Below are positions 1-64,000 of a DNA stretch of 64,000 bases, one piece after another (positions within the stretch are counted from its first letter, which is position 1; every line of letters starts with the position of its first letter). The stretch comes from Oceanihabitans sp. 2_MG-2023. Lineage in GTDB: Bacteria > Bacteroidota > Bacteroidia > Flavobacteriales > Flavobacteriaceae. Under the pieces are notes generated by a model that worked only from the letters and a program-made list of their open reading frames with translations, ran no database searches and was not told where the DNA came from. The stretch spans positions 124,001-188,000 of the forward strand of contig NZ_JAUOQT010000001.1 in the NCBI RefSeq assembly GCF_030547245.1, read 5' to 3'. The position numbers and the translations under genes were made by a program.

Positions 1-1125
1 CGAATAGGTTGCCTTATTAAATGCATATATAGTACCATCAAAAGTATAACTAATAATTGCATCACTAGCTTGATCTACTAATGCTTTGTATGATTCGTCT
101 TTCTCTTTTATTTCTTTAACTCTAATAAACTTTTCTATAGCAACCTTAACCAAGTTTGCAGAAAAACTAAGCTCTCTTATTTCTTCTAAAGAGGGTGTAT
201 TTACCGATTTACTATAAATTGCAAAAGTACCTAAAACCACATTATCTTCAGATAAAATAGGGATGGACCAACAGGATTTTAAATTACATTTAGTGGCAAT
301 ACCTCTATAGTCTTTCCATAACTTACTAGTTGTTATATCGGAAACTATTACTGCTTTTTTTAAAAATGCTGATGTACCGCAAGACCCTACATTATTTCCA
401 ATAACAACTTTCTGAATTGCTAAATTATATTCTTTAGGGAGAGATGGCGCACACTCTAAGGTAAGATGTATGCCGTCTTCTTGCAATAAACTAATGGATC
501 CATAATAGTCTGGATGGATAGATTCGTAATTTAAAAGCAAGCGTTCAAAAACTTTATTTAATGGCGTATTAATTACAATTAAATCTAGTATTTCATTTTT
601 ATGCACTAATAATTGTTCTGCTCTCTCTCTTACTACAACTTCTTTCTCAAGATCTAAATTTTTATGTTCTAACTTACTAATTAAGCGTTTACTATATAGT
701 TTTAAAACTTCTTCTTCTGTAAATTTTATTTTTTTATTTTCTTTTTGAACAGGTGTGTCTTGAGAAAAAACTTCTTCAATTACAGAAACTATTTTGTTTT
801 GATCTGTTGGTTTTCTTAAAAAATGAACTGCTCCAAGTTTGAGTGCTAAATCTTCATCTAATTTTTCGGTATATGTGGATGTATAGAAAACAAAAGGAAT
901 GTTTTTAAATTTTTTATCTTGTTTACAGGCTTGGCAAAACATATAACCATCCATGATAGGCATCAAAATATCTGAAACAATTAAATCTATGTTATTTTCT
1001 TCTAATTTCACTAATCCTTCTTTACCGTCTTTTGCTTCTATAACGATATAATTAGCTTCTTCAAGTATAACTCTTAATAGATAAAGATTTTCATAAGTAT
1101 CATCTACTATTAATATTGTTTTCAT
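1..1125 (-). CDS. Response regulator with GAF and PAS domains, 3' end outside window
   Basis: The reading frame opens at an ATG ending at 1125 and runs off the window, giving about 375 codons. The N-terminal 120 residues are a receiver domain: acidic pair D8-D9, phosphoacceptor D52 in an SDILMP context, and a C-terminal RKP lysine motif. A charged coiled linker follows, then a GAF domain (around residues 180-330, including a GSCGTSAF stretch typical of GAF sensors). At the window edge a PAS domain begins (DASDAIISY-type start). It lies 7 bases downstream of the single-domain receiver gene and is probably co-transcribed with the multi-PAS kinase. A kinase or other output domain may follow outside the window. 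Receiver and GAF calls are strong; the output function is unknown. Confidence 0.85.
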   Translation of the reverse strand, partial: MKTILIVDDTYENLYLLRVILEEANYIVIEAKDGKEGLVKLEENNIDLIVSDILMPIMDGYMFCQACKQDKKFKNIPFVFYTSTYTEKLDEDLALKLGAVHFLRKPTDQNKIVSVIEEVFSQDTPVQKENKKIKFTEEEVLKLYSKRLISKLEHKNLDLEKEVVVRERAEQLLVHKNEILDLIVINTPLNKVFERLLLNYESIHPDYYGSISLLQEDGIHLTLECAPSLPKEYNLAIQKVVIGNNVGSCGTSAFLKKAVIVSDITTSKLWKDYRGIATKCNLKSCWSIPILSEDNVVLGTFAIYSKSVNTPSLEEIRELSFSANLVKVAIEKFIRVKEIKEKDESYKALVDQASDAIISYTFDGTIYAFNKATYS

Positions 1126-1132
1126 GGCTTTA

Positions 1133-1501
1133 TTATGCTTTATATATAGTTTCCATTTGTTTTACAAAAGTGTCGGGGTTTACAGGTTTTTCTATATAAC
1201 CATTAGCACCAGCTTCTATTGCTTTTTCTTTATCTCCTCCCATAGCGTAGGAGGTTACCGCAATAATAACGGTATTTTTTGGCAGACCGTTATTTCTTAA
1301 TTTGCTACAAATCTCATAACCATCCATGTCTGGAAGCTGTATATCAATTAGTATAATTTCAGGGTGATTTTCATGAGCCAAGTCTAAGCCATCTATACCG
1401 TTATAAGCCTTAAGCACCTTATAATTACTATTCTCTAACAAGTACGACAACATATACATGTTTTGTGGGTTATCTTCAATTATTAGAATAACAGGTTTCA
1501 T
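1133..1501 (-). CDS. Single-domain (CheY/DivK-like) response regulator
   Basis: This 122-residue protein is a complete receiver domain and nothing else. The acidic pocket is E9-D10, the phosphoacceptor is D53 in IDIQLPDMDG, the switch Thr is T83, and the conserved Lys is K105 in EKP. It has no DNA-binding or enzymatic output domain, so it should act by protein-protein contact or as a phosphotransfer shuttle. It sits between the kinase gene (90 bases upstream) and the receiver-GAF-PAS gene (7 bases downstream), on the same strand. The kinase lacks its own receiver domain, so this protein is the natural acceptor. Pairing is inferred from position. Confidence 0.92.
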   Translation of the reverse strand: MKPVILIIEDNPQNMYMLSYLLENSNYKVLKAYNGIDGLDLAHENHPEIILIDIQLPDMDGYEICSKLRNNGLPKNTVIIAVTSYAMGGDKEKAIEAGANGYIEKPVNPDTFVKQMETIYKA

Positions 1502-1591
1502 CTTTTAAGTATATACAATTTAGTTTTTCTAAGTTAATTAATAAATATATTAAATTAGCATCAATAAATTATAACATATTTTTATTTAGTA

Positions 1592-4500
1592 TTATATTTT
1601 GTTGGGATACTCTAACGGTAGTTTAAATGTAAAATTACTCCCTTTACCTAATTCACTTATTACTTGAATGGTACCGCCTAGTTTTTCTATTAAACTTTTA
1701 CAAATAGCAAGCCCTAAACCCGTACCTTCATGTTTTCTACTAAGCCCACTTTCTAGCTGAATAAAGGGTTCAAATAATTTACCTATGTCTTTTTCACCAA
1801 CCCCTATTCCTTGGTCTATTACTTGAGTAATTAATATTTTATCCTTAATATTTACTTTAATATTAATTATTCCTTGTGAAGAGAATTTAATCGCATTAGA
1901 CAATAGGTTTAGTAATATTTGTTCCACCCGCCTTTCGTCACTTTCTATTATAATATCTAGATTAGAAATTTGCGTTCTAATTTCAAGCCCTTTATTGGTT
2001 GCTTGTGGCATTAAAAAATCTATTGTTTTTTCTAAGGTTGTTAAATAATTAAAGGCATAAAAAGACACTTTTAATTTACCTGCTTCTATTTTAGAAATAT
2101 CTAGCACATCATTAATTAATCCTAATAAATGCGAACCACTATTTTTAACCATAGATAGTTGCTTTTTTTGCTCCTCATTTAAAGGTCCTGCTAGTTCTTT
2201 TAATAATATACCTGTAAAACCTATAATGGAATTCATAGGTGTTCTTAACTCATGTGACATGGTCGCTAAGAAAGCGGATTTCATTAAATCTGCAGACTGA
2301 GCTTTTATTTTTTCATTCTCCAGTTCCGAGGTTCTTACTTTCACTAACGCCTCGAGGTTATTTCTGTGTTTTTCTAACTCTAACTCCACTTTTTTCTTTT
2401 CGGTAACATCTACTACTGCAATTAGAGCATGAGGTTCTCCTGCTATTTCAATAGCCTCTACAGAAACTAAAAGATTTATTTTATTTCCACTTACTAAAGT
2501 TCTACTAATGTTTTCGTTATTTAAATAACCGTCTTTTTTAAATTTGTCTTTTATTTTTTGTTTTTGCTCATAATACGCCGAATCTAAAACAGTTACTTTA
2601 GCTTCTTCGAATGTTTTACCTATTAAGTTTTCTCTTGTCGTTTCAAATATTTTAGCCATGGTTTCATTAACCTCAATCCTAACATCTTTATTATTTACAA
2701 TAGAGAAACCAATAACATTTGCTTGAAATACTTTAGAAAACTTCTCTTCACTTTCTTTTATTTTTTCATCGTACTGAATACGCTCTGTTACATCTTGCAC
2801 TAATGAAAAAATAGTTTCTACTTGTCCATCTTCAGATAATAAAACCGAACTATACCATTCGCAATAAATCATTTCTTTTGCTTTGGTATTATTACGATTA
2901 ATACTTCTATTCGTTTTCACTTCTGCATTCATCAATGAATTTGCAATACTTGTAATTGGCTCAAGATCTTCATGATACACCAAGTCCAAATCTTTAAAAT
3001 GCTTACCAAGGGCTTCATGTTCTTTCCAACCAAAAATGTTTTGTGCTTGTATAGACCAATTGGTAACGATAAAATCTTTATCCCATTCAATTATTGCTAA
3101 TGGTGAATTATTTAAATGAGTAGCAAGTCGTTGATGTGCTTTTCTTTTTTCTTCTTCTGCTTTCTTTTCTTTAGTGAGATCTCTTATCACACCAATTATA
3201 AACTTATTCTTATTGCTATCAATAAATCTAGTTTTTTTAGTAGAAATTGTCCGTAAATCATTTTTATTTAAGTTAAGGGTCTCCTCTGTAACATTTTCTA
3301 CACCCGTTAAAAGCACTTCTTTATCTTTACTTAAAAATTTTTCCTTTTTATCTATAGATACATTAATAGCAGATATTTGACCTATAATATCTACTCTTGT
3401 TTTATTAAACATAGCACACAGTGCGTCATTAACCAATATTATTTTACTTTGGTCATCTTTTACAAAAACTGGATCCCCAATATTATTAATGATATTTTCA
3501 AAATATTGTTGGCTTTCTTTAATTTTTTCTTCTGAACTCTTACGCTCTGTGACATCTATACATGTGCCTGCGTAACCGTTCAGTTTATTCTTTTCATCAA
3601 ACAACCCGATAACCTTAACAGAAACCCAGGTAACCTTGCCTTTTTTGTTTACAAATCGGAATTCTGAAATAAAATCTTTATTATCATTAACAGCCTCTAC
3701 CCATTCTCTTAATACTCTATCTTTATCTTTTGAATGCAGAGCTTTAATCCAGTCAAGCCCCATAGACTCTTCAAAAGACAACCCAGTATATTTCATGAAT
3801 TCTTCATTAACAAAACTGCATTCTCCATCTTTTGTTGTTCTAACAATAGCAACTGGCGCATTAGAAGTTAAACCTCTAAACATTATTTCGCTTCTAATTA
3901 ATTTTTCCTCAGCTTCTTTTCTTTCTGTAACATCGATAAGCGTGCCTATATAACCATACAATTCATTATTAACATCAAATAATCCAACAGATTTCGCTGT
4001 AACCCATTTTGTTTTTCCTTTTTTATCTAAAAGCCTAAAGTCTGAAATTAATTCAGTCTGGCTAGCAACTGCTTGCTTCCATTCATTTAACACTCTATCT
4101 CTATCTTCTATATGAATAGCACTTGACCAGCGAAAACCTAAGGATTCCTCAAAAGTGAGCCCAGAATACTTCACCCATTCCTCATTTACAAAATTACAAA
4201 CACCTTCTTTATCTGTTTGAAAAATTGCAACTGGAGCATTAGAGGATAAGCGTCTAAAAAGTAATTCGCTATTTATTAATTTTTCTTCGGTATTTTTTTT
4301 ATCGGTGACATCAATAGCCATACCTATATAGCCATTTAAATTATTGTTAGCATCGAAAGTTCCTACCGTTTTCACTGCCACCCAGGTAATTTTTTTATTT
4401 TTATGAAGAAATCTAAATTGGGTTTCTAACTCTATATTTTTAGACAAAACATATGCTTGCCACTCTTTCATTATTCGATCTTTATCCTCTGGATGAATGC

Positions 4501-6232
4501 TTGCTGCCCAACCAAAACCCATAGCTTCATCAAAAGATAGTCCTGCATACTTAGACCATCTATCGTTTACATAGTTACAAGAACCATTAATATCTGTTTG
4601 AAAAATTCCTGCTGGTGCCTCAGAGCTTAACTTTTTAAATAGTTGTTCGCTTTCTATTAATTGTTTTTCTGCTTTTTTTCGATCTGTAATATCTATACAT
4701 ATACCTATATAACCATACAAAACATGATTAGCATCGTATAATTTTTCAGACTTTACTCGAAGCCAAGTTGTTTTATTTTTCTTTTTATTAAAAAACCTTA
4801 AATCTATATCGTATTTTTTTTCTGTAAAAACAAATGCTTCCCATGCTTTAAGCACTCTATTTTTATCTTTAGGATGTATTGCATTAGACCAACCAAAACC
4901 CATAGCTTCTTTAAAAGGGATTCCAGAATACTCTATCCATTGTTCGTTAACAAAATTACAAGAGCCATCTTTTTCGGTTTTAAAAATCCCCACTGGGGCA
5001 TTAGAAGTTAAACCTCTAAACAACAATTCGCTATTTATTAATTTTTGTTCTGTCTTTTTTTTATCTGTTTTATCTTTAGCTACAATACCAAGTGCAATTG
5101 GCTCTGTTGTTTCCTTATCTCGAATTAAAAAACCAGACATTTCTATAGGAATTAATGCTCCTGTCGAAAAATTTTTAAACTCTGTTTCCCCTTTCCATTT
5201 ACTTGTTTTAAAAATACTTGTTAAATGTTCTTTCTCTATTGTTTTATGATAGTATTTTGGGAAAAAATCAGAAATGGAATCTGGCATGTTTTCATCTATA
5301 CCTAAACCAACCAAATTTCTACCTTTAGCATTTAAATAAATTGGTTTTCCACCTAAAGTAGCCAAACCAATAAAATCATCACTAGTTTCTGTTAATGAAA
5401 GCAGTAGTTGGTTTTTAGCATCCACCTTTTTCTTTTCCGTTATATCGGTAAAATAAATAGTTAAACCATTTGAAGAAGGATAAATTCTACTTTCAAACCA
5501 CATATCTAAAGGCTCATAATAACCCTGAAAAACCTGAGTTTCTTGGGTTTTCATCGCCTTATTGTAAGCTAGGTAAAATGGAAGATTTTCGCTTTCTGGA
5601 AACTCCTCCCAAATATATTTTCCAATTAAATCACTAGGTATTCTTCCTAAAATCTCTCCAGCTTTTTTGTTTACAAACGTATAGCATAAGCTTTTATCTA
5701 AAGAAATAAAGCCGTCAGATATATTATTTATAGAATTTTCAAATGTAGAAACAATACGCTGTTCAGATAGAAGTTTTAAGTATTTACTTCTATAATTTAA
5801 TACCGTAAAAATCTCCTCATTATATTTTTCAGGAGAAATATCATTTTCAAGTTCAGAATGATCTTGAATAATTACTATTTGAGCTATCTCTTGACCCCTA
5901 TCATCTTTTATACTTGCAAAAAAAATTGTAACAGGAAAATGCTCTCCATTTTTACGCATATAGACAGACTTAAAATCTCCTGTTTTATTTTTTTTAATGC
6001 ATGTTTTATACTTCTCTAACTCCTTTGATGGCCAAAATGGAAAGGAAGATTTTAATCCAATAAGCGATTCCTTTTTATAACCTGTAATAGTACAAATAGC
6101 CTTATTAGCAATTAGTATTTCCCCGCTAGTATTGAAAATAATCAATCCTTCATTAATAGACTCTACATAAGTATTAGAAAACCCATATTTAGTACTTAAT
6201 TCTTCAAATAAATTGGAACTAGAATTATTCAT
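1592..6232 (-). CDS. Multi-PAS sensor histidine kinase (about ten PAS domains)
   Basis: This 1546-residue protein has no transmembrane segment or signal peptide that I can see, so it should be cytoplasmic. I count about ten PAS/PAC units starting near residues 24, 163, 275, 400, 527, 654, 781, 909, 1033 and 1161. Units four to seven are close repeats of about 127 residues, each with a SNAP-type start and an F/YVNxxW-type core. A coiled coil (about 1280-1318) leads to a HisKA domain with phosphoacceptor His1327 in SHELRTP. The HATPase_c domain follows, with N box (LLNLLSNAIKF), G1 (DQGIGVG) and G2 (GTGLGLAI) motifs. There is no receiver domain, so the two receiver genes downstream probably take the phosphate. 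Ligands cannot be predicted. Confidence 0.93.
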   Translation of the reverse strand: MNNSSSNLFEELSTKYGFSNTYVESINEGLIIFNTSGEILIANKAICTITGYKKESLIGLKSSFPFWPSKELEKYKTCIKKNKTGDFKSVYMRKNGEHFPVTIFFASIKDDRGQEIAQIVIIQDHSELENDISPEKYNEEIFTVLNYRSKYLKLLSEQRIVSTFENSINNISDGFISLDKSLCYTFVNKKAGEILGRIPSDLIGKYIWEEFPESENLPFYLAYNKAMKTQETQVFQGYYEPLDMWFESRIYPSSNGLTIYFTDITEKKKVDAKNQLLLSLTETSDDFIGLATLGGKPIYLNAKGRNLVGLGIDENMPDSISDFFPKYYHKTIEKEHLTSIFKTSKWKGETEFKNFSTGALIPIEMSGFLIRDKETTEPIALGIVAKDKTDKKKTEQKLINSELLFRGLTSNAPVGIFKTEKDGSCNFVNEQWIEYSGIPFKEAMGFGWSNAIHPKDKNRVLKAWEAFVFTEKKYDIDLRFFNKKKNKTTWLRVKSEKLYDANHVLYGYIGICIDITDRKKAEKQLIESEQLFKKLSSEAPAGIFQTDINGSCNYVNDRWSKYAGLSFDEAMGFGWAASIHPEDKDRIMKEWQAYVLSKNIELETQFRFLHKNKKITWVAVKTVGTFDANNNLNGYIGMAIDVTDKKNTEEKLINSELLFRRLSSNAPVAIFQTDKEGVCNFVNEEWVKYSGLTFEESLGFRWSSAIHIEDRDRVLNEWKQAVASQTELISDFRLLDKKGKTKWVTAKSVGLFDVNNELYGYIGTLIDVTERKEAEEKLIRSEIMFRGLTSNAPVAIVRTTKDGECSFVNEEFMKYTGLSFEESMGLDWIKALHSKDKDRVLREWVEAVNDNKDFISEFRFVNKKGKVTWVSVKVIGLFDEKNKLNGYAGTCIDVTERKSSEEKIKESQQYFENIINNIGDPVFVKDDQSKIILVNDALCAMFNKTRVDIIGQISAINVSIDKKEKFLSKDKEVLLTGVENVTEETLNLNKNDLRTISTKKTRFIDSNKNKFIIGVIRDLTKEKKAEEEKRKAHQRLATHLNNSPLAIIEWDKDFIVTNWSIQAQNIFGWKEHEALGKHFKDLDLVYHEDLEPITSIANSLMNAEVKTNRSINRNNTKAKEMIYCEWYSSVLLSEDGQVETIFSLVQDVTERIQYDEKIKESEEKFSKVFQANVIGFSIVNNKDVRIEVNETMAKIFETTRENLIGKTFEEAKVTVLDSAYYEQKQKIKDKFKKDGYLNNENISRTLVSGNKINLLVSVEAIEIAGEPHALIAVVDVTEKKKVELELEKHRNNLEALVKVRTSELENEKIKAQSADLMKSAFLATMSHELRTPMNSIIGFTGILLKELAGPLNEEQKKQLSMVKNSGSHLLGLINDVLDISKIEAGKLKVSFYAFNYLTTLEKTIDFLMPQATNKGLEIRTQISNLDIIIESDERRVEQILLNLLSNAIKFSSQGIINIKVNIKDKILITQVIDQGIGVGEKDIGKLFEPFIQLESGLSRKHEGTGLGLAICKSLIEKLGGTIQVISELGKGSNFTFKLPLEYPNKI
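3530..5045 (-). repeat. Four tandem PAS-coding repeats of about 385 bases
   Basis: Within the kinase gene, four consecutive segments of roughly 380-385 bases encode PAS units that share a start of the form LFRxLxSxAP and an ITDRKKAE-like end. They are much more alike than the other PAS units of the same protein. This suggests internal tandem duplication. Boundaries are approximate and were set by eye on the protein. Confidence 0.75.
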
Positions 6233-6467
6233 AAATTAAATGTATCTCACTTTATACTCTTTTACACTTCTCTTTATTTACTAAACGACATTAAAACAGC
6301 ATATAAAACAATGCCATTAAGGTATTTTTTTTAGTTTAAAAAAACTAATAATATCTTATTATTTAGACGAAAGGAATAGTATCTAGTAAATAAACTACCC
6401 TATTAAACTCACTATTTAAAATTGTATATTAGCTTATTAGAATTATATAAAAATATTGAGATACAAA

Positions 6468-6938
6468 ATGAATAAAGATAAATTCATGAAGGAAGCTGTA
6501 AACGCTGCCTTAAAAGGAATGAACAACAACGAAGGTGGCCCATTTGGTTGCGTGATAGTAAAAGACGGAAAAATTATAGGTAGAGGAAATAATAAAGTAA
6601 CCTCTACTAATGACCCCACTGCACATGCAGAAGTTACAGCCATTAGAGATGCTTGTAAAAACTTAGATTCTTTTCAATTAGATGGTTGCGAAATTTACAC
6701 CTCTTGCGAACCGTGCCCAATGTGTTTAGGCGCCATTTATTGGGCAAGACCAGATAAGGTTTACTACGGAAGCAATCAAGTAGACGCTGCAAATATTGGT
6801 TTTGATGACGAATTTATTTACAAAGAAATACCATTACCGTATGCGGAAAGAAGCATTCCTTTTGAGCAATTAGCGCGCGAGATTGCTTTAGAGCCTTTTC
6901 AAGAATGGACAAAGAAAGTAGATAAAACGGAATACTAA
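6468..6938 (+). CDS. guaD: Guanine deaminase
   Basis: This cytidine-deaminase-fold zinc enzyme should hydrolyse guanine to xanthine and ammonia. With the ATG at 6468 the protein is 156 residues, the length of the Bacillus subtilis enzyme. The zinc ligands fall at His53, Cys83 and Cys86, with catalytic Glu55, in HAEVTAI and CEPCPMC motifs; these are also the Bacillus positions. The C-terminal FDDEFIY and final EY tail are typical of GuaD rather than of tRNA adenosine deaminase TadA. An upstream in-frame TTG at 6456 would add four residues and is less likely. It precedes the xanthine dehydrogenase genes, so its product xanthine is the substrate of the next enzyme. Confidence 0.93.
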   Translation: MNKDKFMKEAVNAALKGMNNNEGGPFGCVIVKDGKIIGRGNNKVTSTNDPTAHAEVTAIRDACKNLDSFQLDGCEIYTSCEPCPMCLGAIYWARPDKVYYGSNQVDAANIGFDDEFIYKEIPLPYAERSIPFEQLAREIALEPFQEWTKKVDKTEY

Positions 6939-6950
6939 TTTAATAAAATT

Positions 6951-6971
6951 GTCATTTCGAGTATTTCGAGT
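6951..6971 (+). repeat. Direct repeat ATTTCGAGT x2 in an intergenic repetitive-looking element
   Basis: The nonamer ATTTCGAGT occurs twice in tandem just after guaD. The GTCATTTCGAG context resembles short intergenic repetitive sequences that I recall as frequent in Flavobacteriaceae genomes. Only this copy was noticed in the window, so the family assignment is from memory. Confidence 0.4.
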
Positions 6972-7112
6972 ATGCGTGTAATGGATCGCGAACTTTTCAT
7001 GTACAAAAAAGCCTCTCGATTCTAAACTCCAAAAAAAGGAATTTCACTTGAAGTGATATTATTTATAGATTTTTAAATTACCTATAACGAACAACTTTAG
7101 AAATTAACAAAC

Positions 7113-8522
7113 ATGATTACCTTCATCCTAAACAACAAAACCATAAGTACTTCAGAACATTCTGGAATGACTTTATTGGATTTTGTTCGCTATGAAAAAC
7201 GCCTTACTGGAACCAAAATTGGCTGTCGCGAAGGCGATTGTGGTGCATGTACCCTTTTAGTTGGCACACGAACGAATAACACGATAGAATACCAAAGTAT
7301 AACCTCCTGCATTTCTCCTTTAGGAAATGCACATGGCAAACACATAGTTACCGTTGAAGGTACTAATCTACAAGACAAATTAACCACAGCTCAAGAAGCT
7401 ATGAAAGCTAATTACGCGACACAATGCGGCTTTTGCACTCCTGGCTTTGTAGTTTCACTTACTGGTTTTGCATTGTCAAATTCTGAAAAAAATTATAAAA
7501 ATGCGATAGACGCTGTAAGCGGAAATATTTGTAGATGCACAGGATATAAGTCTATTGAAAAAGCAACACAGCAAATCGTTGACAAACTAAAAACTCAAGA
7601 AAACAATTCTTTTGATTGGTTAATTAAAAATGATTTTATTCCTGCCTATTTTGAAACTATTCCAAAACGCTTAAAAGACATGGAAGCTAAAGATTTAAAC
7701 CAACCTAAAGGAAAATATATTTCTGGCGGAACCGATTTATACGTGCAACAAGCCGATCATTTAGCAGATAATGAAGTGCATTTAATAGCGGAAAAAGATT
7801 ATTTAAAAGGAATTACTATTGTAAATGGTGTTTGCACCATTGGAACTAATGCAACCGTTTCAGACCTATGGAATCACCCAGAAATTAACAGCTTTTTCCC
7901 AAACTTAAAAAAGCATCTAAAACTTGTTTCTTCTGAACAAATTAGAAATATGGCTTCCTTAGGCGGAAACTTAGTAAACGCTTCTCCAATTGGAGACATG
8001 ACTATATTCTTTTTGGCGCTTAATAGTGATATTACGATATTAAATTCAGAAGAAAAAGAAAGAACAATTGCACTTAAAAACTTTTATCAAGGGTATAAAA
8101 CATTCGATTTAAAAGAAGGAGAATTATTAAAAAATATCCGCTTCAAATTGCCATCAAAACATTCCTTTTTCAACTTCGAAAAAGTGTGTAAAAGAACCCA
8201 TTTAGATATTGCTAGTGTAAATACTGCTATACACCTTTCAATAGAAAATAAAACCATTTCTGAAGCGCATATTTCTATTGGTGGTGTTGCTGCAATTCCA
8301 AAATATTTGCACGAAACCTCCGCCTTTTTAATAGGGAAACCATTGACTACAGAAGCTATAATTGAAGCGAACAACATCCTTCAAAAGGAAATTAGCCCAA
8401 TTAGCGATGTTCGTGGCACAAACGATTATAAACGCTTGCTAGCTAGACAATTATTTTTCGCACATTTTACAACCTTATTCCCGAAGCAATTCACTTTAAA
8501 AGACTTTCTTCAGCATGCATAA
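7113..8522 (+). CDS. xdhA: Xanthine dehydrogenase small subunit (2Fe-2S and FAD)
   Basis: This subunit should pass electrons from the molybdenum centre to FAD and NAD+ during oxidation of hypoxanthine or xanthine to urate. Residues 1-80 form a plant-type 2Fe-2S domain with Cys38, Cys43, Cys46 and Cys66. The second 2Fe-2S domain has Cys105, Cys108, Cys140 and Cys142 (CGFCTPG and CRCTGY motifs). From about residue 180 an FAD_binding_5 domain follows, with the ASLGGNLVNASPIGD-type loop, and then the CO dehydrogenase flavoprotein C-terminal domain. The stop overlaps the start of the molybdopterin subunit by 8 bases, so the two are translationally coupled. Fusion of FeS and FAD domains in one chain matches the XdhA layout. 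Confidence 0.93.
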   Translation: MITFILNNKTISTSEHSGMTLLDFVRYEKRLTGTKIGCREGDCGACTLLVGTRTNNTIEYQSITSCISPLGNAHGKHIVTVEGTNLQDKLTTAQEAMKANYATQCGFCTPGFVVSLTGFALSNSEKNYKNAIDAVSGNICRCTGYKSIEKATQQIVDKLKTQENNSFDWLIKNDFIPAYFETIPKRLKDMEAKDLNQPKGKYISGGTDLYVQQADHLADNEVHLIAEKDYLKGITIVNGVCTIGTNATVSDLWNHPEINSFFPNLKKHLKLVSSEQIRNMASLGGNLVNASPIGDMTIFFLALNSDITILNSEEKERTIALKNFYQGYKTFDLKEGELLKNIRFKLPSKHSFFNFEKVCKRTHLDIASVNTAIHLSIENKTISEAHISIGGVAAIPKYLHETSAFLIGKPLTTEAIIEANNILQKEISPISDVRGTNDYKRLLARQLFFAHFTTLFPKQFTLKDFLQHA

Positions 8523-10839
8523 AAACAAAACAAATATTGAACTAGACACCAAACTAGATGCGGTTTCTATTGCGCTAAAAAAAAGTATTAAAAACTTAGA
8601 TTCTTATACACATGTACGTGGAGAATCCCTGTATGTTGACGATGTAAATATTAGACAAGGCACATTTCACGCTGTGGTTTTTGATGCACCAAAAGCACAC
8701 GGAAAAATAAAAAGTATCGATTATACAAAAGCGGAAGCTTTACAAGGTGTAGAACGTATTTTCACCTACAAAGATGTTCCTGGAAAAAATGAAATTGGTG
8801 GTATTATTGCAGACGAACCTTTGTTTGCTGAAGATGAAGTGCATTTTTGGGGTATGCCAATCGCATTAATTGTTGCTGAATCTGAGTTTATTGCACGAAA
8901 AGCAAGAGATTTAATCGAAATAAATATTGAAGATTTACCAGTAATCACAACTGCAAAAGAAGCAAAAGCGAAAGGTAGTTTTATAAACGCACCACGATCT
9001 TTTAGTTTAGGAGATACCGAAAAAGCATTTAAAAATTGTGATTATATTTTTGAAGGCGAAACCTTTTCCAACGGACAAGAACATTTATATATTGAAGCGC
9101 AAGGTGCTTATGCAGAGCCTTTAGAAAATGGAAATATTAAAATCACTTCCTCTACACAAGGACCAACAGCTGTACAAAAAACAGTAGCACAAGTTTTAGG
9201 TGTAGCAATGCATAAAATAGAAGTCGATGTTACGCGCCTTGGTGGTGGTTTTGGTGGTAAAGAAGACCAAGCAACACCTTGGGCAGTTATGGCTGCTTTG
9301 GCAACGTATCATTTAAATCAGTCGGTAAAATTAATTCTTAATCGCCATGACGATTTACGTATGACTGGAAAACGTCATCCATATGAAAGCACTTATAAAA
9401 TCGGACTCTCAAAAGACTTAAAAATCCTAGCGTACCAAACCGAGTTTTTACAAAATTCTGGAGCTGCTGCAGATTTATCTCCTGCCATTGCTGAGCGTAC
9501 CTTATTTCACGCAACCAATAGTTATTACGTGCCAAACGTAACCACTAAAGTATTAAGTTGTAAAACCAATTTACCACCAAACACAGCGTTTCGTGGTTTT
9601 GGAGGACCACAAGGTATGTTTGTTATTGAGTCTGCTATTGCAAAAGCAGCAAATGAAATTGGTGTGCAGCCAAGAGAGATTCAGGAAGCCAATTTGCTTA
9701 ATGAAAACGACACTTTTTCCTATGGACAAATTGCTAAAAAAGTAGAAGCTAAAAACACATGGCATACTGCTAAAAACATATTCAATATTGATGTTTTAGA
9801 ACAAGAGGTTGCAGATTTCAATAAAAACAATATGGCTTTCAAAAAAGGGATTTCCTTTATGCCAATTACCTTTGGTATTTCGTTTACCAATACACCTATG
9901 AATCATGCACGTGCATTGGTGCATATTTATTTAGATGGAAGTATTGGTATTAGCACAGCTGCTGTAGAAATGGGGCAAGGTGTAAACACCAAAATGATGC
10001 AAATTGCTGCTGCTATTTTTTCCATTCCTATTGATAAAATAAAGATAGAAACAACCAATACAACCAGAGTTGCAAACACTTCTCCTTCTGCTGCAAGTTC
10101 AACAGCAGATTTAAACGGAAAAGCAACGTTAATGGCTTGTAATTCCCTTTTAGAACGTTTAAAAACGGTAGCTTCAGAAGCATTACATACTTCAGAAAAA
10201 AGCATCACTTTAAAAGAGGAAACAGTTTATGTTGATGGTGAAAAGTCTAATTTAACTTGGACACAACTCATCAGTAAAGCCATGTTACAACGTGTTGCTT
10301 TAACCGAAAATGCACACTATGCAACACCAGAAATTCACTTTGATAAAACCAAAGAAAAAGGACATCCTTTTGCCTATCATGTTTACGGAACAGCAATCAC
10401 CACAACAACCATAGATTGTACGCGTGGCACTTATGAATTTGACAGCGTAAAGATTGTACACGATTATGGAAAAAGCATGAGTGAAGGCATTGACCTAGGG
10501 CAAGTAGAAGGTGCTTTAATTCAAGGCATTGGATGGATGACATTAGAAGAAATTGCCTATAATAAAGACGGGAGATTACTATCTAATGCATTATCCACCT
10601 ATAAAGTTCCAGATATTTTTTCTGTACCTAAAACAGTGGAAGTAATCCCTGTAGAAACGGAAGGAAATGATATGGCTATTTTAAAATCGAAAGCTGTTGG
10701 CGAGCCTCCTTTAATGTATGGTATTGGCGCTTATTTTGCACTTCAAAATGCCATTAAAGCGTTTAACCCTAATTATGATGTAAAGTTTCATGCACCAATG
10801 ACACCCGAAAAGGTTTTAACTGGTCTATACCAAAAATAA
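8515..10839 (+). CDS. xdhB: Xanthine dehydrogenase molybdopterin subunit
   Basis: This 774-residue catalytic subunit should carry molybdenum cofactor and hydroxylate xanthine. An N-terminal aldehyde-oxidase a/b hammerhead domain (starting THVRGESLYVDDV) is followed by molybdopterin-binding domains. Visible signatures are GGGFGGKE, the FRGFGGPQG loop and the C-terminal VGEPPL motif, with the catalytic glutamate at about Glu730. Length and domain order are usual for XdhB. It overlaps xdhA by 8 bases. Cofactor insertion probably needs the XdhC-like protein at 12909-13676. The gene ends in tandem TAA codons. Confidence 0.93.
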   Translation: MHKNKTNIELDTKLDAVSIALKKSIKNLDSYTHVRGESLYVDDVNIRQGTFHAVVFDAPKAHGKIKSIDYTKAEALQGVERIFTYKDVPGKNEIGGIIADEPLFAEDEVHFWGMPIALIVAESEFIARKARDLIEINIEDLPVITTAKEAKAKGSFINAPRSFSLGDTEKAFKNCDYIFEGETFSNGQEHLYIEAQGAYAEPLENGNIKITSSTQGPTAVQKTVAQVLGVAMHKIEVDVTRLGGGFGGKEDQATPWAVMAALATYHLNQSVKLILNRHDDLRMTGKRHPYESTYKIGLSKDLKILAYQTEFLQNSGAAADLSPAIAERTLFHATNSYYVPNVTTKVLSCKTNLPPNTAFRGFGGPQGMFVIESAIAKAANEIGVQPREIQEANLLNENDTFSYGQIAKKVEAKNTWHTAKNIFNIDVLEQEVADFNKNNMAFKKGISFMPITFGISFTNTPMNHARALVHIYLDGSIGISTAAVEMGQGVNTKMMQIAAAIFSIPIDKIKIETTNTTRVANTSPSAASSTADLNGKATLMACNSLLERLKTVASEALHTSEKSITLKEETVYVDGEKSNLTWTQLISKAMLQRVALTENAHYATPEIHFDKTKEKGHPFAYHVYGTAITTTTIDCTRGTYEFDSVKIVHDYGKSMSEGIDLGQVEGALIQGIGWMTLEEIAYNKDGRLLSNALSTYKVPDIFSVPKTVEVIPVETEGNDMAILKSKAVGEPPLMYGIGAYFALQNAIKAFNPNYDVKFHAPMTPEKVLTGLYQK

Positions 10840-10956
10840 TAAAGCCTTATCGCACTGCACTACAAAAAACAAAACATCCTTAAAGGCGCTCTAATTTATA
10901 GTGCTGGCGATTCTATTGCTGCACTTTTATTAGGTGAATTTTCTTGGTTTCGACTA

Positions 10957-11337
10957 TTGGGAATGATGTTTATTGGCGCCACATTTTACGCTTTTGAAAT
11001 CCCGAATTATTTTGATTGGATTGTAAAAAAGACGCAATTTTTAAAAGGAATTAAAGCCACGTTAACCAAAACGGTTTTAGCTATAGCCTATTTTAATCCC
11101 TTATGGATTGCTAGACATTTGTTATTTATCAAATTATTTTCAGGACAATTTGAAGCGATTGGCTTTAACTTAGTTGTAATTGCCTTTTGGTCATTTTTAG
11201 TGAATATTCCTATTTCATTTATTGCAAATTATATTATTCAAAACCGATTTAAACTAAAATGGCGATTCTTAGGAAGTGCTATTTTCTCTGCAATTATGGC
11301 AATTTATTATGCGTTGAGTGAGACGCTTTTTAGTTAA
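10957..11337 (+). CDS. Small membrane protein, possibly Mpv17-like, with uncertain start
   Basis: The frame encodes at least 126 mostly hydrophobic residues with three or four membrane segments. TTG at 10957 and ATG at 10963 are the first ordinary start codons. The open frame continues upstream, without any ATG, to the tandem stops of xdhB at 10837-10842. This stretch encodes plausible protein (KGALIYSAGD and on), so the real N-terminus probably lies there, from a rare start codon or from a lost start. The pattern of an N-terminal GD, an aromatic-rich second helix and a PLWIAR-type loop reminds me of the Mpv17/PMP22 family. That assignment is a weak guess, and its link to xanthine dehydrogenase is only positional. 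Confidence 0.5.
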   Translation: MGMMFIGATFYAFEIPNYFDWIVKKTQFLKGIKATLTKTVLAIAYFNPLWIARHLLFIKLFSGQFEAIGFNLVVIAFWSFLVNIPISFIANYIIQNRFKLKWRFLGSAIFSAIMAIYYALSETLFS

Positions 11338-11380
11338 GAAATGGATGATGCATTAACTGAGGGATGACAAAATCTTACCA

Positions 11381-11863
11381 TTATTTTAAGTCCTCCGTTT
11401 TCCAAAGCGAATATTCAGAAATATTATAATGTCTCAAAATATCCTCTAATAAATAATCACGAATTACAAGAATTAGATGTTGTGTTGTATTGTTTTTGAA
11501 TGAAGAAATTAAGGCTTCCGAAGAACGATGCAAGCCTTCGTTTTTTAATTCTAGTTTTCCTAATTCATCTATAATTACATATTTACATTTTGTTTTTGAA
11601 GCAACAGAAATCAAATAATCATTTGCTTTTACAAAAGCACTTTTTAAAAAAATATAACTACCAATTTTAATTACATTTTCCGTTTCCACTTCTGCTTCCG
11701 CTTCCAATTTAAACGTTTCGTTAGCTTTAATTTTAAAAAAATAGCGCTTTCCACCTTCACCATCTGGACATAACAATCCATCCACATCGCTTCTATTACT
11801 TATCCAATCTAGCAACGCTGTTGTTTTTCCGGTTCTAATTTCACCTGTTAGAATAAATATCAT
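11381..11863 (-). CDS. P-loop NTPase, THEP1-like
   Basis: This 160-residue protein is a small P-loop nucleotidase. Walker A is near the N-terminus (GEIRTGKTT, residues 7-15) and Walker B is YVIIDELGKLE. The layout and length resemble the THEP1 nucleoside-triphosphatase family, which hydrolyses NTPs to NDPs. Its start overlaps the stop of the membrane protein by 4 bases, so the pair is translationally coupled. Lying in the xdhC operon, it may support molybdenum-enzyme maturation or a transport function of its partner. That role is inferred from context only. Confidence 0.75.
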   Translation of the reverse strand: MIFILTGEIRTGKTTALLDWISNRSDVDGLLCPDGEGGKRYFFKIKANETFKLEAEAEVETENVIKIGSYIFLKSAFVKANDYLISVASKTKCKYVIIDELGKLELKNEGLHRSSEALISSFKNNTTQHLILVIRDYLLEDILRHYNISEYSLWKTEDLK

Positions 11864-12867
11864 TCCGAAGCAATTTTAAAATGAATACAATTAGAAATAC
11901 TATTGGCAATAAAATACTGGAATCGCGTATAACCTTTAAGATGACTTGTCTCTTTCCATGTTATGGAAATTATTTGTCGGAAATACGGAAACAAATCCAT
12001 TGCATTAGTAATATCTTCTTGATATTTAGATTCTTTTTTTGTAAGATATTTCCGAATTAATTTTAAAACAAAAGGCCCTAAAACCAAATACCAAAGCATT
12101 AAAAACAAGAAACTTCTAGCAATAATATATATTGCTTTTTGCCATCCAAATAAAGCACCTCCAAATGATGTAAATGCAAATACAATAATAACAATAGTGA
12201 TGCACCAAATCCAAATAACTTTCGCCTTTATCCTTCTTTTCGATTTTTTTTCTTCGGAAGTTAAAGCTGTAGACGCTAAATAAAATGGCATTTCTTTTTT
12301 AGCGGAAATAATACCAATCATACTTTTAATAAACAATCCAGCTAACAATCCGCCAACACCATACACCAAAAGATAGATACTAATTAGCAATGAGGTTGTT
12401 GTTGTTTCTGTTATAAAATTGATTTTTTCCTGAATCCAAATACCATAGATATTAATGGCTTCCCAAAAATCTGTACCATAAATAATGGTGAGTTTTAATA
12501 ATTTTTGAAGTGCAGATTGCAAGAAGGTTACCATTCCTAAAACAACTAAAGTTACCCCTTTCCAGGAAAAATTAGAAAATAAAAAGGCTCCAAAAACAGC
12601 TTGAAAACTTACAGAAATGTATGCTGTAAATGGCGAATACGGACTCACTGCCATTTTTATAATTAAAACAATTACTAGAGCTTTTAAAATGGCTTGCCAT
12701 TTATTTTCGGCATAAAACGCTAGTAAACTTATCAATAAAATAGCTATTCCTCCTACAATTAAACCCGTAAATGGCGAATTAAAAACATGCAAAAACCCAC
12801 CTAATCCAGACTCGTTTAAAGCCCAAAGTGCTGTTAATTTATCTAGAATGGATTTGTTATTTTTCAT
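11860..12867 (-). CDS. Polytopic membrane protein of unknown function
   Basis: This 335-residue protein has about seven or eight hydrophobic segments (for example FTGLIVGGIAILLISLL near residue 35, and two strong segments around 150-180 and 220-265). I do not recognise the family. It is coupled by a 4-base overlap to the P-loop NTPase and lies 41 bases downstream of xdhC on the same strand. Pairing of a membrane protein with a small NTPase suggests a transport or energised membrane complex connected with purine or molybdenum enzyme function. That is inference. The start is the only ATG that keeps the N-terminal amphipathic stretch. Confidence 0.7.
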   Translation of the reverse strand: MKNNKSILDKLTALWALNESGLGGFLHVFNSPFTGLIVGGIAILLISLLAFYAENKWQAILKALVIVLIIKMAVSPYSPFTAYISVSFQAVFGAFLFSNFSWKGVTLVVLGMVTFLQSALQKLLKLTIIYGTDFWEAINIYGIWIQEKINFITETTTTSLLISIYLLVYGVGGLLAGLFIKSMIGIISAKKEMPFYLASTALTSEEKKSKRRIKAKVIWIWCITIVIIVFAFTSFGGALFGWQKAIYIIARSFLFLMLWYLVLGPFVLKLIRKYLTKKESKYQEDITNAMDLFPYFRQIISITWKETSHLKGYTRFQYFIANSISNCIHFKIASE

Positions 12868-12875
12868 ATAAATGA

Positions 12876-12905
12876 GAAACTTAGCTAAAAACGGAATAAC
12901 GCAAA
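12876..12905 (-). promoter_or_regulatory. Putative promoter for the membrane protein/NTPase pair
   Basis: Read on the minus strand, TTTG (12902-12905) is followed after 18 bases by TAAGTTTC (12876-12883). This is one base from the Bacteroidota -7 consensus TAnnTTTG with normal spacing to a -33 TTTG. It ends just upstream of the ATG at 12867, so any transcript would have a very short leader. Confidence 0.35.
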
Positions 12906-12908
12906 CAA

Positions 12909-13676
12909 TTATTTATAATGTACTTGTAATAGTTGCGCAACAACGCTTATTGCAATTTCTTTTGGTGTATCTCCACCTATATCTAAACCTATTGGACACA
13001 CTACATTTTTCATTCCTTCTGGTATATCCATTTCTTTAATAAGCATATTATTAAAGCGTACTTTTTTGGTTTTACTACCTATTAAACCTAAAAATTTGGT
13101 TTCATTTTGCAATGCCATTGCAATAATATCAAAATCAATCGCATGATTGTGTGTAAGCACCAAAACATAGCTGTTTTTACCCCACTTTACAGCTTCTTTA
13201 AAAGTTTTAAAATCGGTTTCCGTGGTTTGATGTGTAGTTATACTTTCCTCTAAATCTAAATTAGCAAACCAATTGTCACGAGAATCTATAAGATGTACTT
13301 TAAAAGGTGTATCTATTAAAAGCTTGCAAATTTCCATTCCAATATGTCCTGCGCCAAATAAAAATAATTCTGGAGATTGATGCATAGGTTCTATAATAAA
13401 TTCTACTTTTCCGCCACAACATTGTTCAAATTCGGGCCCTAAAGTGTAGGTGGATGCAATGATTCTATTTTCTTTTAAAGCAACTATTGCTTCGTCTATA
13501 GCTTTAAATTCTAACTTTCCGCCACCAATAGTACCATGAATTTGTTTGTTATTGGTAACTAGCATCCTGGAACCAACTATACAAGGAGTAGACCCTAAGC
13601 ATTTGGTTATAGTTACTAGCGCAACGGGAATTTGCTTTTGTTTAAATTCTGCTAAAAGAGTAATCCAGTTTTGCAT
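12909..13676 (-). CDS. xdhC: XdhC-family molybdenum enzyme maturation factor
   Basis: XdhC proteins bind molybdenum cofactor and help its sulfuration and insertion into xanthine dehydrogenase. This 255-residue protein shows an N-terminal XdhC/CoxI domain with a conserved cysteine (KCLGSTPC) and an IGGGKLEF motif. A C-terminal Rossmann domain begins at GAGHIGMEI. A double cysteine (EQCCGGKVEF) lies between them. It is 4 bases downstream of the antiporter gene on the same strand. The xdhAB genes are on the opposite strand about 2 kb away, so the maturation factor is not in the same transcript as its client. Confidence 0.88.
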   Translation of the reverse strand: MQNWITLLAEFKQKQIPVALVTITKCLGSTPCIVGSRMLVTNNKQIHGTIGGGKLEFKAIDEAIVALKENRIIASTYTLGPEFEQCCGGKVEFIIEPMHQSPELFLFGAGHIGMEICKLLIDTPFKVHLIDSRDNWFANLDLEESITTHQTTETDFKTFKEAVKWGKNSYVLVLTHNHAIDFDIIAMALQNETKFLGLIGSKTKKVRFNNMLIKEMDIPEGMKNVVCPIGLDIGGDTPKEIAISVVAQLLQVHYK

Positions 13677-13680
13677 ACAT

Positions 13681-14922
13681 TTATTTTACTTCTACTTTTT
13701 TAACCAGCTTTCCTACAGTCATTCCTTGTACAAGAATTGAAAAAACAACTACCACATACGTAATTACCAAAAACAAATCACGCTCCATAGCTTGTGTAAG
13801 CCCTAGAGCTAAAGCAATAGATATTCCTCCACGCAGACCTCCCCAAGTCATAATTAAATTGGTTTTTGGCACGAAGTCTAATTTTTTTTCAAAGAATTTT
13901 ATTGGTAGTAATAACGAAATATATCTGCATAATAACACTAAAGGAATCGCTATTAAACCGGCTAATAAATACTCCATTTCAAAAGTTAAAACAAGCATTT
14001 CCATACCTATTAAAACAAACAAAACAGTATTTAGCAGTATATCTATTAACTCCCAAAATTTATCTACATAGGTCTCCGTAGTTTCAGACATTGCCGAATC
14101 TCTAACCGTATCATTACCAACAACTAAACCAGCGGTAACCATTGCTAAAGGCGCAGAAATATGCAATTTTTGTGCTAACACAGTTCCAGCCATAACTGCC
14201 GCAAGAGTTATAATTACTTCAATATCATAATCGTCAATTGACTTCATTAATCGATACGTAATCCACCCTAAAATTAATCCTAAAACAATACCTCCAATAA
14301 CTTCTAAACCAAACAACTCTACCACTTCTAAAGCACTAACATTATCTATACCTAAGTCTGCTATCTTAAAAATGGTTAAAAATATTACTACACCTACACC
14401 ATCATTAAATAAAGACTCTCCAACAATTTTCGTTTCTAGTTTCTTGGGTGCACCAGCTTTTTTTAAAATACCTAAAACAGCAATAGGATCTGTTGGTGAA
14501 ATTAAAGAACCAAATAACAAACAGTAAATAAAATCTACATGCAATCCTACAATAGGTAATGCATAAAACATTATTAAACCAACTAAAAATGTAGAAATTA
14601 AAACACCAAATGTAGCAAATGCTAAAACCGGCCATCGTTGTACTTTAAGCTGTTCAAAATTAGTATGCAAAGCTCCTGCAAAAAGTAAGAAACTTAACAT
14701 TACATCTAATAAAACTGCTTTAAAATCTATTTGTTTTATTATAAATCGCTCGGCATTTAGCAAAGTGTCGTCAAAATAACTTAATGCAAATACCGCAAGT
14801 GTAAACACAATAGTAATTAACATTAAACCAATAGTGTTTGGCATTTTTAAAAATCGTACATTTATATAGCCAAAAATAGCAGATATAAGCACTAATACTG
14901 AAGCGATTACAAAATAATCCAT
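13681..14922 (-). CDS. Na+/H+ antiporter, CPA1/NhaP type
   Basis: This 413-residue inner-membrane protein has about 12 hydrophobic segments. Typical CPA1 motifs are present: SPTDPIAV in the middle and ESLFNDGVGVVIF with the ion-binding Asn-Asp pair. It should exchange sodium (or potassium) for protons and so support pH and salt homeostasis, as expected in a marine bacterium. It lacks the long cytosolic C-terminal domain of eukaryotic NHE or plant SOS1 proteins. It ends 4 bases before xdhC on the same strand; the join may be transcriptional only. The exact cation cannot be told from sequence. Confidence 0.9.
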   Translation of the reverse strand: MDYFVIASVLVLISAIFGYINVRFLKMPNTIGLMLITIVFTLAVFALSYFDDTLLNAERFIIKQIDFKAVLLDVMLSFLLFAGALHTNFEQLKVQRWPVLAFATFGVLISTFLVGLIMFYALPIVGLHVDFIYCLLFGSLISPTDPIAVLGILKKAGAPKKLETKIVGESLFNDGVGVVIFLTIFKIADLGIDNVSALEVVELFGLEVIGGIVLGLILGWITYRLMKSIDDYDIEVIITLAAVMAGTVLAQKLHISAPLAMVTAGLVVGNDTVRDSAMSETTETYVDKFWELIDILLNTVLFVLIGMEMLVLTFEMEYLLAGLIAIPLVLLCRYISLLLPIKFFEKKLDFVPKTNLIMTWGGLRGGISIALALGLTQAMERDLFLVITYVVVVFSILVQGMTVGKLVKKVEVK

Positions 14923-15054
14923 AGAAAAATATATTTATTGCTAAATTAAAAATTTATATCTTTTAATTATCATTATTCCCATATTATGAAACAAGCATGC
15001 TAAAAACCTATCCTACTAAGAATATTAAATCGTTAACAGCATAAACACAAACAC

Positions 15055-16509
15055 ATGAAAAGGGCATATATAGATTTACATTGTCACCCAGCTTTAAAGC
15101 CTTATGGCAAGAGTTACAAATACAATCCTACCAAACAAAACCATTTAAACGCTGGTAGAAAAAACTCTATTTGGCACTATAGTCCTCCAAACTTCTTAGA
15201 ACGTCAAGTAAATAAAATACTAACCTTAACTAAATTTACACAAACCGATCTAACAGCCTTAGCAAAAGCCAATTGTCTAATTGTTGTGATTTCTTTATAT
15301 CCTTTTGAAAAACATTTCTTAAAAGACAGGATGCTAGGCTTTAAGTTTATTTCGGATATACTAACAAATCTTGCAGCTGGAGTTAGCCATTCTAGAATTG
15401 ATAATATTAGAAGCCATAAAAGTTATTTTCAAGATTTAAATTTTGAATACGAATACTACCTACAGCTTCATAATTTTGCACAAGAAATAGATAATATCAC
15501 CTACACTTATAAAATGACTAGTAGTTTTTCTGAAGTAGAAAAAAACATAGAAAAATCTTCAGAAACTAGAAAAATAATTAGCCTTATACCAAGTATTGAA
15601 GGTGCACATGCATTTGAAACCGGATTACTTCTAAAAGAAAACTCAGCAGATGAGCAAACAGTTTTAAACAATATTGACACAGTAAAAAGATGGGCACACA
15701 AACCGCTTTTTGTAACTTTAGCACATCATTTTTATAACGAAATTTGTGGTCATGCTAGAAGCATAAATATTGGAGCAATCAAAGACAACCAAAACAGAGG
15801 GCTAAACACAGACATAACCGAACTTGGTTATAAAGTAATAGATAAACTTTTAGACAACACTAACAACAAACGCATTCTCATAGATGTTAAACACATGAGT
15901 ACAGCTGCTAGAAAAACATACTATAAGCTACTAGAAACAAAATACGCAAACCAAAATATCCCAATCGTAGTAAGTCATGGCGCAGTAAACGGGAAACGAT
16001 CTATTGAAGAATGGAACAAAAAAGATTTCGGTTTAAGTAACCAATTTAGTGATATTGATATTAATTTTTATGACTCGGAAATACTACGTATTGCAAAATC
16101 TAAAGGTATTTTTGGCTTACAACTAGACGAAAGAAGAATAGCAAGTAAAAAAGCCATTAAAAGCTCCAGAATTTATATGCCAAAGAAAAAAAGACGTCTT
16201 GAAAACAAGTCCATACTTATCTGGAATCAAATACAACACTGCGCAGAAATATTAAACAAAAACAATCTATTTTGCTGGGAAACCGTTGCAATAGGATCCG
16301 ATTTTGATGGTATTGTAAACCCAATTAAAGGACTATGGACTAGCGAAAACGTAAAAGACATAGAGCCATATTTAGTAGAAAGAGCGAACAATTACCTAAA
16401 AGAACATTCCCAAGATTTAATTTCTTTAAATCAAATCACTGCACAAGAAATAATAGATCGTGTATTATTTTTAAATGCAGAAGCCTTTTTAAAAACCAAC
16501 TTTAATTAA
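15055..16509 (+). CDS. Peptidase M19 (membrane dipeptidase)-like amidohydrolase
   Basis: This 484-residue protein carries the ordered metal-ligand pattern of renal-dipeptidase (M19) enzymes. DLHCH is at the N-terminus, a Glu lies in SIEGAH, a His in TLAHHF, a further His in VSHGAVNG, and an Asp lies in GSDFDG near the C-terminus. Such enzymes use two zinc ions to cleave dipeptides or related amide and lactone substrates. It is longer than typical M19 proteins (about 330-420 residues), with an extended N-terminal half. No signal peptide or lipobox is visible, so it should be cytoplasmic. It precedes the arsenosugar-type cluster by 81 bases, but a functional link is not shown. Confidence 0.8.
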   Translation: MKRAYIDLHCHPALKPYGKSYKYNPTKQNHLNAGRKNSIWHYSPPNFLERQVNKILTLTKFTQTDLTALAKANCLIVVISLYPFEKHFLKDRMLGFKFISDILTNLAAGVSHSRIDNIRSHKSYFQDLNFEYEYYLQLHNFAQEIDNITYTYKMTSSFSEVEKNIEKSSETRKIISLIPSIEGAHAFETGLLLKENSADEQTVLNNIDTVKRWAHKPLFVTLAHHFYNEICGHARSINIGAIKDNQNRGLNTDITELGYKVIDKLLDNTNNKRILIDVKHMSTAARKTYYKLLETKYANQNIPIVVSHGAVNGKRSIEEWNKKDFGLSNQFSDIDINFYDSEILRIAKSKGIFGLQLDERRIASKKAIKSSRIYMPKKKRRLENKSILIWNQIQHCAEILNKNNLFCWETVAIGSDFDGIVNPIKGLWTSENVKDIEPYLVERANNYLKEHSQDLISLNQITAQEIIDRVLFLNAEAFLKTNFN

Positions 16510-16590
16510 TTCTATTTTTTTGTTAAGTTCTCTGTGTCTTATCGACAGAAACTGTATATTCATTTTTTATAACATTTTAAAAAAATAAAT

Positions 16591-16926
16591 ATGGCAAAAA
16601 CGTACTATGATCCAGCAGATTTAAGAAAGTTTGGAAAAATAACAGAATGGAACGAAGAACTTGGAAACAAGTTTTTTGACTATTATGGTAAAGTATTTGA
16701 AGAAGGAGCCTTAACTGCTAGAGAAAAATCATTAATAGCCTTAGCGGTAGCACACACCGAACAATGTCCATATTGTATTGACGCATATACCAAGGACAGT
16801 TTACAACGTGGTGTTACTAAAGAAGAAATGATGGAAGCCATTCATGTCGGTGCTGCGATAAAAAGTGGAGCAACCTTAGTGCATGGTGTACAAATGATGA
16901 ATAAAGTAAATAAACTAGACGGTTAA
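16591..16926 (+). CDS. Arsenosugar-associated peroxidase-like protein (AhpD/CMD fold)
   Basis: This 111-residue protein has an AhpD/carboxymuconolactone decarboxylase fold, with the redox pair Cys59-Cys62 in EQCPYC and the downstream amphipathic helix EAIHVGAAIKSG. The family next to ArsS genes is known as the arsenosugar biosynthesis-associated peroxidase-like protein; relatives in other bacteria replace a cysteine with selenocysteine, whereas here both positions are plain TGT cysteine codons. It lies 56 bases upstream of arsS on the same strand. A role in reducing arsenic species or protecting the radical enzyme is plausible. The biochemical reaction has not been established to my knowledge. 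Confidence 0.88.
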   Translation: MAKTYYDPADLRKFGKITEWNEELGNKFFDYYGKVFEEGALTAREKSLIALAVAHTEQCPYCIDAYTKDSLQRGVTKEEMMEAIHVGAAIKSGATLVHGVQMMNKVNKLDG

Positions 16927-16982
16927 AATAAAACCCAAACGGATTTACTTACGTAAGAATTACAAACACGAGAACCCGATTA

Positions 16983-18038
16983 ATGGCAACAAAGTCCCTA
17001 AAAAAGCTAGGAAGTGATTTAGCGAAAAGTAATAAACAATTAGAAATTTTATCTAATGGTATTTTTGCAAATGATGAACTTCCAACATTTAAAAACAAAA
17101 TTTCGGAAACGAGTCAGTTTCCGCTAAAAGCGAAACCTTTAGAAATTTTACAAATTAACGTCGGTTACATGTGTAACCAAGTTTGTGAGCATTGTCATGT
17201 AGATGCAGGTCCAGACCGAAAAGAAATCATGACGCAGGAAACCATGCAACAAATCTTAGATGTTATTAAAACTACTGGTGCGCATACTTTAGATTTAACA
17301 GGTGGCGCTCCAGAAATGAACCCTAATTTTAGATGGTTTGTCGAAGAAGCTTCAAAGATTGGTGTCAAAGATTTTATTGTTCGTTCTAATTTAACTATTA
17401 TTCGTGCAAATAAAAAATATTACGATTTACCTCAGTTTTTCAAAAAACATAACATTCATGTGATAAGTTCTATGCCACATTGGACACGTGGAAAAACCGA
17501 TAAACAACGTGGTGAAGGGGTTTTCGACATGTCTATAAAAGCATTACAAGAACTAAATGCTGTTGGTTACGGTATGCCAGGAAGCGATTTAAAATTAGAC
17601 CTAGTATACAACCCTTCTGGAGCCTTTTTACCAGGAGATCAATCTGCTATGGAAAAGGATTTCAAAAAAGCATTGATGGAAGATTTTAGTATACAGTTTC
17701 ACAACTTATTTGCGATTACTAATTTACCTATTGCAAGATTCTTAGACTTTTTAATAGCTTCAGAAAACTATGAAGATTATATGTATTCTCTAGTGGAAGC
17801 TTATAATCCTGCTGCTGTTGCAAATGTCATGTGTACTAACACATTGTCTGTAAGTTGGGATGGCTATTTATTTGATTGTGATTTTAACCAAATGCTAGAA
17901 TTACCTGTCAACAGTAAATCTAAACATATATCAGAATATAAAACAGAGCTACTGGAAGGTAGAAATATTGTAATTTCTCAACATTGTTATGGCTGTACTG
18001 CTGGAGCAGGAAGTAGCTGTCAAGGGGTTGTTGCTTAA
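16983..18038 (+). CDS. arsS: Arsenosugar biosynthesis radical SAM protein ArsS
   Basis: ArsS is a radical SAM enzyme that attaches the 5'-deoxyadenosyl group to dimethylarsenic, giving 5'-deoxy-5'-dimethylarsinoyl-adenosine, the precursor of arsenosugars. The radical SAM cluster motif is Cys64-x3-Cys68-x2-Cys71, followed by HVDAGP. A DLTGGAPEMNP segment is the SAM-binding GGE-like motif. The C-terminal Cys-rich half has Cys284, Cys299, Cys335, Cys338 and Cys346, and ends in SSCQG. Some homologues are selenoproteins; this one uses cysteine throughout. Length (351) is normal. It sits between the peroxidase-like gene and a TIGR04282 glycosyltransferase, the usual arrangement. No arsM methyltransferase is found in the window, so dimethylarsenic must be made elsewhere or imported. 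Confidence 0.92.
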   Translation: MATKSLKKLGSDLAKSNKQLEILSNGIFANDELPTFKNKISETSQFPLKAKPLEILQINVGYMCNQVCEHCHVDAGPDRKEIMTQETMQQILDVIKTTGAHTLDLTGGAPEMNPNFRWFVEEASKIGVKDFIVRSNLTIIRANKKYYDLPQFFKKHNIHVISSMPHWTRGKTDKQRGEGVFDMSIKALQELNAVGYGMPGSDLKLDLVYNPSGAFLPGDQSAMEKDFKKALMEDFSIQFHNLFAITNLPIARFLDFLIASENYEDYMYSLVEAYNPAAVANVMCTNTLSVSWDGYLFDCDFNQMLELPVNSKSKHISEYKTELLEGRNIVISQHCYGCTAGAGSSCQGVVA

Positions 18039-18061
18039 AATAAGAACTAAAAGTTTTTCGC

Positions 18062-18071
18062 TTTCGCGGAA
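18062..18071 (+). repeat. TTTCGCGGAA motif, copy 1
   Basis: This CG-rich decamer lies in the gap between arsS and the next gene. The same ten bases occur at three other places in the window (18659-18668 on minus, 35160-35169, 38501-38510). Confidence 0.5.
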
Positions 18072-18078
18072 TGTATAA

Positions 18079-18765
18079 ATGACTAATAAAACTGCAATTT
18101 TAATTTTTTCTAATTCTGCAAAAGAAGATGCCAAACGCAAATCTTTTTCAGATAGCAAATTGTTTGAAACACTTACAAACGATACGATTAAGAAAGTTAA
18201 AAAAACAGGTTTACCCTTTTTTCATTTTACCGAAACAGAACAACAAGGCACCAACTTTGGCTCTCGATTTAGCAATGCCATTCAAGCGATTTTTGATAAA
18301 GGTTTTACTAACGTTATTTCTATAGGAAACGATACCCCACATTTAAAAGCGAAACATTTAAAGCAAGCCAACCGAAAACTAATTCACAACCAATGTGTAT
18401 TTGGTCCTTCGCAAGATGGCGGCTTTTATTTAATGGGTTTAACAAAAGCTTGCTTTAAAGCGGAAGCATTTATAAAACTACCGTGGCAAACTCCTACATT
18501 AAAAACAGCAACCTTAAGGTTATTCGTTTCTAGTCAAAATGAATTCCAAATTTTAGAAACCTTAAAAGACATCGATTCTTTTCACGATGTGAAAATTATT
18601 TTAAACAGCTTCAAAACGGTTTCTAAAGAACTAAAAACACTATTATTACGACTCTGTATTTCCGCGAAGGCGATACCTATATACCTATCCAATTTTTATA
18701 GATTACAAGGCAACAATTGCTATTTTAACAAAGGATCTCCTCTATTAGTTTCTATTAAAAACTAA
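18079..18765 (+). CDS. Divergent TIGR04282-type (DUF2064) arsenosugar glycosyltransferase
   Basis: The 228-residue protein matches the GT-A-like DUF2064 family in its centre: GSRFSNAI, a GNDTPHL segment and GPSQDGGFYLMG. Compared with the second copy at 26185-26796 it lacks the N-terminal nucleotide-binding signature (TRNPELGKVKTRLA there; FSNSAKEDAKRKSF here), and the metal-binding GSD is GND. It also has a longer C-terminal tail. The two paralogs may use different donors or acceptors, or this one may be impaired. It follows arsS by 40 bases, which supports a role in arsenosugar assembly. The substrate is unknown. Confidence 0.82.
   Translation: MTNKTAILIFSNSAKEDAKRKSFSDSKLFETLTNDTIKKVKKTGLPFFHFTETEQQGTNFGSRFSNAIQAIFDKGFTNVISIGNDTPHLKAKHLKQANRKLIHNQCVFGPSQDGGFYLMGLTKACFKAEAFIKLPWQTPTLKTATLRLFVSSQNEFQILETLKDIDSFHDVKIILNSFKTVSKELKTLLLRLCISAKAIPIYLSNFYRLQGNNCYFNKGSPLLVSIKN
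18659..18668 (-). repeat. TTTCGCGGAA motif, copy 2
   Basis: This copy is on the minus strand inside the 3' part of the DUF2064 gene, where the coding strand reads the reverse complement and encodes Ser-Ala-Lys. Confidence 0.5.
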
Positions 18766-18806
18766 AGGCTTTTAGCCAATATATCACGGAAACTAATCTT
18801 TTTTTA

Positions 18807-21800
18807 ATGAAACACATTTACTTATGTGCTTTGCTTTTTGTATGTACATTTAGCTTTGCACAAACTACAATTACTGGAACAATTCGTGCACAAGACGGAC
18901 AAACATTACCTTACGTAAACATCTTAGCTAGCCAAAATAATGGTACTATATCGGATGAAAACGGACAGTATTCCATTAGCATTTTAGATCAAACACAAAG
19001 TCTAACTTTTTCTTTTATAGGTTTTAAAACACAACAAATTTTAATAGATAAACAAATGGTAATTAATGTGACTTTAATAGAAGACACCTCTAGTTTAGAC
19101 GAGGTAGTTATTACTGCTTTAGGGTTAGAAAGAGACACCAAAGAATTAGGATACGTAGTACAATCTATAAAAAGCAAAGCCATTAACGAGGTGAAATCTG
19201 TAAATTTTATAGATAATTTAGCAGGGAAATTAGCAGGCGTAACTGTTTCTCAAGGTGCAACAGGTGTTGGGTCATCCTCAAAAATAACCATTAGAGGAGA
19301 ATCTTCCTTTTCTAATAACAATCCACTTTTTGTTGTAGATGGTATACCTATTAATAATAATACCGTTTTTAACTTTACGAACGAAGCTGCTGCTGGTTTT
19401 CAAGAAATAGATTTCGGAAATGGCGCCATGGAAGTAAATGCAGATGACATTGAAGAGGTTTCTGTATTGAAAGGACCAAGTGCTGCTGCTTTATATGGTA
19501 CACGAGCTTCTAACGGAGTTATTGTAATTAAAACCAAAGATGGTAAAAAAACTAAAGGACTAGGTATTAGCATTAATTCTTCTCTATTTATTGAAAATGC
19601 TTTTAGATTGCCTGACTTTCAAAATAGTTACGGACAAGGTAATTCTGGACAGTTTGAATATGTAGATGGTCTTGGAGGAGGTATTAATGACAACATCACC
19701 TATTCTTGGGGACCACAATTAGATGCAGGTATTTTTGTTCCGCAATTTAATAGCCCTGTAACACTTGCAAACGGAACTATTGTTCGTGGTGGAGATACCG
19801 CCTTATACTCTGGCGATGCGATTACACCTACTTTGTTTCAATCGAATCCAGATAACTTAAAAGATTTTTACCAAACTGGAATTACAACCATAAATAATAT
19901 TGCAATTGCTAACGGATTTGACACTGGTGATTATCGTTTATCTTTTACAGATTTACGAAGCGAATCTATTATTCCCGGTGTGAATTTAGACAGACAAACG
20001 GTTGCTGCAAAACTGAACTTTGAGCCTACTAAAAAAACAAGCATTTCTACTTCTATATCGTATACAAATGCTACTAGTGATAATAGACCCTCTAATGGTT
20101 ACGGAAGCGAAAACGTAAATTATAGTTTGGTTGCTTGGGGACCACGAAGCTTAAACATTAACAGTTTAAAAAACTATTGGCAACCTGGTTTAGAAGGCGT
20201 ACAACAATATAGTTTTAACTATACGTTTTTTGATAATCCGTATTTTATTTTATATGAAAACACCAATAGTTTTGATAGAGATCGTGTGTTTGGAAACCTT
20301 GCTATTAAGCAGGAATTCACAGAGCATTTCAATCTACAAGTTAGAACAGGAATGGATTATTCTTCTGAAAAAAGAATACTAAAACGTGCCTATTCTAGTA
20401 ATCGTTTTCAAAATGGAGCTTACGCAGAACACGATGTCTTTTACAGAGAAGTTAATACTGATTTTTTATTAAACTACAACAATTCCTTTAGTGATTTTAA
20501 AGTAGATGTATCTATTGGTGGAAACCGATTAAACCAAAATGCATCAACAAAACAATCACAAACGGTTAGCTTAGCACAACCTGGAATTTTCAATTTAAAC
20601 AATGCAGCTTCTCCTATTGAAGTCTTTCAGTTTACATCAGAAAAACGTATTAATTCTTTTTATGGTATTGCCAAATTAGGCTACAAAGATTTTCTGTTTT
20701 TAGATATTACTGGTCGTAACGATTGGTCTAGTGCTTTAGCTACACCTTTTTCGGTAGATGGCACTTCTTTTTTCTATCCTTCTGCTTCCGCAAGTTTTAT
20801 TCTATCTAATGTTATCGAACTTCCTAAAGCAGTATCTTTTGCAAAGCTAAGAGCTAGTATTGCTCAAGTTGGTAATGATACCGATCCGTATCAAACTTCA
20901 GGCGCATTCATTTCGCAAACCACTTTTAATAGTGAACCTACATTTAGTAATCAAGATTTTATTCCTAATGCTAATCTAAAACCAGAAAGTACCACTAGTT
21001 ATGAATTTGGAGCAGATCTACGCTTCTTAAAAGATAAAATTCGTTTTGATTTCACATACTACCATGCAACTACAAAAGACCAAATTATTTCACTACCAAT
21101 TCCTATTTCCTCAGGCTATGAACAACAAGTGGTTAATGGAGGAAAAGTAAAAGCTTCAGGAATAGAAATCATTGCAGGATTCACTCCTATTAGAAATGCA
21201 AATTTTAAATGGAATAGCACTTTTAATTTTGCAAAAAACGAAGCTACTATTGAAGAGTTACCGCAAGAAAATGGTCGTCTAACTTTGGCATACAGCCGAA
21301 TTTATGATAGCGCAGATCAAACCGTTTGGTTTCAAGTAGAGGAAGGTGGACAAATTGGAGATATATACGGAACTGGGTATTTGAAAAATGAAAACGAACA
21401 ATTTATTATTGATGATAATGGAAACTTTATTGCAGATAATAACCTTCAAAAATTAGGAAACTACAACCCCGATTTTACTTTAGGATGGAATAACAATTTT
21501 AGCTATAAAAATTGGACCGCAGGCTTTTTATTGGATTGGAGACAAGGTGGCGAAATAGTTTCTAGAACAAGTGCTTTAGGAAATGTTGGCGGACAACTAG
21601 CGGAAACCGAATATAGACCAGAAGAAGGTATTATTGCCGAAGGTGTTACACAATCTGGACAACCTAACACAGTAGCTATTTCTGCAGAAAGTTATTACAG
21701 ACAGTACTACGACAGAAACCACGAAGAAAACAACGTCTATGATGCTTCCTACTTAAAACTAAGACAATTTTCTATTGGCTATACTTTTAATGTAAAAGAA

Positions 21801-21995
21801 GGTTTTTTAGGATTAAAAGATGGAGGGGACATTGGTATTTCTTTAATTGGAAAAAACCTCTTTGCTATTACCGAAAATCCGCATTTTGACCCAGAACAAC
21901 TAGCAGTTCAAGGAAACGGTTTTATTAGTGGTGTAGAAGACATGAGTTATGCAACATCCCGTAGTTTTGGATTAAAAGCAAGTTTAAATTTTTAA
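18807..21995 (+). CDS. SusC/RagA-family TonB-dependent outer membrane transporter
   Basis: This 1062-residue protein starts with a signal peptide (cleavage after FSFAQ, about residue 19). Next come a carboxypeptidase-regulatory-like domain (TITGTIRAQDG), a plug domain (about 95-215, with the VDGIPINN segment typical of SusC plugs) and a long beta-barrel ending in aromatic Phe. It should import a ligand captured by its SusD partner across the outer membrane using TonB energy. The SusD gene starts 10 bases downstream. SusCD pairs normally serve glycan or peptide uptake. Here the pair lies inside an arsenosugar-type cluster, so an organoarsenical, a nucleoside or a glycoside are candidate ligands. 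This is inferred from position only. Confidence 0.92.
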   Translation: MKHIYLCALLFVCTFSFAQTTITGTIRAQDGQTLPYVNILASQNNGTISDENGQYSISILDQTQSLTFSFIGFKTQQILIDKQMVINVTLIEDTSSLDEVVITALGLERDTKELGYVVQSIKSKAINEVKSVNFIDNLAGKLAGVTVSQGATGVGSSSKITIRGESSFSNNNPLFVVDGIPINNNTVFNFTNEAAAGFQEIDFGNGAMEVNADDIEEVSVLKGPSAAALYGTRASNGVIVIKTKDGKKTKGLGISINSSLFIENAFRLPDFQNSYGQGNSGQFEYVDGLGGGINDNITYSWGPQLDAGIFVPQFNSPVTLANGTIVRGGDTALYSGDAITPTLFQSNPDNLKDFYQTGITTINNIAIANGFDTGDYRLSFTDLRSESIIPGVNLDRQTVAAKLNFEPTKKTSISTSISYTNATSDNRPSNGYGSENVNYSLVAWGPRSLNINSLKNYWQPGLEGVQQYSFNYTFFDNPYFILYENTNSFDRDRVFGNLAIKQEFTEHFNLQVRTGMDYSSEKRILKRAYSSNRFQNGAYAEHDVFYREVNTDFLLNYNNSFSDFKVDVSIGGNRLNQNASTKQSQTVSLAQPGIFNLNNAASPIEVFQFTSEKRINSFYGIAKLGYKDFLFLDITGRNDWSSALATPFSVDGTSFFYPSASASFILSNVIELPKAVSFAKLRASIAQVGNDTDPYQTSGAFISQTTFNSEPTFSNQDFIPNANLKPESTTSYEFGADLRFLKDKIRFDFTYYHATTKDQIISLPIPISSGYEQQVVNGGKVKASGIEIIAGFTPIRNANFKWNSTFNFAKNEATIEELPQENGRLTLAYSRIYDSADQTVWFQVEEGGQIGDIYGTGYLKNENEQFIIDDNGNFIADNNLQKLGNYNPDFTLGWNNNFSYKNWTAGFLLDWRQGGEIVSRTSALGNVGGQLAETEYRPEEGIIAEGVTQSGQPNTVAISAESYYRQYYDRNHEENNVYDASYLKLRQFSIGYTFNVKEGFLGLKDGGDIGISLIGKNLFAITENPHFDPEQLAVQGNGFISGVEDMSYATSRSFGLKASLNF

Positions 21996-22005
21996 TAGAG
22001 ACACC

Positions 22006-23451
22006 ATGAAAAACATACTATATATATTTAGCTTTTTTACTCTTGTTTTAGCTACAAGTTGCACCAAAGATTTTGAAGAGACTAACACCAATCCTAATGC
22101 GCCAAACACCGTACAACCTAGTTTATTACTACGTCAAGTTATATACGATTTTGGAGAAAATATGAGCTACGAAGGTTTTGTTGCTGGCGATTTATTAGCG
22201 CAACATAGAACCGCTTTAGATTTTAATTTATTTGATAGACACGCATTAAAATCACCACAATTAGGTGGGAATCCTTGGCCAATTTTTTATACCAACTTAC
22301 GAGATAATGAAATTATTTTAAACCAATCTAGATCTACTGCAACCTTTCAAGTTTATGAAGGTCCTGCTTTAATTTTAAAAGCATATATGGCTGCTGGTTT
22401 AACCGATTTATTTGGTGACGTTCCTTATTTTGAAGCTTTTAACGGTATAGATTTAACAGTAACTCCAACCTATGACACACAAGAAGCTATCTACTTAGAA
22501 GAAGGAGGGATTTTAGATAATCTAGATAAAGGTATTGCTGCCATTGAAAACTATAATTTATCTATTCCGTTAGAAGGAGATATTTTATTTAATGGCGATT
22601 TAAACGCATGGATCAAATTTGCAAATAGTTTAAAACTAAAATATTTACTAAGAATTTCAAGCAAAATAGAGGTTTCTGAAGACATACAAAACCTGTATAA
22701 CGAAGGTCTTTTTATTTCAACCACAGCCGAAAATGCAATTTTCAACTATACAAACACAGATCCTAATAGCTTTAGGTTAGCACAATTACGCGTTGGAGAT
22801 TTCAATAACTTTGTACTATCTAAAACGATGGAAGAAATTTTATCCCACTTAAATGACGATAGAATAAACACCTTTTTCAAACCTTTTGAAAACGCAACTT
22901 CTAACCAATTTAACGGACTAATTAATGGTATTGATGCTGCTTCTACTTCTATTGTTTTAGCAGATTATTCTTTAGGAGGAAGCGCTTTTAGAGAAGACAC
23001 TTCGGTTTTAGATGCTAATTTCATGACGTCCTGGGAAGTCTATTTTATTTTAGCAGAAGCCGCAACTAAAGGATATATTTCTGCTAACGCACAAGAGTTA
23101 TACGAAACTGGAATTATTCAAGCTTTTGAATACTGGCAAACCGAATTACCTGCTAGCTATTTAACAGGGAATGCAGCTTTTAATGCAGTAGGGACAACAC
23201 CATTACAACAAATAATTACACAGAAGTGGATTGCAAATCTAATTAATGGGTATGAAGGATGGATAGAATATAACCGTACAGGTTTCCCTGAATTTAATGC
23301 TATTTCAGCAAGTTTGAATAATGGATTAATTCCAGTTAGAATGCCATATCCCGCAGAAGAAGAAGCCTTAAATGCAGAAAATTATAACCAAGCGGCAACA
23401 GCAACTAATGGTAATGATATTAATTTTCCGGTTTGGTGGAATGAAAATTAA
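22006..23451 (+). CDS. SusD/RagB-family outer membrane lipoprotein
   Basis: The 481-residue protein begins with a lipoprotein signal ending in LATSC (lipid-anchored cysteine near residue 19). Sequence of the form TNPNAPNTVQPSLLLRQ and helical repeats such as LILKAYMAAGLTDLFGDVPY are diagnostic of SusD-like proteins. It should sit on the cell surface as the lid of the SusC transporter encoded just upstream and bind the ligand. The C-terminal EALNAENYNQA segment, near a final WW, is also typical. It is followed after 15 bases by a sodium:solute symporter, which could carry the same ligand through the inner membrane. Ligand identity is not visible. Confidence 0.92.
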   Translation: MKNILYIFSFFTLVLATSCTKDFEETNTNPNAPNTVQPSLLLRQVIYDFGENMSYEGFVAGDLLAQHRTALDFNLFDRHALKSPQLGGNPWPIFYTNLRDNEIILNQSRSTATFQVYEGPALILKAYMAAGLTDLFGDVPYFEAFNGIDLTVTPTYDTQEAIYLEEGGILDNLDKGIAAIENYNLSIPLEGDILFNGDLNAWIKFANSLKLKYLLRISSKIEVSEDIQNLYNEGLFISTTAENAIFNYTNTDPNSFRLAQLRVGDFNNFVLSKTMEEILSHLNDDRINTFFKPFENATSNQFNGLINGIDAASTSIVLADYSLGGSAFREDTSVLDANFMTSWEVYFILAEAATKGYISANAQELYETGIIQAFEYWQTELPASYLTGNAAFNAVGTTPLQQIITQKWIANLINGYEGWIEYNRTGFPEFNAISASLNNGLIPVRMPYPAEEEALNAENYNQAATATNGNDINFPVWWNEN

Positions 23452-23466
23452 AAGGAAAAATAATTT

Positions 23467-24801
23467 ATGAGTACAGAAAATTGGCAATGGCTTTTAGTTG
23501 TAGGATCAAGTTTAATCTTGTTTTTACTATCTCCGTATGCAAAAACAACAGATGCTTTTTTTAAAGCAACGCATAACAAAAAGTCACCAAACGTTTTAGT
23601 GTTAACAGGTAGCTTAATAATCTCTTGGATTTTTGCAAAAAGTATTACCGTTGCTGCTAATTTAGGTTTAGATTTCGGACTTGTTGGTGGTGTTGCGTAT
23701 GCAGGATACTACTTGAGTTTTGCCGTTGCAGGTGTACTGATTTACCAATTACGAACCAAAGGAGGTTACACAAGTATACATGATTTTTTAACTAGTAAAT
23801 TTGGCAAGAAAGCAGTTGCTATATTCACCTTTCTAATCATTATTAGATTGTTTAATGAGGTATGGAGTAACACCATGGTTATAGGTTCTTATTTTGGGGA
23901 AACAGGAAGTACCAGTTATTATACTGCAATAATTGTATTTACTGTACTAACCCTTAGCTACGCTATAAAAGGTGGTTTAAGTAGTTCTATTTTTTCAGAT
24001 GTCATACAGATGGTTTTATTTTCGGTATTACTAATTATAATTCTTTACACTATTTTTTCGGTGGAAACCTTTACCGCAAAAAACATAACAACTTCTGGAA
24101 CTTGGAGTTTTGAATTGGGTTTAAATTTATTTTTTGCAGCAATTATTCAGTCCTTTAGCTATCCATTTCATGATCCTGTTTTAACAGATAGAGCTTTTAT
24201 TAGCTCCCCAAAAGTGACTAGGAAAAGTTTTTTATGGGCTAGCTTTTTTGGTGCATTATGCATTGTTCTTTTTAGTTTGATTGGTGTATATGCAAAAACA
24301 CAAGGCATAAAAGGACAGGCAGCTGTTCAAGTAGGTAAAGCATTTGGTTTAGTAATATTACTAGTAATAAACTTTATCATGATTACCTCTGCAGCATCAA
24401 CATTAGATTCCACTTTTTCCTCCTTTTCTAAATTATTAGCAGTCGATTTGGGTCTAGGAAAAAACATAACTTTTGGAAGGTTAGCAATGGTTGGTATTGC
24501 GGTATTGGGTACCATTCCAATCTTTTTTAATGCTGAAATACTATCCGCAACTACTATTTCTGGAACGATGGTTATCGGACTTACACCCATTTTCTTATTC
24601 TGGAAATATGAAGTACCAAAAATTAGCTTTTACCTAAGTATTGGTTGTGGTATACTTTTTGGTTTATTATTAATATTTAAAGCTTTTCCTAATGCTTTAA
24701 TTTTTACTAAAGGCCGCTATGCAGACCTACTTTGGATTAATGTTTGGGGAATTTTTTGTTGTAACCTTATATATTTCGTTCCTAGATGGATAAAAAAATA
24801 A
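23467..24801 (+). CDS. Sodium:solute symporter (SSS family)
   Basis: This 444-residue inner-membrane protein has about 12-13 hydrophobic segments. The FSYPFHDPVLTDRAF loop and the SAASTLDSTFSSFSKLLAVD segment are typical of the SSS family (PutP/SGLT superfamily), the latter holding the sodium-site serines. It is placed directly after SusCD, and its end overlaps the metallophosphoesterase gene by 16 bases. SusCD plus SSS would form a two-membrane uptake route. It is shorter than many SSS members (about 500 or more residues). The substrate is unknown; a sugar, nucleoside or arsenosugar would fit the neighbours. Confidence 0.9.
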   Translation: MSTENWQWLLVVGSSLILFLLSPYAKTTDAFFKATHNKKSPNVLVLTGSLIISWIFAKSITVAANLGLDFGLVGGVAYAGYYLSFAVAGVLIYQLRTKGGYTSIHDFLTSKFGKKAVAIFTFLIIIRLFNEVWSNTMVIGSYFGETGSTSYYTAIIVFTVLTLSYAIKGGLSSSIFSDVIQMVLFSVLLIIILYTIFSVETFTAKNITTSGTWSFELGLNLFFAAIIQSFSYPFHDPVLTDRAFISSPKVTRKSFLWASFFGALCIVLFSLIGVYAKTQGIKGQAAVQVGKAFGLVILLVINFIMITSAASTLDSTFSSFSKLLAVDLGLGKNITFGRLAMVGIAVLGTIPIFFNAEILSATTISGTMVIGLTPIFLFWKYEVPKISFYLSIGCGILFGLLLIFKAFPNALIFTKGRYADLLWINVWGIFCCNLIYFVPRWIKK

Positions 24802-25613
24802 AACATATTGGTACATTAAACGGTAAAGTATTACTTTTTGGTGGTATTTATAGCAATCTTCAAGCTTTAGAAGCCCTTAAAGCTGTTGCTGAACAAAAAG
24901 GAATTGTACCAGAAAACTGTATTTGTACAGGAGACATTGTTGGCTATTGTGCGGAACCTGAAGAAACGGTTCAACTTTTAAAACTATGGAAAGCAAAAAG
25001 CATTTTAGGAAATGTAGAAATTCAATTAACAGAAGGTGAAGCAGATTGTGGATGTGATTTCACTGCAGGTTCACGTTGTGATGGCTTTTCAAAATTATGG
25101 TATCCATTTGCCCAAAGTAAGCTTAGTAAAAATGCTATAGATTATTTAGCTACTTTTCCAGATCACATCACTTTTAACTATGCAAATAAAAAAGTAACGG
25201 TTGTACATGGTGACTATTTTAATGTATCTGAATTTATCTTCAAATCTACAGATTGGTCTATCAAACAAAGAACAATAGAAGCAACCAATAGTGATGTTAT
25301 TGTTGCTGGACATTGTGGTTTACCTTTTTATCAGCAAAAAAACAATAAATTATGGTTAAATCCTGGTGTAATTGGTATGCCAGCAAACGATGGAACACCA
25401 CAAGTATGGTATGCAATTTTAGAAGAAGTACATGGCGAAATGAAATTTACACATCACAATCTCGACTATAATTACAAGTTAACCAACACATTAATGAGTA
25501 ACGGTTTTCTACCAGAAGAATATGCCAGAACTATTGTTACTGGAATTTGGGATAATACAGAAATTTTACCTGCAATCGAAAGTGGATTACAAGGTTTTGG
25601 GATAACATTATAA
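24786..25613 (+). CDS. Variant metallophosphoesterase
   Basis: The 275-residue protein follows the YfcE-like metallophosphoesterase plan but with altered metal motifs. The usual DxHGN start is GGIYSN, GDIVGY keeps the second Asp, GNHD is GNVE, VHGD keeps its His, and GHTH is GHCG. Several cysteines cluster (CIC, GYC, DCGC and GSRC). I recall a subfamily in other marine bacteria with the same changes, so this is probably a conserved variant and not decay. Whether it is a phosphatase is open. In this operon it could dephosphorylate a sugar phosphate released by the nucleoside phosphorylase. Its start overlaps the symporter by 16 bases, and its stop overlaps the next start (TAATG). Confidence 0.8.
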   Translation: MDKKIKHIGTLNGKVLLFGGIYSNLQALEALKAVAEQKGIVPENCICTGDIVGYCAEPEETVQLLKLWKAKSILGNVEIQLTEGEADCGCDFTAGSRCDGFSKLWYPFAQSKLSKNAIDYLATFPDHITFNYANKKVTVVHGDYFNVSEFIFKSTDWSIKQRTIEATNSDVIVAGHCGLPFYQQKNNKLWLNPGVIGMPANDGTPQVWYAILEEVHGEMKFTHHNLDYNYKLTNTLMSNGFLPEEYARTIVTGIWDNTEILPAIESGLQGFGITL

Positions 25614-26164
25614 TGCAAAAAACAACACACATGAAATATACATTAATTATTCTTTTCACTTTTTTATCTACAGCAATGCTAGCACAAAAAAATCTTGAAG
25701 ATTTATTAAAACAATATAATGACAAAGGCATTCCATACATTAGTGTAGAAGAGCTCGCCATGCCAAAAACTAACGCTATATTATTAGATACTAGAGAGCC
25801 AAAAGAATATGAGGTAAGTCATTTAAAAGATGCTGTTTCTGTTGGTTATGATCATTTTGATATTGCTTCCGTAGAAAAACAATATCCTAATAAAGACGAA
25901 AAAATTGTGGTCTATTGTTCTTTAGGTATTAGAAGTGAAACCGTTGGTAAAAAACTAAAAGAAGCAGGATATACTAATGTCTACAATTTATATGGAGGTA
26001 TTTTTGAATGGAAAAACAAAGATTTTAGCGTGATCGATTCCGAAGAAAAAGAAACAGAAAAGATTCACACCTTCAATAAAGAATGGAGTAAATGGCTAGA
26101 AAAAGGAGAAAAAATTTATGAAGAAACTCCTAAAAAAAAGAAGAAAAAAAACAAATCCAATTAA
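25613..26164 (+). CDS. Secreted rhodanese-like protein
   Basis: The protein contains one rhodanese domain (about residues 35-140) with the active-site Cys in YCSLGIRS. An N-terminal hydrophobic signal peptide ends at LAQK, so the protein should be periplasmic. The first ATG (25613) overlaps the upstream stop as TAATG. An alternative ATG at 25631 gives a more standard signal peptide and may be the true start. The C-terminus is lysine-rich (KKKKKKNK). Rhodaneses move sulfane sulfur; in an arsenic context, formation of thio-arsenicals is conceivable but speculative. Confidence 0.88.
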   Translation: MQKTTHMKYTLIILFTFLSTAMLAQKNLEDLLKQYNDKGIPYISVEELAMPKTNAILLDTREPKEYEVSHLKDAVSVGYDHFDIASVEKQYPNKDEKIVVYCSLGIRSETVGKKLKEAGYTNVYNLYGGIFEWKNKDFSVIDSEEKETEKIHTFNKEWSKWLEKGEKIYEETPKKKKKKNKSN

Positions 26165-26184
26165 ACCAAACGTAAAGCAACTAA

Positions 26185-26796
26185 ATGCACAAAAATTTAA
26201 TCATTACATTTACTAGAAATCCAGAATTAGGTAAGGTAAAAACACGATTAGCAAAAACGATTGGAGACCAATCTGCTTTAAACATCTACACCTTTTTATT
26301 AGAACACACCGAAAAAACCATTAGAAACATAGACAGCGACAAAGCGGTGTATTACTCGGTTAGCATTAGAGAAAAGGATATTTGGGATAACAAAACCTAC
26401 CAAAAACACCAACAACAAGGAAACGATTTAGGTGTTAGAATGCAAAATGCTTTTAAGGCAGGTTTTGCTGCTGGATATAAAAAAATTGTCATTGTTGGTA
26501 GTGATTTATTCGACTTACAACCCAAACACCTAAACGAAGCTTTTAAAGCCTTAGATAAAAACGATGCAGTTATTGGTCCTGCTGAAGATGGAGGATATTA
26601 TCTTTTAGGAATGAAAACAATATTACCTTCCGTTTTTGAAACAAAAGAATGGGGAACAGATACGGTTTTTAATAACACCATAAAAGATTTACAAAATTTT
26701 AAGACCTACCATCTGGAAAAGTTAAATGATATTGATACTTTTGAAGATATGGAACATAATTCCACATTAAAAAAACTATTAATTACACATGATTAA
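26185..26796 (+). CDS. TIGR04282-type (DUF2064) arsenosugar glycosyltransferase
   Basis: This 203-residue GT-A-like protein has the family signatures intact: TRNPELGKVKTRLA near the N-terminus (nucleotide-binding loop like CofC/MobA), GVRMQNAF, the metal-binding GSD and GPAEDGGYYLLG. The family is named for its regular occurrence with ArsS. It is predicted to transfer or activate a sugar during arsenosugar assembly. It overlaps the phosphorylase gene by 8 bases, so the two are probably made together. The donor and acceptor are unknown. The paralog at 18079-18765 is much more divergent. Confidence 0.9.
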   Translation: MHKNLIITFTRNPELGKVKTRLAKTIGDQSALNIYTFLLEHTEKTIRNIDSDKAVYYSVSIREKDIWDNKTYQKHQQQGNDLGVRMQNAFKAGFAAGYKKIVIVGSDLFDLQPKHLNEAFKALDKNDAVIGPAEDGGYYLLGMKTILPSVFETKEWGTDTVFNNTIKDLQNFKTYHLEKLNDIDTFEDMEHNSTLKKLLITHD

Positions 26797-27601
26797 ATAT
26801 ATAAACGAAACCGTAGAATATCTTCAAGAAAAAGGTTTTGAAAAACCAGAAATAGGAATTATTCTTGGCACAGGACTTGGGCAACTTTTAAAGGAAATAA
26901 ACATTTTAAAAGAAGTAAGCTATAATCATATTCCAAATTTTCCAACAGCTACAGTAGAGTTTCACAAAGGAAAACTTATCTATGGAGAATTAGAAGGTAA
27001 AAAAGTAATAGTAATGCAAGGCCGTTTTCATATATATGAAGGTTACTCACTACAAGATGTCACCTACCCTGTTCGTATTATGGAAAAACTAGGTATAACA
27101 ACCTTATTAGTTTCTAATGCTTCTGGTGCAATAAACACCAACTTTAAAAAAGGGGAGTTGATGCTCATTGAAGACCATATAAATCTTCAAGGTAGCTCTC
27201 CTCTAGCGTTTAAAGGAGTTTCAGAACTTGGAGAACGTTTTACAGACATGAGCGCTCCTTATGATGCAAACATTAATGAAAGTTTTAAAGCTATTGCAAC
27301 AGCAAATAATATAAAACTACACGAAGGTGTTTACGCTAGTGTTGTAGGTCCGCAATTAGAAACTAGAGCAGAATATAGAATGTTAAAAATTATTGGTGCA
27401 GATGCTGTTGGTATGAGTACCGTTCCAGAAATTATTGTTGCAAATCATTTAAATTTAAAAGCTGCCGCAGTTTCTGTCTTAACAGATGAATGTGATCCAG
27501 AAAACCTAAAACCAGTAAACATTGATGAAATTATTGCCATGGCTGCAAAAGCAGAACCAAACATGATTACATTATTTAAAGAATTAATAAAAAATCTATA
27601 A
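26789..27601 (+). CDS. Trimeric-type purine nucleoside phosphorylase with MTAP-like Asp
   Basis: This 270-residue enzyme belongs to the PNP/MTAP family and should cleave purine nucleosides with phosphate. Visible are the phosphate loop GTGLG, QGRFHIYEGY, SNASGAIN and GPQLETRAEYR with Glu191 (the human PNP Glu201 position), and GADAVGMSTVPE. At the base-specificity position (human PNP Asn243) it has Asp233 in LTDECDP, as in MTAP. Known N243D changes in trimeric PNP shift preference towards 6-aminopurines. An adenine-releasing activity would let it split the ArsS product dimethylarsinoyl-adenosine. The gene also fits purine salvage feeding guanine deaminase and xanthine dehydrogenase. Confidence 0.92.
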   Translation: MIKYINETVEYLQEKGFEKPEIGIILGTGLGQLLKEINILKEVSYNHIPNFPTATVEFHKGKLIYGELEGKKVIVMQGRFHIYEGYSLQDVTYPVRIMEKLGITTLLVSNASGAINTNFKKGELMLIEDHINLQGSSPLAFKGVSELGERFTDMSAPYDANINESFKAIATANNIKLHEGVYASVVGPQLETRAEYRMLKIIGADAVGMSTVPEIIVANHLNLKAAAVSVLTDECDPENLKPVNIDEIIAMAAKAEPNMITLFKELIKNL

Positions 27602-27639
27602 AAGAAATAGTCTTAGATTAAATCTTAATACTATCTAAT

Positions 27640-27678
27640 AGCCATTAGAGAAACAAACTATTTATTTCTCTAATGGCT
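27640..27678 (+). terminator. Strong hairpin after the nucleoside phosphorylase gene
   Basis: A perfect 14-bp inverted repeat (AGCCATTAGAGAAA at 27640-27653 and its complement at 27665-27678) encloses an 11-base loop. It lies 39 bases after the phosphorylase stop. No clean U-tract follows on either strand, so it may be an attenuating or RNA-stabilising hairpin and not a full intrinsic terminator. Confidence 0.55.
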
Positions 27679-27760
27679 CTATTGATTTAAGAAATGACGT
27701 AAAAGAAAACGAAAATAAAAAAATGTTATTTTTACCTTACATTTTCGACTGAAGCATCAC

Positions 27761-28654
27761 ATGGAAAAATACATAGACATCATAAAAAATTCCTATTCTG
27801 GGTATTTTAACTACCTAAAAAATGAACTAATTTCTATTAACCATTGGGACAATTATTTTTACGGATTAATAATTATTTCTTTAGTGGTTTGGGGGTTAGA
27901 AATTGCATTTCCATGGCGAAAAAATCAATCTATTTTTAGAAAAGATTTTTGGTTAGACACCTTTTACATGTTTTTCAATTTCTTTTTGCTAAATCTAATT
28001 GTTCTTATTGCCTTATCGAATACAGCAGCTGCTTTTTTTGATGATATTTTAGGTGCTTTTAATCTATCTATTTTTAGCTTCCAATTATTTGATGTAGATA
28101 ACTTACCAAGAGCATTAGGCTTATTTATTTTCTTTTTGGTTAGTGATTTTATGCAGTGGAATACGCATCGATTACTACATCGCGTACCCATGTTTTGGAA
28201 CTTTCATAAAGTACACCATTCTGTAAAAGAAATGGGCTTTGCTGCACACTTACGCTACCATTGGATGGAGCCAGTACTCTATAAATCTATGCTATACATT
28301 CCGCTAGCAATTATTGGTGGTTTTGACGCACAAGATGTTGCAATCGTTCACTTTTTTGCGATTACTATTGGACATTTAAATCATGCAAATTTAGGTTGGG
28401 ATTACGGTGTATTAAAATATGTTTTTAACAATCCTAAAATGCATATCTGGCACCATGTAAAAGAATTACCAGAAGGGGTTACATATGGAATTAATTACGG
28501 AATTACATTAAGTATTTGGGATTACATTTTTAAAACAAACCACATTCCTTATGATGGTAGAGATATCGAACTTGGTTTTGAAGGTGACGAAAATTTTCCA
28601 AAAGATTTTATTAGTCAAGAAATATATCCTATAAATAAAAACACTTCTAAATAA
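27761..28654 (+). CDS. Sterol desaturase/fatty acid hydroxylase-family membrane enzyme
   Basis: This 297-residue protein has four or five membrane segments and the histidine clusters of the di-iron fatty-acid-hydroxylase superfamily: HRLLH, HKVHH and HIWHH, plus HFFAITIGHLNH. Such enzymes use oxygen to hydroxylate or desaturate lipid chains, or to cleave ether lipids. It lies within the arsenosugar-type island, 159 bases after the phosphorylase and separated by a hairpin, with a possible TACATTTT -7 box upstream. A lipid-modifying enzyme beside arsenosugar genes raises the idea of arsenosugar-containing lipids. The substrate is not known. Confidence 0.88.
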   Translation: MEKYIDIIKNSYSGYFNYLKNELISINHWDNYFYGLIIISLVVWGLEIAFPWRKNQSIFRKDFWLDTFYMFFNFFLLNLIVLIALSNTAAAFFDDILGAFNLSIFSFQLFDVDNLPRALGLFIFFLVSDFMQWNTHRLLHRVPMFWNFHKVHHSVKEMGFAAHLRYHWMEPVLYKSMLYIPLAIIGGFDAQDVAIVHFFAITIGHLNHANLGWDYGVLKYVFNNPKMHIWHHVKELPEGVTYGINYGITLSIWDYIFKTNHIPYDGRDIELGFEGDENFPKDFISQEIYPINKNTSK

Positions 28655-28710
28655 CGCACCTCTTGTGTAAGGTAACTCGATAAGTTTTGACGAATAGAGA
28701 AACAAATACT

Positions 28711-29592
28711 ATGAAATATTTTAGTCTGATTTTTTTTGCTATTCTAATCAGTTCTTGTTCCTCTACAAAACAAATAGTAAACAACAACGAGAATGTAAAA
28801 GAAGAAACTACTACTATAAAAGCCCAAGAGGGTACACCTGAAGTTGAAGTTGAAGTTGAAGTTGAAGAACTTATTAAAAACGAAATACCCGAATCACCTC
28901 AACCAGCTAAATTAGAAGTAGCAAACAGTATAGAACATAATGTTAAAGAAACTTTTAACCACGAAACATGGAATACATTATTACATAAAAATGTAACCGA
29001 AACTGGTAATGTAAACTACGTATCCTTTAAAAAAAACTCAACCGAATTACGTATTTACATAGATTCTTTAGCTGATAACATGCCAAATGAAGCATGGACA
29101 AAAGAAGATAAACTAGCATATTGGATAAATGCCTACAATGCTATGACCGTAGATTTAATTATTAGAAATTATCCCGTAAAGAGCATTAAAGATATTAAAG
29201 ACCCGTGGGAGCAACGCTTATGGAAACTTGGCAATAAATGGTATAATCTTGATGAAATTGAGCATCAAATTTTACGAAAAATGGAAGAACCAAGAATACA
29301 TTTTGCAATTGTTTGCGCATCATATTCTTGTCCGAAATTACAAAACGAAGCTTTTACTGCAAGTAAATTAGAAGCACAATTAACAGCGGCTACCAAAGGT
29401 TTTTTAGCAGATAATAATCGAAACGAGATTTCTTCAAATACTATTAAGATTTCAAAAATTTTTCAATGGTTTTCTAAAGATTTTAAACAAAACGGGAATC
29501 TTATTGATTTCTTAAACACTTATACAGAAATAAATATTTCTTCCAACGCAAAAAAGAGTTATAAAGATTACAATTGGGATTTGAATGAATAA
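28711..29592 (+). CDS. DUF547 lipoprotein
   Basis: With the ATG at 28711 the protein starts with a lipoprotein signal ending in ISSC; a TTG at 28687 would place eight extra residues before it and is unlikely. After a low-complexity acidic linker with a VE repeat, the DUF547 domain spans about residues 90-280. It has the conserved AYWINAYNAM and the HFAIVCASYSCPKL segment with its paired cysteines. Its biochemical role is unknown; it should be membrane-anchored in the periplasm. It overlaps the following glycosyltransferase gene by 8 bases. A second DUF547 gene is at 34497-35213. Confidence 0.88.
   Translation: MKYFSLIFFAILISSCSSTKQIVNNNENVKEETTTIKAQEGTPEVEVEVEVEELIKNEIPESPQPAKLEVANSIEHNVKETFNHETWNTLLHKNVTETGNVNYVSFKKNSTELRIYIDSLADNMPNEAWTKEDKLAYWINAYNAMTVDLIIRNYPVKSIKDIKDPWEQRLWKLGNKWYNLDEIEHQILRKMEEPRIHFAIVCASYSCPKLQNEAFTASKLEAQLTAATKGFLADNNRNEISSNTIKISKIFQWFSKDFKQNGNLIDFLNTYTEINISSNAKKSYKDYNWDLNE
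28840..28866 (+). repeat. GAAGTT hexanucleotide repeat, about 4.5 copies
   Basis: GAAGTT is repeated in tandem inside the DUF547 lipoprotein gene and encodes alternating Val-Glu in the linker after the lipid anchor. Length variation here would change the linker by two residues per copy and keep the frame. Confidence 0.8.
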
Positions 29593-30334
29593 AATTTCTA
29601 TCCTCATTCCAATATTAAACGAATCAGATACTATTAAAAATCTGCTATCCCATTTATATGAAAATATTTCTCGAAAAAATAATATTGAAATACTTGTTGT
29701 GGATGGAGGAAGCACAGATGGGTCTCAAGAAATAGTTCGTAATTTTAAAACTAGCATCTCGAAAGTAGTTGAGAAGTCTTTAATAGGTAACGACTACATG
29801 CAACCGGGCATTCAAATAATTCCTTCAGAAAAAGGAAGAGCAAAACAAATGAATCTTGGTGCAAAACATGCTTCCGGAAACATTCTTTACTTTTTACATG
29901 CAGACTCTTTTCCGCCAAAAAACTTTGACCAACACATTATTAATGCTGTAAAAAACAACAACCTAGCAGGTTGTTTCAGGATGCAATTTAACAGCAATCA
30001 TTGGTGGTTACGTTTGGCGAGTTGGTTTACAAAATTTAATTGGAAAGCCTGTAGAGGAGGAGATCAAAGTCTGTTTATTACTAAGGATTTATTTAATAGT
30101 ATTGGAGGTTTTAGTGAAAACTATGTTATTTATGAAGACATTATTTTAATAAATAAACTGTATGCTAAAAAGGAATTTATTGTGCTAAATAAAAAAATAA
30201 GAACCTCAGCAAGATTGTATAAAAAACATGGGGTTTGGAAATTACAATATCACTTTTTAATGATTTATATCAAAAAAGGGTTTGGTGCTTCAGCAGAAGA
30301 TTTATATGCCTATTACAAAAAACATATTGCTTAA
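29585..30334 (+). CDS. TIGR04283-type arsenosugar glycosyltransferase
   Basis: This 249-residue GT2 enzyme shows the standard N-terminal PILNE and the VDGGSTDGS motif, then KGRAKQMNLGA, the LHADS metal motif and RGGDQSLF, which are hallmarks of the TIGR04283 family found with ArsS clusters. It should be cytoplasmic or peripherally membrane-bound. Its start overlaps the DUF547 gene by 8 bases, and it ends the plus-strand run, 6 bases from a convergent phosphatase gene. The donor sugar is unknown. Confidence 0.9.
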   Translation: MNKISILIPILNESDTIKNLLSHLYENISRKNNIEILVVDGGSTDGSQEIVRNFKTSISKVVEKSLIGNDYMQPGIQIIPSEKGRAKQMNLGAKHASGNILYFLHADSFPPKNFDQHIINAVKNNNLAGCFRMQFNSNHWWLRLASWFTKFNWKACRGGDQSLFITKDLFNSIGGFSENYVIYEDIILINKLYAKKEFIVLNKKIRTSARLYKKHGVWKLQYHFLMIYIKKGFGASAEDLYAYYKKHIA

Positions 30335-30340
30335 AACATT

Positions 30341-31078
30341 CTATTTATTCCTTCCTTTTTCATTAGGATATAAGGTATACACAGGATCACTTTGAAAATA
30401 AGCCTTAGTATCAATATTTAATGCAGAAAGCTTGCCTTTAAAGGCCACACCAGTATCTACATTCCAAACATTTACAGCATTGGTGGGAACATCTAAATTA
30501 AAATTTGTAGTTGGAGTATGTCCAATATAAATTTCGAAATAATGCTTTAACCTATTTGGATACAATAAAGAATTCTTTGTAATACTTTTATCCATAGCTA
30601 GTACCATTTCCCAAAGTGTTCTATCGGTATAAAAAGTTGCTTTATTCATCTCTCTTCCAATACCATGTGGTGAGGTAAATCCTGCGTGTAAAAACAGCCG
30701 TTGTTTATCATCCAACATACAAAGTCGCATGTTTTTAAAAAACTGGAGATGTATTTTTTTATCGTTCTCAGAGAAGGTTTTATAACTCTCTATGGTTTCT
30801 TTTCCTCCATGAATCAACCAGGTTTGATTAATACTGCCTGTTTCTAACCATTGTTCACACCAAAGATCATGGTTTCCTTTTATAAACGTACAATGATTTT
30901 GTTTTGAAAACTCTATTAGAAACTGAATCACTTGTGCTGCCTCACTCCAACCATCTACATAGTCTCCTAAAAAAATAAAAGCATCATCTGTCGTTATTTC
31001 AATACGACTCAATAGTTGTTCTAATGCTTTTAGCCCGCCATGAATATCTCCAATTGCCAGTGTTCTATAATGTTTCAT
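30341..31078 (-). CDS. PPP-family serine/threonine phosphatase-like protein
   Basis: The 245-residue protein has the complete PPP metal motifs in order: GDIHGG, GDYVDGW, GNHDLW, a single His in LHAGF, and GHTPT. This is the pattern of bacterial PrpA/ApaH-type phosphatases, which act on phosphoproteins or dinucleoside polyphosphates. There is no signal peptide. In contrast with the variant enzyme at 24786-25613, all metal ligands are intact. It is convergent with the glycosyltransferase gene and separated from the Omp85-like gene upstream by about 110 bases. Substrate choice cannot be made from sequence. Confidence 0.9.
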   Translation of the reverse strand: MKHYRTLAIGDIHGGLKALEQLLSRIEITTDDAFIFLGDYVDGWSEAAQVIQFLIEFSKQNHCTFIKGNHDLWCEQWLETGSINQTWLIHGGKETIESYKTFSENDKKIHLQFFKNMRLCMLDDKQRLFLHAGFTSPHGIGREMNKATFYTDRTLWEMVLAMDKSITKNSLLYPNRLKHYFEIYIGHTPTTNFNLDVPTNAVNVWNVDTGVAFKGKLSALNIDTKAYFQSDPVYTLYPNEKGRNK

Positions 31079-31187
31079 TTAATAATTCTATTGTAAAATT
31101 GATAACGAACAGTAAATATTGGTATTCCTTTTTTAAAATGCAGGTAATATTACTTTAATAAATCTTTAATTTTATGATCTTTGATTA

Positions 31188-32456
31188 CTAAAAATACTGT
31201 CCGATACCAAAAACCAGACCTTGTGTTTCTCCTTTTGTAATTCCGAAACCATAATCTATTCTAAAAATAGCATTAAAAATACGCTTATGTATTAGTCTAA
31301 AACCAATACCAGAAAAAACTCTAATATTTTTTGACTTACTAAAATCACTTAAATCACCACCAGGATTTCGCCAAGTACCGGCATCGACGAAAGCATTTCC
31401 TTGAATTGCAAACCAATTTTTGTCTAATAGTGTTTGTCTATATTCGGTATTAACAACAATAGCACCTGTACCTCTATCAATCGTATTACCAACGCCTCTT
31501 AAATTCACATTATTATCTACAGAAAAAGGTGCAAATGGTGTTTTATCATTACTAGATAAACCAAGACGCAATCTATTTGCCCAATTTCCTTTGTTACCTA
31601 TTCTTTTATAAAAATGAAAATCATTCCATCCAATTAAAAAGTTGGATACATCTTTACTAGTAGAAGTTACATATTGAAAATTAAACAAACTTTTAAATCC
31701 AGACACATATTGGTAATAATAGTCTAAATTATTATATTCATAAATCCCTTTATACAATAGCTTTTTTACGGAAAACCCCTGTGGAACCGAAGGGCTTGTT
31801 GCTCCATTTAAATACTTATATTCTTCAAGAAAATAGTTAAGACCTACTTCAAAACGATTATTAAAATTAGGTTGATATAGTGTTAAAACCTCATAGGATT
31901 TATTTTTATACTTGTAATTTGCTGAAGTATTATTAAAAAAAACAGGTTCTTCTGTATTTAAATCTTGATGGTTAACTGCCAAACCAAAGGCTCGACTAAA
32001 TAAAAAAGGTGCTCTAAGGTTTATACCATAAGAACTAAATATATCTTTTTGATAAAAACCTCCAAAAATAATGTTTTGGCCTAGAGTATTAAATTCATAC
32101 AAACCAATACGATATGCAAATTCATCATCATTAGTTGTGTAGATACTTAATGATGGAATAATAGTAAAATTCTCTTCTATAGTATAAAACACATTATAAC
32201 TATTATCGTGAGAATGAAAAACTTGATAATAGGCATGCGATACTGCAGGTAAACGTTTTAAGCGTTTTATATCTTCCTCTAAAATCATAGAGTCTAAAAC
32301 TTTACCTGCTTGTGCTTTAGATATTTTTTTTATTAATGAAGACTTCAGTTTTTTGTTTCCTTGTACTTTCACATCTAAAACTGTTTGCTCTTGTGCTAAA
32401 GAAAAAGCCGAGAACAAAGAAAAAAAAAGTATAAATGCTATATAAGTTATTTTCAT
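31188..32456 (-). CDS. Omp85/BamA-like outer membrane protein with one POTRA-like domain
   Basis: This 422-residue protein has a signal peptide ending in LAQEQ, one POTRA-like domain (about 27-95, VLDVKVQGNKK to YTIEENF), and a C-terminal barrel with a VNTEYRQTL strand. It closes with IDYGFGIT and an aromatic FGIGQYF end, as in surface-antigen/Omp85 family barrels. It is far shorter than BamA (five POTRA domains), so it is not the central BAM protein. Its start overlaps the glycoside-hydrolase-like gene by 4 bases, which suggests that the two work together at the cell surface. Confidence 0.85.
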   Translation of the reverse strand: MKITYIAFILFFSLFSAFSLAQEQTVLDVKVQGNKKLKSSLIKKISKAQAGKVLDSMILEEDIKRLKRLPAVSHAYYQVFHSHDNSYNVFYTIEENFTIIPSLSIYTTNDDEFAYRIGLYEFNTLGQNIIFGGFYQKDIFSSYGINLRAPFLFSRAFGLAVNHQDLNTEEPVFFNNTSANYKYKNKSYEVLTLYQPNFNNRFEVGLNYFLEEYKYLNGATSPSVPQGFSVKKLLYKGIYEYNNLDYYYQYVSGFKSLFNFQYVTSTSKDVSNFLIGWNDFHFYKRIGNKGNWANRLRLGLSSNDKTPFAPFSVDNNVNLRGVGNTIDRGTGAIVVNTEYRQTLLDKNWFAIQGNAFVDAGTWRNPGGDLSDFSKSKNIRVFSGIGFRLIHKRIFNAIFRIDYGFGITKGETQGLVFGIGQYF

Positions 32457-33457
32457 TTATTGGATTCAAAATGTGCTTTAATGATACCTTCTACTGGTTT
32501 ATTTTGAGGGGTAAATTGACTATTATTTTCGCCACCTACATTTTCATGATCGTGAAACCATTTCCATAAAAAACCTCCAGCAAACCAATCTTCTTTCCAA
32601 AAAGTGTCAAACAGCGCTTTAGTAGTATTATTCTGTGCTTCAAAATTTACAGTATCCATACTTCTATCGGAATTCCAAGGTTCTTTCCCTGCAAAATCGA
32701 CACTTCGGTATCCATATTCGGTAAATAATATTGGTTTATTATAAGCATCAGCAATCTCTTTAATTATTGGCTTATGTGTTTTCCAACCTTCTAAGCATTC
32801 TTCTATAGTTGGTGTTTTACTTTCACTAACAGGGAAATAAGCGTCTACTCCAATATAGTCTAATGCATTCCAGAAAGGGGTTCTTTTAAATTCGTCCCAA
32901 TTGGCTGCATAAGTGAGTTTTCCTTTATATATCTTTTTAATAGCAATAATTAAAGTATTCCAATACTCAGGTCTATGATTTACAAATTGTTCTAATTCTG
33001 TGCCAATGCAAAAAATATCTGCATGGATTTCTTCGGCTAATTTGGCATATTCCAATATAAAACTAGAATACGATGTTTCAAGTTTTTGCCAATCGGCTTC
33101 GCTTTCCATTTTAATATAACCTGTAAATTGTCCTCTTGAAACCCAAATTTGAGGCTTAATCATTATTTTTATGCCTTTAGCCTCTAAGCTTTTAGCATAC
33201 TGCTCTACACCAACTCTACTTTCTCCATACCATTGCCTTTTAGTGTTGTAGACAACTTCGGGATTATTTAGATCCCTAATAAACCCAAAAGGCATTACTG
33301 CTGCATAATTGGCATGAATTTCGGCTACAGGGTTTACATGTTCTTCTGTAACAGCAGTTCTAGAAGCAACAAAACTTACGCCATTAATTTTTGTTTGCGA
33401 TGTGCAGGATTGCAACGCACAGCATAGAAAAACTAAAAAAAAATTACAGTATTTCAT
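32453..33457 (-). CDS. GH113-like (TIM-barrel) glycoside hydrolase lipoprotein
   Basis: The 334-residue protein starts with a lipobox (LQSC), so it should be lipid-anchored. The remainder resembles family GH113 beta-mannanase-like TIM barrels: a GTELEQF segment with the probable acid/base Glu, YIGVDAYFP, and TEYGYRS with the probable nucleophile Glu, followed by a W-rich end (GGFLWKWFHDHENVGG). Mannan or a related beta-glycan is the expected substrate. Its stop overlaps the start of the Omp85-like gene by 4 bases. Confidence 0.85.
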   Translation of the reverse strand: MKYCNFFLVFLCCALQSCTSQTKINGVSFVASRTAVTEEHVNPVAEIHANYAAVMPFGFIRDLNNPEVVYNTKRQWYGESRVGVEQYAKSLEAKGIKIMIKPQIWVSRGQFTGYIKMESEADWQKLETSYSSFILEYAKLAEEIHADIFCIGTELEQFVNHRPEYWNTLIIAIKKIYKGKLTYAANWDEFKRTPFWNALDYIGVDAYFPVSESKTPTIEECLEGWKTHKPIIKEIADAYNKPILFTEYGYRSVDFAGKEPWNSDRSMDTVNFEAQNNTTKALFDTFWKEDWFAGGFLWKWFHDHENVGGENNSQFTPQNKPVEGIIKAHFESNK

Positions 33458-33483
33458 TCTTTCAAATTATTCATGAAATATAA

Positions 33484-33510
33484 GAAAAAGATCCCGCTAA
33501 TACAGCGGGA
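33484..33510 (-). terminator. Intrinsic terminator after the outer membrane barrel gene
   Basis: On the minus strand TCCCGCT and AGCGGGA (33504-33510 and 33492-33498) form a 7-bp stem with a 5-base loop, followed by TCTTTTTCTT. It lies 30 bases beyond the stop of the 33540-34475 gene and before the glycoside-hydrolase gene. Confidence 0.8.
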
Positions 33511-33539
33511 GAATGCATGTATTCATTATTAAACGTATT

Positions 33540-34475
33540 TTACAATAATGCTCTAAGTCCTAAACTAAAAGTGCTTCCTAAACCTTGAAAATTATTTCCT
33601 CTTACAATTTTACCATAAGAAGCTTCTATGTTTAATGCTTGCGTTAATTGGTATTTCCCACCAAAACCTAATTGGGTATAATTTTGTTCAAATTCATTTC
33701 CTAGATCCATTAAAAAGGCTTGTTGGGCATTTACAAATAATGTAGATTTAGAAGATGGAAAATAACTTAGAAATGCACTTACAGGCAAAAACAAACTATT
33801 ATTAGCAAAACGCTCCCCCACATTAACAGCATCGCCACTTTCTAAGGCATCTGTAGTAGTTTCTCCAAAATTAAAACCAAAATCGGCTTCTGTAAATATC
33901 TGCCAGTCTCCACCACCAAAAGTCTTATCATAGAAAAATTTCGTTTCCCAAAAAGTACTTCTCTTATCTAAATATGCTGGTACATCTTTATCTTCAAAAA
34001 CGGCAAAGTATACAGAACTTGTAAAAGAGAAATTAGGCACACTAGCAAAAGGTTGTACACGTATAGAAGGAGCAATAGTTGTTAAACCACTTCTAGAGTC
34101 TATTCCATTGTTTTCAAAATCAAAAACACTAAAGGCGTCCTGTCCTCCATAATTATTTGCTCTAACCTGAATAATTAAACCTACATTTATTCTAGAATTT
34201 TTACTTATTCCTGTATAAACCTCTGTGGTATTTGTGAAAAAATTTTGTCTATCAATATCAAAAGATTTTCCTGTACCATCACCTGTAGTTTTTGTTTGTG
34301 TATACAGGCTATTAAAAAACTTGATATCCCATTGTCCTTTTTTTAATAATTTAGAAGGTGTATAAGTTTGAATATTGCTTCCTTCATTTTGGTCTTCTTC
34401 TTGAGAAAAACCAGCAAAATTAATTACTAATGCGATTGCTAAGACTAGTGTTTTTTTCATTTTTATATTTTTCAT
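33540..34475 (-). CDS. Outer membrane beta-barrel protein, unknown function
   Basis: This protein of 311 residues has a signal peptide ending in AGFSQ. The remainder has alternating beta-strands rich in aromatic residues (such as FFNSLYTQTK, SVYFAVFEDK and FSLGLRALL at the C-terminus), which indicates an outer membrane barrel. A second ATG five codons in (34460) gives a slightly shorter signal peptide and could be the start. I do not recognise a more specific family. It lies 21 bases downstream of a DUF547 gene on the same strand and is followed by a terminator, so the two form a small operon. Confidence 0.75.
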   Translation of the reverse strand: MKNIKMKKTLVLAIALVINFAGFSQEEDQNEGSNIQTYTPSKLLKKGQWDIKFFNSLYTQTKTTGDGTGKSFDIDRQNFFTNTTEVYTGISKNSRINVGLIIQVRANNYGGQDAFSVFDFENNGIDSRSGLTTIAPSIRVQPFASVPNFSFTSSVYFAVFEDKDVPAYLDKRSTFWETKFFYDKTFGGGDWQIFTEADFGFNFGETTTDALESGDAVNVGERFANNSLFLPVSAFLSYFPSSKSTLFVNAQQAFLMDLGNEFEQNYTQLGFGGKYQLTQALNIEASYGKIVRGNNFQGLGSTFSLGLRALL

Positions 34476-34496
34476 TATTGTTCTTTTATTACTTCA

Positions 34497-35213
34497 TTAC
34501 TGTTTATTAATTCTCCAATCATATTCAAAGTAGGTTAACGTATAGTCTGTTGGAATTTTTTCTGTTCTTATCGTGTTTATATATTCTATTTCAGTTGTTC
34601 CGTTTTTAGTAAAATCTTCTTTATACCATTCTAAAATCTTAGAACCCTCTACTTGTTTCTTTTTAGGGTTTATTTTTATAAAATAAGTTCCATTTAAAGC
34701 TAAAACTGTTTGCTTTTGCAATTGTTTTTCTAAGGTACTTGGCAGGTATGCTTTACTAATTAATGGAGGGCAACCAACTGCGCCACACACCAAAACAAAA
34801 TGAAAACGAGGATCTTTAAACGGAGCTCTTAGCAGCGTGTTTTCAATGGTGTTTAGGGTTACTTTCTCTCCTGCTAAAGTGTATTTTGTTTTATCAAAAA
34901 AACCGCTATCCTCTAATGGGGATTTAGTAGGATAATTAGTTACTAACCCTTTAATAACTGATAAATTATAAGCATTTATCCAGAATGCCTGATAGTTTTT
35001 AGCGTCTTCTTTATTTATAGTAATATTTGCTGCTAGCTCTAATACTTCGTTAAGTGATTTTGTATCCTTTTTAATAGATTCGTAGTCTACTTTTCCATTT
35101 ACAACATTTGCTTGCAAAAACGCATCTGCTTGCTTAAAAAAAGTTTCTAAGTTTTGTGCTTTCGCGGAAAGACTTCCTAGCAAGACAAACACAATTAGTA
35201 TGGTATTTTTCAT
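34497..35213 (-). CDS. DUF547 exported protein (second copy)
   Basis: This 238-residue protein has a signal peptide ending at SAKAQN without a lipobox, so it should be soluble in the periplasm. The DUF547 core covers about residues 70-225, with FWINAYNLSVIKG and HFVLVCGAVGCPPL carrying the conserved cysteines. It is shorter than the lipoprotein at 28711-29592 and lacks its linker. It shares an intergenic region with a divergently transcribed FAD oxidoreductase and precedes an outer membrane barrel gene. The function of DUF547 is unknown. Confidence 0.88.
   Translation of the reverse strand: MKNTILIVFVLLGSLSAKAQNLETFFKQADAFLQANVVNGKVDYESIKKDTKSLNEVLELAANITINKEDAKNYQAFWINAYNLSVIKGLVTNYPTKSPLEDSGFFDKTKYTLAGEKVTLNTIENTLLRAPFKDPRFHFVLVCGAVGCPPLISKAYLPSTLEKQLQKQTVLALNGTYFIKINPKKKQVEGSKILEWYKEDFTKNGTTEIEYINTIRTEKIPTDYTLTYFEYDWRINKQ
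35160..35169 (+). repeat. TTTCGCGGAA motif, copy 3
   Basis: This copy falls at the signal-peptide cleavage region of the DUF547 gene, encoding part of Ser-Ala-Lys-Ala on the minus strand. Confidence 0.5.
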
Positions 35214-35233
35214 AGTATTATTTTATTTAATTC

Positions 35234-35351
35234 GTAGACGTCTTGCTGAAAAAATCCAGTCAAAAACAGTATTCAAAATCGTAATAACTTTTGCTTCAGT
35301 CTTAAATGTTTCTTAAAACTTTCAAAAAAAATAAAAAAAACCAACGTCTAC
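35234..35351. promoter_or_regulatory. Inverted GTAGACGT sites in a divergent intergenic region
   Basis: GTAGACGT (35234-35241) and its reverse complement ACGTCTAC (35344-35351) face each other about 100 bases apart, between the divergent DUF547 and FAD oxidoreductase genes. One site lies near each gene. This could be a pair of operators for a shared regulator. The region from 35214 to 35471 holds no gene; no convincing promoter box was found for the plus-strand gene. Confidence 0.35.
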
Positions 35352-35471
35352 ATGCATTGAAAAACCTTACATCTCAATCCAATTTATATTAATTCTAAAT
35401 ATGGAATACCAATTAAGTTTTTATCTTGTATCTCGACCTAACCTTCAGTACAATTTAAAACCAACCTAAAT

Positions 35472-36773
35472 ATGGAACATGTAGTTATTATAGGAAATGG
35501 AATTTCTGGTGTAACAGTAGCTAGACACATTCGAAAAAATTCGGATAAAAAAATCACTATCATCTCTGGAGAAACTGATTATTTCTTTTCTCGTACCGCT
35601 TTAATGTACATATATATGGGACATATGAAGTTTGAGCATACACAACCTTATGAAAATTCATTTTGGAAAAAAAACAAAATAGAATTAAAAAAAGGGTTTG
35701 TAGAAACTATAGATACAGACACTAAAACCCTACAATTCGCAGAAGGAGACAGCTTACAATATGACACTTTAGTACTAGCAACTGGAAGTAAACCTAATAA
35801 ATTTGGTTGGCCAGGACAAGACTTAAAAGGTGTTCAAGGCTTATATAGCAAACAAGATTTAGATACTTTAGAAGAAAACGCACCAAATAACAAAGCTTGC
35901 AATCGAGCGGTAATAGTTGGTGGTGGTTTAATAGGAATTGAAATGGCAGAAATGCTAAATTCTAGAAGTATTCCAGTTACTTTTTTAGTAAGAGAAAATA
36001 GTTTTTGGAATGGCGTTTTACCTGAAGGTGAAAGCGCTATGATTAATAGACACATTAAAAACCACCATATTGATTTGCGTTTATCTACCAATTTAAAAGA
36101 GATAAAATCAGATGAAAACGGAAGAGTTAAATCTATAGTAATTGCAGAAACCGATGAGGAAATTGCTTGTAATGTGGTTGGCTTAACGGCAGGAGTTTCT
36201 CCGAATATAGCATTTTTAAAAACTTCTAATATCGAAACTGGTAGGGGTATTTTAGTAAACAGAAAACTAGAAACAAATATTCCTAATGTATATGCTATTG
36301 GAGATTGTGCAGAGCAACGTGAAGGTGGTATTGGAGAGCGAAGACCTATTGAAGCCGTTTGGTATACAGGTAGAATGATGGGAGAAGCTTTAGCACAAAC
36401 TATTTGTGGAAACCCTACAGAATACAAACCAGCACATTGGTTTAACTCGGCAAAATTTTTAGATATTGAATACCAAACCTATGGTTGGGTATTTTCTAAA
36501 CCTAGAGAAAATGAAGCACATTTTCATTGGAAACACGAAGACGACACCAAATGTATTACGGTTTGTTATAACACGGTAGACAACACCTTTCTTGGCATTA
36601 ATACTTTCGGAATTAGAATGCGTCATGAAGTATTTGACCGTTGGCTAACCGAAAAACGGGATATAGATTTTGTTATGCAACATCTAGCTCAAGCTAATTT
36701 TGATCCGGAATTTTATAAGCACTTTGAGAAAGAAATTCTCCTTGCTTACACAAACAAACTACAAACCGCATAA
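35472..36773 (+). CDS. NAD(P)/FAD-dependent oxidoreductase (rubredoxin/nitrite-reductase-like)
   Basis: The 433-residue flavoprotein has the two dinucleotide-binding motifs of the pyridine nucleotide-disulfide reductase family: GNGISGVTVA (FAD) at residues 8-17 and VGGGLIGIEMAE (NAD(P)H) near 155. It also has ATGSKP and the second FAD site VYAIGDCAE. The CxxxxC redox disulfide of thioredoxin-reductase types is absent, so it resembles NADH:rubredoxin reductases. The C-terminal 100 residues, rich in His and Trp, are an additional domain I do not recognise. It is followed after 12 bases by a membrane 4Fe-4S protein and likely passes electrons to it. Confidence 0.88.
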   Translation: MEHVVIIGNGISGVTVARHIRKNSDKKITIISGETDYFFSRTALMYIYMGHMKFEHTQPYENSFWKKNKIELKKGFVETIDTDTKTLQFAEGDSLQYDTLVLATGSKPNKFGWPGQDLKGVQGLYSKQDLDTLEENAPNNKACNRAVIVGGGLIGIEMAEMLNSRSIPVTFLVRENSFWNGVLPEGESAMINRHIKNHHIDLRLSTNLKEIKSDENGRVKSIVIAETDEEIACNVVGLTAGVSPNIAFLKTSNIETGRGILVNRKLETNIPNVYAIGDCAEQREGGIGERRPIEAVWYTGRMMGEALAQTICGNPTEYKPAHWFNSAKFLDIEYQTYGWVFSKPRENEAHFHWKHEDDTKCITVCYNTVDNTFLGINTFGIRMRHEVFDRWLTEKRDIDFVMQHLAQANFDPEFYKHFEKEILLAYTNKLQTA

Positions 36774-36785
36774 TCCCTAAAAATA

Positions 36786-38426
36786 ATGAGTAACAAGATC
36801 GATCATAGCATGTCTTTGGCAACACCAGATGCTTTAAACATAACTACAAAACAAAAATTAGCATTAGCCACTGGTCTAGTTGGTTTATGCATCCTAGTGT
36901 TAGCTTTGTTTAATATTAACTTTCCTAATCGAGCAGTATTTTTAGCGATTTCTTTAGGTTTAATTACAGGCGGTACCATTCTATATTCTAGAGAGGCATA
37001 TCTTCATAAATTAGAAGGAATAAAAAATGATGGTGTTTGGTTTAAGTCTATTTCCTCTCGTGGTGTTTTAGGTTGGGCTTTAGGTGTGGTATTAACGGTA
37101 TTTTATATTGTTCTGTATTTTTATCCGCAATATCTAGGCCTTGGTGTAGATGGTGCAGCAAATACTGGTTTAATTGCACTTTTCGATCCTTTAAGTAACC
37201 TTTTAAGTGGTAATAATGCTAGTCAATGGTTTGTTTACGGTACCTTATACACAGTAGCAATATTAGCTTTTGGTTACAAGTTTATGCTAAAATATAGACA
37301 CAATCGCTATCAACAATTACGTACTGCATCGGTTATGTTTTTTCAAACTGCTTTTGCATTTGTAATTCCAGAATTAATGGCGCGTTTAAATTCTGATGAT
37401 TTCTCCTTACCCTACAACGACCTTAAAAACATGTGGCCTTTAAACTACTATGCCTTTGATCAATGGCGAGTGGATCAATTTATAAATGCACAAACCGTTG
37501 GACTATTTTTCTTAATCTTAGGAGTAGTCATGATTTTTGTTATCTCTCCTTTTTTAACTTATAAATATGGAAAAAGATGGTATTGCTCCTGGGTTTGTGG
37601 TTGTGGCGGACTAGCAGAAACTGCTGGAGATTCTTTTAGGCAATTAAGCGACAAAGGAGTTAAAGCATGGAAATTTGAACGTTGGATGATTAATTCTGTT
37701 CTTGTATTCTCTGTGGTAACCACTGTTGCCGTAATCTCTACCTATTTAGGTTATGATTCCGAAAAATATTGGTTCACAAAAAATGTATTCTTAATTAGTA
37801 TTGGAGTTTTCTTAACTGTTTTGCTTGCTGGAATTCTATATTTCAAAAGAAAAGAATTAAACAAAAGTGCGTTTAGAGGTGCTATTGGTTTTTATGTATT
37901 AACCATCGCTTTTTTAATTTTCTTTTCCTTTTTCGATTTAAGTCAGATAAAAATTAACGCTAGCTATTTTTCTTTCGGTATAAACCAAAACACCTATAAC
38001 TTCGATAGCGCATTACGTACTTTTTACGGATTTGGAATTGGTTCCATATTCTCTGGAGTAATTGGTACAGGTTTTTACCCAATATTAGGAAATAGAGCTT
38101 GGTGCAGAATGGGTTGTCCAATGGCAACTATTATGGGAATTCAACAACGTTTATTCTCAAGATTTAGAATTACTACCAATGGCGGACAATGTATTTCTTG
38201 TGGTAACTGTTCTAACAGTTGTGAAATGGGAATTGACGTTCGTGCCTATGCACAAAAAGGAGAAAACATTGTAAGGTCCAGCTGTGTTGGTTGCGGGGTT
38301 TGTTCTGCGGTTTGCCCAAGAGGTGTGTTAAAATTAGAAAATGATAGTATGGATGGAAGAATTAATCCGACTGAAGTTTTATTAGGTAATGATGTAGATC
38401 TAATGGACTTACTAAATAAAAACTAG
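36786..38426 (+). CDS. Membrane 4Fe-4S protein (NapH/NosR-like)
   Basis: This 546-residue protein has about eight membrane segments and several cysteine groups. Cys267, Cys271 and Cys273 form a CSWVCGCGG loop; Cys440 and Cys444 form CRMGCP, which is typical of NapH/NosR/RdxA membrane proteins. Two C-terminal ferredoxin-type 4Fe-4S motifs follow (Cys469/472/475/479 and Cys500/503/506/510). It should move electrons at the cytoplasmic membrane, probably from the upstream FAD protein to a periplasmic acceptor. No nitrate, nitrous oxide or cytochrome oxidase gene is nearby, so the acceptor is open. The start at 36786 gives a short cytoplasmic N-terminus. Confidence 0.87.
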   Translation: MSNKIDHSMSLATPDALNITTKQKLALATGLVGLCILVLALFNINFPNRAVFLAISLGLITGGTILYSREAYLHKLEGIKNDGVWFKSISSRGVLGWALGVVLTVFYIVLYFYPQYLGLGVDGAANTGLIALFDPLSNLLSGNNASQWFVYGTLYTVAILAFGYKFMLKYRHNRYQQLRTASVMFFQTAFAFVIPELMARLNSDDFSLPYNDLKNMWPLNYYAFDQWRVDQFINAQTVGLFFLILGVVMIFVISPFLTYKYGKRWYCSWVCGCGGLAETAGDSFRQLSDKGVKAWKFERWMINSVLVFSVVTTVAVISTYLGYDSEKYWFTKNVFLISIGVFLTVLLAGILYFKRKELNKSAFRGAIGFYVLTIAFLIFFSFFDLSQIKINASYFSFGINQNTYNFDSALRTFYGFGIGSIFSGVIGTGFYPILGNRAWCRMGCPMATIMGIQQRLFSRFRITTNGGQCISCGNCSNSCEMGIDVRAYAQKGENIVRSSCVGCGVCSAVCPRGVLKLENDSMDGRINPTEVLLGNDVDLMDLLNKN

Positions 38427-38453
38427 TAAGCTTTATTTCTTTTTAAATTTAAA

Positions 38454-39362
38454 ATGAAAAACCTTCTATTACTTTTTATAATCCTTTTAAGTGGTAACGT
38501 TTTCGCGGAAAAAACGTACTCGAAAACCTATTATAAAAATGGAAATTTAAAAGCAGAAGGTTGGATAGAAAACAAAGAAAAAACGCAATACTGGAAATTC
38601 TATTACCAAAACGGAAGCATTGAAAAAGAAGGTGCATTCAAAACCGATTTAGAAAATGGTTTTTGGAAATTCTATTACAGAAACAAAAATCTAGAAGCCC
38701 ATGGGCATTTCTTAAACGGAAAACGATCTGGTTTTTGGGCTTATTTTTTTCAAAACAAAAGTAAAAACAAACAAGGCTATTTTGAAAATAATTTAGAAAC
38801 AGGTTTTTGGAAAACGTTTTTCTCTAATGGAAAACTGCAACAAGAAGGCAATTACAATCAAGGCATACCTAATAATTACTGGAAATTCTATTACAATAAT
38901 GGTAAACTAAAAAAAGAAGGTACCTTTGCAAACGGAAAACCAATACAATACTGGAAAAATTATTTTGACAATGGCACTTTACAATCCGAAGGCCTTTTTA
39001 TAAATGGAAAAGAAAATGGGTTTTGGAAATATTATTTTAATAATGGAAAAAAATCAAAATCTGGCACTTTTAAATTAGGTTTGGAAACCCAATATTGGAT
39101 GTTCTATACCAAGAATGGAACTAAAGAAAAAGAAGGGCATTTTAAAAATGGAAAAAAAATAGACTGGTGGTTATTTTATGATGAAAACGAGAAAATAAAT
39201 CATAAGTGCCAACTAAAAAACAACTTAAAAAACGGCTATTGCTTACTATATAATAAGGAAGAAATAATAGCAGCAAGTAAATATTCCGAAGGAAAAAAAA
39301 TTAAAACGTGGACCGATATAGCAACGTTTAAAAAAGAGAATAAACTAAGTGACCTCAAATAA
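38454..39362 (+). CDS. Secreted MORN-like (YwqK-type) repeat protein
   Basis: This 302-residue protein has a signal peptide ending at VFAEK, followed by about ten or eleven repeats of roughly 23 residues. Each repeat has a pattern like NG-x-x-K-x-E-G-x-F-x-NG-K-x-x-x-YWKFYY. These are MORN-type repeats, often labelled as toxin-antitoxin YwqK antitoxins in databases; I see no toxin, so that name is not used. MORN repeats tend to bind membranes or proteins. The gene is 27 bases after the 4Fe-4S gene, and its stop abuts the start of a glycosyltransferase. Its role is unknown. Confidence 0.82.
   Translation: MKNLLLLFIILLSGNVFAEKTYSKTYYKNGNLKAEGWIENKEKTQYWKFYYQNGSIEKEGAFKTDLENGFWKFYYRNKNLEAHGHFLNGKRSGFWAYFFQNKSKNKQGYFENNLETGFWKTFFSNGKLQQEGNYNQGIPNNYWKFYYNNGKLKKEGTFANGKPIQYWKNYFDNGTLQSEGLFINGKENGFWKYYFNNGKKSKSGTFKLGLETQYWMFYTKNGTKEKEGHFKNGKKIDWWLFYDENEKINHKCQLKNNLKNGYCLLYNKEEIIAASKYSEGKKIKTWTDIATFKKENKLSDLK
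38501..38510 (+). repeat. TTTCGCGGAA motif, copy 4
   Basis: This copy is in the signal-peptide region of the MORN-like gene, encoding part of Val-Phe-Ala-Glu. Confidence 0.5.
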
Positions 39363-40055
39363 ATGCCCAAAATAAAAGTAATAATACCTGCTTATAATGA
39401 GCAAGATTCTATAGCGAATGTGGTTCAGGACATTCCTAAAACAGTCGACGAAATTATTGTCATTAGTAACAACTCTACCGATGCCACAGAAGAAAACGCG
39501 AAAAATGCTGGAGCAACTGTTTTAACCGAAAATAAGAAAGGATATGGATATGCTTGTTTAAAAGGCATGGATTACGTTGCAAAACAAGCACACAAACCAG
39601 ACATTATTGTTTTCTTAGATGGAGATTATAGCGATTTCCCACAAGAACTATCCAAGCTCATACAACCAATTATAGAAAACAATACAGACTTTGTTGTAGG
39701 TGCAAGGGTAAAAGAATTACGGGAAGTTGGTTCTATGACACCGCAACAAATTTTTGGGAATTGGTTAGCTACTTTTTTAATGAAGCTCTTTTTTGGCACA
39801 ACGTTTACAGACCTTGGTCCTTTTAGAGCTATTAAATATAATAAATTACTAGCGCTAAACATGGAAGACAAGACCTATGGCTGGACCGTAGAAATGCAAT
39901 TAAAAGCATTAAAACAAAAGTTAACCTATGTAGAAATACCTGTACATTACAGAAACAGAATTGGTGTTTCTAAAGTTTCAGGAACCGTAAAAGGAAGTGT
40001 TTTTGCAGGAATTAAAATACTTGGTTGGATCTTTAAATACAGCTTTAAAAAATGA
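39363..40055 (+). CDS. GT2 family glycosyltransferase (DPM1-like)
   Basis: This 230-residue enzyme has a standard GT2 N-terminus (IIPAYNEQDSI), a NNSTDAT substrate loop, the FLDGDYSD metal motif and a DLGPFRAI segment, which resembles dolichol/polyprenol-phosphate sugar transferases. It lacks C-terminal membrane segments. The start codon directly follows the MORN gene stop, and its end overlaps the next GT2 gene by 4 bases. It may build a lipid-linked sugar for the large GT2 enzyme downstream. The sugar is unknown. Confidence 0.9.
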   Translation: MPKIKVIIPAYNEQDSIANVVQDIPKTVDEIIVISNNSTDATEENAKNAGATVLTENKKGYGYACLKGMDYVAKQAHKPDIIVFLDGDYSDFPQELSKLIQPIIENNTDFVVGARVKELREVGSMTPQQIFGNWLATFLMKLFFGTTFTDLGPFRAIKYNKLLALNMEDKTYGWTVEMQLKALKQKLTYVEIPVHYRNRIGVSKVSGTVKGSVFAGIKILGWIFKYSFKK

Positions 40056-41542
40056 TTTTAGAAACCATCATCATCATAATATACTCTACTGCTTTACTGC
40101 TAATTTTCTTTTATGCATTAGCACAATTAAACCTATTATTTAATTATATCGCTGCTCAAAAAAAAGAAGACCATTCCCCAAAATTCAATTTAAAAAGCAC
40201 AAAAGAAACTCCATTTGTAACTATTCAACTTCCTGTTTATAACGAGTTATATGTTATGGAACGTTTGTTAGATAATATTGCAGAAATGGATTATCCAAAA
40301 GACAAACTAGAAATTCAGGTTTTAGATGATTCTACCGACGAAACTATAGAAACTACAGCCCAACAAATTGAGAAACTTAAAGCAAGTGGCTTAGATATAA
40401 AACACATCTGTAGAACCAATAGAAAAGGATTTAAAGCTGGAGCGCTAAAGGAAGGTTTAGAAATTGCTAAAGGAGAATTTATTGCTATTTTTGATGCCGA
40501 TTTTCTTCCTAATAAAAACTGGTTAAAACAAACCATTCCACATTTTAAAGATACTCAAATTGGTGTGGTACAAACCCGTTGGGCACATATAAATAGAAAC
40601 TATTCTACATTAACAAAAATTCAAGCTTTTGCATTAGATGCACATTTTACCTTAGAACAAGTTGGTAGAAACAGTAAAGGGCACTTTATTAATTTTAATG
40701 GCACAGCTGGTGTTTGGCGAAAAACCTGCATAATTGATGCTGGAAACTGGGAAGGAGATACCCTTACCGAAGATTTAGATTTAAGTTACCGAGCACAATT
40801 AAAAAACTGGAAATTCAAATATTTAGAAGATGTAGAAACTCCAGCAGAATTACCAGTGGTAATAAGTGCAGCACGATCGCAACAGTTTCGATGGAACAAA
40901 GGTGGTGCAGAAAACTTTAGAAAAATGCTATTAAATGTTCTTAAAAGCAAAAATATTTCTACCAAAACAAAAGTACACGGCATATTACATTTACTAAACT
41001 CCACCATGTTTTTAAATGTACTAATTGTTGCTATTTTAAGTATACCAATGCTTTACATAAAAAATGAATATGCACATTTAAAAAATTATTTTTATGTAAT
41101 GAGTTTCTTTGTAATAAGCACACTTATTTTCTTTATATGTTATTGGTACATGTATAAAAAAACCTACGGTAATACCGTGAAAAATTTCATACAGTACATT
41201 GCTTTGTTTTTTACTTTTTTCTCCATAGCAATGGGTTTTTCTTTGCATAATTCTATTGCTGTTTTAGAAGGTCATTTTGGCAAACGTAGCGATTTTGTTC
41301 GTACACCAAAATTCAATATTAATAGTATAAAAGATAGTTGGAAAGGCAATAAATACTTAAAGAAAAACATTTCAGCACATGTAATTATTGAAGGTATATT
41401 AATGCTCTATTTTGCTTTTGGAATGTACAGCGCTTTTGTAGTTGGCGACCAAGGAGGAGATTTCGGGCTTTTCCCTTTTCACCTCATGCTTTTTATTGGT
41501 TTCGGATTTGTATTTTTTAAATCTCTAACCTCTAAAGCCTAA
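40052..41542 (+). CDS. Membrane GT2 glycosyltransferase (cellulose-synthase-like)
   Basis: The 496-residue protein has an N-terminal membrane segment, then a GT-A domain with the processive-enzyme pattern: VLDDSTDET, FDADFLP, the TEDLDLSYR acid motif and QQFRWNKGG (QxxRW). Three or four membrane segments follow. This is the architecture of cellulose-synthase-like enzymes or glucomannan/ceramide glucosyltransferases. No PilZ domain or BcsB/C partner is nearby. Overlap of 4 bases with the DPM1-like gene suggests a joint role in making a beta-linked cell-surface glycan. Confidence 0.9.
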   Translation: MILETIIIIIYSTALLLIFFYALAQLNLLFNYIAAQKKEDHSPKFNLKSTKETPFVTIQLPVYNELYVMERLLDNIAEMDYPKDKLEIQVLDDSTDETIETTAQQIEKLKASGLDIKHICRTNRKGFKAGALKEGLEIAKGEFIAIFDADFLPNKNWLKQTIPHFKDTQIGVVQTRWAHINRNYSTLTKIQAFALDAHFTLEQVGRNSKGHFINFNGTAGVWRKTCIIDAGNWEGDTLTEDLDLSYRAQLKNWKFKYLEDVETPAELPVVISAARSQQFRWNKGGAENFRKMLLNVLKSKNISTKTKVHGILHLLNSTMFLNVLIVAILSIPMLYIKNEYAHLKNYFYVMSFFVISTLIFFICYWYMYKKTYGNTVKNFIQYIALFFTFFSIAMGFSLHNSIAVLEGHFGKRSDFVRTPKFNINSIKDSWKGNKYLKKNISAHVIIEGILMLYFAFGMYSAFVVGDQGGDFGLFPFHLMLFIGFGFVFFKSLTSKA

Positions 41543-41546
41543 TTTA

Positions 41547-41632
41547 TTGGGCGTTACCTAAAGGTCGCGCTCTCACTACTCGCTCTCTTTGAGGAGCTCA
41601 AACAAACCGTTCCATCGCTAACGCAGCTACAG
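41547..41632. repeat. Flavobacterial intergenic repeat-like element
   Basis: This GC-richer block lies between convergent genes. It carries GGGCGTTACC near one end and CTAACGCAGC near the other, with GCGTTA (41551-41556) and TAACGC (41619-41624) as inverted arms. It resembles an element I recall as widespread in intergenic regions of Flavobacteriaceae, starting with a GGGCGTT(A/C)CC block. Only one copy was seen here. Confidence 0.45.
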
Positions 41633-41681
41633 CTTACATGTTCAAAATTCACTTGTTAATAAGAACAGTATCTAGCTTAAA

Positions 41682-42212
41682 CTATTCCGATTTATGCACT
41701 TCCAGTTCAATTTCTATCATAAATTCTGGAACGGCTAATTCTTTAACACCAAGCCAAGAACCTGTTGGAAATTGCTTTGTATAAATAGAATTTCTATACG
41801 CTGCGTTTTCTAAAAATAAAGGCATGTTAGTAGTAAAAACATTTTCAACAATTACATCGTCAAAAGTGCAACCATAATGCTTTAAAATCTTATCTAAATC
41901 AGCATAACAGTTTTTCATTTGCTGTCCTAAATCACCAACTGCTGTAGGATTTCCTTCATCATCCATACTCACAGCTCCTGATATTTTTATTGCATTGCCA
42001 ATTTTTACAGCATGCGAATATCCGTATGCTTTCTCCACTTCTGGACGAAGCAAAAAATATTCAGGGATTTCTATTGCAATAGGTGTTTCTTTATCAACCT
42101 GTACTTCAGTATTTTTTTTTACTTCATTACAACTTAGTATGGTAAAAAACAAAGAAAATACAAGTAGCAATACAGACAAATAATTAATGGGTTTTTTTCT
42201 TTTGTTATACAT
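41682..42212 (-). CDS. RidA/YjgF-family lipoprotein
   Basis: The 176-residue protein has a signal peptide with a lipobox (FTILSC) and a RidA-like domain from about residue 60: HAVKIGNAIKISGAV near its start, and VENVFTTNM in the middle. RidA proteins hydrolyse reactive enamines and imines, but the usual C-terminal Arg-containing loop is replaced here by VKELAVPEFMIEIE, which keeps the Glu of the family end. Export of a RidA domain is less usual than the cytosolic form. It is convergent with the GT2 operon across a repeat element. Confidence 0.82.
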   Translation of the reverse strand: MYNKRKKPINYLSVLLLVFSLFFTILSCNEVKKNTEVQVDKETPIAIEIPEYFLLRPEVEKAYGYSHAVKIGNAIKISGAVSMDDEGNPTAVGDLGQQMKNCYADLDKILKHYGCTFDDVIVENVFTTNMPLFLENAAYRNSIYTKQFPTGSWLGVKELAVPEFMIEIELEVHKSE

Positions 42213-42396
42213 ATTAAAAAAGATTACTTATAGTAGAAATACTACAATTGGTTACACCCATCTAAATTACAGGTTTTCAGTAAAATACATTAGCGTATAA
42301 ACACCTGATTAACAATACGAAAAACAAAAATAAGAATCGCAATATAAATTCCTATGTAAGTTAATTCTTAGAAAGTGATTTTAAATAAAAACGATT

Positions 42397-43341
42397 TTAT
42401 TGCAATAATTTAAGCGCTTCTCTTTTAGACGCGTCTTCCAAACTTTTTTGGTTCCAATATGGTTCTTTTAAGCTTGCTTTTAAAGTAGCCGAAGTAACTA
42501 ATCCATCGCCATTATCTTCGGTCCATTCTAATATTTTATATGGAAATTCCTTTTCCACTAGTATAGTAACCGTTCTATCAATATCTAAATAGGTAACCGT
42601 GTAAGATGTAGTATTTTCTAGCGCTTCCTTCTTAATATTTGCTTTTTGAGCTTGCATTTTAGTATAAGTAAAACGACTATATATGGTAGATGGAATTAAC
42701 ATAATTTCTCCTTCTGGTAACTGTCCGTCCTGTATACGAATTCGCGTCATTAAATCTTCTTCTAACCAAGCAGCTTTAAAACTTCTTTCTTCATCTCCAT
42801 CTGATTCAAAATAAGAGAATTGTTTAAAGTTATACTGCATCCCTTCAAGATTTAATTGCGTAAAGGTATGTCCGCACCATTCTTGAATGCTCGTTGTTGT
42901 TTTTAAGGTTAACGGATAATTTATATAATCTACAGGAGTAAACGTAGAAGTCACAATAGAATAGTCATAAATACCCGTATGAAACTTTCGTACTTGGTTT
43001 AATTTCATCACTGTTACCTTATCATCTCCTGCTTTTTGTGGTGCATCTAATTTCACTTGCTTACTTAAAGAAAATGGTTCCGTTACAAAAATCAATACTA
43101 CTTCCCCTGTACGAATTTCATTATATCTAGACTGTTTCAACACATAACTATTAAGCTCCGCTTTTCCTGCATACCAATACTTTTTAAAATTTTCTTTTTC
43201 TGAAAAGGCTTGTTTACTTGTATTTACTAAACTATTTGTTTTTTCATTTTCAGCGGAAACTATATCTGTTTTTTTATCTCCTTCAGATTTACAAGAAACA
43301 AGAAGAAATAAAAAAACAACGCAATTAAATATATTTTTCAT
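42397..43341 (-). CDS. Lipoprotein of unknown function
   Basis: The protein of 314 residues begins with a lipoprotein signal (FLLVSC). The rest is beta-rich and soluble, with WYAGKAELNSY near residue 57 and EWCGHTFTQLN in the middle. I recall related flavobacterial proteins carrying the database label 'septum formation inhibitor Maf', but none of the Maf nucleotide-pyrophosphatase motifs is visible, so I do not use that name. It stands alone on the minus strand, with a TATTTTTG box (43360-43367) upstream. Confidence 0.75.
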   Translation of the reverse strand: MKNIFNCVVFLFLLVSCKSEGDKKTDIVSAENEKTNSLVNTSKQAFSEKENFKKYWYAGKAELNSYVLKQSRYNEIRTGEVVLIFVTEPFSLSKQVKLDAPQKAGDDKVTVMKLNQVRKFHTGIYDYSIVTSTFTPVDYINYPLTLKTTTSIQEWCGHTFTQLNLEGMQYNFKQFSYFESDGDEERSFKAAWLEEDLMTRIRIQDGQLPEGEIMLIPSTIYSRFTYTKMQAQKANIKKEALENTTSYTVTYLDIDRTVTILVEKEFPYKILEWTEDNGDGLVTSATLKASLKEPYWNQKSLEDASKREALKLLQ

Positions 43342-43359
43342 AGCTACTAATTTTAATTA

Positions 43360-43367
43360 CAAAAATA
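43360..43367 (-). promoter_or_regulatory. TAnnTTTG -7 box upstream of the unknown lipoprotein gene
   Basis: TATTTTTG on the minus strand matches the Bacteroidota -7 consensus exactly and ends 18 bases before the ATG at 43341. No good TTTG -33 element stands at the expected distance. Confidence 0.4.
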
Positions 43368-43518
43368 ACAAAGCATTATCAATTGTACTGTTAAATAAAT
43401 ATTTTCAATAGCGTAAGGAGCAAATAAAAACACAGACTTATTTGCACACAAACTATGTGTTATTCATTTTAAAGCATGCATTTAACATCTCCTTTAAAAC
43501 AGACAAACAAATAATATT

Positions 43519-43526
43519 TATATTTG
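43519..43526 (+). promoter_or_regulatory. TAnnTTTG -7 box next to the GT-C start codon
   Basis: TATATTTG matches the -7 consensus and ends 4 bases before the ATG at 43531, so transcription from it would start at or near the A of the start codon. No clear -33 element was found. Confidence 0.35.
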
Positions 43527-43530
43527 ATTC

Positions 43531-44946
43531 ATGCGATACCAGAACATCTTTTTAAAGTTAAAAAAACCGTACCTATTATTGGTATTATCAAGCATGCTAT
43601 TTTATTTTGTTTTTGCCTATAATTTGGTAAGAACCGACTATATGAAACTACTAACTCTATACGTCGCCCTTTTTTTTCTATTTTATAAATTAGTAGAGCA
43701 CAACAAAAACAAAATCAAGCTATTAACCTATATCGCTTTTCTATTTCGAGTCGTTTTTATTCTTGCCATACCCAATCTATCTCAAGATTTTTACCGTTTT
43801 ATTTGGGATGGAAGGATGATTTTAGAAGGTTTTAATCCATATTTATACACACCAGAATCCTTTATAATAAATAGTGAATTACCTATAGAACAAGCAGAAG
43901 AACTGTATGCAGGAATGGGAATGTTAAACGGAAGTCATTTTACAAACTATCCTCCTTTAAATCAACTCTGTTTTATAATTGCAGATATTTTTACAGGAAA
44001 AAGCATTTTAGGTTCTGCAATCGTTTTAAGGCTTATAATTATTGCTGCAGATTTTGGAACCCTATATTTTGGAAAAAAACTTTTAGAAAAGCTAAAGCTT
44101 CCTGTACACCATATCTTTTGGTACATTTTAAACCCTTTTATTATTATAGAATTAACAGGAAACCTTCATTTTGAAGGCGTGATGCTCTTCTTTTTAATTT
44201 GGAGTTTATACCTACTACATATTAACAAATGGAAACAAGCTGCAGTGGTTTTTGCTTGCTCCGTTTCGATAAAGTTAATACCGTTGTTATTTTTACCATT
44301 GTTTTTTAAGTGGTTTCAAAAAACAGCTATTCCTTCGAGTATGGTAGAAAAAACTCAAAACAAAACAAGAACTTCTCTTTACTCAGGAATATCCAAATTA
44401 ATTTGGTTTTATAGTATTGTTGGTTTTACAACACTTCTCTTATTTCTACCTTTTTACTCTTCCGAATTTGTAAATAATTATGCACAAACCGTTGGGTTAT
44501 GGTTTCAAAATTTCGAGTTTAATGCAAGTGTTTATTATATCGCTCGAGAAATAGGCTATTGGTTTAGAGGTTATAATGAAATTGCTATTATTGGCAAAAT
44601 ACTTCCTGCTTTGATACTGCTTTTTGTGTTATATCTAGCATTTTTCAAAAAAAACAAAACAACCAAACAACTAATACAATCGATGTTATTTGCTTTTGTT
44701 TTTTATTTGTTTTTAAGCACCACTATTCATCCTTGGTATATTTCGACATTATTAATACTATCGATTTTCACCAATTATAAATTTCCATTAGTTTGGAGTT
44801 TTGTTATTATACTTAGTTATTTGGCTTACATTAATATTGACAAAGCAGACAAGTCTGAAAACCTTTATATTATTGCTTTAGAATATATTATAGTTTTTAC
44901 TGTATTTTTGTATGAAACATTAAAAAAGAAATCTCTTGAAAATTAA
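43531..44946 (+). CDS. GT-C type membrane glycosyltransferase (mannosyltransferase-like)
   Basis: This 471-residue protein has about 11-12 membrane segments and a first large loop with SQDFYRFIWDGRMILEGFNPY, which is the acidic-loop signature of GT-C polyprenol-phosphate-sugar-dependent glycosyltransferases. A NYPPLNQ motif follows. Relatives in flavobacteria are usually named mannosyltransferases; the sugar is not certain. Donor sugars would come from a polyprenol-phosphate carrier, which the DPM1-like enzyme at 39363-40055 could supply. Its end overlaps the alpha/beta hydrolase gene by 11 bases. Confidence 0.82.
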   Translation: MRYQNIFLKLKKPYLLLVLSSMLFYFVFAYNLVRTDYMKLLTLYVALFFLFYKLVEHNKNKIKLLTYIAFLFRVVFILAIPNLSQDFYRFIWDGRMILEGFNPYLYTPESFIINSELPIEQAEELYAGMGMLNGSHFTNYPPLNQLCFIIADIFTGKSILGSAIVLRLIIIAADFGTLYFGKKLLEKLKLPVHHIFWYILNPFIIIELTGNLHFEGVMLFFLIWSLYLLHINKWKQAAVVFACSVSIKLIPLLFLPLFFKWFQKTAIPSSMVEKTQNKTRTSLYSGISKLIWFYSIVGFTTLLLFLPFYSSEFVNNYAQTVGLWFQNFEFNASVYYIAREIGYWFRGYNEIAIIGKILPALILLFVLYLAFFKKNKTTKQLIQSMLFAFVFYLFLSTTIHPWYISTLLILSIFTNYKFPLVWSFVIILSYLAYINIDKADKSENLYIIALEYIIVFTVFLYETLKKKSLEN

Positions 44947-45757
44947 TTTCAGAAAAATAGTTAGACGTTTAAAAAGAACCGTTGTTGCTTTAATAGTATT
45001 ATATCTGCTCTCCTTAGTTTTTCTATACTTTAAACAGGAACGTTTCTTTTTTAATCCGAAACATTTAGATAAAGATTATGTTTTTCAATTTACAGAACCT
45101 TTTGAAGAAGTTAATATTGAAGTAGAAAAAGACATTTTTTTAAACGCAGTTCTTTTTAAAGCCGAAGCATCTAAAGGGGTTATTTTATATTTTCATGGTA
45201 ATGCAGGCGCGATACATGATTGGGGGAAACGAGCACATTTATTTTTAGAAAACAATTACGATGTACTTTTTGTTGATTATAGAAATTACGGAAAAAGTGA
45301 TGGAAATTATAGCAATAGTGATGAGCTATTTAATGATGCGCAAAAAGTATACGACTACACTAAAATGCTTTATAGCGAAGATAAAATTACTGTTTTAGGA
45401 TTCTCATTAGGTACCGGTATGGCAAGTTATGTTGCGTCAAAAAACAATCCAAAAATGCTCATACTAAATGCGCCATATTATTCTTGGAAAACTTTAATTG
45501 CAGAAGAAATTGCTCCTCCAGTCCCAAAATTTTTAATGCGATATGACATACCTTCTTACCAATTTGTTCAGGAAGTAAAATGCCCAATCCATATTTGTTA
45601 TGGTACCCGAGATTTTTTAATAAACCCAGAAACAAACACCAAAAAACTAAAGGTATTAAATCCTGAAAACATTATGCTGCATCCTATTACAGATGCAGGG
45701 CATAATGGTTTACATATTACTAAAGAGTATTATGATTTATTAAAAATCATCTTGTGA
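44936..45757 (+). CDS. Membrane-anchored alpha/beta hydrolase
   Basis: This 273-residue protein has one N-terminal membrane anchor (about residues 15-32), then an alpha/beta hydrolase domain: YFHGNAGAIHDW oxyanion region, DYRNYGKSDG, nucleophile Ser in GFSLGTGMA, acid Asp in YGTRDFL, and a C-terminal His in DAGHNGL. It is like the BEM46/ABHD13 family. The start is a TTG at 44936 that overlaps the upstream gene by 11 bases; there is no ATG before the catalytic domain, so a TTG start is well supported. The substrate is unknown. Confidence 0.88.
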   Translation: MKINFRKIVRRLKRTVVALIVLYLLSLVFLYFKQERFFFNPKHLDKDYVFQFTEPFEEVNIEVEKDIFLNAVLFKAEASKGVILYFHGNAGAIHDWGKRAHLFLENNYDVLFVDYRNYGKSDGNYSNSDELFNDAQKVYDYTKMLYSEDKITVLGFSLGTGMASYVASKNNPKMLILNAPYYSWKTLIAEEIAPPVPKFLMRYDIPSYQFVQEVKCPIHICYGTRDFLINPETNTKKLKVLNPENIMLHPITDAGHNGLHITKEYYDLLKIIL

Positions 45758-45759
45758 TT

Positions 45760-46074
45760 TTAATCTAAATCCTCATCAGAAATCTCTGGTTCTTGCACTG
45801 CTTCTGGATCATTATCATCAAAATCTTCATAGTCATCTTCATCATAATTCTCCATAGTTACAGCTAGTTTAGTGCTTACTTTTACAAGATACTTAGTATC
45901 TTCTGTTGTAACCTCTACGGCTTCTACAATTTCATTTTTAATATTTCTAAATGAAATAATTTGGTCTTCATCATATCCATCCGGATATTTTTCTACCAAT
46001 AATGCTAAAATCTCTGGAGTTAGCTTTTTAAAATCTACAATTACTCGCTTTAGGTTGTCTTTTTTATTTGCCAT
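45760..46074 (-). CDS. Small acidic protein of unknown function
   Basis: The protein of 104 residues has a basic N-terminus (KKDNLKRVIVDFKKL), a short folded centre and a strongly acidic tail (YDEDDYEDFDDNDPE). I recall similar small proteins throughout Flavobacteriia, sometimes wrongly labelled DNA primase; no primase motif is present. An acidic tail of this kind could mimic nucleic acid or bind a basic partner. It lies 91 bases downstream of the polyamine operon on the same strand and may be its last gene. Confidence 0.75.
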   Translation of the reverse strand: MANKKDNLKRVIVDFKKLTPEILALLVEKYPDGYDEDQIISFRNIKNEIVEAVEVTTEDTKYLVKVSTKLAVTMENYDEDDYEDFDDNDPEAVQEPEISDEDLD

Positions 46075-46165
46075 TTAAAAATTTTTTTCCTTTCCGTGAA
46101 CCTATCTAGATATAGACAGGAGCGAAAATCTAATCCTATAATTACTATTTTAAAGTTTAAATATA

Positions 46166-47701
46166 TTATTTATTGTTATTAATTCTAATAACATCGTAAA
46201 AATCTTTTCGTCTATCCTTTAAATTTTTTACTGCGCCAAAAGAATGCAATTCTTTTAACAAACTTAAATCGACATCTGCTACTAAAATCATTTCGGTATT
46301 TGTTGTTGCTTCTGCTTTAATTCCATTACTTGGAAATGAAAAGTCACAAGGTGTAAATACCGCAGATTGTGCATATTGAATATCCATGTTATTTACATTA
46401 GGCAAATTACCTACACTACCTGATATAGCTACATAACACTCATTCTCTACAGCTCTTGCTTGCGCACATAAACGTACACGAGAATAGCCATTCTGTGTAT
46501 CTGTTAAAAAAGGGATAAATAATATATCCATCCCTTCATCTGCTAACAAACGAGATAGTTCTGGAAACTCAGAATCATAACAAATTAGAATGCCTATTTT
46601 ACCACAATCGGTTTCAAAAGTTTGTAATTTGTGACCACGTTGCATTCCCCAAACCTTTGCTTCGTCTGGTGTTACATGAATTTTCTCGTAACGCTCTGCA
46701 CTTCCATCTCTTCTACATAAATAACCAACATTATACAGTTTATCTCCTACCACTTCAGGCATACTACCAGTAATAATATTGATATTATACGATATGGAAA
46801 GCTGTTGCATTTTTCGCACAATAACTTCTGTAAACTTTGCTAATTCTCTAATAGCATCTGGCTCATGCATATGGTTAAACTCTGCCATTAATGGTGCATT
46901 AAAAAACTCTGGAAAAACAGCAAAATCAGATCGATAAGCAGCTACACTATCTATAAAATACTCTACTTGTTCCATTAAATCTTCTAAACCTTTATATGGG
47001 CGCATTTGCCATTGTATTAGGCCTAGTCTAACTACTGTTTTTACTGTACTAGCTTTTTTATTTGGTTTGGTATAATAGATATTATCCCATTCCATTAAAA
47101 CCGCATATTCATTAGAAGCCGTATCTCCTTCTAGATATCCTTTTAATACACGAACAGGATGAAAGTCGTTAGAAATTTGAAAGTTTAAAACAGGATCATG
47201 AATTTCTTTACGCTTTACTTTTTCAATATATTGTTTCGGAGTTAAATGATTGTGCTTATGAAAATTTGGCATTCTTCCGCCAAAAACAATTCCTTTTAAA
47301 TTTAAGTTTTCACAAACTTCTTTTCTATAATCATACAATCTTCTACCCAAACGCAAACCTCGATATTGTGGTTTAATAAACACATCAATACCATAGAGTA
47401 CATCGCCTTCTGGATCGTGATTTTTAAAAGATTTACCTCCAATAACGTCTTCGTAGGTATGTTCATCATCAATAGCATCATAATCTACGATAAGCGATAA
47501 TGCACAACCTGCAATATCGCCATCTATTTTAATAACTACTTGTCCTTCTGGGAACATAGAAGTTAATTCTTCTATATGGTGTTTTTTCCAATACGAATTA
47601 AGCACTCCTCCATAGGATTCTAACGTTGCTTCTTTTAATTCTTCAAAATCACCAACAGTTAGATATTTAAGCTCAATATTATCAATATTTTTTGGTTCCA
47701 T
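46166..47701 (-). CDS. GNAT acetyltransferase-nitrilase fusion protein
   Basis: The 511-residue protein joins a GNAT domain (about 1-215; acetyl-CoA site around RGLRLGRRLYDYR) to a carbon-nitrogen hydrolase domain (about 225-500). The nitrilase triad is visible as Glu in FPEFF, Lys in YEKIHVTPDE and Cys in ILICYDSEFPE. The start overlaps the upstream stop by one base (TAATG), so translation is coupled with the deoxyhypusine-synthase-like gene. In a polyamine operon, a nitrilase of the N-carbamoylputrescine amidohydrolase type and a polyamine acetyltransferase are both reasonable readings. The true reaction is not known. Confidence 0.9.
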   Translation of the reverse strand: MEPKNIDNIELKYLTVGDFEELKEATLESYGGVLNSYWKKHHIEELTSMFPEGQVVIKIDGDIAGCALSLIVDYDAIDDEHTYEDVIGGKSFKNHDPEGDVLYGIDVFIKPQYRGLRLGRRLYDYRKEVCENLNLKGIVFGGRMPNFHKHNHLTPKQYIEKVKRKEIHDPVLNFQISNDFHPVRVLKGYLEGDTASNEYAVLMEWDNIYYTKPNKKASTVKTVVRLGLIQWQMRPYKGLEDLMEQVEYFIDSVAAYRSDFAVFPEFFNAPLMAEFNHMHEPDAIRELAKFTEVIVRKMQQLSISYNINIITGSMPEVVGDKLYNVGYLCRRDGSAERYEKIHVTPDEAKVWGMQRGHKLQTFETDCGKIGILICYDSEFPELSRLLADEGMDILFIPFLTDTQNGYSRVRLCAQARAVENECYVAISGSVGNLPNVNNMDIQYAQSAVFTPCDFSFPSNGIKAEATTNTEMILVADVDLSLLKELHSFGAVKNLKDRRKDFYDVIRINNNK

Positions 47702-48675
47702 TATTGTCCTAACAGATAAGCAAAAATTAATGGAGCAACAATAGTTGCATCACTTTCAATAATAAACTTAGGGGTGTCGATATCTAGTTTTCCCCAAGTG
47801 ATTTTTTCGTTAGGAACTGCTCCAGAATACGAACCATAACTTGTTGTAGAATCACTAATTTGACAAAAATAACTCCAAAATGGTGTTTCTGGTCTTTCCA
47901 TATCTTGATATAACATTGGTACTACACAAATTGGAAAATCGCCAGCAATACCTCCTCCAATTTGGAAGAAACCAATACCTTTTTGTGAATTATCTGTGTA
48001 CCAATCTGCTAAAAAAGTCATGTATTCAATACCAGATTTCATGGTACTTGCTTTTAATTCTCCTTTAAGCACATAACTTGCAAAAATATTCCCCATAGTA
48101 CTGTCTTCCCAACCAGGGCAAACAATAGGTAGGTTTTTTTCTGCAGCAGCATACATCCATGAATCTTTAATATCAATCTCGTAATATTGCTCTAATACTC
48201 CTGACAATAGCATTTTATACATATATTCATGAGGTAAATAGCGTTCCCCTTTAGCTTCAGCATCTTTCCATATCTTTACAATATGTGCTTGTAAACGTCT
48301 AAACGCTTCTTCTTCTGGAATACACGTATCTGTTACTCTATTAAGCCCTTTTTCTAATAAATCCCATTCGTCTTGGGGTGTTAAATCACGATAATTAGGC
48401 ACACGTTTATAGTGTGAATGTGCTACTAAGTTCATGATATCTTCTTCTAAGTTTGCACCAGTACACGAAATGATTTGTACTTTATCTTGACGAATCATTT
48501 CTGCAAAACTCTTACCAAGTTCTGCAGTACTCATTGCACCTGCAAGAGAAACTAACATTTTTGCACCACTTTCTAGTTGTGCTTCATACCCTTTTGCTGC
48601 ATCTACTAAAGCTGCTGCATTAAAATGTAAATAGTGTTTTTCTATAAACTGCGAAATTGGTCCTTTAGTACTCAT
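47701..48675 (-). CDS. Deoxyhypusine synthase-like protein
   Basis: This 324-residue protein belongs to the deoxyhypusine synthase family. The catalytic lysine segment SGAVPNEKITWGKL aligns with the human WGK active site and gives Lys296; ESDATIVAPLIFA follows. Bacteria lack eIF5A, so these proteins do not make hypusine; related bacterial enzymes transfer an aminobutyl group between polyamines, as in homospermidine synthesis. Placed between agmatinase and the GNAT-nitrilase fusion, it probably acts on putrescine or agmatine. It overlaps the agmatinase gene by 11 bases. Confidence 0.9.
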   Translation of the reverse strand: MSTKGPISQFIEKHYLHFNAAALVDAAKGYEAQLESGAKMLVSLAGAMSTAELGKSFAEMIRQDKVQIISCTGANLEEDIMNLVAHSHYKRVPNYRDLTPQDEWDLLEKGLNRVTDTCIPEEEAFRRLQAHIVKIWKDAEAKGERYLPHEYMYKMLLSGVLEQYYEIDIKDSWMYAAAEKNLPIVCPGWEDSTMGNIFASYVLKGELKASTMKSGIEYMTFLADWYTDNSQKGIGFFQIGGGIAGDFPICVVPMLYQDMERPETPFWSYFCQISDSTTSYGSYSGAVPNEKITWGKLDIDTPKFIIESDATIVAPLIFAYLLGQ

Positions 48676-49606
48676 CTTCGTCTTGAAATTTAGTGTTGTT
48701 ATTTTTATTTACGTTGGAACTGTCAAAAGTATTGTCATAATCATCTTCTGATGCTTCATTTTGAAACTTATAGCTTAGCATTTTATAGTATAATTTTGCT
48801 GCAAGAAAATCGGATGATTTATCTATTTTATTTGGGCAAAGTTCTACAATATCGAAGCCTACTACGTTTTTCTCTTCAAAAACTTGTTTTAAAAACTCTA
48901 GTGTTTCATACCATAATAAACCTCCAGGTTCTGGTGTACCAGTACTTGGCATTATGGAAGGATCGAAAGCGTCTAAATCTATGGTTATAAATACATTTTC
49001 TGTCATTTGATCTACTGCTGTATCCATCCAAGTATCATCTACAGCCATTTCATGTGCAAAATAGGTTTTATCCACATCCATAACAGATTTCTCCATGATA
49101 TCCATTGAACGTATTCCAACTTGGATTAAGTTTGTATTTTGACTAGCTTCATACATAGCACAGGCGTGATTACATGTAGAGCCATCATATTCTTTACGCA
49201 AATCTGCATGCGCATCTAATTGTAAAACGGTTAAATTAGGATACATCTCATGAAAAGCACGAACCGTACCAATTGACACCGAATGTTCTCCTCCAAAAAT
49301 GGTAACAAACTTGTTCTTTTTAATATACTTTTTTGTTGCTTGGTGCACAGCATCAACCATTGTTTCAGGCGAACTGTTTTCTGTAACAGCATCTGCTAAG
49401 TATACACCTTGTTGGTACACTTCGGTTTCTGTTTCAATGTCATAAAGCTCCATATTTTCTGAAGCATGTAAAAATGCTTCTGGACCTTTATCTGCTCCTT
49501 TTTGCCATGTACTTGTACCATCATAAGGCACAGGTATTAACACGATTTTTGATGTTTCAAGTTTCGAAAATTCTTCCGAAATACCTGCATAAGTTTTAGT
49601 TTGCAT
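48665..49606 (-). CDS. speB: Agmatinase
   Basis: This 313-residue ureohydrolase should cleave agmatine to putrescine and urea. The binuclear manganese ligands are all visible: GGEHSVSIG, LDAHADLR, and IDLDAFDPSIMPSTGTPEPGG. It starts inside the end of arginine decarboxylase (11-base overlap) and ends 11 bases into the next gene. Length and motifs match SpeB. The C-terminal extension of about 30 residues (after YKFQN) is polar and low in complexity, which is unusual. Other ureohydrolases, such as guanidine hydrolase, share the motifs; the neighbouring arginine decarboxylase makes agmatinase the best call. Confidence 0.93.
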   Translation of the reverse strand: MQTKTYAGISEEFSKLETSKIVLIPVPYDGTSTWQKGADKGPEAFLHASENMELYDIETETEVYQQGVYLADAVTENSSPETMVDAVHQATKKYIKKNKFVTIFGGEHSVSIGTVRAFHEMYPNLTVLQLDAHADLRKEYDGSTCNHACAMYEASQNTNLIQVGIRSMDIMEKSVMDVDKTYFAHEMAVDDTWMDTAVDQMTENVFITIDLDAFDPSIMPSTGTPEPGGLLWYETLEFLKQVFEEKNVVGFDIVELCPNKIDKSSDFLAAKLYYKMLSYKFQNEASEDDYDNTFDSSNVNKNNNTKFQDEDEY

Positions 49607-50993
49607 ACCCTAAAATTTTAAGTAAGTCTTCACTTTTTTGTTGTTCACTAAATAGTTTTGTAGAGATATTTCCGTCTGCATCTCTATCTATTAATATATG
49701 TTTTGGTGACGGAATTAAACAGTGTTGTAAACCACCAAATCCACCAATGGTTTCTTGGTAAGCTCCTGTGTTAAAAAAGCCTATGTATAATGGTTTATCC
49801 TTATTATATCTTGGTAAATAAATAGCATTCATATGTTGTTCACTATTGTAATAATCATCGCTATCACATGTTAAACCACCAAGTAAAACGCGTTCATAAC
49901 TAGATTCCCAACGGTTTAGTGGCAACATGATAAAACGTTTATTAATTGCCCAAGTGTCTGGTAAAGTTGTAATAAAAGAGGAATTAATCATGTTCCATTT
50001 TTCACGGTCATTTTGTTGTTTTTGATATAAAACTTCATAAACAGCACCGCCACTTTCACCAACAGTAAAGCTTCCAAATTCTGTAAAAATATTAGGCACA
50101 GCAACTCCTTCTTCTTCGCAAGTAGTTTTAATTTGATTAATTATTTCATCTACCATATAGGCATAATCAAAATCGAATGCTAGGGAGTTTTTTATAGGAA
50201 ATCCGCCTCCAATATTTAAGCTATCAAGCGTTGGACAAATCTTTTTTAAGCTTGTATATACTTTTAAACATTTTTGTAATTCATTCCAATAGTATGCATT
50301 ATCTCTAATCCCAGTATTGATAAAAAAGTGTAACATTTTAAGGTCTACTTTTTTGTTCTCTGCAATTTGATTTTTGTAAAATGGCACAATGTTTTTATAT
50401 CCAATTCCTAATCGAGAAGTATAGAACTCGAATTTTGGTTCTTCTTCGGAAGCAATACGAATTCCAACATTAAAATTACCTTCTATTTCTTCAGAAAGCA
50501 AATCAATTTCTTCGTAATTATCTATTATAGGAATGGCATTTTTATGTCCGTCATTTATCAATCTTGCAATATTTGTAACATATTGAGCTCTTTTAAAACC
50601 GTTACTAATAACAAAAGTATCGTTCGTTATTTTCCCTTCTTTTTTAAGGCTTTCTACAATATCAATATCAAAAGCAGAAGAAGTTTCAATATGGATATCA
50701 TTTTGTAAAGCTTCATTTAAAACATGTTTAAAGTGGGAGCTTTTAGTACAATAGCAATAGTTATAATTTCCTTTATAATCATGTTTTTCAATAGCTTCGG
50801 CAAACCATTTTTTTGCACGCTGAATATTATTAGAAATTTGTGGTAAATAGGTGAATTTTAAAGGCGCTCCGTATTGCTCAACCAATTGCATAAGGTTAAT
50901 ATCATGAAAGCGTAATGTATTATCCTCAAGTTTAAATTCTTCTTGTGGAAAATCGAAAGTTTGATCGATTAGATCAATATATTTTGTGTTCAT
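49596..50993 (-). CDS. speA: Arginine decarboxylase (alanine-racemase fold, short type)
   Basis: This 465-residue PLP enzyme has a fold-III barrel starting at YNYCYCTKSSHF with the cofactor Lys, a SLNIGGGFP glycine loop, and EFGSFTVGESGG near the active site. The C-terminal GGLTCDSDD pattern is the substrate-side cysteine/aspartate motif of this decarboxylase family. It should convert arginine to agmatine. It is shorter than the 630-residue E. coli SpeA and matches the form found in Bacteroidota. It is the first gene of the polyamine operon, and its stop overlaps agmatinase by 11 bases. The upstream gap can fold into a structured leader RNA. Confidence 0.9.
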   Translation of the reverse strand: MNTKYIDLIDQTFDFPQEEFKLEDNTLRFHDINLMQLVEQYGAPLKFTYLPQISNNIQRAKKWFAEAIEKHDYKGNYNYCYCTKSSHFKHVLNEALQNDIHIETSSAFDIDIVESLKKEGKITNDTFVISNGFKRAQYVTNIARLINDGHKNAIPIIDNYEEIDLLSEEIEGNFNVGIRIASEEEPKFEFYTSRLGIGYKNIVPFYKNQIAENKKVDLKMLHFFINTGIRDNAYYWNELQKCLKVYTSLKKICPTLDSLNIGGGFPIKNSLAFDFDYAYMVDEIINQIKTTCEEEGVAVPNIFTEFGSFTVGESGGAVYEVLYQKQQNDREKWNMINSSFITTLPDTWAINKRFIMLPLNRWESSYERVLLGGLTCDSDDYYNSEQHMNAIYLPRYNKDKPLYIGFFNTGAYQETIGGFGGLQHCLIPSPKHILIDRDADGNISTKLFSEQQKSEDLLKILGYAN

Positions 50994-51085
50994 TATTATT
51001 TTTAAAAATGTTAAAATTTAAATAGGAAACAGCGCAAAAATGCTGCTTAAAACAAATAATAATGCTTCAATCAAACTTGTATTTT

Positions 51086-51240
51086 TAGCTCTGTAGTAGG
51101 CACAAAAGCGTATTGATGCTGGCTAGCACCTATAGAAGAATACTCGGAAGTTAGCTTTAAAATTCGGTCGCTTAATCTGTAAGCTGCTTTTGAATATGAC
51201 TTCCTAATTTCCAAAAGCCCGAACATAGAAACAGAGTTCA
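51086..51240 (-). ncRNA. Candidate structured leader RNA upstream of arginine decarboxylase
   Basis: The 422-base gap 50994-51415 holds no gene. Within it I find paired segments: outer stem 51089-51094 with 51231-51236; a hairpin 51110-51143 with inner stem 51115-51120/51125-51130; 51153-51157 with 51181-51185; 51186-51192 with 51212-51218 (7 bp); and 51146-51151 with 51199-51204, which would be a pseudoknot into the loop of the preceding stem. The inner stem has a G-U pair if read on minus and an A-C mismatch on plus, which favours the minus strand and thus a speA leader. No known riboswitch consensus was recognised. Pairings are by eye. Confidence 0.4.
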
Positions 51241-51356
51241 ATTTGTTCAGCTAATTATAGTACAAATGAAATACAAAAAATTGAATTACAAACTTTTTTT
51301 TTATTTTTTTTTATTTTTTTTCTATACCGATTATTATTTGTTTTAAAACTAGTATT

Positions 51357-51391
51357 AAAAAAAAGTGCGTACTTGGTAAGTACGCACTTTT
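51357..51391 (-). terminator. Intrinsic terminator after the pseudouridine synthase gene
   Basis: A perfect 14-bp stem (51361-51374 with 51378-51391) encloses a 3-base loop. On the minus strand it is followed by a run of T from 51364 to 51357, giving a strong intrinsic terminator 25 bases beyond the stop. Confidence 0.9.
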
Positions 51392-51415
51392 ATGTAATAT
51401 ATAGTTAATGGAATA

Positions 51416-52279
51416 TTATAACATTTTCAAGGTATTTAACTCCTGCTCGGTTAGGTGTTTCCAGTGACCACGAGGAATATCTTTTTTAGTAAGATGCCCA
51501 ATTGCAACACAATCTACACTTATCACATCGTACTTTAAATAATCGAAAATGGTACGAATAATAGTATTTCCTGTGTTTTTAATTTTAAGGCCTATTTCTT
51601 TTTTAGACACACCATCGATATAACTTACTTCTTCTACCTCAATTAGTTTTCCTTCTACTTTAAAGCCATCTCTAATTTTTTTAAGATCTTCTGCTCTCAA
51701 GTTTTTGTCTAATTCTATTTGAAATAAACGAGGTACACCATTTTTAGAATTGGTAAACTTACTTGCGACTAAATCATCATTGGTAAATAACAATAATCCT
51801 TTACTGTTTCTACCTAATCTACCTATTGGCTTAATACGAGAATTAGTTGCATTTGCTACTAAATCCATAACTGTACGACCTTTTCCCTCACTTGTTGTTG
51901 TCGCAAAACCTTTTGGTTTATTTAGTAAAACATAGGCTTTCTTTTCTGGATTTATTCTTGCTCCATCGAAACGAACCTCATCTTCTAGTTTTACTTTGTA
52001 ACCCATTTCTGTTACGACCTTTCCGTTTACAGAAACTAATCCTGTTGCGATGTGCATATCTGCATCTCTACGCGAACAAATACCAGAATTTGCTACGTAT
52101 TTATTTAAACGTATTTGATCTGGATTAGCTGATTTTTGTGCTGGTGTTTGCTTTTTCTTTTGTGATGCTGCTTGATTTTTTATTGGAGCATTTCCTCTTG
52201 CATTGCTTTGGTTACGTGTGTTATTATTACCACGTCCTGAAGGTTTTCCTTTGCTTTTATTTTCTCTTGGCTTACTCAT
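51416..52279 (-). CDS. RsuA/RluB-like pseudouridine synthase lacking the catalytic Asp
   Basis: The 287-residue protein has a disordered N-terminal tail rich in Lys, Asn and Gln (residues 1-52), an S4 RNA-binding domain (about 54-110, IRLNKYVANSG), and a pseudouridine synthase domain ending in LPRGHW-like DIPRGHWKHL. The motif that is normally GRLDxxTxGLLL reads GRLGRNSKGLLL: the catalytic Asp is Gly (GGT codon, one base from GAT). Fold and length are otherwise intact, and there are no frameshifts. It may bind rRNA without modifying it, or use another residue. A TATCTTTG box at 52324-52331 and a terminator flank the gene. Confidence 0.87.
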   Translation of the reverse strand: MSKPRENKSKGKPSGRGNNNTRNQSNARGNAPIKNQAASQKKKQTPAQKSANPDQIRLNKYVANSGICSRRDADMHIATGLVSVNGKVVTEMGYKVKLEDEVRFDGARINPEKKAYVLLNKPKGFATTTSEGKGRTVMDLVANATNSRIKPIGRLGRNSKGLLLFTNDDLVASKFTNSKNGVPRLFQIELDKNLRAEDLKKIRDGFKVEGKLIEVEEVSYIDGVSKKEIGLKIKNTGNTIIRTIFDYLKYDVISVDCVAIGHLTKKDIPRGHWKHLTEQELNTLKML

Positions 52280-52283
52280 AATT

Positions 52284-52310
52284 TCCCCCCTTAGAAATGG
52301 GAATTTTTTA
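52284..52310 (-). promoter_or_regulatory. Hairpin in the leader of the pseudouridine synthase gene
   Basis: On the minus strand the leader reads AATTCCC, a short loop, then GGGGGGAAATT ending directly before the ATG. The two arms can pair and would cover the G-rich segment beside the start codon. The six-G run is odd for an AT-rich genome that rarely uses Shine-Dalgarno sites. Confidence 0.4.
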
Positions 52311-52323
52311 ATTTATTATGCTG

Positions 52324-52331
52324 CAAAGATA
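52324..52331 (-). promoter_or_regulatory. TAnnTTTG -7 box for the pseudouridine synthase gene
   Basis: TATCTTTG on the minus strand fits the -7 consensus exactly and lies 44 bases upstream of the ATG at 52279. The -33 element is not clear. Confidence 0.45.
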
Positions 52332-52495
52332 TAGTATATATTATGATTTACGATTGTTGAGTTACTATTTTTGATGGTAGTAATTTCTTGCGTTAACGAT
52401 TGAGCAATTTGTTGGAGCTCTTTTTTTTTATTACTATTTTTTAAAACACGTATAAAACATTTATTTATTACTAATGTTTTTAAAGAAACTTATAT

Positions 52496-52552
52496 AAAAA
52501 AGCGACTTGCGAAAGCGTGTTGCTACGTAGTTTTCACGAAGTAGCAAACGCC
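52496..52552 (-). terminator. Hairpin and T-run after the UbiA gene
   Basis: TTGCTAC (52520-52526) and GTAGCAA (52541-52547) form a 7-bp stem that is extended by a bulged GCGT/ACGC pairing. On the minus strand a TTTTTT run (52496-52501) follows about 14 bases after the stem. This is just downstream of the UbiA stop. The remaining gap to the next gene holds only AT-rich sequence and the promoter described separately. Confidence 0.5.
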
Positions 52553-52557
52553 CAAAT

Positions 52558-53469
52558 TTATAGTAAAACTAATTTGTTTAAAAGCAGGTTTACATCTATT
52601 AACAAAATGCTAAAAACCCCTGAAACTATAATGAATTTTAAGATATTATGTAGTATTAGATATTGTGTTTTTGTATTGGATTTAAATAGTAATACTAAAA
52701 ATACCGCTAATAGAATCGTGCTTAAATAGAAGAAATAATTCATCTTACCTATTTGGTATCTATATATTAATAAATAGGAAGGAATTAGGGTGAATGCACT
52801 TAAAAATGTAAGCATTATTTTTGAAGATTTTTCGCCATAAACTATTGGTATGGTTTTATAATTGAGGGCTAAATCTCCTTTTATGTTTTCTAAATCTTTA
52901 ACTAATTCGCGCATAGAAACGATTAAAAACAGGAATGTTGCATGTACAAAAATTACGTGTTCGAAATTTTTGTAATACATAAAAATGGCGAAAAATGGCG
53001 TAATAGTTAGAATTGCAGAAGTAATATTGCCAATAATTGGTGTTTTTTTTAGTTTATGGGAATAAAACCAAATAGCGAATATATATATAGAAAAAAACAA
53101 AACGGCTTTAAACGAAACTGCACTTGCCATGATAACTGCTAGAAAATTAAGCACAAAATAAAAAGAAAGCTTGGTGTTTTGACTCACCAATTTATCTAGC
53201 ATGGATTTTTGTGGCCTATTGATTAAATCTTTTTCGGAATCGTAAAAATTATTAATAATATAACCCCCTGCTATTGTAGCGGCAGATGCTAAAACTAGCA
53301 TAAGTAAATTTACGTCTAAAACAACTTCACGAACCGTTTTATCATGCGCTAAAATGTAAACAGATGTTAGATATTGTGCTATTACTACAATGAGGACATT
53401 GTACCCTCTCACTACAGAAAACATACTGAAAAATTTTAGTAAAATATGTTTTTGTTTTCTGGAGAGCAT
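52558..53469 (-). CDS. UbiA-family prenyltransferase
   Basis: The 303-residue protein has eight or nine membrane segments and the prenyl-diphosphate motif NNFYDSEKDLINRP (NDxxDxxxD type) near residue 70. The second Asp motif VKDLENIKGD is near residue 190. UbiA enzymes attach isoprenoid chains to aromatic or glycerol-phosphate acceptors. In Flavobacteria this gene often lies with mevalonate-pathway genes, and it has been labelled geranylgeranylglycerol-phosphate geranylgeranyltransferase. It follows mevalonate kinase by 77 bases on the same strand. The acceptor is unknown. Confidence 0.87.
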   Translation of the reverse strand: MLSRKQKHILLKFFSMFSVVRGYNVLIVVIAQYLTSVYILAHDKTVREVVLDVNLLMLVLASAATIAGGYIINNFYDSEKDLINRPQKSMLDKLVSQNTKLSFYFVLNFLAVIMASAVSFKAVLFFSIYIFAIWFYSHKLKKTPIIGNITSAILTITPFFAIFMYYKNFEHVIFVHATFLFLIVSMRELVKDLENIKGDLALNYKTIPIVYGEKSSKIMLTFLSAFTLIPSYLLIYRYQIGKMNYFFYLSTILLAVFLVLLFKSNTKTQYLILHNILKFIIVSGVFSILLIDVNLLLNKLVLL

Positions 53470-53546
53470 ATAGTTTTATGGAATAAGATCTTTAATACGA
53501 CACTACAAAAAATTGCGCGAAACAATTTGAAGTACTAGTACCGTTA

Positions 53547-54476
53547 TTAGAAATTATAAACTACTTCTAGTTTATACTCTTTAAGTGACTGTTTTGCTTT
53601 TTCAAAGTTTTCTGTAAACCCTAAAATATAACCTCCTCCACCAGAACCACAAAGTTTTAAGTAGTATTCATTGGTTTCAATTCCTTTTTTCCAAAGTTCG
53701 TGAAACTGTTTTGGTATCATTGGTTTAAAATTATTTAAAACCACTTTAGATAGTTGCTTGGTATTTTTAAAAAGCGATTTGATATCTCCTTTTAAAAAGT
53801 CGTCTACACAAGCATCTGTGTGTTTTATAAATTGATCTTTTAGCATACTACGAAAACCTTCTTGCTTCATGTTTTCCATAAAAATGCTCACCATTGGTGC
53901 TGTTTCTCCAGTAATGCCACTATCTAATAAAAAAACAGCTCCTTTACCATTATTGGTTTGCGAAGGAATTCCGGTTGCTTCAATATTATCTTTAGAATGT
54001 ATTAAAATTGGAATACTTAAATAACTATTTAAAGGATCTAATCCTGAAGATTTACCATGAAAAAACGATTCCATTTCCGAGAAAATGGTTTTTAATTTTA
54101 ATAGCTTTTCTCGTGTTAGATTTTCTAAAACTGTAATCTTGTCTTGTGCATATTTATCGTAAATAGCTGCTACTAATGCGCCTGAGCTACCAACTCCATA
54201 TCCTTGTGGTATGGAAGAATCGAAATACATTCCTGCATGAACGTCTGCTTCTAATGTGCTAAAATTAAAAACGACTACCTCTGAATTGATTTGCTTTAAA
54301 TGGGAAACAAAATCTATTAAACTAGCATTAGATTTTACTGCTTCTGCTGAAGGGTTTTCATCCATTTTTAAAGCACCATTATAAAAACTATAAGGAATAG
54401 ATAATCCTTTAGAATCTTTAATGATTCCGTATTCACCAAAGAGTAAAATTTTTGAGTAAAAAAGAGGTCCTTTCAT
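53547..54476 (-). CDS. Mevalonate kinase (GHMP family)
   Basis: This 309-residue protein is a GHMP kinase: an N-terminal KILLFGEYGII segment, the phosphate loop PQGYGVGSSGALVAA, and the C-terminal KLCGSGGGGYILGF motif. A GKSSGLDPLNSY segment supplies the catalytic Asp, as in mevalonate kinases. The upstream neighbour encodes diphosphomevalonate decarboxylase, so mevalonate is the likely substrate, although phosphomevalonate kinase belongs to the same family. The gap to the upstream gene is about 60 bases. Isopentenyl diphosphate made here would feed the UbiA enzyme downstream. Confidence 0.87.
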   Translation of the reverse strand: MKGPLFYSKILLFGEYGIIKDSKGLSIPYSFYNGALKMDENPSAEAVKSNASLIDFVSHLKQINSEVVVFNFSTLEADVHAGMYFDSSIPQGYGVGSSGALVAAIYDKYAQDKITVLENLTREKLLKLKTIFSEMESFFHGKSSGLDPLNSYLSIPILIHSKDNIEATGIPSQTNNGKGAVFLLDSGITGETAPMVSIFMENMKQEGFRSMLKDQFIKHTDACVDDFLKGDIKSLFKNTKQLSKVVLNNFKPMIPKQFHELWKKGIETNEYYLKLCGSGGGGYILGFTENFEKAKQSLKEYKLEVVYNF

Positions 54477-54535
54477 AAATATTTTTTGTTAATATGCAGT
54501 ATTTGGCAATAACTTCTATCCAATATACGCAAATT

Positions 54536-55618
54536 TTATGGTTTTAGTTTTGCACCAAAACCAATTGTATCACAAATATAGTGACCATTTTGGCAATACG
54601 CAACTAATTCATTTTTAATAAACTCGATACATTTTTCTGCTTCATTTTCGGGATAAAGCACATGTACATTAGCTCCTGCATCTAAAGTAAAACTAATATG
54701 TAATCCGGATTGTTTTCTAAATGCCCAAATAGCATTAATAATCTCAAGGGTATTTGGTTTCATTAAAATAAAATACGGCATACTTGTCAGCATCATTGCA
54801 TGTAGCGTAAGTGCTTCGCTTTCTACTATATCTATAAATGCATTTAAGTTACCAGTCTTAAAAACATCCATAAGTTTAGTCATATTTTCACTGGCTTGTT
54901 TAAAACGCTGTTTTGCAAAAGGGTGGTTATGCATTAAGTTGTGACCAACAGTACTGCTAACTTGTTTTTCTCCTTTATCTACCAATAGGATAGTGTCCTG
55001 GTAATTTTTAAAATTATCGTGAACAGTATATGGATATTTTATAGCAAAAAGATTGGAGCTTCCTTCAATATTTTCATGTTTTCCCCAAACTATTAAATCC
55101 CCTTCTATACTTCGGCAAGCACTACCGGAACCTAAACGTGCTAAAAAGGATGCTTTTTGGTTAAAGTATTCTTGAGTAATTTTTGGGTTTATTTCTTTTT
55201 CAATACTCATAAGACATAATGCCAAAGCACTCATTCCGGAAGCAGAAGATGCAATACCAGAGCTATGCGGAAAAGTATTTTCTGTTTCAATAGTAAAGTG
55301 ATAGTCTTTTAAAAAAGGTAAATATGTTTGAATACGTTTGAAAAAAGTTTCTATTTTTGGTTTAAAATCTTCATTCTTTTTTCCTTCAAATACCACATCA
55401 AAAGAAAAGGAATTATCTTTTTCTTTTTTAGCAAAACTTAAACTTGTAGTTGTTTTACAAGCATCTAACGTAAAACTTACAGATGGGTTTTTTGGTATTT
55501 GGTTTTCTTTTTTTCCCCAATATTTCACTAATGCAATATTACTAGGTGAAGACCAAGTAAACTTTCCATTATGAGGTGTTGTATTATTTCTTAAAAGTAT
55601 AAACGAATTGGCTTCCAT
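54536..55618 (-). CDS. mvaD: Diphosphomevalonate decarboxylase
   Basis: This GHMP-superfamily enzyme should convert diphosphomevalonate to isopentenyl diphosphate. Visible are SNIALVKYWGKKE, PSVSFTLD, the PHSSGIASSASGMSALALC loop with its serines, and the FTLDAGANVH motif with the catalytic Asp. I use the ATG at 55618 (360 residues). An upstream ATG at 55660 would add 14 residues (LSKKLYLHNNLHI) that are not expected in the family. It starts the mevalonate/UbiA run on minus, divergent from the TetR gene. Confidence 0.92.
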   Translation of the reverse strand: MEANSFILLRNNTTPHNGKFTWSSPSNIALVKYWGKKENQIPKNPSVSFTLDACKTTTSLSFAKKEKDNSFSFDVVFEGKKNEDFKPKIETFFKRIQTYLPFLKDYHFTIETENTFPHSSGIASSASGMSALALCLMSIEKEINPKITQEYFNQKASFLARLGSGSACRSIEGDLIVWGKHENIEGSSNLFAIKYPYTVHDNFKNYQDTILLVDKGEKQVSSTVGHNLMHNHPFAKQRFKQASENMTKLMDVFKTGNLNAFIDIVESEALTLHAMMLTSMPYFILMKPNTLEIINAIWAFRKQSGLHISFTLDAGANVHVLYPENEAEKCIEFIKNELVAYCQNGHYICDTIGFGAKLKP

Positions 55619-55757
55619 TATATGCAAATTATTATGCAAATATAGTTTTTTAGATAGCATGTATGTATAGAATATATTTTAAAAAGTGTAATACTAAGTG
55701 TATTTCATCGTAAACATTTTTAAAAAAACTAAAGAAATATTTATTTTTTGTAGATTG

Positions 55758-55771
55758 TAACCAAATGGTTA
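55758..55771. promoter_or_regulatory. Palindrome TAACCAAATGGTTA in front of the TetR gene
   Basis: This 14-base imperfect palindrome (6-base arms, 2-base centre) lies 14 bases before the TetR start and between the divergent mvaD and TetR genes. Its position suits an autoregulatory TetR operator. Confidence 0.45.
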
Positions 55772-55785
55772 TTCTATATTAATAA

Positions 55786-56349
55786 GTGGATAAAAAACAG
55801 CGTATACTTTTAACAATGCTAGAACTTGTAGTAAAACAAGGGGTACATGCAACACCTATGTCTCAAGTAGCTAGAGAATCTAATGTTGCTATTGGTACTA
55901 TATATTATTATTTTAAAGATAAAGAAGATATACTTTGCCACATTTATAAAATGATAAGAAAAGACTTTGGTTCTATACTTATAATAAAGTCTGAAAACAC
56001 AAATCCTGAACAGATTTTTAAAAAATACTGGAAAGACTTATACCATTACTACATTAGCAATCCTGTAGCTTTTCATTTTTACGAACATGTAGCCAAACCT
56101 CCAATCATACCATTAGATTTAGTTGAAGAAACTAAAACCTACTATAGAAAACATGCTGCTTTTTTTTGGAATGGTGTAAAAAGCGGTATTTTAAAAAATA
56201 TACATGTAACTTTATTAGTGCAACTTGCTTACAGTAATGTGGTTGCAGCTGTTGATTTAAAGTTAAATGGTGTTTTACCAATGACTGATGCACAAATTAA
56301 TGAAGCTGCAAATGCTTCATGGGATGCTGTTAGGCATATTGAAAAGTAA
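55786..56349 (+). CDS. TetR/AcrR family transcriptional regulator
   Basis: The 187-residue protein has an N-terminal TetR helix-turn-helix (about 1-55: KKQRILLTMLELVVKQG, then GTIYYYFKDKEDIL). The C-terminal ligand-binding half is divergent. The start is a GTG at 55786; an in-frame ATG at 55765 is followed by stops, and there is no ATG before the HTH. A palindrome in front could be its operator. Its target may include itself or the divergent isoprenoid genes. A damaged second copy lies directly downstream. Confidence 0.88.
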   Translation: MDKKQRILLTMLELVVKQGVHATPMSQVARESNVAIGTIYYYFKDKEDILCHIYKMIRKDFGSILIIKSENTNPEQIFKKYWKDLYHYYISNPVAFHFYEHVAKPPIIPLDLVEETKTYYRKHAAFFWNGVKSGILKNIHVTLLVQLAYSNVVAAVDLKLNGVLPMTDAQINEAANASWDAVRHIEK

Positions 56350-56352
56350 CCA

Positions 56353-56568
56353 ATGGATAATACAGCGTATACGATTACCTATGTTAGCGCTTGCTGTTAG
56401 AAAAGGTTTTTATGCAACACTTATATCTCAAGTTCCTTACAGCAATGTAGTTGCAGCTGTTAGTTTAAATTTAAATGGTGTTTTACCAATGACTGATGCA
56501 CAAAATAATGAAGCTGCAAATGCTTCATGGTATGCTATAAAACATTCAAAAAACACATTATTTCACTA
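56353..56568 (+). pseudogene. Collapsed tandem duplicate of the TetR gene
   Basis: The segment starts with ATGGATAATACAGCG, matching the GTGGATAAAAAACAGCG start of the intact gene less two bases. It continues through a degraded HTH start to TCTCAAGT, and then jumps to sequence matching the C-terminal coding end of the intact gene (56224-56345 resembles 56436-56560). About 370 bases of the middle are missing. The two-base loss shifts the frame, so the ATG reads into a TAG after 15 codons. This is a tandem duplicate that lost its centre and is now a remnant. Confidence 0.88.
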
Positions 56569-57088
56569 AAGACAATAGCTTAACCATGGTATTATAATTT
56601 CTTGCTGTAGCTGCAGTTTTAAGTATTCGCTCGAAATAATTCGCATTGAATTTAGATTTCCCATAACCTGCTTCACTATAAAAGTAAATACAGTTATTTA
56701 TTATTTTAAATGTCTCTGCTTTGTATTCTTTTTTTAAAGCAAGCGTAACCAAATCTTTATTAGGTATTTCTTGAAGTAAAATAAAATAACTTTTTTGTTT
56801 TTCTATTTTCTTAAAAGGGCAATTATAAAAAATGTGTGCTAACTCTTCTTTTGTTTTTACTAAAACTGGAACCTCGAATTTAAAATGTGATCGTATTATT
56901 TCACTAATAATATTTTCAATAATTTTTGTGTTATTTTCTGAAGACTGCAAAACAATATTTCCACTTTGTATATATGTTTTTACATTTTCGAAACCGGAAT
57001 TTGTTAGCAGTTCTCGTAAGGTTGCCATTGGCACTTTTTTATGACCTCCAACATTAATTCCTCTTAATAAAGCAATGTACGTTTCCAT
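56558..57088 (-). CDS. DUF1697 family protein
   Basis: The 176-residue protein starts with YIALLRGINVGGHKKVPM and continues with the family segment YIQSGNIVLQS, which is diagnostic of DUF1697. The function of this family is not established. Its 3' end overlaps the TetR remnant by about 11 bases on the opposite strand. It lies 1 base downstream of the HI0933-type flavoprotein gene, so the two are co-transcribed. Confidence 0.9.
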   Translation of the reverse strand: METYIALLRGINVGGHKKVPMATLRELLTNSGFENVKTYIQSGNIVLQSSENNTKIIENIISEIIRSHFKFEVPVLVKTKEELAHIFYNCPFKKIEKQKSYFILLQEIPNKDLVTLALKKEYKAETFKIINNCIYFYSEAGYGKSKFNANYFERILKTAATARNYNTMVKLLSLVK

Positions 57089-57089
57089 T

Positions 57090-58301
57090 TTATTTAGAAA
57101 TATATTGTGAAGCTATAAACGCTCCTGTCCATGCATTCTGAAAATTAAAACCACCAGTTATAGCATCTACATTAATAACTTCTCCTGCAAAATAAAGATT
57201 TGCATGTAGCTTACTTTCAAAAGTCTTAAAATTAATTTCTTTTAAATCAATTCCTCCTGCGGTTACAAATTCATCTTTAAACGTACTTTTTCCATCTACC
57301 TTAAAATGCGCTTTTGTTAATTGTGCAGCAAGTGCTTCCAATTGGTTTTTATTTAAATCTGCCCATCGGTTGTCATCCTGTATTACGGAAGCTAAAACTA
57401 ATTGTTTCCATAAACGTTTTGGCAAATCGAACTGAGGAGCCTTTAAAACAGTTTTTTTAGCCAAACTTAATTTCAAATCTTTTAAAGTAGCTAAACAATC
57501 TTGATAATCCATTTTGATAAAATTCACTGCAATAGTAAATTTATAATCTAATTTGGCCAGTTGTAAAGCTCCAAAAGCAGATAGTTTTAAAATAGAAGGA
57601 GCACTCATACCAACATGTGTTATTAACAAAGGCCCTTCGGAAAACAACTCGGTACCAACTACCTGAATTTCTACATTTTGAGCAACTACTCCCGGAATAT
57701 CTTTTATGCGATCATCTTTTATATTAAAAGTAAACAACGAAGGTACAGGTGGAATCACGGAATGATTTAACGTTTCTAACACCTTCCACATTTTAGGACT
57801 ACTTCCAGTGGCAACCAATATTTTAGGCGCTATAAATACTTCGTCTTGTGTTTTAATATTCCACAAACCTTCTTCTTTAAGAATAGATTTTACGGTTTGA
57901 CTATATAACACTTCTATTTGATGCTTTTTCGTTTCGTTTAAAAAACAATCTATAATCGTTTGCGATGTATTCGACTCAGGAAACATTCTACCATCTTCTT
58001 CTATCTTTAAAGCGACTCCACGTTCTTCAAACCAAGCAATAGTATCTCCTGTCATAAATTGATGAAAAGGACCAAGTAATTCTTTCTCTCCTCTGGGATA
58101 ATTTAACACCAAATCCTGTGGTATAAATTCTGCATGAGTAACATTACACCTTCCTCCTCCAGAAATTTTCACTTTCTGCAAACCTTCCTTAGCTTTTTCT
58201 AATATCGTTATTTTTAATTTTGGGTTTTGAACAGCGATATTGATAGCTGCAAAAAAGCCGGCTGCTCCACCTCCAATAATTAATACGTCTTTTTGTTTCA
58301 T
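57090..58301 (-). CDS. HI0933/BaiN-like NAD(P)/FAD oxidoreductase
   Basis: This flavoprotein starts with the FAD-binding KDVLIIGGGAAGFFAAINIA and has the family signature KISGGGRCNVTH near residue 50. The C-terminal segment VTAGGIDLKEI and a closing INVDAITGGFNFQNAW motif complete the FAD site. The HI0933 (YhiN/BaiN) family has unknown natural substrates. I use the ATG at 58301 (404 residues); an ATG at 58406 would add 35 residues without homology sense. The neighbouring DUF1697 gene starts one base after its stop. Confidence 0.9.
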   Translation of the reverse strand: MKQKDVLIIGGGAAGFFAAINIAVQNPKLKITILEKAKEGLQKVKISGGGRCNVTHAEFIPQDLVLNYPRGEKELLGPFHQFMTGDTIAWFEERGVALKIEEDGRMFPESNTSQTIIDCFLNETKKHQIEVLYSQTVKSILKEEGLWNIKTQDEVFIAPKILVATGSSPKMWKVLETLNHSVIPPVPSLFTFNIKDDRIKDIPGVVAQNVEIQVVGTELFSEGPLLITHVGMSAPSILKLSAFGALQLAKLDYKFTIAVNFIKMDYQDCLATLKDLKLSLAKKTVLKAPQFDLPKRLWKQLVLASVIQDDNRWADLNKNQLEALAAQLTKAHFKVDGKSTFKDEFVTAGGIDLKEINFKTFESKLHANLYFAGEVINVDAITGGFNFQNAWTGAFIASQYISK

Positions 58302-58352
58302 GTTTTTTATATATTGTTTTTTATAGGTAACATGTAGCATCCATTTAATTAT

Positions 58353-58360
58353 TATCTTTG
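58353..58360 (+). promoter_or_regulatory. TAnnTTTG -7 box upstream of a TTG-started lipoprotein
   Basis: TATCTTTG at this place fits the -7 consensus and lies 77 bases before the TTG start at 58438. A -33 TTTG is not evident. Confidence 0.35.
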
Positions 58361-58437
58361 ATTCTCTGGTTTTAGTTATGGATGTTTCCTTATTTTTAAA
58401 AACCACGTAAATTTAGCATTAATAAATAATAACTGCT

Positions 58438-59280
58438 TTGAATAAACTCCTTATCCTAATAATATTTTTATACACAGGCTGTAATACCTCCGAATTTAAA
58501 TCGGCAGTCGATTTATCTTCCAATTTAAACGAAGTTTCTGGAACAGAAACCACTACAAATTCCAACTTGATTTGGATGGTAAACGACAGCGGAAACAAAC
58601 CAAGGCTCTTTGGATTAAATGCAAATGGCAAAATAAAAGAAGAATTAAAAATAGATGCCAAAAACCACGATTGGGAGGATCTAACTAGTGATACTGAAGG
58701 AAACATTTATATTGGTGATTTTGGAAACAATATAAGTAAGCGTAAAAATTTGGCTATTTTAAAAGTTAGTGCTTCTAGCTTAAAAAGTAAAGAAAAAGTT
58801 TCGATTGAACGTATTTCCTTTACCTATCCGGATCAAAAAAAATTTCCACCAAAAAAGAAAAAACTTTACTTTGATTGCGAAGCATTTTTTTATCATAATA
58901 ACAACTTATACTTATTTACCAAAAGTCGCGTAAAAGGAGATTTTGGAAAAACAAATCTGTATAAAATTCCTGCGAATTCTGGAACGCATGAAGCACAATT
59001 TCTAGGAACCTATTCTAACTGCGACGACCTACATTGTTGGATAACTTCTGCAGATATTAGTCCGGATGGCAAGCAGGTAGTTTTACTAAATCAAAAATCT
59101 GTTTTACTTTTCACAGACTTTAAAGAAGATGATTTTTTAAATGGTACAATAAGAGAGTTTCCTTTTAATTATGAATCGCAAAAAGAAGGCATTTGTTTTA
59201 AAGACAATCAAACGGTTTATATAACAGACGAAAAAGCACATGGAGCTGGAGGAAACTTGTATGAATTTCGTTTAAAATAA
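58438..59280 (+). CDS. Lipoprotein with beta-propeller-like repeats
   Basis: The 280-residue protein begins at a TTG (58438) with a lipoprotein signal ending in FLYTGC; no ATG is available in frame before the signal. The body has short repeats of the kind WMVNDSGNKPRLFGLN, NIYIGDFGNN and TSADISPDGKQVVLLN, suggesting a small beta-propeller, similar to SdiA-regulated or strictosidine-synthase-like domains. No catalytic residues are apparent. It should sit in the periplasm or outer membrane as a binding or phytase-like esterase domain; its role is unknown. Confidence 0.8.
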   Translation: MNKLLILIIFLYTGCNTSEFKSAVDLSSNLNEVSGTETTTNSNLIWMVNDSGNKPRLFGLNANGKIKEELKIDAKNHDWEDLTSDTEGNIYIGDFGNNISKRKNLAILKVSASSLKSKEKVSIERISFTYPDQKKFPPKKKKLYFDCEAFFYHNNNLYLFTKSRVKGDFGKTNLYKIPANSGTHEAQFLGTYSNCDDLHCWITSADISPDGKQVVLLNQKSVLLFTDFKEDDFLNGTIREFPFNYESQKEGICFKDNQTVYITDEKAHGAGGNLYEFRLK

Positions 59281-59318
59281 ACAGAAAGTATTTCTATTCT
59301 TTCCGACTAAAAAAGTTG

Positions 59319-59352
59319 TTTGTTATACATTAATTAAAGTTTAGTATTTTTA
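59319..59352 (+). promoter_or_regulatory. Putative promoter for the HD-Pycsar effector gene
   Basis: TTTG (59319-59322) is followed after 22 bases by TATTTTTA (59345-59352), one base from TAnnTTTG. The ATG at 59372 is 20 bases downstream. Confidence 0.4.
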
Positions 59353-59371
59353 CTTAAAATCATATTCTTTT

Positions 59372-60568
59372 ATGGATCATATTATTGCCGAAACCGAAAA
59401 ACATGTTGTTCATCTTTTAAATACAAATTTAGATAATAGCTTTGTTTACCATAATTTGACGCACACACAAAATGTGGTGAAAAAAGCAACAGAACTTGCA
59501 GATATAGGCCGTTTAGATCCACAAAGTAAAAAGCTTTTAATTATTAGCGCATGGTTTCATGATGTTGGTTTTATAAAAAGCATTAACGATCACGAAACAC
59601 ATAGTGCAGCTCTTGCAAAAGCCTTTTTACAAAAACACAATTGTACTGTAGATGAAATTAAAACGGTAAATGACTTAATTCTAGCTACAAAAATGGGATA
59701 TACACCAAAAAATGAGTTAGAAAAATTGATTCGTGATGCAGATTGTGCACATATTGGAAACAAGAATTTTAGTAATGTTACACAACTTTTAAAAAAAGAA
59801 TTAGAATTAACCAACCAAAAGAAACTAACAAATACAGAATGGCTGGATGAAAACATTACGTTTCTCACCAAAGACCACAAATTTAATAGTGACTTAGCAG
59901 TTTCTCTATGGGAAAAAGGAAAAAGTAAAAATCTCGCGAAACTACTTAAAGATCAAAGCAAGCTACAATTAAACAAAGCCAAATTAAAGCAGAAAAAAGA
60001 AGAATTAAAATTCAAGAAAAATAAAATTGAAATTCCAGAACGCGGTATAGAAACCATGTTTAGAGTAACACTTAAAAACCATATTACACTAAGTGATATT
60101 GCAGATACCAAAGCGAATATTTTATTATCGGTGAATGCTATTATTGTATCTTTAGTAATGGCTAATCTTTTACCTAAATTAGACAACCCATCTAACACCT
60201 ACCTTATTTACCCTACTGTAGTTTTTGTATTGTTCACTGTAACATCGATGATATTGTCTGTTATAGCTACAAGACCAAATGTAACACGAGGAGAATTTAC
60301 TAAAGAAGATGTAGCGAACAAAAAAGTAAATCTTTTATTTTTTGGTAATTTTCATAAAATGAAATTAGACGAGTTTGAATGGGCAATGGGAGAAATGATG
60401 AAAGACAAAGACTATTTATATTCTGCAATGAAAAAAGATTTATACTTTTTAGGCTTAGTATTAAACAGGAAATACAAAATACTTCGTGTCACCTATACGG
60501 TCTTCATGGTTGGCATCATTTGTAGTGTTATTGCTTTTGCAATAGCTTTTCAATATTCTGGCATTTAA
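59372..60568 (+). CDS. HD domain fused to a Pycsar-type transmembrane effector domain
   Basis: The 398-residue protein has an N-terminal HD phosphohydrolase domain (His31, the pair His63-Asp64 in WFHDVG, and Asp122/Asp124 in RDADCAH). After a charged coiled region (about 190-222) follows a domain starting GIETMFRVTLKNHITLSD with TKANILLS and three membrane segments (about 250, 285 and 380). That domain is the DUF5706 family of Pycsar effectors, which respond to cCMP or cUMP by membrane damage. No pyrimidine cyclase gene is in the window. The HD domain may bind or degrade a nucleotide signal. It could be a defence effector or a housekeeping relative. It overlaps the GAF gene by 4 bases, convergently. 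Confidence 0.85.
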   Translation: MDHIIAETEKHVVHLLNTNLDNSFVYHNLTHTQNVVKKATELADIGRLDPQSKKLLIISAWFHDVGFIKSINDHETHSAALAKAFLQKHNCTVDEIKTVNDLILATKMGYTPKNELEKLIRDADCAHIGNKNFSNVTQLLKKELELTNQKKLTNTEWLDENITFLTKDHKFNSDLAVSLWEKGKSKNLAKLLKDQSKLQLNKAKLKQKKEELKFKKNKIEIPERGIETMFRVTLKNHITLSDIADTKANILLSVNAIIVSLVMANLLPKLDNPSNTYLIYPTVVFVLFTVTSMILSVIATRPNVTRGEFTKEDVANKKVNLLFFGNFHKMKLDEFEWAMGEMMKDKDYLYSAMKKDLYFLGLVLNRKYKILRVTYTVFMVGIICSVIAFAIAFQYSGI

Positions 60569-62937
60569 GCTTTAATTTCTTTCATTAAATCATCATAAGT
60601 ATAAAAAGCCTTATCGGTTTTATTTTTATGATATAACACACGCACTCGTATAGCTTTTAAACCTGTTACAGCTTGTAAATCTTGCAACTCCAAAATCTCT
60701 ACATCAGTATCTAAATAATGCTTGGCTTGTAAAAATTTAATATAACGCAAGTATTCTACTTCATCTTGTTTTTGCGAATACACAATCGTTATTTTTCCTT
60801 TTTGGGTAATACGTTCTTCTGTTCCTTTAATATAGGCTTTATCTACACGTTTTTTTACAATTTCATATCTGGCATTATAAGTACCATCTACGTCAAATTG
60901 CTTTTCGTCCATTCTAAAACTTATAGATAAAGGCTGGTTAAAAACAAGTATCATGGAAGCCACATCTAATTGTACAGGAAATTTATTTCGCATTTGGTAA
61001 TATGCATTTTCCATTTCGCACATAACCTGTACTTGCCATAATCTTAAATTATATAAATAAATAGGATTAAAGCTATCCTCTTTAGTTATAGACTCGCCAA
61101 TATACATGTTATGTTCTACACCATCTGTTTTAAAACGCTCAAAATAATGTGGGTACATTTTTTGTGCTTTCACCTGCTTTTTATCTAAAAGCGAGGCCAT
61201 GCTTTTATTTATTTTAGACACGGTATCGTCATACTGTTTTCTGTGCTTATAAACTACTTTCACAGTACTATCAATCGTTTTATAATAGTTCTCGACTTTA
61301 GATTTTAATGCTTTTACAGAAACCAAATGCTCTAAAACAGGCTCTATATCTTGACTAAAAAAAGAAGCAATATGTTGTTCACTATCTACTTGAAAATGTT
61401 CTTTTAAATCGGTTAAATATTCTCTTATTTGAAATATAAACTGATCATAAATAGGAAGTTTCTCTATCTCGGAAGCACTTTTTAAAATAGCTTCTACATT
61501 TTTTAATTGTAATATTAAATCTTGTTGTGTTGCCCAATTTCTAGCTTCCGAAGATCCTTTAATATCAATTTGCCCATAAAGCGGATACACATTATCAAAA
61601 ACTATTTTATTAAAGTTTGGTTCTTCCCCTTTTAATTGGGCATTAATAAAATTTCTAGCTTCTTTTATAAATCGCCAATTTACACTGGAATGAATAGAAG
61701 TACATTCTTGTTGTATAACAGCTTCAATTAAATTCTCTTCTTCATTTTTAGAACGTTCGACAGCAGAGACGATAAAAGGCATAATATCTGTAAGCTTATT
61801 TGCATTAATGCTGTTAAGTACTTTTGGTTTTTCTGAAACGATTTCAAGAATCCCCATAACCTCATCATCTGTAGCAATAGGTGCAAAAATAGCACTCTGT
61901 ATTCCTTGTTTATGAAGAATATTTATATGTGGAATCTTCCCTTCTGTTTTTTCAAACATTAGGTTTACATCGGAAACGGAAAAAAACTTTTTTTCATTTA
62001 AAAGTCTATTATATGTCCAATTACACAAAGCATCAGAGCATATAGAAGTATCTAAATCATGTAATAAAAAACTACTCATTCCTGCTCCGTACACACGTTC
62101 AAAAGTTTGGTCCTCTTTATTATAAATTGAAAAACCTACCCGTATATCTTTTAAACCTAATAACGAGCGAAAAATTTCATGAAATCCTTCCATAAAAGTT
62201 TCATCTTTTCGCTTGTTCTCTCCTATTAATTTAGATTTAATATTGGAAATAGATTGATCATTGGTAACATCAAACATATTAGAAATCACAAAACCTTTAA
62301 AAGAATAACTATTTGGAGGAAACTTTGCTTTCCATAAATCTATATTTTCAAAATTATCTAATAACTCATTATAATCTTCCTGTGTTATTTTAGGTGTATT
62401 TTCATTAGGAATAATCTCTACAAAATCGGCATTATATAATATTTTATAATATCGGATAATTCCTTTTTCGTCTGGTATTTCGTAATAAAAAGGTCTTTTA
62501 AAGTCTAACGAATATCCATAATAAAAGTTTAAAATAATTGTACAATAAATAATATACCTATCATCTTCAGGCATATTTTGTATTTTCAAATCAAAATTTT
62601 CTCCTGCTGTTTTAATAATAGATTTAAAGCGTTCCGAGGAATTAAAAACTACATCTTCAAAAGGTATAGAAGCCGTTTTAATTTCATTTTTTGTTAAAAC
62701 TGCACTAAAAGAATCTTGTAATATGATTTGAATTTCATTTTTGTATTTTTCCAGTAATTTAATATCGGTAAATCCTTCACGAAGTATAGGGTAAGGAGCC
62801 GCTGTTTTTAAAACACGTTGTGCTTTTCTAGAAATAAACGCATCAGAATTAGTAACTAACTCCTCATAATGCTCTAATAACTTATTAAAGCTAATCTGCA
62901 AACACATTGGTGATTCGGACTGGTTAAACACTTCCAT
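60565..62937 (-). CDS. Large GAF-domain protein
   Basis: With the ATG at 62937 (an earlier ATG at 62967 is less likely) the protein has 790 residues. A GAF domain covers about residues 225-395, with NILHKQGIQSAIFAPI and VMGILEIVSEKP patterns. The first 200 residues and the long C-terminal half have no domain I recognise, and no kinase, cyclase or DNA-binding motif is seen. It is probably cytosolic. Its last bases overlap the HD-Pycsar effector gene on the other strand. A TATATTTG box at 62965-62972 could be its promoter. Confidence 0.8.
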   Translation of the reverse strand: MEVFNQSESPMCLQISFNKLLEHYEELVTNSDAFISRKAQRVLKTAAPYPILREGFTDIKLLEKYKNEIQIILQDSFSAVLTKNEIKTASIPFEDVVFNSSERFKSIIKTAGENFDLKIQNMPEDDRYIIYCTIILNFYYGYSLDFKRPFYYEIPDEKGIIRYYKILYNADFVEIIPNENTPKITQEDYNELLDNFENIDLWKAKFPPNSYSFKGFVISNMFDVTNDQSISNIKSKLIGENKRKDETFMEGFHEIFRSLLGLKDIRVGFSIYNKEDQTFERVYGAGMSSFLLHDLDTSICSDALCNWTYNRLLNEKKFFSVSDVNLMFEKTEGKIPHINILHKQGIQSAIFAPIATDDEVMGILEIVSEKPKVLNSINANKLTDIMPFIVSAVERSKNEEENLIEAVIQQECTSIHSSVNWRFIKEARNFINAQLKGEEPNFNKIVFDNVYPLYGQIDIKGSSEARNWATQQDLILQLKNVEAILKSASEIEKLPIYDQFIFQIREYLTDLKEHFQVDSEQHIASFFSQDIEPVLEHLVSVKALKSKVENYYKTIDSTVKVVYKHRKQYDDTVSKINKSMASLLDKKQVKAQKMYPHYFERFKTDGVEHNMYIGESITKEDSFNPIYLYNLRLWQVQVMCEMENAYYQMRNKFPVQLDVASMILVFNQPLSISFRMDEKQFDVDGTYNARYEIVKKRVDKAYIKGTEERITQKGKITIVYSQKQDEVEYLRYIKFLQAKHYLDTDVEILELQDLQAVTGLKAIRVRVLYHKNKTDKAFYTYDDLMKEIKA

Positions 62938-62964
62938 GATTATTAAATTTATAGTATAAAAATA

Positions 62965-62972
62965 CAAATATA
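62965..62972 (-). promoter_or_regulatory. TAnnTTTG -7 box for the GAF-domain gene
   Basis: TATATTTG on minus lies 27 bases upstream of the ATG at 62937 and fits the -7 consensus exactly. No TTTG stands at the right -33 distance. Confidence 0.4.
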
Positions 62973-63071
62973 TATTTTAGTCGTTTTAAATCTAATATCC
63001 TTAACAGTTCAATTATTTTTTCTCTACATTTTAGTTGTATGTCCTAGCCCAACAAAATCAAGTTTTTAAAC

Positions 63072-63112
63072 AAAAAAAAGTCTCTTCGAATTAGTATTCA
63101 AAAGAGACTTTT
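63072..63112 (-). terminator. Intrinsic terminator of the amylase operon
   Basis: AAAAGTCTCTT (63076-63086) pairs with AAGAGACTTTT (63102-63112), with an additional GAAT/ATTC pair inside. On the minus strand the stem is followed by a run of eight T. It is about 20 bases beyond the stop of the small secreted protein gene. Confidence 0.88.
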
Positions 63113-63133
63113 CTGGGGTTTATATTTAAATAA

Positions 63134-63556
63134 TTAATCCATGTACGTCCAATTAAAACCATCACTAATTACTATTATAGTTCTTAAATTATTTTCGTAC
63201 ATATAAACTTGCGAACTTCCAATTGTGGACCCTTTAGGAAATAATAAACCTGAAGTAGTTGTTAACTGTGCAGTATTTACATTATTAATATTCCTAATAA
63301 TATAAACTCTCCCTGGAAAACTAATGGGATTTGGAAGCCTAAATTCCTGATCTGTAGCTTGCGGATCTACAGACAAATAAACACCATCATTAATATCTGT
63401 AGCTGTCCCGCTACCCGTTAAAGTAAGGTGTTTTACAGAAAGGTTTCCATTAATATCTAAAGTACTTTTAGGATCTATAGTACCAACTCCTACTTGAGCA
63501 AAAACAGTAATATTTAAAAAGAAAAAACAGTATAAAAACAAAATATTCTTCATCAT
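63134..63556 (-). CDS. Small secreted flavobacterial protein, unknown function
   Basis: The 140-residue protein has a signal peptide ending in TVFAQ, followed by VGVGTIDPKSTLDINGNLS, a start common to many secreted flavobacterial proteins with a tail-fibre-like head. A short beta-rich domain and a final FNWTYMD complete it. It has no C-terminal sorting domain of the T9SS kind. It is 8 bases after the amylase-family gene and shares its terminator, so it belongs to that operon. The role is unknown. Confidence 0.75.
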   Translation of the reverse strand: MMKNILFLYCFFFLNITVFAQVGVGTIDPKSTLDINGNLSVKHLTLTGSGTATDINDGVYLSVDPQATDQEFRLPNPISFPGRVYIIRNINNVNTAQLTTTSGLLFPKGSTIGSSQVYMYENNLRTIIVISDGFNWTYMD

Positions 63557-63564
63557 TTTACATT

Positions 63565-64000
63565 TTAATTTATTAATATTTTATACTCCCAAGCTCCTAA
63601 TGGCATAACTTCTTCATCGATTTCAATGGCTGAATTTGTCATATAATCTAAATACTTTCCTTTTATAGGTAGACTTACTTTTAATTCTTGATTAGAAAGG
63701 TTTGCTAAATAAATAACGGTACTTCCATTTTTACTTCTTTTAAATGCTAAAATATTTTTATTCGGAACAGCTATTTTTTCATAAGAAGCAGCATTTTTAC
63801 CTCCATTTAGTGCAGTACTTGTACTTTTAAGTTTCCCCAGTTTTTCTAACAACTTCCAAGTATTTCCTTTCGTATGCGGGAAACTATCTTTTTCAAAAAA
63901 CAATAACCTGTGGTCTAAATCATATTCTTGACCAGAATAAATTAATGGCATTCCAGGCATTACATAACTTAAAGCAGTCATTGTTTCAGAAGCATTTCCC
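63565..64000 (-). CDS. C-terminal end of an alpha-amylase-family (GH13) protein
   Basis: The frame is open to the end of the window, so only the last 145 residues are seen. The start holds YVMPGMPLIYSGQEYDLDHRL, a segment placed just after the catalytic barrel of GH13 enzymes, where the GQE loop is typical. A beta-sandwich C-terminal domain follows, with an LKVSLPIKG strand and a GAWEYKI end. An internal ATG at 63981 is not the start. The full enzyme should cleave alpha-glucans, and a signal peptide may lie outside the window. Confidence 0.87.
   Translation of the reverse strand, partial: GNASETMTALSYVMPGMPLIYSGQEYDLDHRLLFFEKDSFPHTKGNTWKLLEKLGKLKSTSTALNGGKNAASYEKIAVPNKNILAFKRSKNGSTVIYLANLSNQELKVSLPIKGKYLDYMTNSAIEIDEEVMPLGAWEYKILIN

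Follow-up and report, generated by a model that had tools for sequence, protein, structure and literature searches.

The phosphorylase gene that closes the arsS operon at positions 26789 to 27601 (forward strand) of the window, the stretch of 64,000 nucleotides from Oceanihabitans sp. 2_MG-2023 analysed here, would encode a 5′-deoxy-5′-substituted-adenosine phosphorylase, cleaving the product of the radical SAM enzyme ArsS while also taking part in the salvage of 5′-deoxyadenosine. To this reading, which is drawn from sequence comparison, we give a probability of about 0.6. The deadenylation role put forward in the original prediction is in this way partly supported, mostly by the apolar residue found where canonical enzymes hold the 5′-hydroxyl, by the linkage, confined to one subclade of the family, to arsS, arsM and the TIGR04282 gene, and by the lack of another MTA-type phosphorylase. 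In the open literature we found no paper on the step that follows ArsS, the enzyme that removes adenine being unnamed there, and the phosphorylase is a concrete and widely conserved candidate for this removal, with reasons at the level of individual residues. The curated names of arsenosugar families include no phosphorylase, and the gene described here would add one.

A phosphorylase of the trimeric PNP family with MTAP-like residues

The open reading frame is intact and encodes 270 residues. In profile searches its product scores 344.6 bits with NF006054 (purine-nucleoside phosphorylase, PNP; curated cut-off 218) and 171.6 bits with PF01048, and its AlphaFold2 monomer model (pLDDT 94.9) finds as best match in the PDB the PNP I of Spirosoma linguale, 4lna (Z 42.1, rmsd 1.1, 267 residues, 52% identity), followed by further trimeric PNPs, human H257 mutants among them. 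Profile and NP-I fold alike place the protein in the trimeric PNP family (EC 2.4.2.1), the human and bacterial members of which (1rr6, 8swt) resemble it in fold with Z of 38-42 and 38-52% identity, and share with it Arg84, His86, Glu201, Met219 and other phosphate and sugar residues. Phe159, an active-site residue that comes from the neighbouring subunit in the homotrimer, has a conserved equivalent in the aligned sequence and, while the model is that of a monomer, the enzyme is presumably a homotrimer as well. No second trimeric PNP was found in the window genome, whose other phosphorylase-domain proteins are a DeoD-type PNP encoded beside deoC, a uridine-phosphorylase-like protein and an effector-like protein. 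A large open frame on contig 23 of genome G000 (L005, 1031 residues) carries a C-terminal phosphorylase-superfamily domain and looks effector- or sensor-like.

Where the enzyme differs from the trimeric PNPs is in its arsenosugar gene context and in a few residues of the active site. Alignment with human PNP (checked against PDB chain 7zsl_A) and with human MTAP (checked against its own PDB chain) confirms what had been read from the sequence at the outset, namely that Asp233 (codon 27485-27487, forward strand) stands at the position of human PNP Asn243, with Asp as in MTAP (Asp220), and that Glu191 matches Glu201. Three further features come in addition to these. Ile245 (codon 27521-27523, forward strand) replaces His257, the residue in contact with the 5′-hydroxyl in human PNP, at a position where human MTAP has Val233. 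Leu190 replaces Phe200, the pair that it forms with Glu191 (codons 27356-27361, forward strand) being invariant in alignment A2. Finally, Asp236 stands at human position 246, next to Cys235 (codons 27491-27496, forward strand); the copies of the gene that are linked to arsS or TIGR04282 have Asp or Asn at 246 in 91 cases out of 91, and Cys at 245 in 90 out of 91. Asp at 243 and an apolar residue at 257 are also what is found in MTAP and MtnP (TIGR01694), with which the phosphorylase is expected to share the use of adenosines with an apolar 5′ group, but it retains Glu, not Ser, at 201, and its 93.9 bits fall far below the TIGR01694 cut-off of 274.85. As judged from its sequence, the enzyme is MTAP-like by its residues, yet no member of that family.

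The statement that an Asn-to-Asp change brings 6-aminopurine activity to trimeric PNPs is borne out by the K. lactis enzyme, in which this single replacement, with Glu kept, took adenosine phosphorolysis from not detected to a kcat/KM of 2.2 × 10^6 M-1 s-1, inosine being left below adenosine at 1.6 × 10^5; a 5000-fold gain is quoted in the same paper for human N243D (PMC5074518). The association of Asp233 with Glu191 is therefore compatible with 6-aminopurines. The side chain of His257 is found at the 5′-hydroxyl (PMC4308819; PMC10226123), with a hydrogen bond that was not persistent in simulation (PMC4308819). Taken together, Asp233 and Ile245 predict 5′-deoxy-5′-substituted adenosines as substrates; with Glu191 kept where MTAP has Ser, 6-oxopurines may still bind.

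Residue types and clades among homologues

A survey of 183 non-redundant homologues, mostly from Bacteroidota and uneven in its coverage of the phylum, separates three main types and a smaller one according to the residues at human positions 200, 201, 243 and 257. Clade A (Leu-Glu-Asp-aliphatic) accounts for 139 of them and clade B (Phe or Tyr-Glu-Asp-His) for 25, while the canonical type (Tyr-Glu-Asn-His, 12 homologues) and an Asn/aliphatic type (seven homologues) are without Asp at 243. The caveat, expressed from the start, that this Asp might be widespread in Bacteroidota was well founded: it is present in 139/139 members of clade A and 25/25 members of clade B. We therefore reject the idea that Asp233 singles out the operon, since this residue is common to nearly all trimeric PNPs of the phylum, including the Asp/His type of clade B, which retains His257 and never occurs near arsS in this sample. 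Of the deadenylation role deduced from Asp233 there remains that Asp favours 6-aminopurines; its use as a sign of the ars operon has to be given up. On sequence grounds, clade A is set apart by the apolar residue that replaces His257, not by Asp, and every arsS-linked copy tested is of the Asp/aliphatic type, with Leu, Glu, Asp and an aliphatic residue at the four positions.

In a tree built leaving out columns 242-258 and 200, the members of clade A with Asp, Asn or Glu at 246 gather in one near-clade, A1 (SH-aLRT 98; three misplacements), to which the window phosphorylase belongs. All 91 copies linked to arsS or TIGR04282 are in A1, and the 11 A2 and 7 His257 copies for which the context covered reaches 12 kb or more are unlinked. 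The Spirosoma enzyme 4lna, like clade A, has Leu, Glu, Asp and Leu at the four positions, but it differs by Phe at 246 (TDLCFP), as does the unlinked A2 group. The state of position 246 changed about once or twice on the tree, so that this state and the linked subclade arose roughly once, and the correlations between them must be seen as a single evolutionary event rather than many independent ones. Asp at 246 and Cys at 245 were also considered as independent evidence, and this argument is weakened by the small number of changes on the tree and by the lack of an independent pair covarying with linkage. In genus g112 the clade A gene is present only in genomes with arsS, beside it (G229, G357, G427), and a clade B (Asp/His) paralogue occurs both with and without arsS.

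That the enzyme is an ordinary PNP acting on inosine and guanosine, as its annotation has it, appears improbable. It passes the NF006054 cut-off and keeps Glu191, and the B. fragilis PNP 8swt, which in the alignment has this Asp together with His at 257, was solved as a complex with Immucillin-H, an analogue of inosine (no paper on the kinetics of this PNP was found in the open literature). The 6-oxopurine-specific enzymes have Asn at 243 together with His at 257, and Asp233 and Ile245 depart from both. TIGR01700, the profile of inosine/guanosine-specific PNPs, is not reached (287.6 bits for a cut-off of 293.35), although A2 members pass it with 326 bits, which makes this cut-off no clean divider. 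The window genome has its DeoD-type PNP elsewhere, and relatives in other Bacteroidota families carry a canonical Asn/His PNP together with a clade A enzyme in one genome, which argues that the latter is not their inosine/guanosine PNP.

Less probable still is a route in which a deaminase would act first, yielding dimethylarsinoyl-inosine (or 5′-deoxyinosine), which would then be cleaved in the manner of methylthioinosine phosphorylase. Glu191 would suit such a 6-oxo substrate, as would the clade A paralogues with Asn243 and an aliphatic residue at 257 that adjoin the Asp form as tandem copies in genomes G195 and G325; against this, in the K. lactis mutant the Asp at 243 works to the disadvantage of inosine (PMC5074518), and there is no deaminase among the identified genes of the operon. 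At L109:7876-9526 and L115:8038-9670 a tandem pair of clade A phosphorylases was seen, one carrying Asn243, the other Asp243, both aliphatic at 257; they look like a natural 6-oxo/6-amino pair for 5′-apolar nucleosides.

The operon

From 16591 to 27601 all genes are on the forward strand, never more than 57 bp apart, and between arsS and the phosphorylase the gaps are of at most 42 bp or give way to overlaps, which makes a single operon plausible. The series opens with an arsenosugar-associated peroxidase-like protein (16591-16926; TIGR04169, 195.1 bits, cut-off 120) and with arsS, coding for the radical SAM DDMAA synthase (16983-18038; TIGR04167, 437.3 bits, cut-off 300). There follows a second, partial TIGR04282-like frame (18079-18765; 103.3 bits, under the cut-off of 134), which lacks model positions 1-69, the first third of the model, and which recurs after arsS in relatives. 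Next come a SusC/SusD-type outer-membrane uptake pair (18807-23451; TIGR04056, 600 bits; PF12771, 291 bits), a protein with weak likeness to sodium:solute symporters (23467-24801; TIGR00813, 30.1 bits, and PF00474, 21.3 bits, neither of which reaches its cut-off) and a calcineurin-like metallophosphoesterase (24786-25613; PF12850, 47.2 bits). This block possibly serves in the uptake of an arsenical or of a nucleoside; it is found again in several relatives (L120, L121, L157, L215-L217, L301).

The phosphorylase is immediately preceded by a rhodanese-domain protein (25613-26164; NF045521, 219.8 bits, cut-off 145), from a family named for standing near a glycosyltransferase, and by TIGR04282, a CofC-like, GT-A type transferase (26185-26796; 217.5 bits, cut-off 134), the gene of which overlaps the start of the phosphorylase by 8 bp. 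This protein scores 40.6 bits with TIGR03552, the CofC guanylyltransferase, and its relative 3cgx is a putative nucleotide-diphospho-sugar transferase. After the phosphorylase stop codon, a 14-bp hairpin (27640-27678, forward strand; RNA fold -24.5 kcal/mol, z -4.25) probably ends the transcription unit; downstream of it come two regular members of the module, the DUF547 protein and the TIGR04283 glycosyltransferase (28687-30334, forward strand; PF04784, 99.1 bits; TIGR04283, 233 bits, cut-off 182). An Rfam search of window positions 15000-32000 returned no RNA family, and a scan for consensus promoters and terminators gave no excess over shuffled sequences. A few kilobases upstream of the ars operon, perhaps by chance, lie the xanthine dehydrogenase genes xdhA and xdhB, together with xdhC (7113-13676).

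Linkage to arsenosugar genes and the question of salvage

The phosphorylase shares its neighbourhood with the arsenosugar gene set (ArsM NF038099, ArsS TIGR04167, TIGR04282 and TIGR04283) across Flavobacteriaceae-type genomes, and is linked to this set beyond chance. Among 149 genomes of the window genome's family, arsS, counted over its cut-off, is present in 119 and clade A in 131, the latter being found in all 119 genomes with arsS and in 12 of the 30 without (Fisher p 1e-15, a figure in which the relatedness of the genomes overstates independence). The distance between the two genes is at most 20 kb in 97 of the 119 genomes, when random placement would lead one to expect about 1.4, and at most 5 kb in 81. 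At the clade A loci that are away from arsS, TIGR04282 adjoins the phosphorylase in the first 20 fetched out of 20, mostly with DUF547 and TIGR04283; of the 89 A1 loci that contain it, 80 have it on the strand of the phosphorylase and less than 400 bp away. An arsenosugar-type ArsM (NF038099) is encoded within 3 kb of the phosphorylase at 66 loci, among which that of G142, of the same genus as the window genome, where it follows the phosphorylase (L036:2695-3660; 569.5 bits, cut-off 400); the 66 loci also include 17 of the 22 with arsS elsewhere, and none of the arsS-free loci checked. When neighbours were clustered without preselected families, the phosphorylase came among the five commonest near arsS, in Bacteroidota only. 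Loci from Chitinophagales (L279, L291, L295) have it beside arsS in other arrangements, upstream or divergent. Queried by tblastn with the PNP, human PNP and human MTAP, the surroundings of arsS in Cyanobacteriota, Planctomycetota, Myxococcota, Nitrospirota and others yielded no PNP or MTAP, which suggests that there the step falls to something different, or to a gene not linked to arsS.

A general salvage phosphorylase for 5′-deoxyadenosine and MTA, standing in the operon to clear the by-products of radical SAM chemistry or methyl transfer, or to recover adenine, is what most deserves to be weighed against the dual role, and we hold it to be rather unlikely. It would account for the fact that most Bacteroidota have clade A, mostly unlinked to arsS, in genomes without MTAP and mostly without MTAN, and that seven genomes of the family without arsS keep an A1 gene alone and intact, which makes it unlikely that the clade as a whole serves arsenic chemistry only. 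It fits poorly with the gathering of every linked copy in A1, with the A2 and His257 copies never linked, and with the persistence of TIGR04282 and arsM beside the phosphorylase even at loci away from arsS. Furthermore, since the adenosyl group passes to arsenic in the ArsS reaction, no 5′-deoxyadenosine need be released. Five other genomes of the family without arsS keep the A1 gene with TIGR04282 and TIGR04283. The rhodanese/TIGR04282/PNP/TIGR04283 module was met in genomes without arsS or arsM (L065, L066, L073, L077, L082), one of which, G016, has only a C-terminal arsS-like fragment.

The distribution of other enzymes bears on the same question. Canonical MTAP is present over its curated cut-off in none of the 149 genomes, and the MTA/SAH nucleosidase (MTAN) in 4 of the 131 genomes with clade A as against 7 of the 18 others (p 3e-5), a pattern that may reflect lineage. 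A clean complementarity between clade A and MTAN or MTAP was considered and could be upheld only in part, since 11 genomes have neither clade A nor MTAN; ten genomes are without clade A, clade B and MTAN alike. The bacteria surveyed still make 5′-deoxyadenosine through other radical SAM enzymes, and a phosphorylase with a dual role, in an arsenosugar step and in 5′-deoxyadenosine salvage, fits best. Many of the proteins annotated in Bacteroidota as inosine/guanosine phosphorylases may then be phosphorylases of 5′-deoxyadenosine and MTA, filling the gap left by MTAP and MTAN. Conversion of 5′-deoxyadenosine is established for the MtnP of S. elongatus (PMC8102628).

A proposed route

From the sequence, fold, residues, clade, linkage and absence of canonical MTAP, which are observed here, we infer the substrate, the product and all the downstream steps as follows. 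ArsS reportedly forms dimethylarsinoyl-adenosine, according to work of 2021 that is cited in PMC12159101, and ArsM together with ArsS would supply 5′-deoxy-5′-dimethylarsinoyl-adenosine. In the phosphorylase, Asp233 would accept the 6-aminopurine, and Ile245, in the place of the His that holds the 5′-hydroxyl, would make an apolar 5′ pocket; phosphorolysis would then give adenine and 5-dimethylarsinoyl-ribose-1-phosphate. The anomeric phosphate thus retained could serve the CofC-like TIGR04282 enzyme of the overlapping upstream gene, nucleotidyl transfer being here a guess, and TIGR04283 would next transfer the sugar to an acceptor. Phosphorolysis, as opposed to hydrolysis, would account for the neighbouring gene of a nucleotidyltransferase-like enzyme. 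The same phosphorylase would probably also clear the 5′-deoxyadenosine made by other radical SAM enzymes.

One may go further, and suppose that A1 is a committed dimethylarsinoyl-adenosine phosphorylase, that TIGR04282 activates the arsenic sugar with a nucleotide, and that TIGR04283 transfers it to glycerol or lipid acceptors. This we put forward tentatively, as a possibility against which the odds still lean; were it true, A1, TIGR04282 and TIGR04283 would constitute a sugar-nucleotide route to arsenosugars. Quite another link with arsenic would be arsenolysis, in which arsenate is used for phosphate and its reduction thereby aided, as reported for mammalian PNP. PNP-dependent arsenate reduction was indeed observed in vitro (Gregus and Nemeti 2002, cited in PMC12608789), but it is doubtful in vivo according to the latter paper, and it leaves unexplained both the 5′ pocket and the association with ArsS and ArsM rather than with arsenate reductases, so that we see hardly any chance that it accounts for the gene.

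The place of arsM in the window genome

The arsM gene that follows the phosphorylase in G142 and most relatives is missing at window positions 27601-27761. A close query found no ArsM within the window, nor did a divergent one in the single search made of the whole window genome (99.96% complete), and this genome itself appears to be without arsM. If such is the case, the strain may no longer make arsenosugars; alternatively, it may take up arsenic already methylated, perhaps by means of the SusC/SusD and symporter-like block of its operon.
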